NCBI RefSeq assembly: GCF_964204645.1
Contig: NC_134025.1
Location: 980,001-1,044,000, forward strand
Direction of reading: 5' to 3'
Source: Tubulanus polymorphus
Lineage: Eukaryota; Nemertea; Palaeonemertea; Tubulaniformes; Tubulanidae
Length of the DNA stretch: 64,000 nt
Shown here piece by piece: positions 1-64,000 of the stretch (the stretch's first letter is position 1; every line of letters starts with the position of its first letter). Below the pieces are notes generated by a model. The model did not search any database, was not told the origin of the DNA, and saw only the letters and a list, made by a program, of their open reading frames with translations. A program made the position numbers and the translations under genes.

Positions 1-204
1 TACCGATAATGTTCGTATTGAGCCTGATGTCAAATGGACATTCCTACACGGCGTCAAAAGCCTTGAATTCAATCAATCGTTTGCCGGTTCAGACTGGTCG
101 GAAGATTGTTTTAACACAGACCGAAACCGAAATTTCGAATTTTCGATTTAAACAAAATTTATTTGTAATTCGACCGACTATATTTCTGCACTTCTATTTC
201 CGAT

Positions 205-290
205 TTCAATATCAAAGCGGCTGTTTGGTTTCCGGCAGGTCTGACTGCAGGTGTGACTGGTTCGTATATAAGGGACACTAAACCAAATCT
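205..290 (+). repeat. dispersed repeat, family E copy
   Basis: The stretch carries a recognisable core: a GGCAGGT-GTGACTGG block followed by TATAAGGGACAC. The same core, in either orientation, recurs near 38.53-38.77, 40.98-41.03 and 53.76-53.84 kb, so this is an interspersed repeat. I cannot define its ends or class. Confidence 0.5.
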
Positions 291-1919
291 AACAGAATCA
301 AATAAACCAAAGGGACCATTCCTTATTCAAGATGGCAAAAAAGACCTTGCTCTATAAACACCGTAAGACGGTTTCATGGCCGACACCAGTGTGAGGATCA
401 CCCCTAACATGCACGTTTATTTCAAGCATATTAATTTCCATAAATAATTATAGAATAACAAGAAAAAACAGCTGTGTCGCATAGATAATATGTCTCCTGT
501 GATACGTCAAACTATCGACAACAGCTGTTTGGAAAACCGGCCCGAATCCATGGATCCTCTTTATATAATGTATTTCCGTACATACTCGAACTTATGCCCT
601 GCCGCCTGCGACTTGTTGTGATGCAGGTGTGGTTACTTATCGTCGACAATAAGAGCGCGGAAATTGAAGAAATTAAAACGTGCGGAGAAATTAATTGAAT
701 CGTTGATGTTACAACATGCATCAACTATACATTAGTGTGGAAGGAGAACCCAACCCAGTGAAGTGTTTCAATCACAGGCCTGAGGGTTTTCTGCGAGTTC
801 GAAAGCTTGATGCCGGCTTAAACGACATTTGGCTATTGATCCTTCATAATTCACTCATTTGCGACACTTTTTCGTTGAAAACATGCTTCAGAACTTGAGC
901 ATGATCATCTGGGTCCTGGTTGCTATCAACTGAAAGATTGTCATCCGTTTTCACCCGAACATTGTCAGAAGCCGTGAAATCATGGCTGGCTATGAACCCC
1001 CAAAGAAATGGCTGGCTACGGGTCTGAATCGTTAGAATAGAAATGAAACATCATCTTCCCTGCGTCTCCTCAGACACCTGAAGATTTTCCAAACAGTTTC
1101 GTTCGGTGTTCACGAGGGATCGACTGATTCCAATCAACGGAATCTCCGCAAAGCGTTGTCCGTGATTGATAAAATAAACTACAAAAAAAAAACATCCTCG
1201 AATCTCACGAAGCCAGGTTGAAGCCAGGTTGGTTTAATGGCCTCGATCGATTTGAAAAAGTTTATTTTAATATTTAACTTGTTTCGTGTACACATTTAGT
1301 GAATCATGAACCAAACACAAAGTGAGTGTCATTAGAAAAGGAATACACCGCGTATTTATTCAGAGTCATATTACTAAAGTTTGTTCAGTATTATATGGGC
1401 GTCTTCGGACATGCTTTCACCGCTAATAATAGGTATATGTTATAACATTTGAATTATTAATCTAGCTTCGTATTACAATAGAATAGAAAGAGATAGAGAG
1501 CGGGAGAGAGAACTGTAGTGTTGTAAGATAAAGTCGATGAGCAGTATACGGATTACTGATTACAGTCTATCTGATTATCCCGATCCGTTTATGTAAAATC
1601 TGCCCATCCCATTTTCACATAATCACCGGCTTTCAATCGAGTCATATTTCCTTCATCGATAAAAACTTAAGTAAAAACTGCGTTCGGGTTCTGTGCTTGT
1701 TTGTACACAATCGATTAAATCGACATCTGATAAGTCGTCACATAACTTAAGTCGTCTCTATTTTTCATAATAAGTCAACATATTGATGGTCACAAACAAA
1801 TACGACGAACAAGTTTGACTGTATCAAGTAGAGCATTGAAAGCGAAGTTACCAAAGGGTTCACCGGGTTAGAGGATAGAAATGCATCTCAAAAATAAAGC
1901 CATCAACCCAAATACTCCA

Positions 1920-2043
1920 GGGGCCGGTTCCATAAACACGACTTAAGACCCTTAAGACTGGTCTTATGTTGTTGGATTGGTTATAAAACTAAGTTGGTCT
2001 TAGACCGGTCGTAAGTCTATGCCCTGTCTATGGAACCGTCCCC
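1920..2043. repeat. palindromic MITE, family B
   Basis: The left end GGGGCCGGTTCCATA and the right end, read in reverse complement, GGGGACGGTTCCATA form terminal inverted repeats of a 124 bp element. The interior is also partly self-complementary (GACTGGTCTTA against TAAGACC-type blocks). Related but more diverged stretches lie near 5.46, 58.62 and 62.53 kb. It has no coding capacity. I could not identify a clean target-site duplication. Confidence 0.7.
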
Positions 2044-2848
2044 AGTTGGACTAAGGTAATCTGCAAAATGTATACGTATGCTACTAGACTCGTAGGCGAT
2101 TGAAAGAAAAAAAAACTAGTCACATGCGACGATCCTCATATGTTGATGACTAATTATCCATGATGACTTATATAAATGCTTTAAAATTGGAACAGGATTA
2201 GACAAATCGGGATTCAAAAATAGTGCTGACTTCATTCATTAATGTTATATATATATTATATATAGTCCGATAACGTCTAAACCGACTGTATAGAATATAG
2301 AAAAGATTAAAATGGCAAAGAATGAATGTGTAATGATGTTGATCCTGGTCGTCGCTCCGCACAAGATCAGACTGCACACACCGCTTCATCGCTCAACGCG
2401 GAAGATCTTTAAACGATCACGTGACACATATATCGATAGCCGTCGAAGACGTCTTTACGCCGCGCACCTGCGCGCAGCCGCTGCAGATTAAAACGCATTG
2501 CATAAATTGTGAATATGATTATAATTCGTCATTTTATACACAGTGTGTGTGTAACATACAATAAATCGATAAATGAAGCTTCATGCTGAGTTAGAACGAT
2601 ATGTCGTGCTGTGCGGTGCTGTATGAGGGAAGATGAATGTTCATCCTCACTTTAATTCGTTACATCCTTTTAATGTCGCCTTGTCCTCTGTGTGTGTCCA
2701 GAATAGTAGAACTAATCAAGTAATTGTTTCACGATAATGAAAGTGACCACCAATGCGTGGATCACAAGATATTTATAACACCTTTTTACGCCTTCACGCA
2801 CCAGAATCCTGTCAAAATTCCAGATTCAGATTAAGATCCAAAAGACCA

Positions 2849-2974
2849 GGGGCCAGTTGCTCAAAGGTTGGTCAGAGTTGACCAGATAGTTGACATAGTG
2901 ACTATTAAAACTTCATTGTTACTATGGTATTTATCCATTGGTTATCTTTAACCAACTTTGGAGCAACTGACCCC
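2849..2974. repeat. palindromic MITE with GGGGYCAGTTGCTC ends
   Basis: The left end GGGGCCAGTTGCTCAAAG pairs with a right end whose reverse complement is GGGGTCAGTTGCTCCAAAG. The interior arms (GGTTGGT and ACCAACTTT) continue the palindrome. The element is 126 bp and non-coding. Its outermost bases resemble those of the element at 1920-2043, which suggests a related transposase, though this is inference. Confidence 0.7.
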
Positions 2975-5460
2975 GGGAGTCAGCACAGTCCTGACTTATA
3001 TCAAAAAGTGGTCTGGTTTTAGGTTTTTAGATGTGCTTACGATGGTCTTAGCAACTCTTAATCGCCTCGACTGTGCAACTGACCGCAGGTGAGTATTGTT
3101 CTGGTCTCCGAGATCGGCTCCACCAAGTTCCACCGTCGTCCAACGATCCATGACCTGGTGATGGTCGCTGCCGTCGTTCTGTATTAATTAGGACATGTAC
3201 ATATACCCTGACGTATCTATGATTAGAACCTCTAATGCGTACAAAAGGAAATGAAACCAGCATGGAACCTTCAAGCCACGTATTGCACTTCAAAAGAAAA
3301 ATTATTCATTCACTGATGATCATTATTTTGAAGCTTGTTGTCACTAATGGATTTATTTAAACTCGCACGCCTAAAGCGTAGTCTATGTATTGTCGTGTTT
3401 GGAACGTCGGTTATTGTTCGCGATAAGAATGGCCCCAGGACTCGGGAGGACATGTCCACGGTTCATTGTGGTAAATTTGGAAACTCGTGTACGTGTATGT
3501 ACTTTAGACCTCGAAATCTCCTCGATAGCCGAGAAAGTGCACCTGGTGTGTGAGGATGCAGGGTAATAATTACACATCTAATTCGTGTATCTCAATATAT
3601 GGTTTATCATCTTTATCATAGAGCGATAGAGAAAGTTATAAGTTCCCAATTGAAGACCAGCGTCACCGGGCTGTGAAATTCCCACTCATCTCATGAGTAG
3701 AATCAATGTTAAAAGGCGCTTCTTTGCTGAATATGCTGCGCTCTCTAAAGAATTTTTCTACTACTGCGCTGTGAACTCAACGAGCGATGAACGATTTCCT
3801 AATATAATTGCAGATACTGTGAAACGGAACGTGAGGTTTACCAATTCAATTTGTATCCGAACCTAAACATGCATCAATAATACTTCTGAGTCTTAATGTC
3901 GGACATCTTGCTATTTATAGTCCGTAGAAGAAGGCTTTGTAATGGTGGTTCATCGCCATGTCATCCATAATCAATATCCACCCGAGCCGTTACGTCAAAA
4001 ACTATATATTCATCATGCGACGTAAATGCTAATTGATGCAACGACATTTGACTTTCTTCAATCCTCTGATTCTATATTTAGAAATTCTAATAGCCACAAA
4101 TTATCACCGATTTAAAGCTTAAAACGATTCCGACGCACCGATATAACAAACATGTTAAAATCAAGAGCTCATAGGATTTTCCGTCACTTTGCTGCAAAAA
4201 TTCGCAAAAATCGAGAAATGGAACTTCTTTAACATTGATATTGTATACGATCTATTGCATTTTGTTTTTATACGAGCGATACTTAATATGCATACACGTA
4301 TGCACGTTTATGTATATGTAATTGTATAGATCAATTATATACATTTACATGAGACCGCAGCCATTATTGTGTAAAGCTTCACCTGAACACTGGATATAAA
4401 AACCTATTACAACATCAGAACCTGCGCCGCACTATCAAACTCACCTTTAGCGTTCAATCCAGCCAGCATCGGATTTATATCTGCCGACATTGATGTCTGA
4501 GGAAGTAATCTTTCCCTTCCACTTTCGGATGAATGTTTATTCCTCTGTTTGTCCTCCATTTTGTCCCGATATTACGAATTAGGATGGACAATCTAGAGAA
4601 CAAAGCGCATGTATTTCGGGTTGCTTCAATCAAAACATGGCGGAGACGGCGGCGGCGGCGGCGGCTGCGGCAGCGGACAGTGTCGTCACAACTCTCCTCA
4701 CCTCTCACTGCAATAACGACATATAAAGCGTAGTGAGAGAGAGAGAGAGAGAGATTCCTCCCGTTCAATAATACACGGCGATTATGAAAACAGTGTAGAG
4801 AAGCGTGGTGCCAATGGCTTCACTATAATGTCATGCTAATAATGAGGCACGAGTATTGATCTCACAGCTGTCGTAGTCCTTCCAGTGTTGTCGTCGTTTT
4901 TATGATTGGACAGAGAAACAAAAGCATATAATATGGACCGGTTTAGTTCAATGGTGGATTTCTATCCATCGAGAACAAAGACGTCGCACTTCCGCTTTTA
5001 AATGGAATTTCAAGTTTAAGTGATGGTTACATATGTAAGTCGAGCCGCGGCTCTGGGAGTTTATCGGCCAAGCGCAAACAAGGATGTTTAAATATTTAAT
5101 GCTCATCTTCCTGAATAGAGCGTTAGAGCCAAATTGTTGTCGAAAAATGTTTCTTTCGTGATTCGGTAAAATTACTTATCTCGTTTAATAAAATCGTTGC
5201 AAATACCAATGATGTCGGCACCAGGATTTCCCAACAAGAGAAAAGCGCACGACCCGCAACACTGAATCGCGCGCACTTTTGCAACAGAGGCTTAGATATA
5301 GAGAACATAAGATAAATTTTCCCAATATAAACATAGTATACTTATCCTCATAAACTTTCAAAAGTCGAGAGTTTTCAAAAGAACGTGATCCATCACAGAC
5401 CAATCCTCCATCGGCAGGGATTCAAAACTGCCACTCCAGCTAAATAAATCAGTAGCACTG

Positions 5461-5590
5461 TCTAGGCTAAGATTTAAGACCGGACTACGACCAGCTGAGT
5501 TCTACAGCCAATCTCAAAACTTAGAGAGCAAGATTTAAGACCACATGAGGATGAGTCACAACTGTGCAGCTGACCCCTACAGCCGATCTA
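5461..5590. repeat. diverged copy of MITE family B
   Basis: Blocks such as GATTTAAGACC, CCAGCTGAGTTCTACAGCCAATCT and a second GATTTAAGACC match, in reverse complement, the interior of the element at 1920-2043 and the copies near 58.6 and 62.5 kb. Its ends are degraded. Confidence 0.4.
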
Positions 5591-6159
5591 TATAAAAAGA
5601 AGACCGTTAACCATGCACGGCACAGGTGGGGATAAGACAAGCGCCAATTTTTTAGGCGTGCTGCCTCCTCGTAGCCACAATTCGCCTAGATCCGAACTGT
5701 TGTGCTTTTTACGATAGGAGCTTTTTTTAAGATTCTAGATAATATTATCGTGTATATTCGTAGTAAAACGGTTTTGGATTCAGCATTGAATCTGATTCCG
5801 GAGTAGAGCGCGTCGTCGCATTTCCACCACCAGTATAACGTTCATTCCCGCTTCCAAAAGCCTCCGCAAAGTTATGAATAAACTTCTTGTGCTTCTACTC
5901 CTTTGCCAGCTGCTCGCACAGAACTTTTGAGGTCCTTGATTGATTCGAGCTCTCAGAAAATGAACGCAACAAACAAAGTACCTTCAATCAATCAATCTTT
6001 CACACATCAGAATATTAAGAAGTCCGTCTCTCGAGAGAGAGTGGCTACAGATACTTTAAGCGGGACGCGCTGTATGCAAATTGACCTATAGTGTATATGA
6101 ACCGGTCCAACAGTACGAAAATAATCAATATTTTGTTCGATGTCGTGAAGGATGATAGG

Positions 6160-6212
6160 ATTAACATTGCAGTGACTGATGGGTTCGAATCCTGGTGGCG
6201 TCAGACTTTTTT
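6160..6212 (+). repeat. tRNA-like B-box fragment (SINE relic)
   Basis: A perfect Pol III B-box, GGTTCGAATCC, is followed 18 bp later by a run of six T, as in a short Pol III unit. The T-stem pairs poorly and no good A-box is visible, so this is a tRNA-derived relic and not a functional tRNA. Confidence 0.4.
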
Positions 6213-6435
6213 GGTCAATAGTTTCTAATATTACTTTATCACTTTATCGTTTGTAACATACGAACTTCCAAGAATAGATTGTAATCAGATTTCAAATCTG
6301 TTTTTACCTCAAGATACCCTTTTTGCGGGTTATGAATTGCCCTAACCAATCGGAGAGTGAATTAAGCGAATCGGGTCACACGTGACTGGTCAGCACGCTG
6401 ACCACTAGTACAAAGCTTCGAAAACAATCCCATCG

Positions 6436-6516
6436 GATCGGTGGCGCTTGGTCAACGCATTGTGTTCTGAATCCTCGGGAGCCGGGTTCGAATCTGGTCA
6501 GGTGCCTGAATTTTTT
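6436..6516 (+). repeat. tRNA-derived SINE head
   Basis: An A-box-like TGGCGCTTGGTCAACGC and a B-box GGTTCGAATC stand about 45 bp apart, with a T-run just downstream, which is the layout of a tRNA promoter. The stems do not pair well enough for a working tRNA. The head of a degenerate SINE is the best reading. Confidence 0.45.
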
Positions 6517-7508
6517 TGTTTCTCGATATTGCCTCGTGCGTTTCAGTGGTGGAATTTAGGTAGCTACCCTCGATATGTCTGGCTACAGCATGTTTTGAAC
6601 AGATTCAAGAAAAAAACTCCATTAAATCGAATTGTTTCGGGTAATTAATCCTCGATTCAGTATCTGGATTCTAATAGAGAAAAAAACAAAGAGCCTTTTA
6701 AATCGATGTCGGGTGGTATGTCGAATATCGTGATGACATTAATCTGCGGATTTGCATGGTATCATTGCTGTAAAATCAATCGTCAGAAGACATTGAGGAA
6801 CGGTATCGGGCGCGCGCGCGCCTCTGTGTGTGACCCATACATACACAACAGTAAACACCGTCACAATCGGAAACCATAGAAACCATGAAGAAATGACACC
6901 ATCATGTTTTAATGGATCGACATCGAGTTTTTATGCACGCACAATGTATTAGATTTCAAACGACACGATATGTCGGCTTCGAGCAGCCAGTGAGATCATC
7001 TATAAGTTTTATACAGTCTTCAACTTGATAACACGTTGAAAACCGTACTGTAAGCTTCATATGGCGTCAACGAACTAGAAATTATTGACGAAAAGCGTTT
7101 CAAGGATGAGTAAGAGTGTCAAAATCAATTAAGACAAGTTGCAGCCCAATGTAGCAGTGTTTATATAACAAGCACAATGTTGAAGATAGACAACGAAAAA
7201 TTAGATAGACTAGCATTTCAGGTAGAATGTTCCTATACCCATTTTCAGAGATTTATTTGAAATCGATAGATTAGTTTGATATTTCTATATCAAATGTCTG
7301 GCCACTGATTAATAGAATTCTTGATTCAAATGTGTTTAATTCTGTAGCCAGACATTCGCTGAACGGAGCTCTACCTTAAATGTCGGAGTTTCACCAATTT
7401 ATCCAATTTATCATCGTCGGTCTTAGACGTAGACTTAGATCTAGATATAGGCATAGATATATAGATAAGATGACTGTAGTGAACTGATATAAATCTCATT
7501 ATAGTTAA

Positions 7509-7649
7509 CGAATAAAAACCCACCGTAGATTTGTAGAAACAGTTCGTTTCCTGACAGTTTCCAGGTTATAACTAAACCTCATCTTCAGGAACAAAAAATC
7601 CAATAATGTTAGGAACTTTCTCTACAAATCTACTTTGGGTTTTTATTCG
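7509..7649. repeat. MITE with CGAATAAAAACCCA ends
   Basis: The left arm begins CGAATAAAAACCCACCG and continues TAGATTTGTAGAAA. The right arm, reverse-complemented, reads CGAATAAAAACCCAAAG and TAGATTTGTAGAGAAAG. The 141 bp non-coding element ends exactly where the hexanucleotide array begins. Confidence 0.65.
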
Positions 7650-8460
7650 ATATAGATAAAGATATAGATAAAGATATAGATATAGATGTAGATGTAGATG
7701 TAGATGTAGATGTAGATGTAGATGTAGATGTAGATAGAGATGTAGATGTAGATGTAGATGTAGATGTAGATGTAGATATAGATGTAGATGTAGATGTAGA
7801 TGTAGATGTAGATAGAGATGTAGATAGAGATGTAGATAGAGATGTAGATGTAGATGTAGATATAGATGTAGATGTAGATGTAGATGTAGATAGAGATGTA
7901 GATGTAGATGTAGATGTAGATAGAGATGTAGATGTAGATGTAGATAGAGATGTAGATGTAGATGTAGATGTAGATGTAGATAGAGATGTAGATGTAGATG
8001 TAGATGTAGATGTAGATGTAGATAGAGATGTAGATGTAGATGTAGATGTAGATGTAGATGTAGATAGAGATGTAGATGTAGATGTAGATGTAGATAGAGA
8101 TGTAGATGTAGATAGAGATGTAGATGTAGATGTAGATGTAGATAGAGATGTAGATGTAGATGTAGATGTAGATAGAGATGTAGATGTAGATAGAGATGTA
8201 GATGTAGATGTAGATGTAGATAGAGATGTAGATGTACATGAAGATGTAGATGTAGATAAAGATGTAGATGTAGATGTAGATGTAGATATAGATGTAGATG
8301 TAGATGAAGATGTAGATGTAGATAGAGATGTAGATGTAGATGTAGATGTAGATGTAGATGTAGATAGAGATGTAGATGTAGATGTAGATGTAGATAGAGA
8401 TGTAGATGTAGATGTAGATAGAGATGCAGATGTAGATGTAGATAGAGATGTAGATAAATG
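7650..8460. repeat. (GATGTA)n hexanucleotide array
   Basis: About 810 bp of GATGTA units are interspersed with GATAGA, GATATA and occasional GATAAA, GATGAA variants. The variants recur as short higher-order blocks, which suggests growth by duplication of multi-unit segments. One frame on the minus strand stays open and would encode alternating Ile-Tyr, but this is a by-product of the repeat and not a gene. Confidence 0.97.
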
Positions 8461-8932
8461 TAATCATCTTTCCGTTAACTAAAAATTATTTTCGATAGAA
8501 TTGTTTCTGCAGACAGAACCGCCACATTTGCAAGAAACCTTTGAAAATATTTTCGCTATTTCATCATTTGCATGCAGTTCATTCTTGTTACATTCCATTA
8601 TTGAGGTCTTGGGCCCCGGAGCTAATTTCGTAGGCTGACTTTGAACTTCTATACTCCTCTGACTCATTCTGTTAGCCCATATACACGTATTCCTAAAACC
8701 ATAATCGTTATAAGCTTTTAGTTGATTAAATTGCACTAGGTTACATGTTGTTTTAAAACGATAAAATACTACTATTTTCATCTATTGAATTTCGCCAGAC
8801 CATTTTATTGGTCAAGGTATAATGAATTTATGATTTGGATCAATACACGTGCATTTATAGAATAATATAGTTTTTACTGTAGTTTTTATATTGATGTAGA
8901 GACGCACGATTATTCAGTGATGTTAGGAAAAT
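8461..8932. other. spacer between two arrays, no gene seen
   Basis: This is unique AT-rich sequence between the hexanucleotide array and the CCCTCT array. A 100-codon frame is open on the minus strand, but it has no splice sites, domain or composition that would support a gene. Confidence 0.5.
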
Positions 8933-9178
8933 CCTCTCTCTCTCCCTCTCCCTCTCCCTCTCCCTCTCCCTCTCCCTCTCCCTCTCCCTCTCCCTCTCCC
9001 TCTCCCTCTCCCTCTCCCTCTCCCTCTCCCTCTCCCTCTCCCTCTCCCTCTCCCTCTCCCTCTCCCTCTCCCTCTCCCTCTCCCTCTCCCTCTCCCTCTC
9101 CCTCTCCCTCTCCCGCTCCCTCTCCCTCTCCCTCTCCCTCTCCCTGACCCTCTCCCTCTCCCTCTCCCTCTCCCTCTT
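8933..9178. repeat. (CCCTCT)n polypyrimidine array
   Basis: About 245 bp of nearly pure CCCTCT carries two point changes (CCCGCT near 9115 and CCTGAC near 9146). The strand asymmetry is complete: all pyrimidine on plus and (GGGAGA)n on minus. The open frames across it (Ser-Pro on plus, Arg-Gly on minus) are repeat artefacts. Confidence 0.97.
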
Positions 9179-9836
9179 ACAACCGGTACCGGTAGATTAT
9201 GCAAATGAGATGTTTTTTCATTAGACCATTACAAAGAAACTGACATGAAAAGGTTCGTAATGGAGACACTAAAACACACAAAGAATTTAATCTGTCTAAT
9301 CTGCACTGAACACGGTAACTATATGCCAGCATGTGAACGTTTTACTGTGACTGTGATACTGTCCTTATCGTCTATAGATCGGATGATATTATTTACTGGT
9401 GTCAGTGTCTGCTGTGTTGTGTGAATGTGCGTGAACTTGGGAGATAAATATTTTATGTCATTTATTTAGTTTGTTAGTGTTTTTACTCGTGAATTATGAC
9501 ACCCAGGATGGATATTACGCGCACTCCTGCAAACTGTATGACTGTCTGTGTGCGTCGGTGTAAACCCATTCACAAACATGGAAGATTCCCCTAAAAACGT
9601 CTTCTGATTCAATTTCTAAATTCTTTTAATTAGTTACGTTTTATAAACAGATAAAATATACGTCAATTCAACTGATAAAATCTTTGTTTTAGGATTAAAT
9701 GACTCACTTATTAAATGAATAATTAGTACTGATTTTGAAATAGTCATTGATGTGATCATACGAAGTGTAAATAATCATACACGAAATTTCGACTAAATTC
9801 ATCAAAATCTGTTGTGTTAATTAGTTCCACAGTGAA
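9179..9836. other. spacer, no gene seen
   Basis: AT-rich unique sequence in which I see no gene, tRNA or clear repeat. Confidence 0.5.
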
Positions 9837-9837
9837 G

Positions 9838-10050
9838 TGAGCGGAACCCCTACTACACTGAGAACCTTTGGCCCTTCGACCGATGGATTTGTCCCGCGGA
9901 CGTACCGGGTCCTCACCCTCACCCGCTACACCGCCTGCCGAGGCGTTTTGCAGCAGATCACACCGATAGTCATCATCACCGTCGACGGTGTTTTGCACGG
10001 AATCCCCGAGTTCGAATCTCGGCGTGGAACCTGGTAACTTTTGATTTTGC
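9838..10050 (+). repeat. tRNA-like pseudogene or SINE segment
   Basis: At 10003-10020 there is a textbook T-arm: a 5 bp stem CCGAG/CTCGG around the loop TTCGAAT. The sequence upstream is GC-rich and lacks a full anticodon arm or acceptor pairing. It looks like a tRNA-derived element and not a functional tRNA. Confidence 0.45.
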
Positions 10051-11122
10051 AAACCCTTTTGCGCCATCTGTTACAAGACCTGTGAATTATCACAGAACAG
10101 ATATGAACATTCTGCGTTATCAACCTGAACTCAACACCGGTTCCTGAACTCATCTTCTGAAATAAGCTGACAATTTCCATTCAAAAAATCTCTATTAACC
10201 TATATATACATTGTATTGCAATTGGATTCAGGAAAACCCCAACATTCAAAGGAAAACTATCACAAACAGTCGATATGTTTGGAAAAGACTTGTAATATGA
10301 GTCGAAATGTCAAACTATTGCCATAATCTTCCTTTTGATTGTAGGTTTTTCTTCAATTCTAATTCCAGTTCATATCTATTCAAGCTGATATATATCTCTA
10401 AAAGCCAATATTCATCTAAGTATACATATAAGATAAGAATATAGAATAATTCTAGTTTTATTGTTTACGGATCATGGCATTTTCACATTGTGTGTATTAG
10501 ACCTGGATAGAATGTACTGAAATACCCCTAATATTCCTGATGCATTACAGGATAAAATCTTCTGTATCAATTACACGGTCGAAGAGAGACCGCAGTGAAT
10601 TTGATGATGTATCGTGCTATGTGATGATAATTAAACGCCTCGGGCGTAATTGGAATATATTTCACCTCACAGCAGTTCATTCTAAATCATAAAAATCGGC
10701 CATGATTCTAAACGATCGTCGGTGAGTTAGAGACAACGCCCTTAAAAATAATAACCATAGCCGCGTGATTTTTATTTATTCTCTAATGAATAATCGATAG
10801 AATTTAAATACGATAGGTAGAGTTGTGGCGCCGGGTATTTAGTTACCTCCATCTCTTACTTACTGATTTATGGATCATGTAACCGTTCTGAATATTGATG
10901 TTGACTTATAATAATTGATGATGATATCTTATTGATGAGGTTCTTAGTATCGATTTACCGATGTTAAAGGAAGATGTGATATCAGCCAGGTTTCCATTGT
11001 GAGATCAGTAGAATGCATGTTGGTATGTCAGAAGGTATTGAGTCGGAAGGGCAAGTGAGTAAAGTGGGAATGACCCGGATCTAGTCCCGCAGATCATCGC
11101 CTTTTATAAGAATTGGAATATA
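10051..11122. other. spacer, no gene seen
   Basis: Unique AT-rich sequence with no supported gene or repeat. Confidence 0.5.
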
Positions 11123-11445
11123 CAGTCAGACCCCGATTTACCGCCCACATCGGTGCAGAACGATTTTAGCGGTATAGAGAGTATGGCGGTATATCGGGGG
11201 TGTTTTACTATGTATTTGTATAGGGATGTACATTGAGAAAACCTGGCGGTAGGCGAGGGTGGCGGTATATGGGAGGCCGGTATATCGGGGGGGGGGGCGG
11301 CGGTATATGGGAGGCCGGTATATCGGGGGGGGGACGGTGGTATTTGGGAGGCCGGTATATCGGGGGGACGGCGGTATATGGGAGGCCGGTATAACGGGGG
11401 GGGGGGGGCGGCGGTATATGGGAGGCCGGTATATCGGGGTTGTGA
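11123..11445. repeat. pogo/Tigger-like tip joined to a G-rich minisatellite
   Basis: After a TA dinucleotide at 11121-11122 comes CAGTCAGACCCCGATTTACC, which resembles the ends of pogo/Tigger-type Tc1-mariner elements. The sequence then repeats GGCGGTATATGGGAGGCC and GGTATATCGGGGGG units of about 32-36 bp through 11440. The repeat core GGTATATCGGGGG resembles the complement of the tip itself, so the minisatellite may have grown from the transposon end. No matching far end with CAGTC is visible. The homology is judged by eye. Confidence 0.5.
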
Positions 11446-11685
11446 AACGCACTACTTCGTGCTCAAATCAATGTCTGGAGCGGACTTTCTGCGTCTCTTA
11501 ACTCGGCGGTATCCGATCGGTGAAATGCTGACCGCTTCAAAGTTGGTGAACAAGGATCAAGGATTGCTGAATATGACCCAAGATAGTCTGCGTATGGGGC
11601 TTCTCTTCTACTCGTTTTGGGCCGGGCTCTTCAACCACAGATCAGTGAACTCCTTGCAATATGCAATATAAACCAACTAAATGAA

Positions 11686-11772
11686 GAAACCCCACAATTC
11701 AAATTTCATACACGATAACAATGGTTTTATTTTGATAGATCATATCGTATATAATTCGAATTGTGGGATTTC
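11686..11772. repeat. short foldback element
   Basis: The arms GAAACCCCACAATTC and, reverse-complemented from the right, GAAATCCCACAATTC continue inward for about 30 bp each, giving an 87 bp near-perfect foldback. It is non-coding. Confidence 0.6.
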
Positions 11773-12897
11773 TGCATTTATCTACAGTTTACACGGATTC
11801 GAGTGTTTTATTCAAATACTAATAAACTAACTGCATTATTCCAACATATCGCAATTATTTTTTTTTTTTTGGTATTTATTCAGAGATAACATCAAAATCA
11901 ATGATCACCAATAACAGTGTTTTACAATTAAACCATCTATCATCATAATAATTATTAATACTACTATTTTTTACTATCATATTTCCACCGATTCGGGTAA
12001 AACCCACCCGAAAATCTAAACTACGATTGAATTATAATACGAAATATTGGTCAAATAAAGATAAATAACGTGGTTAATCTTAAACAGTGACAAATAATGA
12101 AGTTCTAATACGTATTCTACAGGATCTGTCTCCTGGGCTGATCGAATGATTAATCTGTTGTTATTCGAGCTCGGTTGCACAAAGACGAATATTACATCTA
12201 CCTAAGTTCGATTCAATGCACTGAAAGGTTTACAAACATTTCACGATTTCGCTTAAATAAAAAATCCCGTGCATTTAAATCTATCGAAATGAAACCCCAA
12301 AGTTACAGCCATCATCAGGTCTTAACGAAACGTCTTGGTTTCATTTTAATAAATTTCAATCGCTTAAAATCTTATTATGGAACTTTTAATCTACAGCTGA
12401 CAAGCTGAGAATTTCAGTCTAGTGATGTGAATGATGTGAAACCAGATTCAAATACTTAAAATTAACAGAATCTTTTAACAATAAAACAATGGCGGAAAAA
12501 CGTAACGACTATCATAGAATTATTAGAAACAAATACATTTCAAATTGATTGATTGATTGTGCCTCGTCAAATAGATGAGGAAAACAAGAATTACATCACA
12601 TCATGAAGTTTAATACAAATATCCTTAAACTGATCGGTCTATTTCAGAATTAATTCATCTTAAAATGTAACAATAAACCCATTCAATATTGTATTAACTA
12701 CAACACGCAATGTATTGAGAATATAGAGAGAGATACATTCAATTATTAGGAATTTGGAGAAACACAATTTTAGTTTAAAGTTAGAAGTTGAAGGTTGAAA
12801 ATATAAAATTGGAAACTCAACAGAGCTTTCAATGCAAATCCATGGATCTTGATCACTGTTTGCACACGCTGCTTGCGAAGTACCATTGGATCAAAAA
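11773..12897. other. spacer, no gene seen
   Basis: AT-rich sequence with a T-tract near 11860. It may contain part of the gene 1 3' UTR. A minus-strand AATAAA lies near 11876, but it is too far from the gene 1 stop to assign confidently. Confidence 0.4.
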
Positions 12898-13017
12898 CTC
12901 AGGATCCAATTCCACAGTTTGTTTAGATTTTACTTTTAGAGTTTACTCATTGAGAATTAACTACTAACTTTCACTCGGAGTTGACTCTAACTCACAACTG
13001 TGGAAATGGATCCTGAG
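12898..13017. repeat. palindromic MITE, family A
   Basis: The ends CTCAGGATCCAATTCCACAG and, from the right in reverse complement, CTCAGGATCCATTTCCACAG form a 120 bp palindromic element whose interior carries TTAACT/AGTTAA-type arms. Copies of the same family lie near 26.49, 52.47, 56.17 and 61.9 kb. Confidence 0.7.
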
Positions 13018-13120
13018 CCCTTACCCTGGTGAACTGGATCCTGAGCCCTTACCCTGGTGAACTGGATCCTGAGCCCTTACGCTGGTGAACTGGATCCTGA
13101 GCCCTAACCCTGGCGAACTG
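13008..13120. repeat. 28 bp tandem repeat grown from a MITE end
   Basis: Four copies of a 28 bp unit that begins GGATCCTGAGCCCTTACCCT overlap and extend the right end of the family A MITE. The unit contains the MITE terminus GGATCCTGAG, so the array appears to have arisen by local duplication of the element's edge. Confidence 0.75.
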
Positions 13121-13327
13121 GTTCCCGGTGAGTATCAATAAAATTACATATTTTCAACGTTTAAAATCTAACTCTATTTGTATTATGTACACAGATGAAC
13201 TCATTTCAAACAATTGTAGGTAAATATTAATTAGCGGCTGCCACCTTAAAACAACAAACACTTTGTGAGGGACGATCATTAAAACATCCTCCATTCATAA
13301 TACAACACGTTTGCGTTTGATGAAATC

Positions 13328-16300
13328 CTATGATAAATAATTAGCGCGCATTGGTGTCTTTTTATGCCAGTCAGAATATTGTGCATCTCCTTTTCTGCGA
13401 CGAAAAGTCCAATTTTTATAACGGCTACTTTGGCTATTACTACCCGTATTATTAGAATTATGATCAGCATCGGTCGAGTCATCATCCTCCGAATATTCCA
13501 CCGTCTTTTCGGCCGCATTGTTTTTCTGTTTCATAATCGACGTTTCCGATCTATTTCTGACGTCACGTCCGGTGCTGGTCGTTGTGCCGTTAGAATTATT
13601 GGAAGTTCGTTTTTTACGCGGGGTTAATTTCGTTTCTGGAATGTTGCCGTTGTCGTCATGATGAAACATGTAACAGTCGTCTTGTAGAAGACAGTTAGAT
13701 TTATGCGAATCGATACGATTACTTTGATCATTGGCGCATTTTCGTTTAATGTTACAATCGGTTATATTTATACGACCGTTCACTGGTGGTGAAACTGTAG
13801 ACGCTGTCTTAACATCTTTCAATCGTTCAGATCTACAGTACAAGACTCGATCTGAATTTTTCTGTAGCACTGTTTTCCCGGAAATGCTGCGGAAATGATT
13901 GAATCCGGGTTGTCGTTTTACTGACGGCACTTTCACGGGTTTCACTTTATCGCTGAAAGGTTTTTGTTGTTTTTTATTTTCGGTATTGTCGAGTGATTCA
14001 GTAGAATCAGATTTACCACGCGTTAAAGCAGACGGATGGCGTTTGAACGTTATTTCAGGATCGCTATCCAAATCTGACGAGTCGCTCGATATCGATAACT
14101 TCCGGTGCCACCGCCCAATCAGCGCGTACGATTCCGCTGACGCAGCGGATGACGTCATTAGGGGAATGTCTTCGAATTTGGGAGTTGTAGAATCGGTTGA
14201 CGTTGTGAGTCGATTATCGGCACTGGGTCTACTTCCTGTTTGAATCTTTGATAAATGCGAATGTTTATTATTGGAAGAACGCTGTTTCACGAAACGTCGT
14301 ATTTCACTCAACGGCGCTGTTTTACTATTGTTAACCGTACTTTGACGTAACTGATATTTAGGCGCTCGTTGACCTTCACAACGGCGATCCGAAGGTCGTT
14401 GATTAGACGAATCTATTGCGCTATTTTCACGGCGATTATTCGGTGTTGTCGTACTACACCCATCACGTGATGACGTATCATTCCGCGGTAATTTTCTCAT
14501 AGTCTGTCTCGAACGGGATTTAGCGGTAAGCCTCTTCAACAACCTGTCCATCCTCTGAGTCGATATCACTACCGCGTTGCTGGTTACTCCCTTTCTGAAA
14601 GTATACTTCTTCACTATACTACTAGCATTGCCGCGATATTTCCGTGATCTCCTCACGCATCGGCCAATCTGTTTCATTTCATTTCTCCGGGAACTGATGG
14701 TGGTTGATGTTGATGCGTTGTGTTTCGTATTGCGGGATTTCAGTGAGTTGCTGTTGCTGCCGCTGCTGTATCCTGTAAGCGGGCTCGTGGTCGGAGAACG
14801 ATCCCCGCACAAATACGACTTGCTACGCGGCGTTGCATTGCTAGAATTTACCGTTATACTTGCTGCGTCGCGCTCGTTGAAATCGGCTTTAGGCGAATCA
14901 GGAAGTATCATCTCATTACCAGACAGTTTATGTTCGCTAATAATAACTGTAGATTGTTGTTGATGTGGAACAGAGTTTAATGCCTCTACGCTGTTGTATT
15001 CACAATCAGTATCTGAATCTGTATACGCGATCGTTTCATGACTACTTTTAGTTTTCGATTCCGAAGTTTGTAAAATGTGTCCGTTAGAATCGTCCGCCGA
15101 TTGGTCATTCTGTTTTCTTGTTTCTGTCGGTTCACACATGGTTTGTTTTGATACGTGCTCTTTTAAAGGGTTACCACCAGTTTTAACCGTTATCCCTTCG
15201 TCATTCTTAACAGAAATTTCATTTTTTGCTTTCACGATATTTTCGAAGTTTACACCCCCTTCGCAATGCGTCAATTCTTCAGTATTCTCATTTTCGATAT
15301 CCATGTTCGCGTCCGATTTTACTTTCTTCTGTTTTTTACGAACATGTTTCTTCTTCGGTTTGATTTGCTCCTCAGAACTGTGATCGAACTCAGTCTGACG
15401 CCTTCTCTTTCTAGAAACATTTCCATCCAAACGCTTCGACCGTCTTTTATTTTTTATGACGTTCCTTTTACGAGAATTAGTCGTCTTTGCTTCATCGATA
15501 TTAAACGCGCTGTTTACCGATTGCGAAACGAAGCCGGTTTGCTTGAATAAATACATATTCGGTGCCGAATTTGATTTCATCAGATTTTTTTCATCATTTT
15601 CCGTCGATTGTTCTGCCGATAAATCGACATCGTTGCAAGCTGTATTCAGTAATAACGCTGAAACTGCGAAAGTCGCTTCGTCAGAATCGATCGTCTTCAG
15701 ATCCAATAATTCACAGGTTTCTTGTTTTGATGTCGCGATGTTTGATGAATCGGAAATTTTACAATCATCAACGTTTGGTTTATCGTCGAGACCTGAATCT
15801 GTTGTAGTGTTTACATCATCAGCCGATGAGATATCGACACTTGTCTCCTCGCTATTATCTCTAAGCGTAAGTGGCTTTTCAAACTCTACCGGAAATGTTC
15901 CAATTTTGCGTGAAGGATGAACAACAGATTCTACATTATCATCTACTGTCGCAGACATCCGGTCTAACGGAGCAGCAGTTTCATCATCGTCGATACGTAT
16001 TTCTAATATTTCATCCGGTTTTTTGTCACTGGCAATTAGCGCGTTAGTGGTATTCAGAATAGACGGGTTACCACCATCAATAGACTGGTTACGCTTCTCC
16101 GCTTCTCTACGCTTTTCCTTTTCTTCGCAGTTTGACACCTCGACAATAGAAACCTCTTCTGGTTCGATCTTAAGTTGTTCAACAACGGGACAGGCTTCAG
16201 TATCTGCGACCTCGTCATCTCCAGCAGGAATCAATCCGCTATCTTCGCATAGTATTTTCAATTCTGATTTTAAATGCGGAAAATGATCAGAATCGAAACT

Positions 16301-18442
16301 ATTTTCATCCCAGAATTGAACCGGGTCGTCGTATAAATCAGCGCTCTCAGGTTCGATACAAACGACTGGAGTTTGATGAGAATTATTGCTGATCTGTGAC
16401 GTGTTGTATCGAGCGATTCGAACCTGCAATAGTTCGCCGTGTAATAATCCATCTTCGCAAACATCTGAACCGCAACAACCTTCAGAAACAACTTTCTCAG
16501 CCGATTTCTGTTGAATCGATCCTTCACTGCTCGCAACATTGCTTCTATTTTTAGACTCGGGCGACTCCGATTTTAACGGATGTTTTCGAGGTCGACCCCT
16601 TTTCTTTTTGACTTTTTGTTTCGGCGGTAGGGGTCGTTGTTGTTGCTGTTGTTTTTGCCAACCTCCCCGACGCTTGATGATCATCTCCTGAAGAGATTTC
16701 TGATGTTGTATTTGCACGTTCAGACTTTTAGCGTCGATTGGCTTCGGTGCGAGTTTACTCGTAACAGTATTAACAACCGATCCACCGCTACCACTGCAGC
16801 AGCTGCTGCTACTGGTACTAACCACTGCCGAGGATGTAGAACTAGCTTTAGGGGTATATCGTGGAATCTTTAAAGCGACGCCTTGATCACTGCCAATTTT
16901 AGATTTTCTCGTCTGTTCAATTCGTCTCCTTTGTTCGTAATGTTGCTGTATAAGGGCGACATATGCTTCGTTTGATGTTTGCATTAGTTTAGCTGCTTGT
17001 ACCGTCAGAGCCGGTGAGGTTACTGTATTCCGACGTTCAGTCGGTTTGTGAGAATGTGCAACAGGTGGCGTTAATGGTTTACCCGCTGCCGCTTCCCGTA
17101 CGGTGTCGGAAGATTTGAGATGATTCGGTGGTAACGACGACGTTTTCGTGCTATGCGCAGGAGGTGGAGCCGGTGGTCGTTCCATCGGGACCACCGGATA
17201 ACCATAACCCTGAACGGGTACGAGCACTGATCCTTTCTGTAAGAGACCTAACGACAGCGGCATTTGTAAAACCATCGATTGAAGCAGTGATAAATTTGCC
17301 GCAACTTGAGCCGCGGTAGATGAACTGTCATGGCTGCTCGATGACGTAGATACAGTTCCGGTTGGCATCTGAGCGCGTGGTCCAGCCTGCGACGCTACCA
17401 ACGCCACCTGGGGACTGTGCAGGGAAGCACGGGTTGTTTTCGGGTCGAATTTCTGCATGTGTGTTTGTAGAGGGACGAATAGAGTTTTCGGAGCTCCGTC
17501 TACGAATGCAACAACTTTCTGGTACACGTCATCAACATTGTCAGCAGCGCCCTCTGTCGCTGCGGCTTCTGAAATTGTACAAATTGAAAGAACATTTAAA
17601 TGCACCAAGAAAAAGAGACATGTCCAGACTAGACTAGCTGATATCTCAAATTATAGACTAGACTAGCTGATATCTCAAATTATAGACTAGACTAGCTGAT
17701 ATCTCAAATTATAGACTAGACTAGCTGATATCTCAAATTATAGACTAGACGAGCTGATATCTCAAATTATAGACTAGACTAGCTGATATCTCAAATTATA
17801 GACTAGACTAGCTGATATCTCAAATTATAGACTAGACTAGCTGATATCTCAAATTATAGACTAGACTAGCTGATATTTCAAATTGTAGTAGTTTTCACCA
17901 AAAAATGAGATTAAATTTACATCATTTTTTCGAGTAGTTGACTTCATTAAACAGAATAGAAACTACTCTGAAATTGAAGTCGTATTCAGGACTACAACAC
18001 TATTGCCTGAAAGAAGACCCGCCTCTGATATACGTATTTTCTACAAGAAATCTACAATTTTCAAAGAACAATCGCCGCGTATACGAATTTAATCTGATGA
18101 GTGTAAGTAATTCAATATTGTCAGTAAATCCATTATTCATCCTTAAGCCATCGGATGTCCATAATTACTCGCGCTTCATCCAGCTTCACGGCTACAGACA
18201 GCCGCGAGTACAGTCCACACAGCACCGATACGCGAGTAAAGATGTTCAATATTTCCAGAGATGTGATTAATTCGACATCAACCGAACGATCTGCCGGTAA
18301 AAGCAGAAAACGCCTCTCGTAGTTCGGTAACAGTCAGCTGAGTATTCGTGATTATCAGTAATGATGGACAAACTGTTCATAATTCAAGTTGGTGACAAAG
18401 TATGTTTAATATGATCGCGATCAACTTACCCTTTTCCTCCAT
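13328..18442 (-). CDS. gene 1: long disordered AT-hook protein, unrecognised
   Basis: I do not recognise this gene. The coding parts are 18430-18442 (ATG plus Glu-Glu-Lys and one base, before a GTAAGT donor) and one large exon at 13328-17568 after a TTTCAG acceptor. Together they give 1417 residues. The small exon was chosen because its phase joins the large exon in frame; an ATG read 5' of the acceptor would lie in the intron. Residues 19-39 carry a motif Y-Q-x-V-x-A-x-V-x-G-x-P-x4-V-P shared with gene 2. A probable helix lies near 196-227, a single AT-hook (RGRPRKHP) at 328-335, and a very basic stretch at about 700-755 would serve as a nuclear localisation signal. Most of the remainder is Ser/Thr/Asn/Asp-rich and probably disordered. 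A nuclear, DNA-associated role is inferred from the AT-hook and basic clusters. No enzymatic domain is visible. Confidence 0.82.
17569..18429 (-). other. first coding-region intron of gene 1
   Basis: The 861-nt intron runs from GTAAGT (18429 downward) to a pyrimidine-rich ...TTTGTACAATTTCAG acceptor at 17569. Nearly a third of it is the 29 bp satellite listed separately. An acceptor-like TTTAACAG stands directly before the small coding exon, so a further untranslated exon probably lies upstream. Confidence 0.65.
17630..17888. repeat. 29 bp satellite inside gene 1 intron
   Basis: About nine tandem copies of a 29 bp unit (plus strand: CTGATATCTCAAATTATAGA then CTAGACTAG) are almost identical. 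The last copy has decayed (ATTTCAAATTGTAG). The array ends about 60 bp before the acceptor of the large exon. On the transcribed strand every unit ends GATATCAG, so each copy offers an AG dinucleotide in acceptor-like context. Confidence 0.95.
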
Positions 18443-20199
18443 CGCTGTTAAACCACGATCACCAATCGCCGAGATATTCTACGTAAAGGGCCATACATGT
18501 CTGTTAGCGATTCTACAAAAATAATGTCAAATATCGCTGAATTAGTTTATTTGTTCTGGATTGTATATTTCGAAATCTTGTCACATCATTGGTATTTCGT
18601 CGTCGAAACGTTTGAATAAACTACACAAGCTCAAGGAATGATTTTCGGTCTTTTTTTTTCATTCTTGTCTGATTTTTATATTGATATTAAACATCAATGT
18701 CAGATAAGGAATTATAATATGTAGCTAGCTTTCTGTGTGGGTTCTAACTCTGTTTCTATTTAGCCGAACAGAGCCGAACATATTCCCAAAATATCCAGTC
18801 TATGGATCAATAAATTCCCACAAAGGAAATACCGATAATCCCCGATATAGCGACGGTTTTTATGGTCCATTTTGGTTGTAAAGACCGCTCAATAAAAAAA
18901 TAATTGCCTCCTAACTCTCCCAATGACATCATCAAAAAATCCCTAGTGGTGATATTTTCAGTTAGAATACACATGATTATAGGTAATCTCATGACGTCAT
19001 AGGAGGATTAAGGAGGCAGCCATAGTCCTCTCTCGATAGGTCAGACATATATATTTGTGGACGGGTTAACTGCGACCAATTGACGTTAAACAGCGCATGT
19101 ATATTATACACAACTCATTTACCCCTCACAGGAATTGACTAATGTACCTTAAAACCCAAAGGGAATTAATATCAGTTTCTTTTCCTGCGACGTGAAGATG
19201 ACATCCACGCATATCGCATCGTTATTCCACTTGTTGCGCATATCACTGATTTTCTATACACTACTATCACCCGCGGATGATTTGTCCAGGGTCAAACTGG
19301 TCTAACTGGTCCCGAACCAGAATGTATTCAGTAACCTGTCTCTGGTTTAGTTTCACGATCAGATATTTTCACAAGCCACGTATCGGCTATGTTGGTAGTT
19401 GGTATAAGCCCATCCGATTATAGAAGATTACCGCCAACGATTATATATAACTAACTAGACCAGTCTAGAGTCAAATTTGGCCCGTGCCCATTTAGAGAGC
19501 GCGGTCACACGTAAATCACTAACTCGTTACTGAAAACGATGCCGTGGCAAATGAACTGACTCACTTCCAAAACCAGTAAACATTCACAACGAATAATCTG
19601 ACCCACGCTTAAAATTTGGTACTGTCCGACGATTTTAGTCGGGCTTTATTTTTCTCGGCTCAAAAATGCTCGTGTGATCGCGACTAAGATGCTTCGAGCC
19701 CCGAAAGGATACATGCGAGGTCTTATTTCAGTAGGAGTTGCCGTTTTGATCTGCACTTCAAATAAACTTCGGTTTGATGCTTCAAACATTATTGATATAA
19801 TATTTAGTCGCCTGGAGTTGATTTGAATGTTTGTGTTGATTTGTTTATTTTGCAGATCGAATATTCGTATTGAAATTTGTGGGTTTGATGTTCGTATAGG
19901 AGGCAATTAAACATTCGCTAATCAAAAGCAAAATATCAGAAGACGAATAACTGGCCGTAAGGCTGACTAATTTGTCAAAGATTTTTATAATGATTGTAGC
20001 AGATATTTCAAAACTCAGAAAAAAATGCTCTTGCGCACGAGTCATTGTGAAATTAAGTTTTTAATCATATCTCACCATATTGTCTGAGGTGAAAATATAT
20101 AAATCTGTTGTATTGGTGCACGGGGAAATAGAATCGTCGTAGTATAACGAACTCGGCGGCATGTCGGCATCTCCGGGGAAATTTTTCAAAAAATACTAA
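18443..20199. other. upstream region of gene 1, no further gene seen
   Basis: This stretch presumably includes gene 1's leader and perhaps its promoter, but I cannot place a transcription start. No other supported feature is seen. Confidence 0.4.
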
Positions 20200-21088
20200 G
20201 AGGTAGGTTATCTCTGGCTGGTTGGTTGGTGAGGTAGGTTATCTCTGGTTGGTTGGTGAGGTAGGTTATCTCTGGCTGGTTGGTTGGTGAGGTAGGTTAT
20301 CTCTGGCTGGTTGGTTGGTGAGGTAGGTTATCTCTGGCTGGCTGGTGAGGTAGGTTATCTCTGGCTGGTTGGTGAGGTAGGTTATCTCTGGCTGGTTGGT
20401 TGGTGAGGTAGGTTATCTCTGGTTGGTTGGTGAGGTAGGTTATCTCTGGCTGGTTGGTGAGGTAGGTTATCTCTGGCTGGTTGGTTGGTGAGGTAGGTTA
20501 TCTCTGGTTGGTTGGTGAGGTAGGTTATCTCTGGTTGGTTGGTGAGGTAGGTTATCTCTGGCTGGTTGGTGAGGTAGGTTATCTCTGGCTGGTTGGTTGG
20601 TGAGGTAGGTTATCTCTGGCTGGTTGGTGAGGTAGGTTATCTCTGGCTGGTTGGTTGGTGAGGTAGGTTATCTCTGGCTGGTTGGTTGGTGAGGTAGGTT
20701 ATCTCTGGCTGGTTGGTTGGTGAGGTAGGTTATCTCTGGCTGGTTGGTTGGTGAGGTAGGTTATCTCTGGCTAGCTGGTTGGTGAGGTAGGTTATCTCTG
20801 GCTGGTTGGTGAGGTAGGTTATCTCTGGTTGGTTGGTGAGGTAGGTTATCTCTGGCTGGTTGGTGAGGTAGGTTATCTCTGGCTGGCTGGTTGGTGAGGT
20901 AGGTTATCTCTGGTTGGTTGGTGAGGTAGGTTATCTCTGGCTAGCTGGTTGGTGAGGTAGGTTATCTCTGGTTGGTTGGTGAGGTAGGTTATCTCTGGTT
21001 GGTTGGTGAGGTAGGTTATCTCTGGCTGGTTGGTGAGGTAGGTTATCTCTGGTTGGTTGGTGAGGTAGGTTATCTCTGGTTGGTTGGT
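20200..21088. repeat. 27/31 bp minisatellite, about 30 copies
   Basis: The array repeats GAGGTAGGTTATCTCTGG followed by a variable number of CTGG/TTGG tetramers, giving mainly 27 and 31 bp units over 890 bp. The GAGGTAGGTTATCTCTGG core is nearly invariant, and the length variation is confined to the TTGG tail. There are no spacers of differing sequence, so it is not a CRISPR array. Confidence 0.97.
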
Positions 21089-21530
21089 ATATACCGACTT
21101 GTTAATCAAATTCAAATATACGTGTACAAGATTTATACATTGCGCAACTGAGGAAACTGTTTTCTTCGCACGAAAGTTTGCCGATCGTAATTATTTGTAT
21201 TCGTATTCCGTTTCCAGGATATAAAAACAAAAGTTACGTAAAAACCATTGAGGAGAATAAGTGGCTGGTTATATAATTCGTATGGAGTCGCGAACTGTTT
21301 CAATTACGGCGCGCGACATGGAACGAATTAAACTCCGTTTTATTCGTGTCGCATAAAACCGTCGAATTTATCGACAAAGTGTAATTTTACAGATTAACGT
21401 TATACTTAAAGTGTCTCTGGATCCGCACGAAACATTTTATATTTCCTGTTGTCTAATTATTCTATCGTTAAAACCAATACTTTTCCACCGCTAGAGTTAA
21501 ACAAAGAATTTATGCAAATACCTCTCAATG

Positions 21531-21531
<1 letters not shown>

Positions 21532-21577
<46 letters not shown>
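21532..21577. repeat. (TA)n microsatellite
   Basis: An uninterrupted TA dinucleotide run of about 23 units. Confidence 0.95.
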
Positions 21578-21579
<2 letters not shown>

Positions 21580-22590
21580 AAAGAAACAACAAAATCCAAT
21601 CGGGCAATTAATCTAAATATGACGGGTTATTTATTTACAGATTAAGGACCCTTTCCATGTCCGCAATTATACTGCGAACTCCTAAAAACCACAATGGTGC
21701 CTTTACGAAATTCACTGGTTGATTTTGACCTTGAAATATGATATTATCACTTTTATCAATCGTCCTCTTATCTAACCGATTTCTATAATCTGTTGCCCTT
21801 TACAAACCCATCACATCTGCCGAAAAGGCGAAGATTTTAGGAAAAGATCGCGGCTCCGCTTCTTGTTGAAAAGGGCACCATTTTTGCTATTTGCACCAAA
21901 AGGCCACTCACACGCGATATGATATTCACACAAACTTTTTACAATTTTTAGTCTTTTTCATGCCTTTTTACCTAAATGAAGACCAGCTTTAGAAAAGTCC
22001 TGACAAAAAAAGGGTTTGTTTCTTTTTGCTTTAAACGGAGTTCAATACAGTTTGAATTAAAACCCTAACGTAAACTCAACGCAACGTTATGAAAAACACC
22101 TTAAGTGCCGTAGAGCGGGAAGAGTGTTTGGAGCTAATGCGGGAAATCCCTTGCGGTCAAGGCTGTTGACATTTACGTATCAGATTGAAGGTCATTCGTT
22201 ATCTACGTGTTGCGTATGGGTGACATTTTCAAGTTTTCCGATATAGATAAAAGTAAACCCTTGTTGGACCCAGATTTCTTAAAACATATTCCAGGCAGGC
22301 CGCTGAGCTTATAATTATGGAGAAAAATATTAATCAAACGAATCAAGAAATAATGAACTTCTGTACAAAGAAAAAATACCAAATGATTTCCGAGATAATA
22401 GACCTATAAATAGGTCTTTAATCGCATATATATATATCTAACGCTTGGTTGCGAAATTCTTTCAATGAATCAAGGTTGAATATCGTTTTTGTCGCATATA
22501 TTTTTATGACTTTTTGATTGACGATCATTTCTTAAAGCCGTTTTTTTCTTTACCACACAAGGAATGAAGCTGTCACTTGATGTCCTCACA

Positions 22591-22615
22591 GATAGATAGA
22601 TAGATAGATAGATAT
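22591..22615. repeat. (GATA)n microsatellite
   Basis: Five to six GATA units run into TATATA. Confidence 0.85.
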
Positions 22616-23925
22616 ATACAAATAGCTGCGGGGGTTTTTAGTATAAAACTGTACAGTCACATCGAATTCAGTTGTGTATATATGTCGGGTGTAGGATGTT
22701 GGATTGAGAGAGATCGTTATATTTCAGAAAGAGTATCGCGGTATGTACACAGCGGTGCGTGGTGCCACAAAGAGCGCGCAGTATTTGCGCGTCTCGCGCC
22801 ATTAGACCGAACGCTGATGAAAACAGTGCGTAATATTAACGATCTTACCTGAGCCTTAAACGCAGAAATTCAACTCCTTTCAATTGACGGCTGGTAGGGC
22901 CCGGTTGTCCGGCGATGGTGGTTGGTTCAATCGAGTAGGTTATCGTTAGAACTGGTAGAATATGTCGCTGTATATAGTCAAACCACCAGGCCCGAATTGT
23001 GTACGGCGGTGCGCTTGCCTATTGATCGCTGTAAACATCGACAACAGCACTAGCCAATCAAAATTCGCCTTCCTCTGATAAACTATGCAGCTCTGGTAGC
23101 GTACGTGACTCATTATATAAGCGATATGTACTGAACAGGCGAGTTTCGGTTTGACACGACTGTACTACCGATATTCTCCGCGGCCGTCCTTTTCCCTGTG
23201 GCGGATCGGGGCGAAATGTTGCAATATCCCGAGGAAGGACGCTATTGACGGGCTGATATTATCTTTCAAAAACTCACAACCAGCGATGAAACGATTACCA
23301 TAGATTCTATTTTCCTGATATTTCCAGACGTTTTGACTTGTTCCTATTTTCCGCGTTGAAATCATTTTGAATAAACTCTGAACATGGGACGACGTGATCA
23401 TCTCTCATAAACTTCAGCTGAATATTGTGATTTGTTTATTAAACCCCATCGCAACAAACCCTTCGAAAATAATGATACATTTTTTAAGTAGAAATCAATT
23501 ATAATCGTTTCATTTACAGTAAAGTTTCGTTATCAGCAAATGGAAAAGCAATATCTTACACTTCATTTTAATTCTCTGACCACAGTTTTAATTATCTAAA
23601 GTCAATTATTGGTTCGGATTCAAACTTGTTGCGCAATTAGTAAATTGAAGTTGAATAATTCACGATGTCGTACCGTATTCATAGTTGGCACGTTTTATTT
23701 TCGATTTTTTTTTGTCAATTTTGTTATTGAAAAATATTGTTTCGCTCAACGCAAAAGGACGCAGCGCAATTAGACAAAACTATCGTGAAATAAAAGCATT
23801 GAAAAGGAAAAACAAAAACGTATGATTGAGCGAAACCGACCGAGTGGATTATTTATTGGAAATCGGAAAGTTGGTTTGAAACGTAGAATAGTCTGTAAAT
23901 TCAGACACGGAGAATATATAACAGA

Positions 23926-24398
23926 ATTAAAACCCACTTTATTCTAATTCAAAAGATTGAAAGTAAAATTTAGTTATAATTAATTACATCAGCAATTAGA
24001 ACCGCTTTGCGAAGATGTCGTGTACTGGTTTGTGTCTCCAGTGCTGATGATCTGTAGTATAGCTACAATTAGTTTATTTACTCCACAATTATACAATTGC
24101 ACAGAGAACAAAATTATTTTACAATATACATTGCAACATTGGAAATGTATTAAACATTTGCGTATATACAACGCCAGTTTTTTTAAGGGTTTGGCAATTT
24201 GAGTTGAACAAATCAAACAACTTTACGTTATTGGGGAATCTCCGGGATGAATCTAGCTCTGGATTCCTGGAAGTACGGGCAGACGAGTAAAACGTGATAT
24301 TCATATTGCTCTAGGATTTCGGAATTTAATTCGTTAAATCAAAAACTAATTCTTGATGAATGAATTTCGTTTTGAATTTTTATAAAGTGGGTTTCAAT
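23926..24398. mobile_element. non-autonomous DNA transposon with about 29 bp TIRs
   Basis: The left end ATTAAAACCCACTTTATTCT and the right end in reverse complement ATTGAAACCCACTTTATAAA are imperfect inverted repeats 473 bp apart, continuing inward through AATTCAAAA. The interior is AT-rich with no transposase-like frame. I could not define a target-site duplication, so the class is unknown. Confidence 0.5.
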
Positions 24399-25216
24399 CT
24401 TACTACTCCACATCTGAACGGGCTAGGAGATGTAATCACCATCGGTTACTGTGGTTATCCGGATAATTTAGGGCCCGGTTTTACAGACTGGTCCCAGGGG
24501 TCTAGGTTAAAGATGATACTAATCTCAGATTAATCGGGTCCTGGATGAAAGTTTGCGCGTGCAACAGTTGACCATGAAATCCAGCGAGAAATTGCGTGTT
24601 TTATTCCCTACGTAGAAACTTCAAAGTGAAACGGAATAATTTTACAATTGAAATAAAATCCAACTCTTTTTACAAATGCAATGGATATTTCTGTAAAAGA
24701 TAAATCATTTCGAACAAATACACGAGCTTTGATGAAATAAGGAAAAATCGAAATTTTCAAGTATCGTGTTCAGTCATTATCGACATTTAAAAAGACGATC
24801 AGTTCGAAATTCAGGGAATTTGCTTGCATAGAAGAAAAACGCTGGCTGGTTTAGTTCTGGTTGATACTACCAGGCGGCGATGCTTGTTCTATTAGATGTG
24901 GTTCGGCTAGCGTGTCTTGGGAGAAACAATCTCAGATATCCGCCATGATTACGCATGTAATATTGTTTTATGTGACATTATATCATGATCACAGTATTTA
25001 AGATGCGTCAAAGCTTTTTGCCGAAATATAACTTACATGTTTAGGAAAAAGGACATTGCCGCATATTTTTGTCAAATAGAAAAAGATCTAAAATCTCATT
25101 TGTTATTTGGAATGTGTTATTTTTTGCGCGCTCTATGTAATTCATAAAAGATCACTTTGATCACTTTCGTGACGATAAATACATTGAAAATTTGTCGCGT
25201 GACAAAAAAAAATATC
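24399..25216. other. intergenic, no gene seen
   Basis: The sequence near 24470-24545 (GGGCCCGGTTTTACAGACTGG) resembles the end of the GGATCC-type MITEs but is too degraded to call. Nothing else is supported. Confidence 0.4.
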
Positions 25217-25288
25217 AGGCCCGGCCGGGGGTCGAACCCGGGATCTTCGGTTTACGAGACCGACGCCTTACCACTTGGCCACCGAGCC
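25217..25288 (-). tRNA. tRNA-Thr(CGU)
   Basis: The minus strand folds as a complete 72-nt tRNA without an intron. The acceptor stem is GGCTCGG/CCGGGCC with one G-U pair, and the D-arm carries AAGTGGTAA. The anticodon arm is TCGGT-CTCGTAA-ACCGA, whose loop reads CGT at the anticodon, and the T-arm is CCGGG-TTCGACC-CCCGG. A T discriminator is followed after a few bases by a run of T, a Pol III terminator. The sequence agrees with animal tRNA-Thr(CGU). It is likely functional. Confidence 0.93.
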
Positions 25289-26487
25289 ACTCTGACAACC
25301 TGCGAATGTAATTTAGTATATAAACCAATGTACTACGCACACAACGCGCGCGGATCAATGGTTTGTACACGACTGTATGGCCGCGTATAAGATGATTTTT
25401 ACTCAAAGTTGTTGTTTTTCTGTCCATCAAGATATATGTAATTTCAGAAATTAGATTTACGAGTAACATTTCATAGGTATTATGATATTTTTGTAACACG
25501 TCCTGTAACGATGATGGCGGATACATGGCGTCGGTGTGAAAAGGTCAAATTCCCATGGCGATGTTTGTGTGTGTACGTGACGCGGTCCAGGAGCGGCTAA
25601 ACCGTATCTATCTAGCACACTACGAGTTATTGATAATTTCTCGGTAATTAGTAATGAATGGCATTGAGGAAGGGCAGTCAGTGTGCTGCGCCGTGCTCCG
25701 GGGGTACTTCACCCAATGAGTCCTGTAGCCTGAGACAGTAGTGTCGCCAAGTGATCTCCGTCGCTCTACGATCCTACTGTAACCACAAGGTTCTTGGAGA
25801 AGGTATCTCCTACACCTCTCGACCTTCACCTGGTTTCATAGAACCACGAACCTTCTAGTGCCTTTATTTCCGAGATAGAAAATTGCGGTTTTCAGGGTTT
25901 TTTAATTATTTCACGAGCAAGTGGTTCTTCATGCCGGTCCAACACAGAGGGGGGGGGGTGGCGCCGATCGAGGTTCTGAGAGTTCACCAATAACCTGTGA
26001 ATTTAGTTCACTTTTCCAATGCCTAGGGTTCATCATGATTATGTTGTTGGCATTTTTTAATTTTCTCGGATTTTACGTGACTATTTTAAGGTTTGCCTAT
26101 TTCCTGTCTCTCCGGCCTCGGCACGTTTATTATTGGATTACGGAGAATTGATAACTCAGTTATCAGAATATATGCACTCGTAACCGTTAGCGGTATTACA
26201 GTATCACTAGTGCGTATATAGTTTTTTTACGTCTGTCTCCTACTTCGTGTCACTAACCGCTGGATAACGCCATAATCATATCCATTATTGGTATGAACAA
26301 CCAGGCCACGTGTCAACATGCGAGCTGTATATACTCGGTGTACACAAACAAGTTCACTTTAATCTTTACATACTCTTTTTATTTTATGACGTTAGTTTAA
26401 AGGCTTTATGAAGAATGTATACAATATTTGGCAGACAATCCATGTTTTTTTCATAGTCATGATTGAAAATAGGTTCGAACTTTAGGA

Positions 26488-26566
26488 CCTAGGATCCGGT
26501 TTCATACAGTTCTACTGTTGTTTGACTATGGTTTGTGAACTGTGGACCCGGATCCCGGGTTTATTG
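26488..26566. repeat. MITE family A copy
   Basis: AGGATCCGGTTTCATACAGT at the left and, reverse-complemented, GGATCCGGGTCCACAGTTCA at the right face each other, as in the family A element at 12898-13017. Confidence 0.5.
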
Positions 26567-27535
26567 TTTAGAAGTCGACTCTGTATTACAATCATTTGGA
26601 AAATACTTCAATTCAGTGGGTAAATGTAACCCGGAACTCAGGGGTTCCGATTTGTCGAACTGGGTCTAGGACTGTAGAATATGGCTCTTGAATAGTATAA
26701 CTGGTTCCTAGTGTATTGTGTATCCCCGTGATATGACAATCACGTCCTCTTTATTAACATGTCTCATCATATTTCATGCTCTGAATAGATGATTTCATCG
26801 TAACAGATGTGTCGCATTGCCGAGTACACTATACATTAAAATACACTGGATCCAATGTCGGGAAAGCGACGAAACAATCTATGCAGTAAATTCCGCCTAA
26901 CTAGGTTGACACTGTCACTGTAGGGAGTTTTATATTATCTCTGACTCTACGCGAACTTGATGGCTTCGAAAAGCCCCACAAATCGTGTAGATTGCTTGCT
27001 TTACCTGAAAGTGAGCCGCTCAAAAGTCACCTGACTCAGAAACCAGCAAATTTCCACGCGTATAATATATCTTACATCGATGTATTTTTTTAGTTTTTAC
27101 AAGTATACGTGAAAATTTATCAGTTGTGATTTCGCGCACCTGCCACATACTTTCATATCGCCATCAACACGCGTTAAACTGATTCGTATTGACGATGATA
27201 ACATTGAACGAGAGGTAATTCAACCTGATTAATCTACGTATCCTGGGCATCTCATTCAGAGTCCATAATCTCAACGAGAATCTTTTTGTGTTCTAATTTT
27301 GCTATTTTAAAACTAGCCTCGAATATCGCTGGGACGACAACACCGCAAATCCGCGATTTTCTGCCGAATGGCGACCATAAACGTCGGACCAGGCCCATCC
27401 GTGGGTCAAGTTCTTCGCCTGTGAAAATGTGTAATCAACTCACCTCACATGCCGCAGCATCGTTTTGGTAACGAGTGAGACTGCACTCTCTAATTAGGCC
27501 AAATTTGAATCGGGCGCCTTATGTCGACTAGTTCT

Positions 27536-27600
27536 ACTGCGGCCTAGTGGTTGACGTACACGGCTGCCATGCTAGGGGTCCCTGTTCAGGTAGATTTTTG
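27536..27600 (+). repeat. tRNA-Gly-derived SINE fragment
   Basis: GGCCTAGTGGTTGACG is a good A-box. The following GGCTGCCATGCTA resembles a tRNA-Gly(GCC) anticodon arm, and a weak B-box GGTCCCTGTTC follows at tRNA spacing. The acceptor stem is absent, so this is a relic. Confidence 0.5.
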
Positions 27601-27983
27601 GAACAAGGGACGGTGATGTCTGGTCAAGTCCAAACCGACTGAGGGGAACTTATCGTGTAAGGTGGGACTCGACGTACATGTACTAAAAATGCAGTTACAC
27701 CTTTCCAATATGCAGTCATTCTAATAGTGTACAACTTCCCACTGGTTATTTTCCCCCACGCTTGATATTTTCAGTCATTAAACTTTTTCTTTATTAATGT
27801 TGCAAAATATGTATGTCAAACATTATTGAAAAATCATTATTATTGTTACAGCATGAATATTGGAAACGCCATTCTTGTGATTGGGTGTATTTTCAGCGGC
27901 TCGTTCCTGGTCTTGTTCCAGCGTTATAAAATACAGTATTTTGACATTCAAAATATAACATACGCACTTTTTTCGCAAACTGA

Positions 27984-27989
27984 TTTATT
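27984..27989 (-). promoter_or_regulatory. poly(A) signal AATAAA of gene 2
   Basis: AATAAA on the minus strand lies about 40 nt past the gene 2 stop codon. A second copy stands at 27790-27795. Either could direct cleavage; which is used cannot be told from sequence. Confidence 0.5.
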
Positions 27990-28027
27990 TCATGTTATCA
28001 ATCTATATATCATTATAATTATTATCA

Positions 28028-31000
28028 TTAGCGCAAACATTGGTTTAAAAGGATGGCATTTTGGCCTTTTAGGTAACAGGATATATCGTTCACTTTAACA
28101 AAACATGTCTTTAGTTGTATTCCCGACGAGCGCCTGCTATTGTTACAGTCTGTATGAAGATGATACTGTTTGTCCACATCAGAATTATCCTTGACTTCCT
28201 TCTCTTCTACTTTAGGACGTTTTACTGATTGCATAGAATCCTTATCGCTATCGGGAACACTTCCTTTCCGTTTGTTATTCAAACGATTACGCTTTTCTTG
28301 TTCGACTAAAGTTTTCAGTTTTAAAACGGACGAATTTTTTACTAAAAATGAATTTCGCTTTGAGATAGATGAGGTATGTTTGGGTTTAGTGTTTATGATG
28401 TCATCAGATCCAAGAGGTTCTGGTGATAGTTTTGGGGGTGACTTGTCAACATTGTCTCTATCACTGCTCAAACTCTTCTCAATTCGTTTCAATATGGGCA
28501 TGACGTCACTGCCCCGATAACTGCGCTGATCAGTGCTGACGCGTAAAGCACCCAATGCCGCCATTGCTTCATTCTTGGAAATCGTCGGACATTCTAAACA
28601 GGCGCCTGAATGATCGATTATTATTTGTGGCACGGCGTCTTGTTGATTATCGGAACCGTCAGTAATATCGCGTTCTTCCACGTCTTGCACATGTTTTTCT
28701 ATTTTCTCAGATTCACCACTATCCGTTCTGGTTGAAGGATATTCTTCATGTCCTACACCACTGTCCTCACTTCCATCGCGGCTTCGTCTCTTACGGGTGC
28801 CAGATGTTGAATCTAATTCTACTGGTTTTGCGATATCACCGATCAGACTTGTCATCTTTCGTTTGGTTACAGAACCAAACATACCCATTGATAAAGGTAC
28901 AGCTGGTGTTTTAGATTTTTTTGTTATCTTGGGAGGACTTTGTTTCGTAGTTTTTGTTGACGGGTTCTGACGTATTTGTTTTTTTAGTTTCGTCCACGAC
29001 ATTGCCGTCATACCTTTCCCTAGCACGTCAGACCACGTACGAACAGCCGCCACTGGTTTCGGTTTAATCGCAACAAACTTCGACGTCTTATCTTTCGTTT
29101 TTGAGATATTTGACCACATTTTCAGTTTATCGTTGATCATTTCCCGATCCGCTTTAGAGAGCGTTGATTTTGCCGGAGAAATGCTCGGATTGGACTTTGA
29201 CTGCGCGATAGGACTAGACACTTTCTGTTTAACGCTCAAGTCAACAGGAATCAGTTGTGAGGTGATTTTTCCCTCAACTTGAATCTGTTCTGCTGACACA
29301 TTTTTCTCTGCAGAAATGTCTAATGTAGGCGAACGAGAAATGTCGTTATCTGTTTGAGTTGCCGATAGGCGCTGAACGTCAGAAAAATCTGTCACAACCA
29401 CTGAAATGTTTTCACCTTTTTGCACCGCTGACGTATTTTTGTCGTCTGAGATTGTGTGAACCGTTGTATTTGCCGAAACGTTTACTACTGGGTCGGTCTT
29501 ACTGGCTTCTTTCATTTTGTCAACCGCTACTGGCTCAATGTTTACTTGTTCAGCCGGGGAATCAGTAACTGGAGCAATCGCGGTATCTGATGTTATACAC
29601 TGGCTACTTTTAACTGAATCAATAGCTGGAGCATTCGCGGTATCTGATGTTAAATACTGGCTACTTTTAACTGAATCAATAGCTGGAGCATTCGCGGTAT
29701 CTGATGTTATACACTGACTACTTTTAACTGACTCAATAGCTGGAGCAATCGCGGTATCTGATGTTATATACTGGCTACTTTTAACTGAATCAATAGCTGG
29801 AGCAATCGCGGTATCTGATGTTATACACTGGTTACTTTTAACTGACTCAATAGCTGGAGCAATCGCGGTATCTGATGTTATAAACTGGCTACTTTTAACT
29901 GAATCAATAGCTGGAGCAATCGCGGTATCTGATGTTATACACTGGTTACTTTTAACTGACTCAATAGCTGCAGCAATCGCAGTATCTGAAGTAATACGCT
30001 GACTAGTAACTGTAGGAACAGTAGTATCTGAAGTTAATGCTTCGTTACTCGGTAATTCGCCCGTCTCATCCTGTATGGTATCCTTAGCTTCTACCTTATT
30101 CCGTAGTTGGTCGATTATTGAAGAAAGTCTGCTATTTTTAGATTTAGTTTGATGAGATTTCTTGGAGTTTAATATAGTTACGGTTGTCTGATTTCGTTTG
30201 ATCTCCGATGCGGTTTTTTGGTTCGACTCGACTGTCGTTCCAGTGGAAGGTTTCCCAGGGAAGATGATTCCTGTAGATTTACTGTCCCCTGAATCATTCC
30301 ACATTGCCTCTGCATCCTTTTGGCTGAATACGCTTTGTATCTTTAAAGAATGTTGATTTTCCGCTGTAGAATCCATTTTAGTAGCCGAATCGTGTAGACT
30401 TTCCGTTTTAGAAGCCGGATCGTGTCGACTTTGCGTTTTAGGAGCCGGATCGTGTCGGCTTTCCGTTTTAGAAGCCGGACCCTGTCGACTTTCCGTTTTA
30501 GGAGCCGGACCCTGTCGACTTTGCGTTTTAGGAGCCGGATCGTGTCGACTTTGCGTTTTAGAAGCCGGATCGTGTCGGCTTTCCGTTTTAGAAGCCGGAT
30601 CGTGTCGACTTTGCGTTTTAGAAGCCGGATCGTGTCGACTTGCCGATACGGCGGTTGTCTTACGATAACCACAGTTATTCTGAACGTCAAGGACAGCCGC
30701 TTCTCTCGGTTTACTCAGGGCTGGACTATCATTAACGCCTACATTAAATTTCATTATATCATCAGATGCGCGCGCAGCGACCAAGTCAAGAAACATAGCG
30801 CCATCTATATGATCGAACTGTGAAATCCGTTCGAGCATAGCAACCAATGGTTTCCTTTGACGTAAAGTATGTTTAGCGCCCGGAGAACAAATCTCAGGGA
30901 TTAACAGTGACGATATACTACATTCAATAGGAGTTTTCGGAATTTGGTTATCGGGCTTGACGCTAGGGGGCGGTAACGGTAAACTAAGATTACTGTTACG

Positions 31001-31363
31001 TTCACTAGATTTCGACGTTGTGATGCTATTATCAGTTATTTTCCCGCGGGGTGAAGGCCATTTCTTTGGTAGTATAAGTTTCTCTTTGGTTTTAGCCACT
31101 GGGTCTGGTGGTTTAGTTGGTGGAGATGATTTTCGGGACACCTTTCTTTGATCTTGTTCAGTTGACGTCGATGATCTGGGTATCGGTAACTTGTCTCCAG
31201 TCTGATACGGCTGCGGATAGTTCCGGTTACTCGTGAGAACAGTGGCTCCGACTGGCGGTGACACATTAATCGGAACCGGAACCAAGAAGTTCCCCGGTAC
31301 CCCGTTCACAATTGCTGATACGGCTTGATACAGTTGTTGTTGCTGGTTTTTCGGGGCACTCAT
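28028..31363 (-). CDS. gene 2: repeat-rich disordered protein, paralogue of gene 1
   Basis: I do not recognise this gene. A single 3.3 kb exon encodes 1111 residues. An acceptor (TTTTGTAG) at 31367-31368 stands three bases before the ATG, so an untranslated first exon must lie upstream. Residues 11-32 carry the motif Y-Q-x-V-x-A-x-V-x-G-x-P-x4-V-P also found at the start of gene 1. Residues 164-205 look ordered (LRQRKPLVAMLERISQ, FLDLVAARASDD). Nine decapeptide repeats (SRHDPASKTQ type) occupy 242-331, and eight 19-residue repeats (CITSDTAIAPAIDSVKSSQ type) occupy about 454-598. PVDLSVK at 706-712 fits the CtBP-binding PxDLS consensus. A Lys/Trp-containing block at about 735-800 may be another folded segment. 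A nuclear corepressor-scaffold role is inferred only. Confidence 0.82.
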   Translation of the reverse strand: MSAPKNQQQQLYQAVSAIVNGVPGNFLVPVPINVSPPVGATVLTSNRNYPQPYQTGDKLPIPRSSTSTEQDQRKVSRKSSPPTKPPDPVAKTKEKLILPKKWPSPRGKITDNSITTSKSSERNSNLSLPLPPPSVKPDNQIPKTPIECSISSLLIPEICSPGAKHTLRQRKPLVAMLERISQFDHIDGAMFLDLVAARASDDIMKFNVGVNDSPALSKPREAAVLDVQNNCGYRKTTAVSASRHDPASKTQSRHDPASKTESRHDPASKTQSRHDPAPKTQSRQGPAPKTESRQGPASKTESRHDPAPKTQSRHDPASKTESLHDSATKMDSTAENQHSLKIQSVFSQKDAEAMWNDSGDSKSTGIIFPGKPSTGTTVESNQKTASEIKRNQTTVTILNSKKSHQTKSKNSRLSSIIDQLRNKVEAKDTIQDETGELPSNEALTSDTTVPTVTSQRITSDTAIAAAIESVKSNQCITSDTAIAPAIDSVKSSQFITSDTAIAPAIESVKSNQCITSDTAIAPAIDSVKSSQYITSDTAIAPAIESVKSSQCITSDTANAPAIDSVKSSQYLTSDTANAPAIDSVKSSQCITSDTAIAPVTDSPAEQVNIEPVAVDKMKEASKTDPVVNVSANTTVHTISDDKNTSAVQKGENISVVVTDFSDVQRLSATQTDNDISRSPTLDISAEKNVSAEQIQVEGKITSQLIPVDLSVKQKVSSPIAQSKSNPSISPAKSTLSKADREMINDKLKMWSNISKTKDKTSKFVAIKPKPVAAVRTWSDVLGKGMTAMSWTKLKKQIRQNPSTKTTKQSPPKITKKSKTPAVPLSMGMFGSVTKRKMTSLIGDIAKPVELDSTSGTRKRRSRDGSEDSGVGHEEYPSTRTDSGESEKIEKHVQDVEERDITDGSDNQQDAVPQIIIDHSGACLECPTISKNEAMAALGALRVSTDQRSYRGSDVMPILKRIEKSLSSDRDNVDKSPPKLSPEPLGSDDIINTKPKHTSSISKRNSFLVKNSSVLKLKTLVEQEKRNRLNNKRKGSVPDSDKDSMQSVKRPKVEEKEVKDNSDVDKQYHLHTDCNNSRRSSGIQLKTCFVKVNDISCYLKGQNAILLNQCLR
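29570..30004 (-). repeat. 57 bp coding tandem repeat in gene 2
   Basis: Eight in-frame copies of a 57 bp unit encode CITSDTAIAPAIDSVKSSQ with few changes. Units alternate Asn-Gln-Cys/Ser-Gln-Phe-or-Tyr and Ile-Asp/Ile-Glu, showing that a 114 bp dimer was duplicated. Frame is kept throughout. Confidence 0.95.
30371..30640 (-). repeat. 30 bp coding tandem repeat in gene 2
   Basis: Nine in-frame 30 bp copies encode SRHDPASKTQ and variants (Gln/Glu at the last position, His-Asp/Gln-Gly at 3-4, Ser/Pro at 7). The last copy is decayed (SLHDSATKMD). Confidence 0.95.
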
Positions 31364-34300
31364 GATCTACAAAATACCACAGAAAAAAATGAAAGCATTG
31401 TATAAAATGAAATCCTACATGAACTGAAGTGCAAACAAGCTTTGCACGTAAATTGATATATTTAGATAATAGGACATGTGCGCAGTGGATTAACCGCGTA
31501 TGTAGATTCAAATCGACAGCTACATCTATTGCAAATTGATTAGCTATCAGACTCTAACCTTTACAGCGTGCAACATGTGCCACGAAGGGGACAATATCGG
31601 TGGACAAACACCGTAAGCCAATGGACGACCTTTTGTAGTCTTCTATCAAACGTCAACGGTAAGACCTGCTGGTCAATGGGAACGACGTCACGAGCAAGGC
31701 CTGATCGAGTCATAAATAACAGTTTGGATAAATGCTTAATTCGTACACGTCATTTTAAATAGTTCGGTGCCATTGATTTGGAAAGGTGCCAAGATTCATG
31801 ATTAGCCAATCAACAAAGAATCAGTGTACAGAATGTTGAACCCGATTATAAAATAACGTGAACTACAATAAAACGTGACTGTGAATTATGAAATAGTTTC
31901 TAACCTCATATACGCATTATTGAAGTATTCTATTTCCAAAAATATGAATAATTGTCCTTAAACTAGGACTTAAATATTGATTAGAAAAAATCATGGACCC
32001 TAAAAGTGAGTTCGAAGTTTTAATCATTAAACTAGTTTACATAATGCTTGGAGGATTACTCCAAGCATAATGCCAGTCAACTTCACAAAGGTCCTCTTCT
32101 TCTCTCCTTTTCTCTGTATAGAGTTATGAACCACCCTTTTCTCAGAGATCCCTCGCCTTTATACCCTATAACAACATGTTTATTAACGTGTAGCCTTAAC
32201 ATATATGAAATAAATATAGTGATTTGATTTTACCTCTGTCCGTCGTGCGGTGTTGGTTGTATATAAGTGTTTTCTGCTAAGTGAAATCCTTGAATGATAA
32301 AATGCTTTTAGAGCTGACGTACGTTCTATTCTAGAGTTTAGCGTCGCCCAAACATCTGTCTAGGTCGATATACACGTGACTGTTGCTACTAACGTGTCGA
32401 CGTAAACGCGCTATACGATTGGCTAAATTGTGAACCAATCGCGTACGGGCGATGAGTCGTATTGTTTTTGATCGTGTTAGTATTTGCCGGATCCTGAGGC
32501 TCAAACACTTCCGGAAAATTACACCGTCGAATTCAAATAGTCAAAAATCAGGAGACTTAAAAGAAATAGATGAGCGCGACACTTTTGCTAGAATACCACA
32601 CCCATCTCTATATCCCGATGACAGCCGATGACCCCAGGCTGTAAATCTCTTTATGAACTCTTAACCTGAGTATATTTAGTTATAGTCATATATATATATA
32701 TATCTGTAGTGTATATCTACGGTTATAATATCGAATCAGTACTGTACCAGTCAATGTCAGGTGATCAGTCGTTTTATTGATTCATATATACACACGCGTA
32801 TTATAATATGCATGGATTTGTTGAGAGGATTTTTCAACTGATTCATTAATTCCAAGTACTGCATTTAAACGAGCTGAATAGGAATCAATGCTTGGAATCT
32901 ACCGCTTTCGGTTTTACCGTCAAAAATCACCAAATCACCTGAAAGCTTTCTACTTTGCACATATCTATTCAACCTTCAAAGTACTATTTGTCTTTAAGCT
33001 TATCCATACCAAATGTTGTATACATCTTTTGGATGAAATATGAGGAATACTTCGCGATATGACTAAGGGTGATATGCCCTGGGGTATCGGCGGAGTATGT
33101 CAAATACTAGACCCGCTAGTCAATCTCGAGGGCGGCCATTTTAGATTTATTTGATCAATGGTGGATTACGTGGCGTTATATTGACATTCTCGGCTGTGTA
33201 CGTAGTTATGTACCGGTTATACGAATCAGTTTAGAACGAATCGACATGATTTCCGCTATAGTCTGCCTGACGGTATTCCAGATATTTGCAGAGGTCTACT
33301 GGCATGCACGCAATAGAGCGCCTACACACACTACCCATATTACGGTGCGGTTTTATAAACGCAACAGGATTGCACACCTAGTTACCATGGTTACAATGGT
33401 TGACGTCATAATGTACATACGGGTAACTCGGATGACGGCACCACGGGCGGTTAAAAAAAATCGGCGACGATTTATTCAACCGACTGCGCCGGAAATTCAA
33501 TCACCTACTTTCAGGTTTATTCTGCTGAAACGAGCTAGAGTGGAGAAAAAAGACGAATTGCTTGGGCGTGTGTCTAGGAGTTTAAAAGGGGATGAGAAGA
33601 AGGTAGCTAAGCGACCAACGGCGTTCGTGGACAGCGAAAACAAGAATGGGAAAAACTCATTTCTATCAACTTGTTTGTTTTTCAGGGAACGGCGATTTCC
33701 CGGAAGGGTAGTCCACTAAAAAGGTCGAACCTCACAAACATTCCTGGCTGAGACGTCCCCCGATAGGACACCAGCTGGCACCGAAAAAAACTGTTTGAAG
33801 CAGGAAGAAACGAAGATACTTATTGAACGTGAGATAATTACCCTGTATGACTTCACCAAAAAAACCTGTGTCTGGATGTTTGGGTTGGTTACACTAGAGG
33901 CAGGAGGACATCAGTTTGGATAAAACCACTTCCAGGTTGAAGTAGACCTGAGTGAACCAGGCGGATAGGAGACAGGATCAATGATCCATGACCCAAATCC
34001 CAACAGCTGTTCGATCGAGGCTCAAGAGTTACGGGATATCTTTAATAGAGAAAATAGGCTAACTAACAATTACATCCAACAAGCGATCAATAGAATAAAC
34101 CGCCAGTAAAAAGCATGAATAACAAAATACTCTCGTGTCAGAAAACGTGGCTGATACCATTCACCTTGACCTTTATGCAGATCTAATCATAATGCAAATC
34201 CATTAATCTATATACATGTACAAACAATACATACCATTTGAAAACCTGTTTCAGCTAGTGGACATCGACCACAGCACGCGGTCCTCTCCAATCAACAACT

Positions 34301-36483
34301 AGCATCGAGTGATACTGGACGTGACCGGCACGTACTGAAACGCACCAATCCGCGCCTACCTGCGTGTCACGTGACGTGTATTGTTTTGCGCTCGGGCCGC
34401 CGACTAGCACACGTGACGGGCCCTTATCGTCCACAGTTGCCATGGGAATACGTGTCGATTTGAAACAGGTGTTCCAGCGGCTGTTCATATACGACATCGC
34501 TCTTCAGATGATAATGTTGAAAAGTATGAAAATAGATCGTGGATGATGTATGATGTATGAACTAGAGTCATCGGCGAATAGATAACTATCATTGATGAAA
34601 CATTCTGTTCATGGCGGTCATTAAAAACGAGTCCGACGTGGTGGTCTCGAAAATTCATGGTGAAATTTATTTCACCTCCACTTCCAAGTTCCAAATCTAA
34701 AATATAAATCGTTTTAGTGTTCATCTTCCAACCAAGCACGTATATATAAACTATAGTTTATATACGTCCATGTTCCAACCGAAGCATGTCGGAATACTAT
34801 GATGAGATTGTCAATCTCTGAATCGTGAGATTCATGAGCTACAGAATATCATTCTCAAGCCTCAATTCGTTCCCTAGAGTTCTGTAGTGCGCTTGTGTGA
34901 GCCTCGATGGCTAACATCAAACGTTTATCCCTACAACGTTCCCCGAGTGTCCCAAAGTTCTTCATTGAAATAGAATAGTTGAAAAGCTCGTTCTTTCCCG
35001 ATTAAACGAATTATATATCTTTATATGCTACTATTGCGCGCATTGATTTGAATAATTCTAAAATAAAAACTATTATCTTAGGTTTCCTGACATCCGATTA
35101 GTCTGCCTTAATCAATAACTTCGTTTTCTAATTCATGCGTCAACGGTAACTAATTATTTCTCTGCACCCCATAGCATTTAATATACGATGTGTTTTTCGC
35201 TAAACCAATTGTTAATGGTATAAAAGTGTTATCCTAACAGTTACGAGGTTTCTCCCACGACAAACTTTTATATAATTAACTGTAGGCTTATCAATTTATA
35301 CGGTCGTTGAATTCTGTTGTTTTTTGTCTTTCTGATTGAATCGAAGGCACATCTAAAATGCGTTTTCATTGGAATCAAATCTGTACCTGATGCTCAGATA
35401 CCAGGTAACATTATTCGTCTGTCATTCAGAGCCTGAAGGCTATGGAATCTACCGTAAAACATGTTCTTAAATATCCTTTGGAACTGAGAACAACGCATTG
35501 AGTGGCAACCGCCAGCTTTTGAAATCTGAAATTCAATTCTATCAATTTCTAACTCGGTTTCATCTCTAGCGATGGAACCCTAGCGCGATGCCTCAGGCGC
35601 GCTTACCATCGTAAACCTGATATAAATATATATGCTGAATTCATCAGAAAAACATCTGGAACCCGATTCAGGATAACATCCGGGAATTATCACTCTCATC
35701 TGCTTGTGAATATCGATCCGAATTTAAATATTGTTCACGACAAAAAACGATTGTAAGACACAAAACTTAGATGTAAATCAAAATCGGAACAAAATCTGAA
35801 AACCATGACACGCATCGTGGTAGGTTAGAGAAGGGCTTTGTAATGTTTAAAATATGAGGATATGAAAATATAGGCTAATAATGTTATGACTAATAAACAT
35901 GAAAAAAAGCCACCGAAAAATGAACAATGACAACAAAGTGACGTTCAAATTATCTGTACTTCAAAGGAAAAAAGACTTGGATTATCAAAACAGAATAAGG
36001 CTAGATATATATCCTATTCGGTGCTCTGGTGGCTCAGCCCTTTTGTTTTTATCTTTTCTCAGCTCGCTTCCAAATAAGGGCTTTGTTTATATACTAATAT
36101 ATATGAGTCACAAAGCGATTTAGAGTCAGTGAACAAAGTTAGGGGTTCTGTGTACTAGAGGACAATGGGAGGGCACGTGTCAGGCGTCACATGCCTACAC
36201 ACGTCTCTCAATCGGGGTTCCGTCTACTTTCATCATCTCCCGGCTCCCCACCACCCAACTTCGCCAACCAGTTTGTCACAAACAAATACCTAGCGACTAA
36301 AGCTAATCTCGGTAATTTACGTTTCCATACAATCACCGGAATCGCTGTTACTGCGGGCCGTGAAAATAAGAATAGTTACTGTAACTGCCATGAAAAAATT
36401 GCGGCGGTCTTCAAATCTAAAAAAATGAAATCTTCACAAACATACATGGCAAAGAGGCAACTGGAAGCCGCAACAAAATATGC
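31364..36483. other. upstream region of gene 2 and intergenic space
   Basis: This stretch should include the gene 2 leader and promoter. A donor-like CAGAG|GTAAAA on the minus strand near 32233 is a candidate end of its untranslated first exon. A 10 bp hairpin (ATGCTTGGAG/CTCCAAGCAT) lies near 32044-32068. One 157-codon plus-strand frame is listed separately. I see no other gene. Confidence 0.4.
33246..33719 (+). CDS. uncertain 157-codon open frame
   Basis: The frame starts with a hydrophobic stretch (ISAIVCLTVFQIFA) that could act as a signal peptide or membrane segment. A strongly basic Arg/Lys-rich remainder follows. It has no recognisable domain, no clear splice sites and no poly(A) signal immediately downstream. 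Its length is above what chance gives most of the time in this AT-rich sequence, but not decisively so. It may be spurious. Confidence 0.18.
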   Translation: MISAIVCLTVFQIFAEVYWHARNRAPTHTTHITVRFYKRNRIAHLVTMVTMVDVIMYIRVTRMTAPRAVKKNRRRFIQPTAPEIQSPTFRFILLKRARVEKKDELLGRVSRSLKGDEKKVAKRPTAFVDSENKNGKNSFLSTCLFFRERRFPGRVVH

Positions 36484-36555
36484 AGGTCCTACCGAGATTC
36501 GAACTCGGGCTACTGGATTCAAAGTCCAATGTGCTAACCACTACACCATAGGACC
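36484..36555 (-). tRNA. tRNA-Gln(UUG)
   Basis: The minus strand folds as a complete 72-nt tRNA. The acceptor stem GGTCCTA/TAGGACC is perfect, the D-arm carries AGTGGTTA, the anticodon loop CTTTGAA gives anticodon TTG, and the T-arm is CCGAG-TTCGAAT-CTCGG. A T discriminator is followed within ten bases by TTTT. The sequence agrees with animal tRNA-Gln(UUG) and is likely functional. Confidence 0.94.
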
Positions 36556-38526
36556 GCCGTGTCTTGCAAGGTGACATGATTTTGAAATGAAAATCAATAC
36601 ATACAATACGCGTCTCAATTGACGCGACAATCGATGCGAATTAAGCAGTGGTGACGACTGTGTTGACTTGGTAACAGTTCTCTCGTTTAGCAGTAGAAAC
36701 GTTACGAAGACATACTACCCATGATAAGGCTATTAGTTACCAGGTCACACTGCCTGGAAGCAACATTTTTGAAGCAAAATTGAAATTACTGATCTATTAA
36801 TACATTTCACTATGAATGTCAGAAATCAATCTTATCCAGTATATCAAATAAGCGATCGCCGAAGAAAGGTAAACATGAACTTTTGGCAAATACATTCACC
36901 TGACGATTAAAACATTTCAAATTAGAATTTCATTATTTCTAATCTTTATCATTGCACAGTGATATCGCGCAACGAAATAAACGGAAATATATCGCTAGTT
37001 ACCGATATGTATTCAAAAATATTCCAGTTCGAATTCAAAAATATTACAAATGAAAAGTTCATCAGTTCTAACAATTCATTTAATTCTAAGAATTTATCTC
37101 AAAACGAGTTAAGAGTTCATTGCACGTTCAAATATGTTGCGGATTTATTGGATAGAATTGAAGAAATATCTTGAAAAATCGTCCAGTGAGGATTTTCACC
37201 TATTTTAACTCGGGGGATTTTTACAGGGGATTTTACCCACAACCTCACATAACCATTGGAAAAATAGCGTCGTTCAACAGTTCAAAGTCTCAACAACATC
37301 ATCCGCGTTGAAATTATCAAACAATTACAACATACGTTCGTAATTTTATCACATGGACTACTCTTGTTTTGGGGTTTTGTCTTATCGACGATGTTCGAAA
37401 ACTGACGGAGACGTTGATCGCATTGATTAAAGAGCGTATTTGGCACCAGGTGGCGCGAGTGTGTTGTGTATTATAATCGTTGATGTCTCGTACACAAAAT
37501 GGAGGCGTATATCTCTACAGTGCATCGCCTTGGATTATCTATAATTTATCCGATTTGCGTCGGTAAGTACCTATCAAAAAACATTCTGTAATTTATATCG
37601 GATTTAAATACAACAAATGTTCATATTTGCGACTGGTTAGATTGTACCGTTTTCACGGATAAAGGGATTTTAATGTGTGCAGATTGTGTTCGCCCATTAA
37701 GACGTCTACGCGCACGATCCACCATAGCGCCGTACTACGGTAAACTCCGGCTCTATGTTTATATACTGAATTGCTCCAGGTGCCTACACATCGCAACGCA
37801 TTTGACGTTAGTATGATTTGGAATTAGCACATACGGACTTATAATCTTACTTTTCTATAGGCGGTTTGATGATTAGGAGTTAAGGTATAGTTGACACATT
37901 CTGTAATTACCGAGTTATCTGTTTCTAGTTAAATGACACTATTGAACAATTGAATTCATTGATATTTTTGCGGAGAAAATATTGAAAAATGCTAACACGA
38001 GTAGGGACACACCGGTAGTCGATTGGTTTCAGTAGACAAGTGACTCTGTAATTAAATTGAAGAAAAAAACCACAATTATTATGAAAAACATAAGAAGAGA
38101 GTTGATGTTTCATTTCAATTCTATGAGCCATTTTAACATTTCATAGAATAAATGGCTCTCAAAACGTCACTTTTCTTAAAGTTTTTCTACATAATCGTCA
38201 GTTTACCGAGTCTGGAAGTGATGATTACTCGTCCTCTAATTAACAGGTAGTAAAATGTCGGGGCTTAATTTAACTAATGCGTGAAGATATGTCGTTCTGA
38301 TGTTGTGCTGATGCTCGGTTTATGACCGCATTACGTGTTTTACATGTTGCCTGTTGCGGGCTTTTGTTTGCAAAATCACAGCATGGAAGCTTCGCATATG
38401 GGTGATAGATACTATTGACATGAAATGTGCTACATTTCACACGATGCCATTTCGCTGAGCTACTACTCATAGTGTTGTTGATCTTGATCTTGAAATAAGG
38501 CTGATTTCCCATCTTATCTATTTGAT
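36556..38526. other. intergenic, possible gene 3 leader exon
   Basis: Unique sequence. The only candidate feature is the plus-strand exon edge near 37562, listed separately. Confidence 0.4.
37483..37562 (+). other. candidate untranslated leader exon of gene 3
   Basis: A strong donor (CG|GTAAGTA) at 37562/37563 follows a GC-richer stretch with ATGs at 37483 and 37499. If spliced to the acceptor at 41184, neither ATG is in frame with the gene 3 protein. The 37499 frame would stop shortly after the junction, making a short upstream ORF, and the 37483 frame would overlap the main start. The exon's 5' edge and its link to gene 3 are inference. Confidence 0.3.
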
Positions 38527-38770
38527 TCATACTGATTCGATGTGTCCCTTATAAACCCCACGCAGTCACAGGGGCTCGTATCAGAGTTGTAGGTCATGTA
38601 ATAACGATAATCTGTTAATCCAATGTATATAGTATATATAAGATTATATATACTATATACATTGGATTAACAGGTTATCGTTTTTACAATACCTACAACT
38701 CTGATACGAGCCCCTGTGCACGCAGTCACACCTGCCGGGAACGAGAAACGGGGGTTTTATTTCGTAAACA
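38527..38770 (-). repeat. family E repeat interrupted by a MITE
   Basis: TGTGTCCCTTATAAACCCCA before the insertion and CACACCTGCCGGGAACG after it together reconstitute the family E core seen near 0.2, 40.98 and 53.76 kb. The 152 bp MITE at 38567-38718 splits it. Confidence 0.65.
38567..38718. mobile_element. hAT-like palindromic MITE with 8 bp TSD
   Basis: The terminal inverted repeats begin CACAGGGGCTCGTATCAGAG and extend almost to the centre, so the 152 bp element is nearly one palindrome around a TA-rich middle. It is flanked by CACGCAGT at 38559-38566 and again at 38719-38726, an 8 bp duplication of the size made by hAT transposases. The boundaries are supported independently, because removing it restores the host repeat. 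No coding capacity. Confidence 0.85.
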
Positions 38771-39071
38771 GCAATTGAAGTAGAGATATAGTTGGATGGT
38801 CTTACATATGGTTGGATTTACTGAATTTTATGTCAAAATCGGAATTTTCGCTTGTATATAAAAACATGACGGTAATAATGACGAATTAGCGTTAAACCAT
38901 TCTCTGTGAAACACCCGTCCCTCGATATTGTGCAGAATCGTGTCAAATATTTCATAGTTTCAAGATTTCAATATGTAAATGATAATTTTAATAAAAATCG
39001 GTCTCCCCTGTCGCGCAGTTCAGATAAGTGTACTGCGTGTCTGGTTCCACGCAGCAGCACCGGCTGTATAT

Positions 39072-39177
<106 letters not shown>

Positions 39178-39347
39178 GTGGTCGTTCGATGGTACTTTAG
39201 GTCTCAAGTGTTAGAGAATCATTATAGAATGACGTATGACTCTATATTGTGTCGCGTCAGGCTGAAATCCATATGGATATCTAGCCGTAACTGCCTCTCT
39301 GCCTAACCAAAATATATCAGACATAAACTCTTTGTTAGCTGTTCGTA

Positions 39348-39471
<124 letters not shown>

Positions 39472-39607
39472 CCTGTAGCTATGATATATAGTACCTGCAT
39501 ATTATAAATGTATTTATCATGACACGATATGATATCAGTATCACATTGCTGTTTGAATTCATCGCCCGGGGTCATTTATTGCATCGCTAGTCTAGACACC
39601 AAGCATA

Positions 39608-40384
39608 CGGTATTCGAAAAACGCCTAATGAAAAACACCGAATCGGAAAACGCATAACGCCTAATTCATAGTAACATCCAAGAAATTGACCTAAATCCCT
39701 ACGTGAACTATGTACGCAACGCTACATAGTTCACGTCGGAGTGCGTGGAGCGCCGCCTATTCCATCTTCGTTTCTACTGTCTTTGGTTACACAGGCTTAT
39801 CTGTGTTATTATTTCATATTAAGACAGAGTATTATGATTATAAAAGACATCATATTTTTTATATGGAACATAAAGTTTATTATTTTTTGTACAAGGAAGT
39901 TCAGGGGCTGGACATTATTTAGTCTCTCATTGGTTCGGTAGGTTCACATTAGCGTGGTTGTGAACAGTTTGAGGATAATTTTGAGAAAGGCTATTTTATC
40001 AGTCTTTGTGTGCGTTGTACGAGCGTAGGTTGTACCATATTTATGCATTCCGGTTTCAAAATTCAAGAAAGCCGGTTTATAACCGCGGCGTTTGTTTTCG
40101 CGTTATCATAGAAGTGTAAACTGTTTCAGTTTACACTTCTATGGCGTTATGTAATTAATTGCTTGCACGGCGGACATTCTATCATCATCCTATAATGAAG
40201 TTTATTAGAGTAGTAGTCTCGTTTCGTGAAGCGTAAAACACATGTATTTTCAAACTGTTCCGTTGATGAGTTGGATTGTGAGTCTCAGTAGATGGTGCAA
40301 TTACGAAATTAGGTCATTTTCTAGGAATTAGGCGTTATGCGTTTTCCGATTCGGTGTATTTCATTAGGCGTTTTTCGAATACCG
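39608..40384. mobile_element. 777 bp non-autonomous element, MULE-like, 9 bp TSD
   Basis: Terminal inverted repeats of 60 bp with one mismatch occupy 39608-39667 and 40325-40384; both begin CGGTATTCGAAAAACGCC read inward. The element is flanked by exact 9 bp duplications, CCAAGCATA at 39599-39607 and 40385-40393. Inside are two perfect hairpins: 14 bp arms at 39701-39714/39723-39736 and 17 bp arms with a three-base loop at 40107-40143. No transposase-like frame exists. Long TIRs plus a 9 bp duplication fit Mutator-like elements. The superfamily is inferred from structure only; Merlin-type elements also make 8-9 bp duplications. Confidence 0.88.
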
Positions 40385-40557
40385 CCAAGCATATATCACG
40401 TATATGCTGATAGAATTAGAGATATGCGCCTCGTGTAAAATTGCGTTGTGTTGTGTAACATATTGATATCATTTTTATATTTGTTCAGATACATAGGAAT
40501 ATAAATTGGAAGATACTATGAAACACTTTGAGTACGTGTTTGAAGATCCCAAAGAAT

Positions 40558-40689
40558 AAAGACTGGAATGTTTCCTTGAGCTGATGTTTTATTCAATGTT
40601 TCAACTATTTCCCCCCGAAGATGACTATTCATAGGAAATAGTGAAAACGTCTGAATAAACTACTAGCCCAGGGAAACATTTCAGACTTT
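40558..40689. repeat. palindromic MITE, family D
   Basis: AAAGACTGGAATGTTTCC at the left faces, in reverse complement from the right, AAAGTCTGAAATGTTTCC. The arms remain alignable for about 55 bp, to ACTATTTCC near the middle. A second copy of one arm lies near 56.72 kb. Confidence 0.65.
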
Positions 40690-40975
40690 ATTTTTCATTC
40701 CTAGTGTGAGATCTTATATTATTAATCTAGGATGCCTTCATCGTTACAACTTAGAACACGGGCTCAGAGTGTTTCATCAATGGTTGATTCATAGATAATG
40801 AATGATTCAAACAACGACCTATATTATCATCGATATCGGGATTTTTATATTACAGGGAAGTGTTCTTCAAACGAAAAGCCACAATGAATACGTTTAAAGT
40901 TGTTTTGATCTTAAAATAGGGATTGTCCCCATTATTTATTTATTTGGCTAGTAAATTTTGTTTGATTTTTTGATT

Positions 40976-41028
40976 GAGTGTCCCTTACAGACCCACCACA
41001 CCTGCCTGGAGCGAAACAGGGGGTTTGA
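40976..41028 (-). repeat. family E repeat copy
   Basis: GAGTGTCCCTTACAGACCCA followed by CACACCTGCCTGGAGCGAAAC matches the family E core. It lies 150 bp before the gene 3 acceptor. Confidence 0.5.
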
Positions 41029-41184
41029 AGTTGTTTTAGCCGCAGGCTCTTCCTGCATTTGAAATATAGATTATCTGAAAAGATATATATCAATATTATG
41101 AAACATTTTTGGATATGCTGAATCAGTAATGATCAGATCGGCAATTGTATCGTAATAAATAATGTGTATATTCCTATTTTTCAG

Positions 41185-44100
41185 ATGCTGCCGTCTTACA
41201 GCATTGATCGACCGTCTTGTCAAGCAAAATCCGCTGGAAGAGACCAATATCCTTATCATAGTCGCAATCAGCAAGGAATCCCCGGTGATCTGTACCAGCT
41301 ACAACCACAGACCAGTGACGTCTACGGATTACAACATATAAACATTAATCCCGGTCATTTCAGAAGTCATCGTACTTCTTTCTTCCCTTCTGCTAGCGGG
41401 GATAGTGGTCTATTCGGAGAAACCGCGCCGCATCATCGACATCAACAACAAATCTATACTCATCTGGACTTTATAAATCCCGGTTATAATTACTGCAGTG
41501 AAGTGAATTTACATCATCCGAGATCCTACATTCATCAGAGTACACTCGGTGTTTGGCCGCCGAGATCGATTTATAACGAAACTCCCGCGCTCAGTCGTGC
41601 GATGGATGGATCGATTCCTAGATCGGACGAGCAGATGAGTTCAGACGGTCGTATCATTTCGACCAGTTCGCCGCACAAGCGAGTTCATAACGAGCAACAA
41701 ATGGAAAATGTCGGTGATATGAGCTACAAGCGACCACGCGTATCAACCCTCGTTCAAAATATTCCGCTTCCTCCTGAGAATATCGATACTGCTGATCAGC
41801 GACGAGGACGTCGAGGGGGAGAATATGAAGTATTAGATCTTTCTGTAAGATGTTCTCCACCGGAATCACATCATCCTGATTATTACGCTGCTGCTGCTGC
41901 TGCTATTCATAAGTTAGATCTAGATCCTCCGATGCACGGGTATAGTGGAACTCCTGTGTATAGTTACAGGTCCAGTCAGAGCTCGTCTTCGAGTCAACCT
42001 GTTATCCCCGACCAGACGTATCAACCAGCGACTCACCGGGTATCGTCCCAAAGTGTTAGAAGTCCAATCGCACCAGAACCAGAATACCGACAAACGCACC
42101 AGCAACATCAGCCTACTAATAATACAGGTAGCCCTGGAAATCAAAGGTGTGATGCTAAACCTGCAGATAGTAAAGTCAATACTGACGATGCAGCTATGTA
42201 TTTGACAAAAGAGTTGGAAGATATTGATTTTACAACTATGAAGACCACAGAAAGTAGTTCAACTGAATCGACTGAGTCACTTACACGTGATGAGGATGTT
42301 AATAGGGAAACACCAGCTGAAACAAGCGAAGAAATAAGAGAAACGGAGAAACAGGAAAACGAACAAGAAACTGCTGCAGACAGCGGGGAGATAAATGAAA
42401 CACAAACTGATGAAAAATTATCAGTTGAAACAGAACGGGATAAATGTAATACACCGTTAATTGATGAAAGAGATGAAGATAACGCTACTAGTGGACTGGC
42501 TGAAATAAACAATGAACGTTGTGACACCCCGTGCTTAGATGAAATGACCTACGTCGAACAAAACCTTCAACTAGCGACACCGCCTTGTGAAGAGGTTCCA
42601 GCTAGCCCTGTATCTGATCAACAGCAGCCAGTAACTAATGTATCGAACGATGATGCAGTTGAGACAATCAGTGAAAATCAACTTCAAGATGCTGATAATC
42701 GTGAAAATGAAAAACAGTATAATGACATGATCCCTGTTACAGTTCTAGAAGAAACGGTTTCAGAAGAAGAAGTCCAAACAACTTCAACATCCTTAGATGA
42801 AGATGATGTTCCTAGAAGTTCAGCTTCGTCATTGGAAGTAGAGGCCGCGTGTAACGCGCTCATTGATCACCTTCAAAACGAACCTTCACATTTTGAAGAA
42901 ATTGTCGTTGAAAACGTTGTAACTGATGATATACCCGTGTTGGAAGTTGGCGAGGTTAAAGTCGAAGAAGCGATTGAAGTTGCAGAAGTAAAAGTTGAAG
43001 AAGCCATGGAAGTCGCCGAGTATGAAGTCCCACTGGATACGAATAAGACGCACGAAGAATCTACGGAAGTGATATCGACTGTGTTATGCACATATCCGGA
43101 CACAAGTGGCCATACCAGCAGGGAACACACGAAACCTCCTGAGCTTTTAATGGTTGACCCGAGGCTCTTAATTGAAGTAGAGTCACCTGTTACTATCATG
43201 GTACGATCAACTGAAGTTATTACTCACGATGTAGCAAGCGAAGCACTTGAACAACGTGACGTTTGCGATGTTTCACAAACTGGTAATGTCGAAGTTACAA
43301 CGTCTGTAGAGGAAGTTACTGCTGTGGCTGAAGTTGGGGTAAAACCTGTTGATGATACAAACAGCGATGATGCTGCTCAAAAAGTACACCAGGAAACTGA
43401 AGTTCGTCTTACAGATGTCCCAACGGTTGAGATGAAAGTCTCTGTAGAATCTATACAAGAAAATAGTGAATCATCTATGGATAAGAGTCCCATCATCGAA
43501 TCATCCACTGATAATGACGTTGACGTAACAGAAAGAAACATCGCTGACGACTCTCAGATGACAGAAACAAATGACCACGATCTCTCTAGCAACAAAGATG
43601 TCAATGAACTTCGGCCAAATGATGACGAAAAATCGACAGATGATACAGAACCTCTTCCTTCTGAATCCGAGACGACCCCAAGGTTGGATGATAAAGCTGA
43701 TGATATCTCAGTGGCGAGCGAGAGAGAAACAGCAGATACGGAACAATCTCCCAGTGATCAACAGGATGTCATTCAACCTTCCGCTGTCTCTGCTGTGGTT
43801 GAAAATGCAATGGATACATCAGAAGCTCCAGACCTGAAGTGCAGTCCTCAACCATCACAATCCAATGACGCGACAACATTACAAACCGATAAGGAAGACC
43901 TGGGTAGTCTTCCTATTGTGCAGTTAGCTATGAAATCTGCTGAAGAGTTTACTCAGATGGACGCTGAAAAGCAAAAGTCTCTGGAAGCTGCGAGAGCATC
44001 TGTTGAAACTATATCCGATGATTCAGGTAGTAATGTAGTCCCAGAAGATGTTTGTGTTTCGGAAGCTATGCATGAGTTGTGTAGTGATGATCAGCCACCA

Positions 44101-46722
44101 GATATCACTCCTGACCAACCGGAAAATTTCTGCGACACGCCTCCCGAAGAGTTAGCGCCAATTGATAATCTACAGAAACCTTCAACATCCGAACAAAGCG
44201 CGCCATCCGTCGAACAGAATGTTGATCCGCCTACGTTGGACTTCATCGCTTTATCCGAAGCTTTTGGACTCCCGACACAGAGTGACGTTACCAGTAGAGT
44301 AAGTCCCGACGATTCAGGACCACCGAGTCTAATTCCTATAAAGGAGGTTGACGAAAACAGCGCCATTGAAACTAATGACGCTGACGCTGATATTGGGAAT
44401 ACAGAAATGGAAACCGGTGATGATGATGAGTTTGGCCCGAGTGCCATTATCTTAGATTATAATACGTGGTGCCAGTTGCATCCTAATAAAGATACGGCCG
44501 CTGCTGAAGAAGAAGAAACTCCTACGAATTCATTTGCTAGTGATTTGATCGCGGCTTACGACGGAGCCGATATTGACCAGTTGAAAGACGCGCGCACACA
44601 CGAGGCATTATCCGCTTTAGATCGTCTATCAGAACAGTTAGCCGCCCGTGAAACTGTATTGGCCGCTGAAGGAATCGGGAAAACTCGAAAACCAAGACGT
44701 AAACGCCGTAAATCTCCATACACGAAGAAGCCGAGATATCCACCTCAGCCGAGAGTCGGACCTAAGCGTAAAGTCAATAAAAAGAGTGGACTCGAGCGGC
44801 TTCACCAAGAGCTGAATATGGATCTAGTTTTCTACGCTCACGAGAATAGCGAGGATGAAGAAGTTGAGGAGCCTCAGAATGAGCCCCAGAATGAGCCCGA
44901 GAATGAGGAGACGATAGATGAGTCGACATACAAAGCAGCCGAATCACATCAACACAGCGGTGGCCGCCATACTAGAAGATCGTGTGAATTGTGCAAGGTT
45001 AAACGTCGAATCATGCACGGGTCGTTTAAACGCCTTATTAAACGAGATTATTCCGAGAAAAGCCCAACTAAAACTTCACCGAAACCCGAAAACAAGACGG
45101 AAGAAACGGCAGTGGTTCCGCTTTCCGTAGAGGTGGGAGACGAACAAGTTGAGCCCGAGAACGACACAACTCCAGTAAAATCCTGTAAGATTAACGTGAA
45201 TGATTTATCGCCAGTTATGAATGGTAAAAACACTGTGAATATTGATGATCTGCCGCTTACTGTTAGCAAGAAAACATTCGTTAAACGTAAACGAGGACGT
45301 CGATCGAAGAAGAAGGTGACGTTCAGTCTTACAGAGGCAGCAGAGTCGCCGGCTGCGCCCAGTATGCCATCGAAAGATAAGATAACGACTGGAATTGCGA
45401 GATTCAAAGAGAAAATCAAAGGTCTCAAACCGAAATCGTTACAAAAACCGAAAAGTGGGGATAAGAAAAAGAAAGTGGAAAAGGTAGATGTGGCTGTTGG
45501 TCCCGATGAACCGATGACTTACCTGCCGCCTAAACATACCCAGCAAATCTATAGCAGCCGCGGTTATAAAGTGAAATCGAAAGGGCGAAGTAAGCGCAGG
45601 AGAACGAAGGAGAATCTGTGCTGGTTTGATTACGATGAAAGAGTCCACAAACGATTACTGAAACGCGTCGATCCAACACTGGCTGAAGGCACACCACCGC
45701 ACATCGAAATTACACCCGATCTATATCTGGACGACATCGAACCGCATTCGAGTAACCAGGAGAGGAGTACTTATAATCAGAAATCGCGCGCGGGAGGAAA
45801 ACATAAACATTCTAGAGACAGACCTACAGTCGGTAGTTCTCCGACTTCGACCGATAGAAGTATGGACGTGTTCACTTTCAGAGATGACGAAATAATCACA
45901 AATGCATTTCCATCACCACCGCATTCTCCTACCCAGCAGCAAACGAGGGAGAATCGTGCAGCGCGAGATGACGTTTCCGACAACTTACCACGACCGACCA
46001 GATTATTACAGCCTAAAAAGAAACGACGGGTGATTGAAGCAGCAGCTGGTGCGCCAGTTAGTAGAGATATAGAAACGGATGAAATTCACGAAGATCCGGT
46101 AATAATGTCAGATGAGGCTAGAACTGCGCTTACAGCAGCAGTGTTAGATATCCGTCCCGCACACCGTGCTCAAATCAAGAGACAATTCAAATTTAGAGAA
46201 AGACTTACCTATAGTAAGTACAAAAAGGACAGTAAGATCCACAGTCACCAGGAGGAGAGGGTAATGAGACTGAAAAAACAACTCCAATCACAAATGATTA
46301 ATTTGAACCGGATCAAAGTCCGCGAGGATAAACGACGCATTCCGAAATCCGTAAAGCATTTACTATCGCAGGAAGATGATGAAAATGATGACGATGACGA
46401 TGACGATGATTATGAAGATGATGTCGGATCGTACGAATATGACGATAACGTTCACCTCGGCTCAATTGATGAAGATGCCGAAGCGATACATGACAATTTA
46501 GCGAAGCAAGAGACCGACGATGAAACTGACGATGAGAATGACGATGAAATCGAAGATGAAAATGGCACACGTGCAACGGTAGATGATTTAGTGGAATTTG
46601 AAGAGTGTCCACCCGAGGAAGGTGTCGACGACCGAGTAGCGGCTGAACACGCTTTAAAATTCAGACGTAAACGCGATAAACCTGTCAAACAATACGACAT
46701 TAAACTATTCGAACCAATCTAA
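41185..46722 (+). CDS. gene 3: 1845-residue acidic/basic disordered protein, unrecognised
   Basis: I do not recognise this gene. One 5.5 kb exon begins right at an acceptor (CTATTTTTCAG, ending 41184), and the ATG is its first codon. An ATG at 41164 lies inside the intron and is rejected. The N-terminus is Tyr/His/Pro/Gln-rich. VLDLSVR at 216-222 resembles a CtBP-binding motif. A very long Glu/Asp/Thr/Ser-rich region follows to about residue 1150. The C-terminal third is more complex: a basic patch near 1170-1200 (RRKRRKSPYTKKPRYPP), a His/Cys cluster (H1255, H1257, H1262, C1267, C1270), a KKKVTFS sequence at 1375-1381 that fits the PP1 RVxF consensus, a well-ordered-looking block around MTYLPPKHTQQIYSSRGY and ENLCWFDYDERVHKRLLKR, and an acidic run near 1730-1750. 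A nuclear regulatory role is inferred from motifs alone. Confidence 0.82.
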   Translation: MLPSYSIDRPSCQAKSAGRDQYPYHSRNQQGIPGDLYQLQPQTSDVYGLQHININPGHFRSHRTSFFPSASGDSGLFGETAPHHRHQQQIYTHLDFINPGYNYCSEVNLHHPRSYIHQSTLGVWPPRSIYNETPALSRAMDGSIPRSDEQMSSDGRIISTSSPHKRVHNEQQMENVGDMSYKRPRVSTLVQNIPLPPENIDTADQRRGRRGGEYEVLDLSVRCSPPESHHPDYYAAAAAAIHKLDLDPPMHGYSGTPVYSYRSSQSSSSSQPVIPDQTYQPATHRVSSQSVRSPIAPEPEYRQTHQQHQPTNNTGSPGNQRCDAKPADSKVNTDDAAMYLTKELEDIDFTTMKTTESSSTESTESLTRDEDVNRETPAETSEEIRETEKQENEQETAADSGEINETQTDEKLSVETERDKCNTPLIDERDEDNATSGLAEINNERCDTPCLDEMTYVEQNLQLATPPCEEVPASPVSDQQQPVTNVSNDDAVETISENQLQDADNRENEKQYNDMIPVTVLEETVSEEEVQTTSTSLDEDDVPRSSASSLEVEAACNALIDHLQNEPSHFEEIVVENVVTDDIPVLEVGEVKVEEAIEVAEVKVEEAMEVAEYEVPLDTNKTHEESTEVISTVLCTYPDTSGHTSREHTKPPELLMVDPRLLIEVESPVTIMVRSTEVITHDVASEALEQRDVCDVSQTGNVEVTTSVEEVTAVAEVGVKPVDDTNSDDAAQKVHQETEVRLTDVPTVEMKVSVESIQENSESSMDKSPIIESSTDNDVDVTERNIADDSQMTETNDHDLSSNKDVNELRPNDDEKSTDDTEPLPSESETTPRLDDKADDISVASERETADTEQSPSDQQDVIQPSAVSAVVENAMDTSEAPDLKCSPQPSQSNDATTLQTDKEDLGSLPIVQLAMKSAEEFTQMDAEKQKSLEAARASVETISDDSGSNVVPEDVCVSEAMHELCSDDQPPDITPDQPENFCDTPPEELAPIDNLQKPSTSEQSAPSVEQNVDPPTLDFIALSEAFGLPTQSDVTSRVSPDDSGPPSLIPIKEVDENSAIETNDADADIGNTEMETGDDDEFGPSAIILDYNTWCQLHPNKDTAAAEEEETPTNSFASDLIAAYDGADIDQLKDARTHEALSALDRLSEQLAARETVLAAEGIGKTRKPRRKRRKSPYTKKPRYPPQPRVGPKRKVNKKSGLERLHQELNMDLVFYAHENSEDEEVEEPQNEPQNEPENEETIDESTYKAAESHQHSGGRHTRRSCELCKVKRRIMHGSFKRLIKRDYSEKSPTKTSPKPENKTEETAVVPLSVEVGDEQVEPENDTTPVKSCKINVNDLSPVMNGKNTVNIDDLPLTVSKKTFVKRKRGRRSKKKVTFSLTEAAESPAAPSMPSKDKITTGIARFKEKIKGLKPKSLQKPKSGDKKKKVEKVDVAVGPDEPMTYLPPKHTQQIYSSRGYKVKSKGRSKRRRTKENLCWFDYDERVHKRLLKRVDPTLAEGTPPHIEITPDLYLDDIEPHSSNQERSTYNQKSRAGGKHKHSRDRPTVGSSPTSTDRSMDVFTFRDDEIITNAFPSPPHSPTQQQTRENRAARDDVSDNLPRPTRLLQPKKKRRVIEAAAGAPVSRDIETDEIHEDPVIMSDEARTALTAAVLDIRPAHRAQIKRQFKFRERLTYSKYKKDSKIHSHQEERVMRLKKQLQSQMINLNRIKVREDKRRIPKSVKHLLSQEDDENDDDDDDDDYEDDVGSYEYDDNVHLGSIDEDAEAIHDNLAKQETDDETDDENDDEIEDENGTRATVDDLVEFEECPPEEGVDDRVAAEHALKFRRKRDKPVKQYDIKLFEPI

Positions 46723-47622
46723 CTTTTCGTGTGCTACTGTAGTACTAGTCCTCGTATCGTAGTACAACGAGAAAGTACTATTGTAGTACTAGTCCTTTTA
46801 AGAAAAGCACCAGTCCTGGTATCGTTTTAACAGAAAGAAAGGTGTGCCTTGTATCAACACATGATCGCAATGTAGTTTTTAACCTGTGCCAGTTGCAATC
46901 CATATGAAATGATGAAACTCATCCTTTTTCGGACTGTATATGGTATTTTTGATTGTGGAGAATTTGTGGATGATTTAGAAGTATCCCACCACCAATCCAA
47001 GCACCGACCTAGTGATCATTTCGATATTGATTGAGAAAGCCATCTTATTTCTGTAAATGTCTAACTTATAATGCCAATATTAATACTGTATTTATCTAAG
47101 TCAACCTTCCCGAGAAGTACCGGATATTTTTGATGACGATACCGATGACTTTCAATCAATGTGCGTGTTAGCACAATACAATGTACGTTCTGTTGTCTTT
47201 TAAAGAGAATATTGTACACATGAATTTAGTGTTTGAAGTGTATGTGTTTAATTATTATATATTGTATCGATATTCTAAATTTACGTTTTGTACTTAAAGA
47301 AAAAATGTACGACATTTCTGTAAAATGCCTCCTGTGTATGAAGGAATCACGGATGTGTAAATGAGAGGCTCTTATTCGGCCAGTCACAGTCACTTCTATT
47401 CTATTAGTGTACTTTGTGTAGCTGTTTGTTTGTTTGTTTGTTTGTGTCAAAATGTGAGACACAGTTGTGTCACAATCACGATTTTTAAAACCCGAACCAC
47501 AGCAGACTCTATCTTATAGTCGATATACTATATGTATTACTTCAGTCGTAAAGTCTGCTGTTTCGGATATTTATGAATTTTTTGTTTGTTTTGATTTAAA
47601 CTTTTACTGTCTTTGCATGATT

Positions 47623-47628
47623 AATAAA
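47623..47628 (+). promoter_or_regulatory. poly(A) signal AATAAA, proximal, gene 3
   Basis: First canonical hexamer after the gene 3 stop, about 900 nt downstream. Confidence 0.45.
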
Positions 47629-48416
47629 CATAAAATGTTTTATGGCAGCACTGAAACAAGTGCGTGGATTTTTGTACCGCAACCTTTAATTTTATGATCT
47701 GAAACAGTTATCAATTAGTTTTTAATTGCGAATCTAATTATGTGCATGATTTCGAATATTTTATTCGTGGTGCTTGAAATTGTATTGGAATAATTGAGTG
47801 GATATTTAGTCTTTTATGTTACGTGCTGTTATTTGAGTCAACTTGATCCGGGTAACCATTGATGAATTACAACGAAGTCAGATTTTTCAAAAATTGCATT
47901 TTCTTAGTATTGGAAAAATGTATCTGGATTGAAGAAAGTCTTGGTCAGTGCTATACAAATGTATGAAAGAACGCGGTTAGTTTTTTTGTAAATGTTTAAA
48001 GTTTGTGATAATGTTTTAATTTTGTTTGTTTTGTATTTTGTAACTATAATGTATGAAATAATGAAGCAAATTTTATCTCGGTTTTAACGGACTTTTCAAA
48101 ATCGTATTAGGCAGGTTTCGGTCGAACGCTATTCCGGTTTAGAAAATAGCAGTTCCGGATTACAAACTCTACCGGCCGCTTCTATCAAGTTTACAGATTG
48201 CTATCCCGGAATAGGTCGAAACGAATGCATCAGAAGAGAAGTTCAGAATCGGTAGAGACCAATCGAAACCAGCCTAAGAATCGGTGGTTTGTACCTGAGC
48301 ATTCATATGAAGTGTAACTGAAGGATATCATTCCAAAATTTAAGTTTAATATTAACAATACGGAAGTAGTTAATGATCGCTGAATTATCATTTAACCTAC
48401 TTATTCTATGTACATT

Positions 48417-48478
48417 AATAAAATAAATCATTGATTGGAAACATTCTGTAAAATAAAGTCATTTCTACAATAAATAAA
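48417..48478 (+). promoter_or_regulatory. cluster of AATAAA hexamers, distal, gene 3
   Basis: Five AATAAA hexamers (48417, 48422, 48452, 48469, 48473) stand within 62 bp. This is the likeliest end of the longer gene 3 transcript. Confidence 0.5.
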
Positions 48479-48604
48479 AAACCGCTGTGTACATTTACAT
48501 CGAAAACAACCCGACTAGTCAGTGTAGTTTCTTCGTTCATTTCGGTGCAATGGAGGACATGCCCTGCTGACGTCACTCGGCTGACAAGTCGTATAGTCAG
48601 CAGT

Positions 48605-48793
48605 TCAAGTTTCATCGCTGCGCATGACCATGACGTCACGAGGTAATCTCTTCATGTTATGATCGAACTCGAGCTCCGTGAAGGTTATTGAACCTGAACC
48701 AGTCCTGTACACTCCCTCGTGGTCCACAGTGAAATAGAAGCAATATTTGTTAACGTCAAATGAAATGCTTGCGCGTTTATGTCTATTCATATC
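48605..48793 (-). CDS. possible lone terminal exon, unrecognised
   Basis: After an acceptor-like ATCCTAG at 48794-48795 the minus strand reads GAT ATG and stays open for 62 codons to a stop at 48605. The peptide alternates hydrophobic and polar residues (KYCFYFTVDHEGVYR, SITFTELEFDHNMKRLPRD) like a beta-rich folded domain, unlike the disordered neighbours. An in-frame TAG stands directly before it, so it must be spliced if real. I could not find a partner exon in phase, and the nearest donor-like site in gene 4 does not join in frame. It could be a pseudogene fragment. Confidence 0.3.
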   Translation of the reverse strand, partial: DMNRHKRASISFDVNKYCFYFTVDHEGVYRTGSGSITFTELEFDHNMKRLPRDVMVMRSDET

Positions 48794-49263
48794 CTAGGAT
48801 ACAAGTTCTTCTAACTGAAGTATTTAATCCATTGCAGAGGATACATTTGTTCCAGGGTCGACGTCGTCCACGTATCGAGAACCTGGGGTATATACGGATT
48901 TGTGATAGACAACGTCTCCACCCAGTCCATTACCCAAATCATTTTATAATAATTATATGATACTCGACAAAGCATTCACACCGCATTTTCTTCGAATCCG
49001 ATTCCAACATGATGACGTCACGTCATAATTTTAATTATTTTGAAGATCAGCAGCAAAATAAATGTTTAACCAGACCGATAACTGTTCAACCAATCCCATC
49101 AATTTGATAAGAAAAGAAAATAAACAACCTGCAACTGGCTCCTACGGGTTTAAATACATGTACTCTCCAGCAACCACAATCAAAGACAATACATTGATAA
49201 ATTCTGTAAAAATGAATTCGAACTAAAAATAGCGACTAGCTGAAATCAAACATAAAGCAAGGT

Positions 49264-49269
49264 TTTATT
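49264..49269 (-). promoter_or_regulatory. poly(A) signal AATAAA of gene 4
   Basis: Minus-strand AATAAA about 560 nt past the gene 4 stop, a plausible end of its 3' UTR (49270-49828 has no other feature). Confidence 0.5.
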
Positions 49270-49828
49270 CGCTTTGTAACATTTACAAGGGTTTTATATC
49301 GAACAAGCAAAAATACTATAATGTAACAGTTACAGCGTATATAATAACTATGTATGATACATGTATAGATTGAAGCGATACGATCATATTATAAGTGAAC
49401 AAAACAGTTTTATAGTATAATACAGTTAAATATAGACAGCTATAGACAGACTTAGTGAAATATTCAGTACATTTTCTCTCATTAAAAAGTCAACAATACG
49501 TGCTTTGCGCATATCACTTTCCAAAGAAACAACGAACGTTGTCTTTTCTTTTGGCAGCAGATTTCACAATCAAATATGTACAATTTTCTTTACTACATTA
49601 AGTGGAGTTTCAAACTTGATAAGAAAGTTGTTTAAAAGTGATTGTACGTAATTGACGACAAGGACCCTGAAACCACAACACATCGGTTTCACTGACTTTG
49701 TATCAAAGTTACTCTAGGAGGTCAGAGTCCTCAACCTTAATGATATTTCGTGATTAAGTTTGGAATATTCCCAGCGTCATTTTGACCCTGAATATAAAAC
49801 ATATACCGAGTAGAAATGAATCAAAGTT

Positions 49829-52402
49829 TCAGGATGGTTCAGTTTGCTGAACATCAACCTCACCCTTTAGTCGTAGATCGTGAGCTATATTTGCTTCAGC
49901 CACTGTTTCTATAACAGTTTCAATAATTTCCGATGAATTATTATCAAAATCCTCAACATCATCTAAATTGTTACTATTTGATAATTCGAGTTCATTGTCG
50001 AACTCTACTTCAGTTGTGATTTCCGTGTCTTCGATATTTTCTCCGCCTAAATGTTTTTCTTGTCGAAGTAAATAATCGCGATTTACAGCGTTATTTTTAT
50101 CGTCGGTTTCACTTGGTAAAACTACAACATCAACATCAGTATTACCATTGTCGTCATTGGAAACCGGCAACGTTTGATTATCTTCAACGTTATCATTGTT
50201 AGTATCTATTTGAGGATTGTTCACAGTATTATCGGTGCAGTTGTCAGTAGCTATATCCATGACGTCACCGTCTGTTACCGGCGCTGTATCCAGTTCTGTA
50301 GCATCCTGATCCACCGTATCTCGTAAATCCACTGCCTCCGTATCACCTCCGTCAATATACCGTCTGTATGACTCTACAATCTCCGCCATCTTACTTTCAG
50401 TGCGTGTCGTATCTTCACCCGTCTGATCCCCATTAGCTAGACGAGGCAATCGTTCAGTATTTTCAACACGAGGACATCTATCGCTGTTAATCACATCCTG
50501 TTTATCCCGGTTTCGTTCTGCAAACGGTTCTAATTTATTAAATCGTTTCAGCGCGGATTTCGGAGTTTGCATTTTCGATCTGCTACGCGCAGGCGTGACG
50601 CTACCGTTCTCTAATTCTTTAGCGAATCGGACGGATTTTTTGGACGGCGATTCGGTCCTGGTATCGGATTCGAACCCGGGTGTTACTGATTGTATGTTAC
50701 GCGATCGTACGCGACCTGTGTGATTACGACTAGCCGGTAAACTCATATCAGTCGTAGCCGTCGATATTCGTCCGCTGTTGTCCCGTAAAGTCATCGTACT
50801 AGGACGAGAGAGTTCACCTATCGTTTCTGTATCATCTTCACTTTCTATCAGTTCATCGCACGAAGAACTATAATCAATAGCGCTATTATAACCACTAGTG
50901 TACCCGCTATTAGACTTTCTCGCCGTTTTCTCCGTATGCTTGTCGCAGTACGGAGTTCGTTTTACGACATCTCGTTCTAGCGCCAAAGTTACCACCGCAG
51001 TTTTAGTTTTAGCAATTTCGTCGTTATTATTGCTTTGCCGCGAAATATATCCATCAGATGGAGCTTTGTAGACGTAGCGCCCGATTTGACTTTTGGCACG
51101 TTCCCTGCCCTCGACGCCGTCCCCGCTGATTCCAGTCTGTCCACACGGCTGTTGTATATCGATCACTAATTGCTGAGGCTCGATCGCTTTTTTCATCGTA
51201 GATCTCGGTAGAATTACTTGTTGTTTCTCATCTATGATTTGACTGGTCGTAACGATAACATCTTGATCGTCGATACAATATTCAGTTTCGTCGTCGTCCG
51301 GCGCAATATCGAGACGAGCTCTGAATGAATTAAAACTACTCTTCCCGCCAACTGTCTCATCTGAACCAACACGTTTCGTATCCGTCGCGGTTCTGGTTGT
51401 CGTTTTCTTGGGACGAATACGTTTCGACGGTTTATAGAAATCTTTAGGAATCCATAATCTAGCATCCGCTTTCTGTTGTTTCATCTTATTCGAATAATCC
51501 TCTAAATGAAGTTTCAATATCGATTTCTGTTGTAGTTTATATTTCTCGAAACTGAACTGATTTTCCGCGTTGTCCTGATTATGTTTAGCGAGTCTGAGTT
51601 CCATGTATTTCTGAAATGATATTTCTCCGCAATGATTCTCACTCGGTCCGGTATTAACTGCCACTTGTTTGGGTAAAACAACAACATCGTTCGCTAATTT
51701 AGGAAACAATGAACCGTCGCTATCTCCTCCTCCACCTCCTCCTCCAACTCCTCCTCCGTTTATCTGATTGTTCCTATCACTCATCCTCGGTAACATCATT
51801 TCCACATTCTCCTCATTTCTTGCTCTTATCGATTGTTTTTTGTTCTGTTTTTTACGTTTAGTTTTCGTTCTATGTCGATCGACGTAAGCGCAATTCGAAT
51901 CGGCGAGATTTGGTAAACTTTTATTTAACATTCGCTCGTGTTTGAAAGCGGATGACTCCATGAGATTTTCACTACGAAATACATCATTAAGATTATTATT
52001 GGTATTACGAGTTGGTTTCTCTTTGGTAGAAGTGTACCATAGTCTCGGGTTTGTGTAGTCTATCTCGTAACTAGCTTGATTACGTTTCGCTAAACCGCGA
52101 GGAGAGAGTTCTTCGTTGTCTTTCATTTCGGGCATCATACCACCGACGATTTCAAAACATAAATTCTCAAAATCGACAGTAACAGTGGTCGGCGAAATGG
52201 TTTCACGTGAAAGAACAGGATTATTAGATTTTGACAGTTTATCATCGGCACTTGTGTTTATTGACTGTGTGCTAGACGTTTCTAATTGTTGTCCGTGGTC
52301 TTTTCTCGAGTTGCAATGTGTTGTTGAAGGCGGGAAGACGCATTTCTTGATATCACATGGTACGACCCATAACATCAGATGTTGTTCTTTAACGGGCGAC
52401 AT
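49829..52402 (-). CDS. gene 4: 857-residue disordered protein with RVxF motif
   Basis: I do not recognise this gene. One 2.6 kb exon follows an acceptor (ATAATTTCAG) at 52423-52424, and the ATG is 19 nt inside it. The reading frame stays open up to the acceptor (SFGPRK before the Met), so an upstream coding exon in phase 2 is possible and the start is not certain. The first 40 residues look folded (LMLWVVPCDIKKCVFPP). A Lys/Arg-rich stretch (KTKRKKQNKKQS), a Gly run, and a block with FEKYKLQQKSILKLHLEDYSN through ARLWIPKDFYKPSKRIRPKK follow. The latter looks like a helix and then a conserved linear motif. KKSVRFA at 588-594 fits the PP1-docking RVxF consensus. The last 200 residues are acidic Asp/Asn/Glu-rich. 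A PP1-binding scaffold is a possible role, by inference. Confidence 0.78.
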   Translation of the reverse strand: MSPVKEQHLMLWVVPCDIKKCVFPPSTTHCNSRKDHGQQLETSSTQSINTSADDKLSKSNNPVLSRETISPTTVTVDFENLCFEIVGGMMPEMKDNEELSPRGLAKRNQASYEIDYTNPRLWYTSTKEKPTRNTNNNLNDVFRSENLMESSAFKHERMLNKSLPNLADSNCAYVDRHRTKTKRKKQNKKQSIRARNEENVEMMLPRMSDRNNQINGGGVGGGGGGGDSDGSLFPKLANDVVVLPKQVAVNTGPSENHCGEISFQKYMELRLAKHNQDNAENQFSFEKYKLQQKSILKLHLEDYSNKMKQQKADARLWIPKDFYKPSKRIRPKKTTTRTATDTKRVGSDETVGGKSSFNSFRARLDIAPDDDETEYCIDDQDVIVTTSQIIDEKQQVILPRSTMKKAIEPQQLVIDIQQPCGQTGISGDGVEGRERAKSQIGRYVYKAPSDGYISRQSNNNDEIAKTKTAVVTLALERDVVKRTPYCDKHTEKTARKSNSGYTSGYNSAIDYSSSCDELIESEDDTETIGELSRPSTMTLRDNSGRISTATTDMSLPASRNHTGRVRSRNIQSVTPGFESDTRTESPSKKSVRFAKELENGSVTPARSRSKMQTPKSALKRFNKLEPFAERNRDKQDVINSDRCPRVENTERLPRLANGDQTGEDTTRTESKMAEIVESYRRYIDGGDTEAVDLRDTVDQDATELDTAPVTDGDVMDIATDNCTDNTVNNPQIDTNNDNVEDNQTLPVSNDDNGNTDVDVVVLPSETDDKNNAVNRDYLLRQEKHLGGENIEDTEITTEVEFDNELELSNSNNLDDVEDFDNNSSEIIETVIETVAEANIAHDLRLKGEVDVQQTEPS

Positions 52403-52467
52403 CTTCCGGGGTCCAAAAGAACTGAAATTATACGTAAAATGTGAATAGGTAAATCTGATATATGCCT

Positions 52468-52564
52468 TGGATCCAGTTCAACCGCTAGCGTTAACTCAGG
52501 TCCATTTTCGATGAGTTAACTCCGAATTAAATCCTAGCTCAGAAACTGGGGAAATGGATCCTGA
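52468..52564. repeat. MITE family A copy next to gene 4 acceptor
   Basis: TGGATCCAGTTCAACCGC at the left and a right end reading CAGGATCCATTTCCCCAGTT in reverse complement, with GTTAACTC/GAGTTAAC inside, match family A. It lies in the intron about 45 bp upstream of the gene 4 acceptor. Confidence 0.6.
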
Positions 52565-53756
52565 ATTTTATCTATCCCAGCGGAACTGGCTCCTTCGAGG
52601 CCCAAAGAACATATCTCGCATTGACCTGAGTTTCCATTATGGCAATAGAGGTTTTCTTTGAATAAATGATATTGCAATTGAAAAAAGGAATCACGGATTC
52701 TTTATTTAGGTTTTCTAGACAACACTGTTCTTTATAGTCTCAGGGACAGTAAGAGAATTTCTCGTTGAAAGGCCCTTTATTCCTTTAGACCATGCGCTGA
52801 CACAAATGTACAATTTTTGTTACAATAATTTTTTACAGTATTGTATGGATTTGAAACGTTAAGAGAAATTGTATACATCGTGTATTCTCGAGTCAAAATA
52901 GTACTGGAAAATCTATAGCAAAGTAAACAAGTTATTACTAGGGAGGCGCTGGGTTTCTATTATAGACAAATAATATTGTCTATTTACTGAATGCTGATCA
53001 ATTAGATATAACCAATTTAGGCTTAGTTCTAACACGGTCGCTTTCTCTCTGTTTATGAGGATTTATGTTTCCTATGCTGCGTGAAATCTCCCCGTATATA
53101 TTTTTAATTCTTTATTTCGTAGTAGATTCGTTCGTAATAAACCGACATTAATCGACTAATGATAGAGTCATGAATGCTCTATTATTTCATTATTCTATGA
53201 CGGAGTGAAGCATTAAAATGATGGCGTGGTGTTGCGTGCACCCACAGTCTGTAGTACGTCTGTCTCTACAGGAGATCCGTCAGCTACCATAGCAATATCT
53301 ACACAGTCATATACGCACCATACACCTATATATCAACCTAACTGCGCCTAAAGATGCCTCGTCATTTGGTCACTTGATGAATAATTAATAGATTCATATA
53401 GCCCTATATTTTCTAATTCATTACCAGCATATGCTACGTGGACTATAAAACTGCATCCTACTATTGTGTTGTAAATATTTCATAGTGCTATGATATTTCA
53501 GAAATGTACAACACATTCCTACAATTTATTATCGCAGAAACAAATGAATGAAATTCTGTTTAACGATATGAAAATATAGTAAACTTTGTAAACAGTACTT
53601 CAAAATATATAGAAATATCGTATACTTTAGTACATCATAATAATACTCAATTCATCAAAAAAATAGATCTGTATTGAAGAAGGCATCCCAAAAAAATTAA
53701 GAAAATTCGACCGATCATCCGGCTATTGATTCTGTACTTCAACTTCTAAACTTAGA

Positions 53757-53840
53757 ATTGAGCCCCCAAACCCGTTCCTGGCAGCAGGTATGACTGGTCC
53801 ACAACAATGATCAATCAATCAAATAGATAAGAGGGACTTT
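53757..53840 (+). repeat. family E repeat copy, diverged
   Basis: CCCGTTCCTGGCAGCAGGTATGACTGG followed after a gap by AGAGGGAC matches the family E core with changes. Confidence 0.4.
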
Positions 53841-56172
53841 ATAAGATATACGTTTTCCCAGAAGGGTATGACAAGAAATGGAATGATGACATCGTAATCT
53901 TTTTCTTTCGATTTGAAAAAAAAATATCAACCACTGAAATAAGAATAGACATCGAGCACTATTTATGATTACTAAAATGAATTAAGGTTAACGAAGGTCT
54001 TACTCGACAAATTTATAATAAGTTTATCTATGTCACATGCCTCAAAAGGTTTTATTCAAATTTCGATAATCAACTAATGAAATCAAACAAAAAAGTTTAC
54101 CTTAAATCCGTATGATACATAAATCAACGGTTTAATAGTTTCCTTTCGATTTATAAATCTCGGTTGAAAGCTCTCTGGCACGAAGCGTATGAATCGATGA
54201 TACACGCATCCTATGGTGTAAGAGTCTTGTCATTGCGGTATAGCATAGGTATCCATTGGCAATTGATAGACTCCCAAGTGAGTGAGAGGGAGAGAGGGGG
54301 AGAGGGAGAGAGGGAGAGAGGGGGAAAGAGCTACAATTATATCGATGTTATGCTATAGAATGTCATTCATACGTCTAGTAACAATAGTCTGTCTGGAAAT
54401 CGCTCTCCTGGGAACTAGTTCTATATCTCACCTACATCATTATATCATACGTTGTCCGATGTATTTGAAAAGTAAAAGCACCACTTCAAAAACAAACTCC
54501 ACACTCGTAAAACCAGATTGAAAATTCTCTTTTAAGATCAATAAGTTACTACCCTACACTGAAGTTTGACATACGAAAATAAAGCCGATGATATAAAATG
54601 GTTTTTATGGATCAATTTTTAAAGTCAGATTTACTGCTGTCCTGTTTTAATTTCTAAGTAGACATTTACACCGTTCAAATCAATGTTTATGTGTCATGAA
54701 GAAACAAATTTCAGAGCGGAATTATGAAAGGCTTTCCGAGCGTTTAAAGTCAATGAGGACGAAATCCATGTATGAATAACTCGTTAGTTAATAATCGGAA
54801 TCTTTGACTGTTTTGTGCTGTTTGTCCAGCAATGATAGAACATTTATCACAGTATGGGGGTCGAAACCTGCAGCACTTGATTTAAGGTGTTACTACTATA
54901 AATCAACATTGTAAATGATAGCGCTTATCATATCACATATATGTCAACTATAGCTAAAGTTTGTATCGTTTAGAATGAATACTGTTAACGTTTATGAGAC
55001 TTTGTTGATTCCTGTTTACTTTCATGACAAAATCTTTGACCAAAGCGAAGACCTTAGAAATATGATTTATACAGTCTTTAGAAGAATGTGTAATTTCATA
55101 TCAGATTAAGACTCACTATTTACAAATACAAAAGATTTATTTTGATTTTGATTTTGATTGATTCAAATTTTGCTTTTATCTTTCAGATTTGAATATAGTT
55201 GTTTTAATCTTATATATTTCTCCATATCCTAGTGTACCGGTTTATTCTACTAATGTAAACAAGAAAATTTCATATAAAGCTCGAGTAAAAGAGACGGGCT
55301 TCTAAAATAAATATTCATATTTGATAATAGATATTACGCAATATCTTGAAGTGCCTATTTCCAATTCGAGAAATAGCCTTTACTAGAATCACTGGGATGG
55401 AGTTTCTGTAGTAATAGAGACACCAAATCTAGAAATTTCTAATTTTCTTTTCGATATTTTTGACTTACCCCCGATGCGCGCAGTACGGTCGCCATTATAA
55501 TCGAAATGTCCCCGTAGGTCCTGCCAGACGCACGTCCCAGTACATGAAAACAGATTGAAATCTGTCTTACAGACGGTCGGCCGTCTTATAACGGCGCTAT
55601 TAATAATAACTAACACAATAAACTCACTACATGAATAGCATTAGAATATAGAGCCGCCGTATACAGGTGGTTCCTATAAAACCTCTTTTGGAACCAGTAA
55701 GACTTTGTAGCCGACATACGAAACCATTTAATCTTCATCTATACGTGGCGTTCAGACTGGTTTTCTATCCAATTAATTAAAGCTTTTATTAAGTTCGTAG
55801 TGAGATGAATAGAATCTAGGTAAATACAAACCACGACTCGACTGCGATACTGTATTAGTGTTTCATACATTACACACAAAGACCACTTCATTAAGAGACG
55901 TTACTCTTTGTTGCATAAGACGCACACAAAAGATAAACGCATTTAATTTCGTGTTCGGGGAAAATGTTGAATAATAGATCGTATGAAGTCATGTGTTGCT
56001 GGTGAATAGTAGAATGATTTAGGTCACAAGAACTTATTCGATATAGACTATATTTCTACTGACATCGCTAAAATGTCCCCTTATCCTGTCGTCCTTCCTA
56101 CCATGTTTTTATGATTTTCTTCATAATCATCATTAGATCTCTTTCTAGATTGTAACTGTTTTATGCAGTTTC

Positions 56173-56360
56173 CAGGACCCAGTTCGACAGTTCCGAGTTA
56201 TCATTTGACACCCGAGTTAGAACTTTGAAAATGAACTAATTTTAACTAACTCTTACTCACGACTGTGGAACTTTGTATCGTGAATTAAAACATTAGATAT
56301 TAAACTGATTTTACTGAAATTAAGAGTTAACTCTAACTCACGACTGTGTAACCGGTTCCT
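56173..56360. repeat. MITE family A copy, enlarged
   Basis: CAGGACCCAGTTCGACAGTT at the left and ACTCACGACTGTGTAACCGG at the right are facing ends. The inner ACTCACGACTGTGGAAC near 56257-56275 is a second end, so two elements or an internal duplication are present. Confidence 0.5.
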
Positions 56361-56721
56361 GTAGCATCCATTGTTTGGTTTTGACTTGATATTTCTTCAC
56401 AAATGAATATAATACGATTAATAGATGAACTAGCCTGCAATTGATATAACTATCTGTACGAACAAATTACTGAAAGAATAAATGAATAAAATCCGTTTAT
56501 TGCTCCGCTTAGAAGACTTTGAGTTTACAACCGTGGAACTAATAAAGTAAGAAACTTATTCAGAATGTTCAAACGCCTAATACTTTAAAGAGCAATTATC
56601 AAGTTGTAAAATCATTTTTCGAATACACAAATTTAAGCTCTGTATAAAAATCCTTTACAAAACCAGAATATGTAAAACTAGCGGTAATTATAACGTTATA
56701 AAATCCCTGCGCGGTAACAAT

Positions 56722-56840
56722 GAAAAGATTCCGAAATGTTTCCTTGATCTAGTAATTTATTCAACGTTTCTACTTTTCGACGTTTCGATCCTGAAGAAGA
56801 CTAACTCAAAAAGGAAAATCTTTGCATTTTATTGTTCATA
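56722..56840. repeat. MITE family D copy, diverged
   Basis: GAAATGTTTCCTTGATCTAG and TAATTTATTCAACGTTTC align with the left arm of the element at 40558-40689. The opposite arm is degraded. Confidence 0.4.
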
Positions 56841-58619
56841 ATCAGAGCGGGATCTTATATTATATACAACGATATTTACCTGTATAAAGATTGTTTAACC
56901 CGCGGCTCGCGTTCTCTCTGAGTCTGTGTTCAGTTATCATAGATATTCGTTCTCTTGAGTAATGAATGTCTCACTGACTCGAGTTCGTTCGTTCGCGTGT
57001 CAGATCCTACATTTTTACAATTAATTCCGCTACATTTTTATTACGTTCAACCACATCGATTTCTATTTCAATCTGTCATTAATAGTTTGGACGCGTGGGT
57101 CTCATGTGGCCCTGGGTTGAACCCCTCGAGCAAACAGATTTACACCACCAGCGCCAGACCCCCTGCAGGAAAATTCGGATGCGATTTGTACTATTGAACC
57201 CTAAACTAATGACGCATGATTCAGTAACATTAATTATAGCTTTCATTGCGCGGCGTAGAGCGCTTTATTATCACAGTATTGAATACAAAATGATTTACAA
57301 TCATGAGTCTATTGTGTTATATTCATGGATAATGCATTAAATACGACTGTGACAAAAATTCCCGCTTTGATGAATATAATCCCCGCCATCTATTTTTCGA
57401 CAAATCCCTTTCAAACTTGTCGATTTTGACTGCAACAGGTTGTACTAGGAATCATCGCGTCACCGGCTTATAGGGACGTAGAACATACGACATAAGCAAA
57501 TATGGGGGTCTAATCTTAACCTTAACAGCTTGTATGGAAACTCAACACACGTAACATCAAAACGTGCAGTAGTTACTGATTGCAATGTACACACATCCTG
57601 TAAATGCATAGCTTACCCGATGATTTCTCTATATTAAAATCATATCTACCTCTCTCTCTCTCTGCCTCCCCATATCTCTTACCCTCCTCTCTCTCTTCTA
57701 TACTGCTATACTTGACTGATGTAGTTTGTTCTATGCGCAGGGAATTAGATTAACCCCAGCTAGAATTTAGGACCCTCGAGTATCATAAAGGTAAGATCAA
57801 AAAGAAATAAACAATTAATGTAAATAAGGGAAAAAAATGTGGGAAAATTCTACCAGCTTGAAATATTCTTATTTGCTGTATATAGAAGATATCAGAGTGA
57901 CAATGGATTTTTATTGTATATGAGATATTGAACTATTTGATATCAACGTTTACCTCAGATAATTTCACCCTCAAATCACTATTATAAGAATATTAAGAGC
58001 ATTATTTAATCCGTATATATGTATATCTTGAGATACAAACAACTCGATTATATTATTTATGATGATGTAAAAAGGGGTTAAAATTGCCCCTAAATACAAT
58101 TAGATATAATCAGTTAAAACATCGAACTACACGGCATCAACATGTATTACATACTATAGCGAGGATAGAGGGGGAGAGAGAGAGAGGGAGAGAGAGAGGG
58201 AGAGAGAGAGGAAAGGGGATAAAAATACCGCGACTAACGTTCAGATTGTGGTGGTGGAGAGAGTGGTAGAGATGTTGTAGTGAGAGATGGTGTGGTGTGG
58301 TGTGATACGAGTAAACTATTATAACTATAGTGTTGTTGTATATAGAATTCACAGTCTATAAAACTACTGAAACTGTCGACAAAACGAACATCAATCGCGC
58401 AGTTTACATCACTGGATATCAATAATTAATAAACAGGCGCAGCGGTGATATTGTTTATAATTGATGTTATATATTGTAAGTATGTTGACGTTGCTCATAA
58501 TGATATTTGATGTATGTATGATATGGTTTATGATAATTAACAGCGCAACCCAAATCTTGTAATAATCTTTGTTTTTTATTTATTCACGTAAATGTCAATG
58601 ATATCAATTTGATCCTCTC

Positions 58620-58760
58620 AAGTCCGCGAACCAAGATGAGCTTAGACTGGTCTTAAGTTGTTATTAGATTGATTGGTTTCAGAACCAGCATGAGCTGAGA
58701 CTTAGTCTAGATTGGTTATAAAACCGAAATGAGTTTAAGATCCTCTTGCATCTTATTTAA
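58620..58760. repeat. MITE family B copy
   Basis: TTAGACTGGTCTTAAGTTGT and GATTGGTTATAAAACCGAAA match the interior of the element at 1920-2043 in the same order. It lies just upstream of the GTPase gene. Confidence 0.5.
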
Positions 58761-58983
58761 CACTGAATGTGTCTACACTAGCTCTATATATGTGTGGTGT
58801 GTATGAGAAAAGAATTCAACTTCCTTAGTCATTGATATAAACTTATACATTCATATCTGCGCAGACACTTCCTCATAACAGGTTCTGATGGAACCTTAAC
58901 GGGGTTTTCTTAAGAAAACTGTATTTGTATTCATAGGTTCACGTGTTAATCGATGAAATGATGGTTTTGTGACGACGTCGACG

Positions 58984-61900
58984 ATGAATTCAACCTCTCA
59001 TTCCAATCAAACCGGTTCCGACTCGTCCTCGGCTAGTCGACCTATTCTACGACGTAAACGATCCTCATTTTCTGATGTCTTGAAAATCGTTGTTGTGGGG
59101 ACAACAGGAGTCGGAAAAAGTGGTCAGTATTTGATATCACTGGTATTTTCTAAACACTGTGAACCTTGTTTCCAAACAAAAAGTAACACGTGACTGTAAT
59201 TCAATTTAGTCCATGCTTTGGCCAACTTTTTGGGCAACTTCAGTCCCAGTCCTATAGATAAACAGTTGTTAATGTTAACTACGTTGAGCCAGTTAGAATT
59301 TGAGATAAAACATCGAAGACTCTTTATTGTCAAACTTAACCGCAAAATGTGGAAATGGGAAGATGTAGTTTCGATTGTTTCGATGTCAGTCGTCCACTGA
59401 CCTAAATTTGTTCGAGCAACTGCTGGACCTAGTCCCATAAATGAGTGAGTTCTGGGTTCGTCAGTAACTAATCAGAATCTAATCTCCTTTTCCCAATATA
59501 GAACGACTTAAGATACAAAACAAACAGTGAAAACCCGTAACGAACTAACAAGATTGTTAAACTGAAACTTCAGATTAATGGTTGTAGTGTAGATGGGTTA
59601 CTCATGTACGGTAACAATATTGAACCTATTAGAAAAGCAACAACTGTTTCTACTAAGAGAAATCTGTTTGTTTTCGCTGAAGTTTCTCTATGTAAAATGT
59701 ATATATAATTATCCCTTTTCAAACAACATGCCGCGATTTTTAGTTTTCAAGCGTTGATGTTTTCAATGATTGGCAAGTCGCTTTTGTTCACCGCATACTC
59801 GAAGCGGTCACCAGTTCACAAGAGAAAATACAACAAAATTATACTGAAATATTTACTGTACTTATTTGTGAGCAAAATGCCGGGTTTTTGTACTGTACGA
59901 ATGACGTAAGCTGATGTGAAAAAATGAATAATCAATCATTGAAAAGAATTAACCTAACCAGTGAGTTGAGCGTATGAGGCGACCTAGGAACACGGTGTAT
60001 TAAGGTGGCATGGTTCGATCTGGGAACCTGCACCCTCTGAGGCGATCGTCCTTCTCACTCGCGCGGCCACGCTGACCGGGACGATCAGCGACGTGCTCGA
60101 TTGGAACTCATGAATACCGGTAGTGACGTCATGTCAGTTCAATCTAGCAAATTGTTGACCTGTTTTAAATCTTTTACAAAATTAGATTGTAAAAATATAG
60201 ATATTCATTCAATGTCCACAACATTTCGGTTGAATCGCCTCATTGTTTCCTGCTATTTTTTTCGGAAGATTTCTGACGCTGCTCTAGACGTAATGATTAC
60301 TGAAAGAGATGTGTTAATTCTGTGTATGAATATAAATAGAGAAAGTAAGCAAGGAATTTGAAACATTTCAGTAACAGAAATATATAACAATTATAGAACT
60401 GTAAATAGAGATTGAACATTTTAAAAGGTTGAAAGGGTGTGTACGGCGTGAGTACTTAATCTATTCAAACCGCCAGCTGAATGAATCGATCTGATGAAAG
60501 ATTTACTGAACCGGAACAACTTAAAGCGTAATTATAGCTATTATAACAGAATACTGATGAAACCTTACTTAACGTTGAGAAATGGGGAACCTCCAACGCT
60601 ACTGTGGCAATCGAGGATTCCACTTATAGCCAGCAAGGATCCGCAGTGTTTGGCGAGGAGTTATCGATCTTCTAAGTTCAAATTTTTGCATTTTTCTCTC
60701 GCATATAAATGGATTATTGTTGAAAACTGCACCAGACACTGAGTAGAAACATGAAATTGAATCGATGTACATTTAGTGGGTCTTGTGATAATGTATGGAT
60801 TCGGGGGCCTAAAACTTAAAGTTTAAAGTTGATTGATGATGAAATTAGTTTCACAACGTAAGGAAGTGCTCGACATCTGGCAGGATATTTGCGGTTCCCC
60901 GTTCAACTTGTCTTCGATATTCAAAACCTAAAATATCTTTTTTCGATTCAACAGTTCTACCCTCGAGTCGGGTTGGTTCACCTGACGTGTTTACCACACA
61001 CACACAGTGTATTATAGGTTAATGTAGATGATAAGATATCAGTTTTATCTGTGATTAATCAATACATGATTAAACCAGTACTAACCGTGCACGGCCTGTA
61101 CAATCTGGTAAACATTTCACCTCCATATATCACTAATAGTAAAACCTTCACAAATATTTCTACCTTCGTTCGCTTACTATATCACCTGATATCAGATACG
61201 AAGTAGTAGCTCATCCACAGGAAAATATTTTCAACGATTTATTTCTGTTATTAAAACGTTTTTAAAGAGGAAAAACAAGGTCTCCATTGAACAAACTGAT
61301 AAATGCCAGCCGGGTCCACTATATCTACCTATTGTCATACGAGATTTGGGATCCAGACAACCAATCCAGATAACGTGTAGCATCTGGAGAGAGATTACGA
61401 GACAATGGCGACATGCCATGAGACTGATTGTCCTTCCAGGATGTTCTCTACCAGCAGGACACGAACCCTTGTATCTTGTGTGTCGTGTGAAACGTGTGAA
61501 ATTGGAAAAAAATTGATTCTATTATTTGTTCAGTGATTTCTTAAATTGTGTTTTTTACAGCTCTGACGGTAAGGTTTCTGACGAAGCGATTTATCGGGGA
61601 ATATGATCCGACGATCGGTAAGAGACCCCTCCTCCCTACTCCCCCTCCCTCCATTGTGTCCAATGCCAAATCGTTTTGGAACGGTGTAGTTGGTAATTGA
61701 ATTTTTAATTTCTGTTTTTGTAGAAAATAAATATCGTCATAACACGGTGATAGATAATGAAAATGTGCTGTTAGAGTTGATTGACACAGTATCAGAGGTA
61801 AGTTGCATGTGGCCCAGCTGACCCAAGACGAGAAGTTATCAGTATTTTGCTGAGTGATGTTTATGATTCATTGGAAATCGTTGAATCCTTCATCGTTGAA

Positions 61901-63039
61901 GCCCTCCAGTCAAATTTGACTCAAGAGTTAAATGATAAGGAATGAACTTATTCTAACTCTAGAGCCAAATTCTAACTTTGTGAAACTGGATCCTGGACTG
62001 TGGGTCCCCGTGTTTAACTAATCAAAAATGCGAATCAATTCTTTGTCGTTGGCGATGCCAAATAAGGTCTATAGTTTAATACGAAATATAATGCAATGCT
62101 GATTAATGTTAATTAATTCATGAAATGTTAATTCTGCACAGAGTCCAGACGATGGAACGTTGAAAGAAGATCACATTAGATGGGGCGATTCATTCGTCAT
62201 TGTTTATTCTATAACGAATCGACGATCGTTCGAACTCGTCGCCGACTACAGACGAAAAATCTGTGAAATCAAGAAAACAACGAATCCTTTACCGACGTTG
62301 ATTATCGGTAATATGTCTGATATGGGACACGCTCGACAAGTTGATAAATCAGAAGGTACGAATCCCTGTTCATACGATAACACACGTGACCTTATAACGC
62401 GTCATATTGGTCACACGTTAACGGCCAATATGGAGGTCATGCAGCCATGTGGTCATATCGGTGGTCAAACACAATTACTGATTTACAAAAGAACTTCTAA
62501 GTTTGTAAATCCTCAATTGCTCAGTCGAATCTAAGATCTAAGTCTATAGCCAATCTAACAACTCAAGACGAGTCTTAGAATTGAAGAAACAAGTCTTTTT
62601 GGATTTAAGTCGCAACTGTTTATCTTAAGTCATCGAGTCTCCGGCACCGATTGATGGCCGAACTATTGTGGCTTATTCTGCTCGACCCCGACGCAGTTAC
62701 TTCGAGCATGAATTGAATATATTGAAAATAAGCTCCGGTTGTGTTCTACTCATATGAAATAACACTATTTACTTCCTAGAAGGATGACAACATAATTATC
62801 AGAAATTACCAGATAATAACAGCAATATTAACTGTAAAATGCCACGTAATGTTACGTTATATATTTTAGGTGAGAAATTGGCTTCAGATTTCGGATGTTT
62901 ATTCGCTGAAACGTCAGCCTCTGATAGTCTAGAATCAGTAAACACAGCTTTCTGTGATCTGTGCAGAGACGCTATCGCCACCAAGCGGCGTTCGAGGACA
63001 TTTCTAGACAGAGTATTTGGTTTATCCTACAAGAAATGA
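58984..63039 (+). CDS. RERG-like small GTPase with degenerate G3 and G4 motifs
   Basis: Five coding exons, 58984-59122, 61561-61617, 61724-61797, 62142-62355 and 62870-63039, join in frame with GT-AG introns to give 217 residues. A GTG 15 nt upstream is in frame, but the first ATG is at 58984. The product belongs to the Ras superfamily, RERG branch: GTTGVGKSALTVRFLTKRFI (39-58) and YDPTI (61-65) closely match RERG, as do HIRWGDSFVIVYSIT and GHARQV. G3 reads DTVSE (86-90) where DTAGQ is usual, and two extra residues follow before HIRWG. G4 reads NMSD (147-150) instead of NKxD, and G5 is ETSAS (175-179). The C-terminus (VFGLSYKK) has no CAAX box, as in RERG. RERG in vertebrates is a growth-inhibitory GTPase; the function here is inferred and nucleotide hydrolysis is doubtful. 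Confidence 0.92.
60004..60077 (-). repeat. tRNA-Leu-derived SINE or pseudogene in GTPase intron 1
   Basis: The minus strand begins GGTCAGCGTGGCCGCGCGAG like tRNA-Leu, has an anticodon loop CTCAGAG (CAG) and ends with a B-box-like GATCGAACC and GCCACC that could pair with the start. The D and variable arms are damaged. It is a relic inside an intron on the opposite strand. Confidence 0.55.
61905..61996. repeat. MITE family A copy in GTPase intron 3
   Basis: CCAGTCAAATTTGACTCAAG at the left and AACTTTGTGAAACTGGATCC at the right, with GAGTTAAAT and CTAACTCTAGAG inside, match family A. Confidence 0.5.
62530..62640. repeat. MITE family B copy in GTPase intron 4
   Basis: CTAAGTCTATAGCCAATCTA, ACAACTCAAGACGAGTCTTA and GGATTTAAGTCGCAACTG match the reverse complement of the family B interior. 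Confidence 0.45.
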
Positions 63040-63430
63040 CTGCATCAAACGTTACAGAATTGAGTCAAAGAAAATGAGGTTTACTGAGGAGGTTTAGTGT
63101 CCGGTCAGTTTGGAAAAGGTCGCCTTTCTCAGTTTAGAATACGGGTTGTAAGACTGAACGATTTATAATAGGCCCCTGAGTGATGCGAGGACAGCGAGAA
63201 CTGTATTTAATGATAGATTATTTTTATATTAGAAAATTTAGAATTTAGATGATTTGCATTTAAGAGTATATATAATATATGAATCCTTCACCCCTCCACT
63301 CCCCAACCCTCAACCCCTCACCTCCTCCACACTCCTTATCTATTCTCTAATTCTCAAATCAATGCGTGGAAATAGAATAGTGAAAATAATATGTGTTTGT
63401 TATCGCCAATAACGAGCTTGAATTAGAAAT

Positions 63431-63436
63431 AATAAA
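63431..63436 (+). promoter_or_regulatory. poly(A) signal AATAAA of the GTPase gene
   Basis: First plus-strand AATAAA after the stop, about 390 nt downstream, giving a short 3' UTR. Confidence 0.5.
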
Positions 63437-63467
63437 AAGACGATAAAGTAAGAAGTTGTTTTTTTCT

Positions 63468-63523
63468 TCTGTTCTCTCTCCCTCTCTCTCCCTCTCTCTC
63501 CCTCTCCCACTCTCTCTCTATCT
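63468..63523. repeat. (CT)n/(CCCTCTCT)n tract
   Basis: Polypyrimidine tract of CTCTCTCC units lying between the convergent 3' ends of the GTPase gene and the minus-strand exon. Confidence 0.85.
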
Positions 63524-63537
63524 CTGTATCTGAGATC

Positions 63538-63643
63538 TCAGCCTCTGAACGCACTCGTGTGATACCCGTAGAAAAAGTAACGTTTCCTATTAACTTTCGG
63601 TTCTCGTAAATCAGGCGCGTTATCCGGGTACATCGCGTGGAAT
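63538..63643 (-). CDS. terminal exon of an unidentified gene entering from the right
   Basis: A good acceptor (TTTTCTATTTCAG, AG at 63644-63645) is followed on the minus strand by a frame of 34 full codons to TGA at 63538. It begins FHAMYPDNAPDLREPK and continues with an aromatic-rich FFYGYHTSAF. The composition looks like a conserved folded C-terminus. A different frame stays open longer only because it runs into the GA microsatellite, so I prefer this one. The rest of the gene lies beyond the window, and I do not recognise the family. Confidence 0.42.
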
Positions 63644-64000
63644 CTGAAATAGAAAATAAAAATGAGACACGTTTAAACTCGTCTCGCACACAACTAGCTG
63701 TAATCCGTATCGTTGTAAATTTCACTTTTTAATCATTCGTTGAAATGTTAAGAAATTTAAGACGCTCATAAACACTGAACACCGCTTGATTCATGTGTTC
63801 AACCGACTTTCAGGAAAAATCTACTACATCGTACAATAGTAACGCTTACTTTTTTCTTATAAAAAAAAACTAATTCCGCAAAGAATTTGACGTGAATCAA
63901 GGGAAAGTGTTTATTTGATATTATGGAGCCAGTACCATTTGAAATTAATCCATTTCCAGTGTTCAAACTTCACAGTGAAATTTAAACGGTGCGAACGATG
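63644..64000. other. intron of the partial minus-strand gene, by inference
   Basis: AT-rich sequence upstream of the terminal exon. No second exon of that gene is visible before the window ends. Confidence 0.35.

Follow-up and report, generated by a model that had tools for sequence, protein, structure and literature searches.

A short N-terminal segment shared by two neighbouring giant-exon genes of the nemertean Tubulanus polymorphus

Introduction

Tandem paralogues that diverge rapidly while keeping one short N-terminal interaction motif are a familiar general kind of gene pair. Two giant-exon genes of the palaeonemertean Tubulanus polymorphus, here called g1 and g2, are comparable: they lie next to each other on one strand, have a single short conserved segment in common, and encode proteins that are otherwise disordered, with tandem repeats in g2. 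They differ from such paralogues in that only some 20 residues speak for their homology. A second comparison is with AT-hook chromatin proteins (PF02178), as g1 carries the AT-hook-like sequence KKKRGRPRK (residues 325–333) within a basic, disordered protein. The Pfam score for this stretch is, however, 11.1 bits (E 0.4), under the 17.4 cut-off, and a regular-expression search found the core KRGRP in g1 and no such core in g2. Literature on giant exons, MyoD tandems and conserved N-terminal motifs yielded nothing useful.

A preliminary description of this DNA had proposed that the two genes form a tandem pair defined by a common N-terminal motif, which might mark a new family. Here we examine this proposal in the window, the 64,000-nucleotide stretch of contig NC_134025.1 that was analysed, and in the surrounding genome.

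Gene models

The 64-kb window holds eight stop-to-stop open reading frames (ORFs) of at least 250 codons, four of them giant and four overlapping one another within a simple repeat at about 8 kb. The giant frames are designated g1 to g4, and the features of the locus are collected in Table 1.

Table 1. Coordinates of the giant open reading frames, predicted exons, repeats and motifs in the window
Feature	Position	Strand	Details
g1 giant ORF	13,328-17,650	(-)	stop-to-stop; 1440 codons at 13,331-17,650
g1 predicted coding exon 1	18430..18442	(-)	ATGGAGGAAAAGG, ATG GAG GAA AAG G = MEEK + 1 nt; donor GT at 18,429
g1 predicted intron 1	17569..18429	(-)	29-bp minisatellite inside, 17,626-17,888
g1 giant exon, terminal, stop codon included	13328..17568	(-)	acceptor TTTCAG before 17,568
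g1 motif	17471..17524	(-)	YQKVVAFVDGAPKTLFVP; residues 20-37
g2 giant ORF	28,028-31,366	(-)	stop-to-stop; 1112 codons at 28,031-31,366
g2 predicted coding part of giant exon, ATG to stop	28028..31363	(-)	1111 aa
g2 motif	31277..31330	(-)	YQAVSAIVNGVPGNFLVP; residues 12-29
g2 in-frame tandem repeats, 30-bp (10-aa)	30372..30645	(-)	RHDPASKTQS
g2 in-frame tandem repeats, 57-bp (19-aa)	29559..30005	(-)	ITSDTAIAPAIDSVKSSQ
g3 giant ORF	41,122-46,722	(+)	stop-to-stop
g4 giant ORF	49,829-52,477	(-)	stop-to-stop

In the predicted models, one huge exon encodes nearly the whole protein of g1 and of g2. The g1 protein would comprise 1417 residues, including an initial MEEKE, and its start reads MEEKE-AAATEGAADNVDDVYQKVVAFVDGAPKTLFVPLQ. 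The donor of its small first coding exon is the single match to a consensus donor expression between 17,569 and 20,200. For g2, the predicted acceptor TTTTGTAG lies at 31,367/31,366 and the ATG at 31,363, three bases into the exon, giving the protein start MSAPKNQQQQLYQAVSAIVNGVPGNFLVPVPI. Since translation of g2 begins inside the giant exon, right after the acceptor, its upstream exon would be non-coding; the same donor expression had no match for this exon in 31,367–36,500. The giant-exon junction would thus be in phase 1 in g1 and in the 5′ UTR of g2. An AATAAA hexamer stands 41 nt from the g2 stop codon, and the first one past the g1 stop is about 716 nt away. Both repeat periods of g2, 57 and 30 bp, are multiples of three and stay open in frame, which fits coding sequence.

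The shared N-terminal segment

The pattern Y-Q-x-V-x-A-x-V-x-G-x-P-x4-V-P, which the preliminary description had reported as common to both genes, fits exactly in g1 (Y20 to P37) and in g2 (Y12 to P29). An ungapped alignment of the motif has 9 of 20 residues identical and a BLOSUM62 score of 46. As had also been claimed, the motif follows soon after the splice acceptor of the giant exon, a few codons in, in both genes: from the predicted acceptor to the motif Tyr codon there are 44 nt in g1 and 36 nt in g2, a difference of 8 nt. The reported arrangement of the genes, on the same strand and 10 kb apart, was borne out as well, both being on the minus strand with 9.6 kb between the g1 start codon and the g2 stop.

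The two N-termini clearly beat shuffled sequences. None of 3000 shuffles reached a score of 46 when the first 40, 50 or 60 residues were used; with longer N-termini it was reached by 2 of 3000 (80 residues) and 5 of 3000 (100 residues). Shuffling the N-termini in blocks, which keeps local composition, likewise gave no score as high as the motif's (0/3000). Whole-protein comparisons are modest. Blastp of g1 against g2 gave the motif match an E of no better than ~0.05, and the best ungapped score over the whole lengths, 51, is located elsewhere than the motif and was attained by 40 of 100 shuffles. The argument thus hinges on where the match sits, at corresponding N-terminal places, and on the rarity of the motif in the genome.

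This rarity was assessed at several scales. When 2365 pairs of g1 and g2 tiles were compared, the N-terminal motif tile ranked first, narrowly (46 versus 42). Among the long ORFs, comparison of the initial 50 residues gave 46 for g1 with g2 and 33 for the next pair; of the 23 frames past the composition filter, read from the first Met, one lacked a Met, which left 22 for comparison. A six-frame scan of 264 kb (167,384 positions in frames free of masked letters) returned the two motifs as reciprocal best matches, with 46 against 34 and 29 for the next. A relaxed pattern over the same 264 kb, of which about 5 kb is masked, produced 10 overlapping hits at five places: g1, g2, one antisense to g2, one in a repeat tract and one in a 73-residue frame.

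Across the 268-Mb genome, YQxVxAxVxG as a DNA pattern has nine exact matches and its reversed control one, a count of exact fits that misses variants, so that a divergent third copy could escape it. Among these nine, the continuation xPx4VP is confined to g1 and g2, which lie 13.8 kb apart on one strand; about 0.002 pairs this close on one strand would be expected from nine random places. Six of the other seven matches sit in ORFs of 23–54 residues, and the last, in a 511-residue ORF (3-kb locus), is without the remainder of the motif. Genome searches with the N-terminal protein sequences as queries matched each gene to itself only and not to its partner.

These results confirm that g1 and g2 share the motif, and chance is rejected as its source. 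A selected N-terminal segment common to the two tandem genes is well supported by the predicted proteins.

Codon usage within the segment was also compared. Over the 20 motif codons, g1 and g2 are identical at 12/20 first, 15/20 second and 4/20 third positions, and seven of the nine identical residues are encoded by different codons. The conservation is therefore at the level of protein, not DNA. Blastn between the two 8-kb gene regions gave a best E of 0.054 and no match at the motif. Such a pattern is what selection on the peptide would leave after an ancient divergence, and it speaks against recent copying and against gene conversion.

Protein bodies outside the segment

The preliminary description had seen no similarity beyond the motif, and none emerged here. 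The score between the remaining parts of g1 and g2 was reached by 89 of 300 block shuffles, so the two proteins lack the similarity over most of their length that is expected of tandem paralogues. Residues 41–250 of g1 against 33–250 of g2 did no better than block shuffles (485/1000), nor did the C-terminal 250 residues (815/1000).

General properties are shared in part. Net charge is +30 in g1 and +27 in g2, and −156 and −29 in the neighbours g3 and g4; S, T, N, Q, P and G together make up 41–43% of g1 and g2 and 36–39% of g3 and g4. Clusters of Lys and Arg number four in g1 and one in g2, and the charge–hydropathy index is below zero in all four proteins. In whole-length shuffle tests, the observed scores were reached in 2/200 cases for g1 with g3, 23/200 for g1 with g4, 40/200 for g2 with g3 and 82/200 for g2 with g4. 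As g1 stands out more against g3 than against the g2 body, bulk resemblance does not mark out g1 and g2. Judged from their predicted sequences, what pairs them is the motif and their position, nothing more.

The neighbouring frames were considered as further members and set aside. For the first 50 residues, g3 is at shuffle level with both g1 (359/1000) and g2 (157/1000), and for g4 the corresponding values are 59/1000 and 215/1000. The sequence IVINNVYIPI, through which g3 might have been a third member, lies upstream of the g3 acceptor and is hence intronic.

Relatives and known domains

Neither g1 nor g2 had a Pfam or NCBIfam match up to the cut-off. Among PDB sequences, no match at E 1 was found for the whole proteins and none below E 0.2 for the N-termini. 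A search of the genome with the whole of g2 (41 of 73 candidates scored) found only g2 itself; the 14 other matches (E 0.004–1) are confined to residues 235–359, the region of the 10-residue repeat. In viral contigs, 162 stretches fit the peptide patterns and none encodes a relative.

Origin and function

Tandem duplication, which had been put forward as the simplest reading, still accounts most economically for the motif and the adjacency of the genes. What it rests on is about 20 residues together with gene position, and the whole-gene similarity that would strengthen it is absent. We regard g1 and g2 as likely tandem relatives, their common descent being suggested by position and motif. On balance we favour the view that they are an old tandem pair encoding long, basic, mostly disordered and probably nuclear proteins in which an N-terminal docking segment has been kept. 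An ancestral gene would have been duplicated in tandem long ago to give g1 and g2, after which selection would have retained just the N-terminal segment of about 20 residues. The bodies would meanwhile have diverged near-completely, and in g2 would have been partly replaced by in-frame repeats. The putative docking peptide could anchor both proteins to one partner while the disordered body does the remaining work, and both proteins probably act in the nucleus. A bolder version, to which we give only slight credence, is that the segment is an undescribed docking module of a giant-exon, chromatin-associated family, with about 98% of each protein having lost similarity and the module alone carrying the shared function.

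Of the competing accounts of origin, partial duplication is the strongest, and we consider it unlikely. It holds that the copy took in no more than the 5′ end, with promoter, first exon and the beginning of the giant exon, and became joined to an unrelated open frame, so that the bodies were never homologous. The sharp end of similarity past the motif and the short distance of the motif from the acceptor in both genes, 36–44 nt, are as this account would have them. The flanks and first introns show no DNA similarity, which speaks against it even though age would erase such traces, and the like net charge of the two bodies counts mildly against it. Convergence, in which unrelated disordered proteins independently arrived at one and the same short linear motif, directed at a partner common to both, would explain why conservation is purely at the protein level with differing codons, and why the remainders are unrelated by sequence. 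It must also account for nine identical residues that keep one 18-residue register and stand at matching N-terminal places, in two genes on the same strand and with no third copy by the exact pattern; it is less likely than partial duplication because g1 and g2 are adjacent, and we rate it as quite improbable.

The segment might instead open a metazoan domain that already has a name, or g1 and g2 might have known orthologues absent from the libraries used. Disordered N-termini are poorly covered by Pfam, NCBIfam and PDB, which leaves room for this idea; the absence of significant Pfam, NCBIfam, PDB or fold matches, within the content of those libraries, weighs against it, and we regard it as improbable. 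We see very little prospect that g1 and g2 are two isoforms of one transcription unit, produced by alternative 3′ terminal exons behind a shared 5′ UTR. The common strand, and a g2 upstream exon that is non-coding and has no matched donor, would suit this arrangement, yet g1 depends on a separate coding exon (MEEK, at 18,442) that joins the giant exon in phase 1, and just after the g2 stop codon stands an AATAAA of that gene's own. Chance similarity, finally, could appeal to the weak whole-protein blastp value and to a best whole-length ungapped score that lies elsewhere at chance level; against the N-terminal shuffles, the reciprocal best match in 264 kb, the genome-wide pattern result and the codon pattern, it is scarcely credible.

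At present, the motif of g1 and g2 is a small but solid observation with a putative function. A conserved docking module, should the segment turn out to be one, would provide a handle on the partner and on the true orthologues of two orphan proteins that cannot otherwise be aligned. In that case g1 and g2 would also be a clear instance of paralogues with homology left in no more than about 20 residues.

Structural models of the segment

Structure prediction was run on the pair alignment or on the single g1 sequence, neither being a real alignment. From the alignment of the two sequences with g2 at its head, AlphaFold2 predicted a β-hairpin exactly over the motif (strands 12–19 and 22–29), with N-G at the turn. 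This model covers 57 residues at low confidence: pLDDT is 83 and 84 in the strand blocks, about 50 in the remainder apart from the hairpin and a short N-terminal helix, and 62.5 on average, and the five models have mean pLDDT values of 42–62. Folded alone, g1 formed helices at 10–24 and 27–38 that cover the motif (residues 15–32 in that model), with block pLDDT of 86 and 70, a mean of 63.0 and closer agreement among the five models (57–63). Hairpin and helices contradict each other, and no fold is therefore claimed for the motif. A Foldseek search with the g2-headed model returned 112 matches up to E 10, none of them (0/112) at E ≤ 0.001.

The hairpin resembles the first β-hairpin of the ubiquitin type, having a strand, an N-G turn and a strand in the g2-headed model. 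In contrast to the full ubiquitin β-grasp, this model has no following helix or later strands; moreover, ubiquitin is not among the PDB sequence matches of the N-termini, and g1 alone is modelled as helices. The alternating V-x-A-x-V-x-G-x-P, together with the N-G/D-G pair, would favour the strand reading. If the strands pair across the turn, the outer pairs Y12–P29 and Q13–V28, derived by hand, are identical in both proteins.

Two further giant open frames in the window

Two other giant open frames, g3 and g4, accompany the minus-strand giant-exon genes g1 and g2 in the window, and neither carries the N-terminal motif of those genes (Y-Q-x-V-x-A-x-V-x-G-x-P-x4-V-P). Counted from MLPSYS, the predicted g3 protein comprises 1845 aa with a net charge of −156. 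Whole-length alignment of g1 with g3 gave a score that was exceeded in just 2 of 200 shuffles, and composition is a possible source of this score. A Pfam search with g4 returned no family above the cut-off.

Short peptides containing DLS were found in g1, g2 and g3. The g3 protein contains VLDLSVR, which resembles the CtBP-type PxDLS motif. PVDLS at residues 706–710 of g2 has the PxDLS form of CtBP-binding motifs. VDLSAEQ is present in g1 (residues 652–658) and VDLSVKQ in g2; the peptides of g1 and g2 are too short to serve as evidence.

Features in and around the window (W, window positions; C, positions on contig NC_134025.1)
Feature	Position	Strand	Remarks
g3, predicted third giant terminal exon	W 41,185–46,722	+	preceded by acceptor TTTTTCAG
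g4, predicted fourth giant exon	W 49,829–52,402	-	857 aa from MSPVKEQ
Probable multi-exon Ras-like small GTPase gene	W 58,957–63,036	+	Pfam Ras match of one exon
MyoD-type bHLH gene, first of two	C 1,052,470–1,053,348	-	Pfam HLH and myogenic Basic domains
MyoD-type bHLH gene, second of two	C 1,059,872–1,060,837	-	assigned by eye
Further long open frame (example)	C 880,001–883,336		
Further long open frame (example)	C 900,946–904,260		
Further long open frame (example)	C 970,431–974,036		

Neighboring genes and repeats

The gene at the right end of the window probably encodes a Ras-like small GTPase. Its exon at 62,124–62,531 matched Pfam Ras (E = 4e-11); the two flanking frames, which were assigned by eye, had no Pfam match at E 0.01. 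Right of the window lies a pair of adjoining MyoD-type bHLH genes.

Several further long open frames with disordered-looking protein products were seen in the 264 kb around the window, two of them filled, by eye, with in-frame protein repeats. Minisatellites in the window occur in coding and non-coding DNA alike. Directly left of the window, ~5 kb (about 975,000–980,000 on the contig) are represented by N in the genome copy analyzed.
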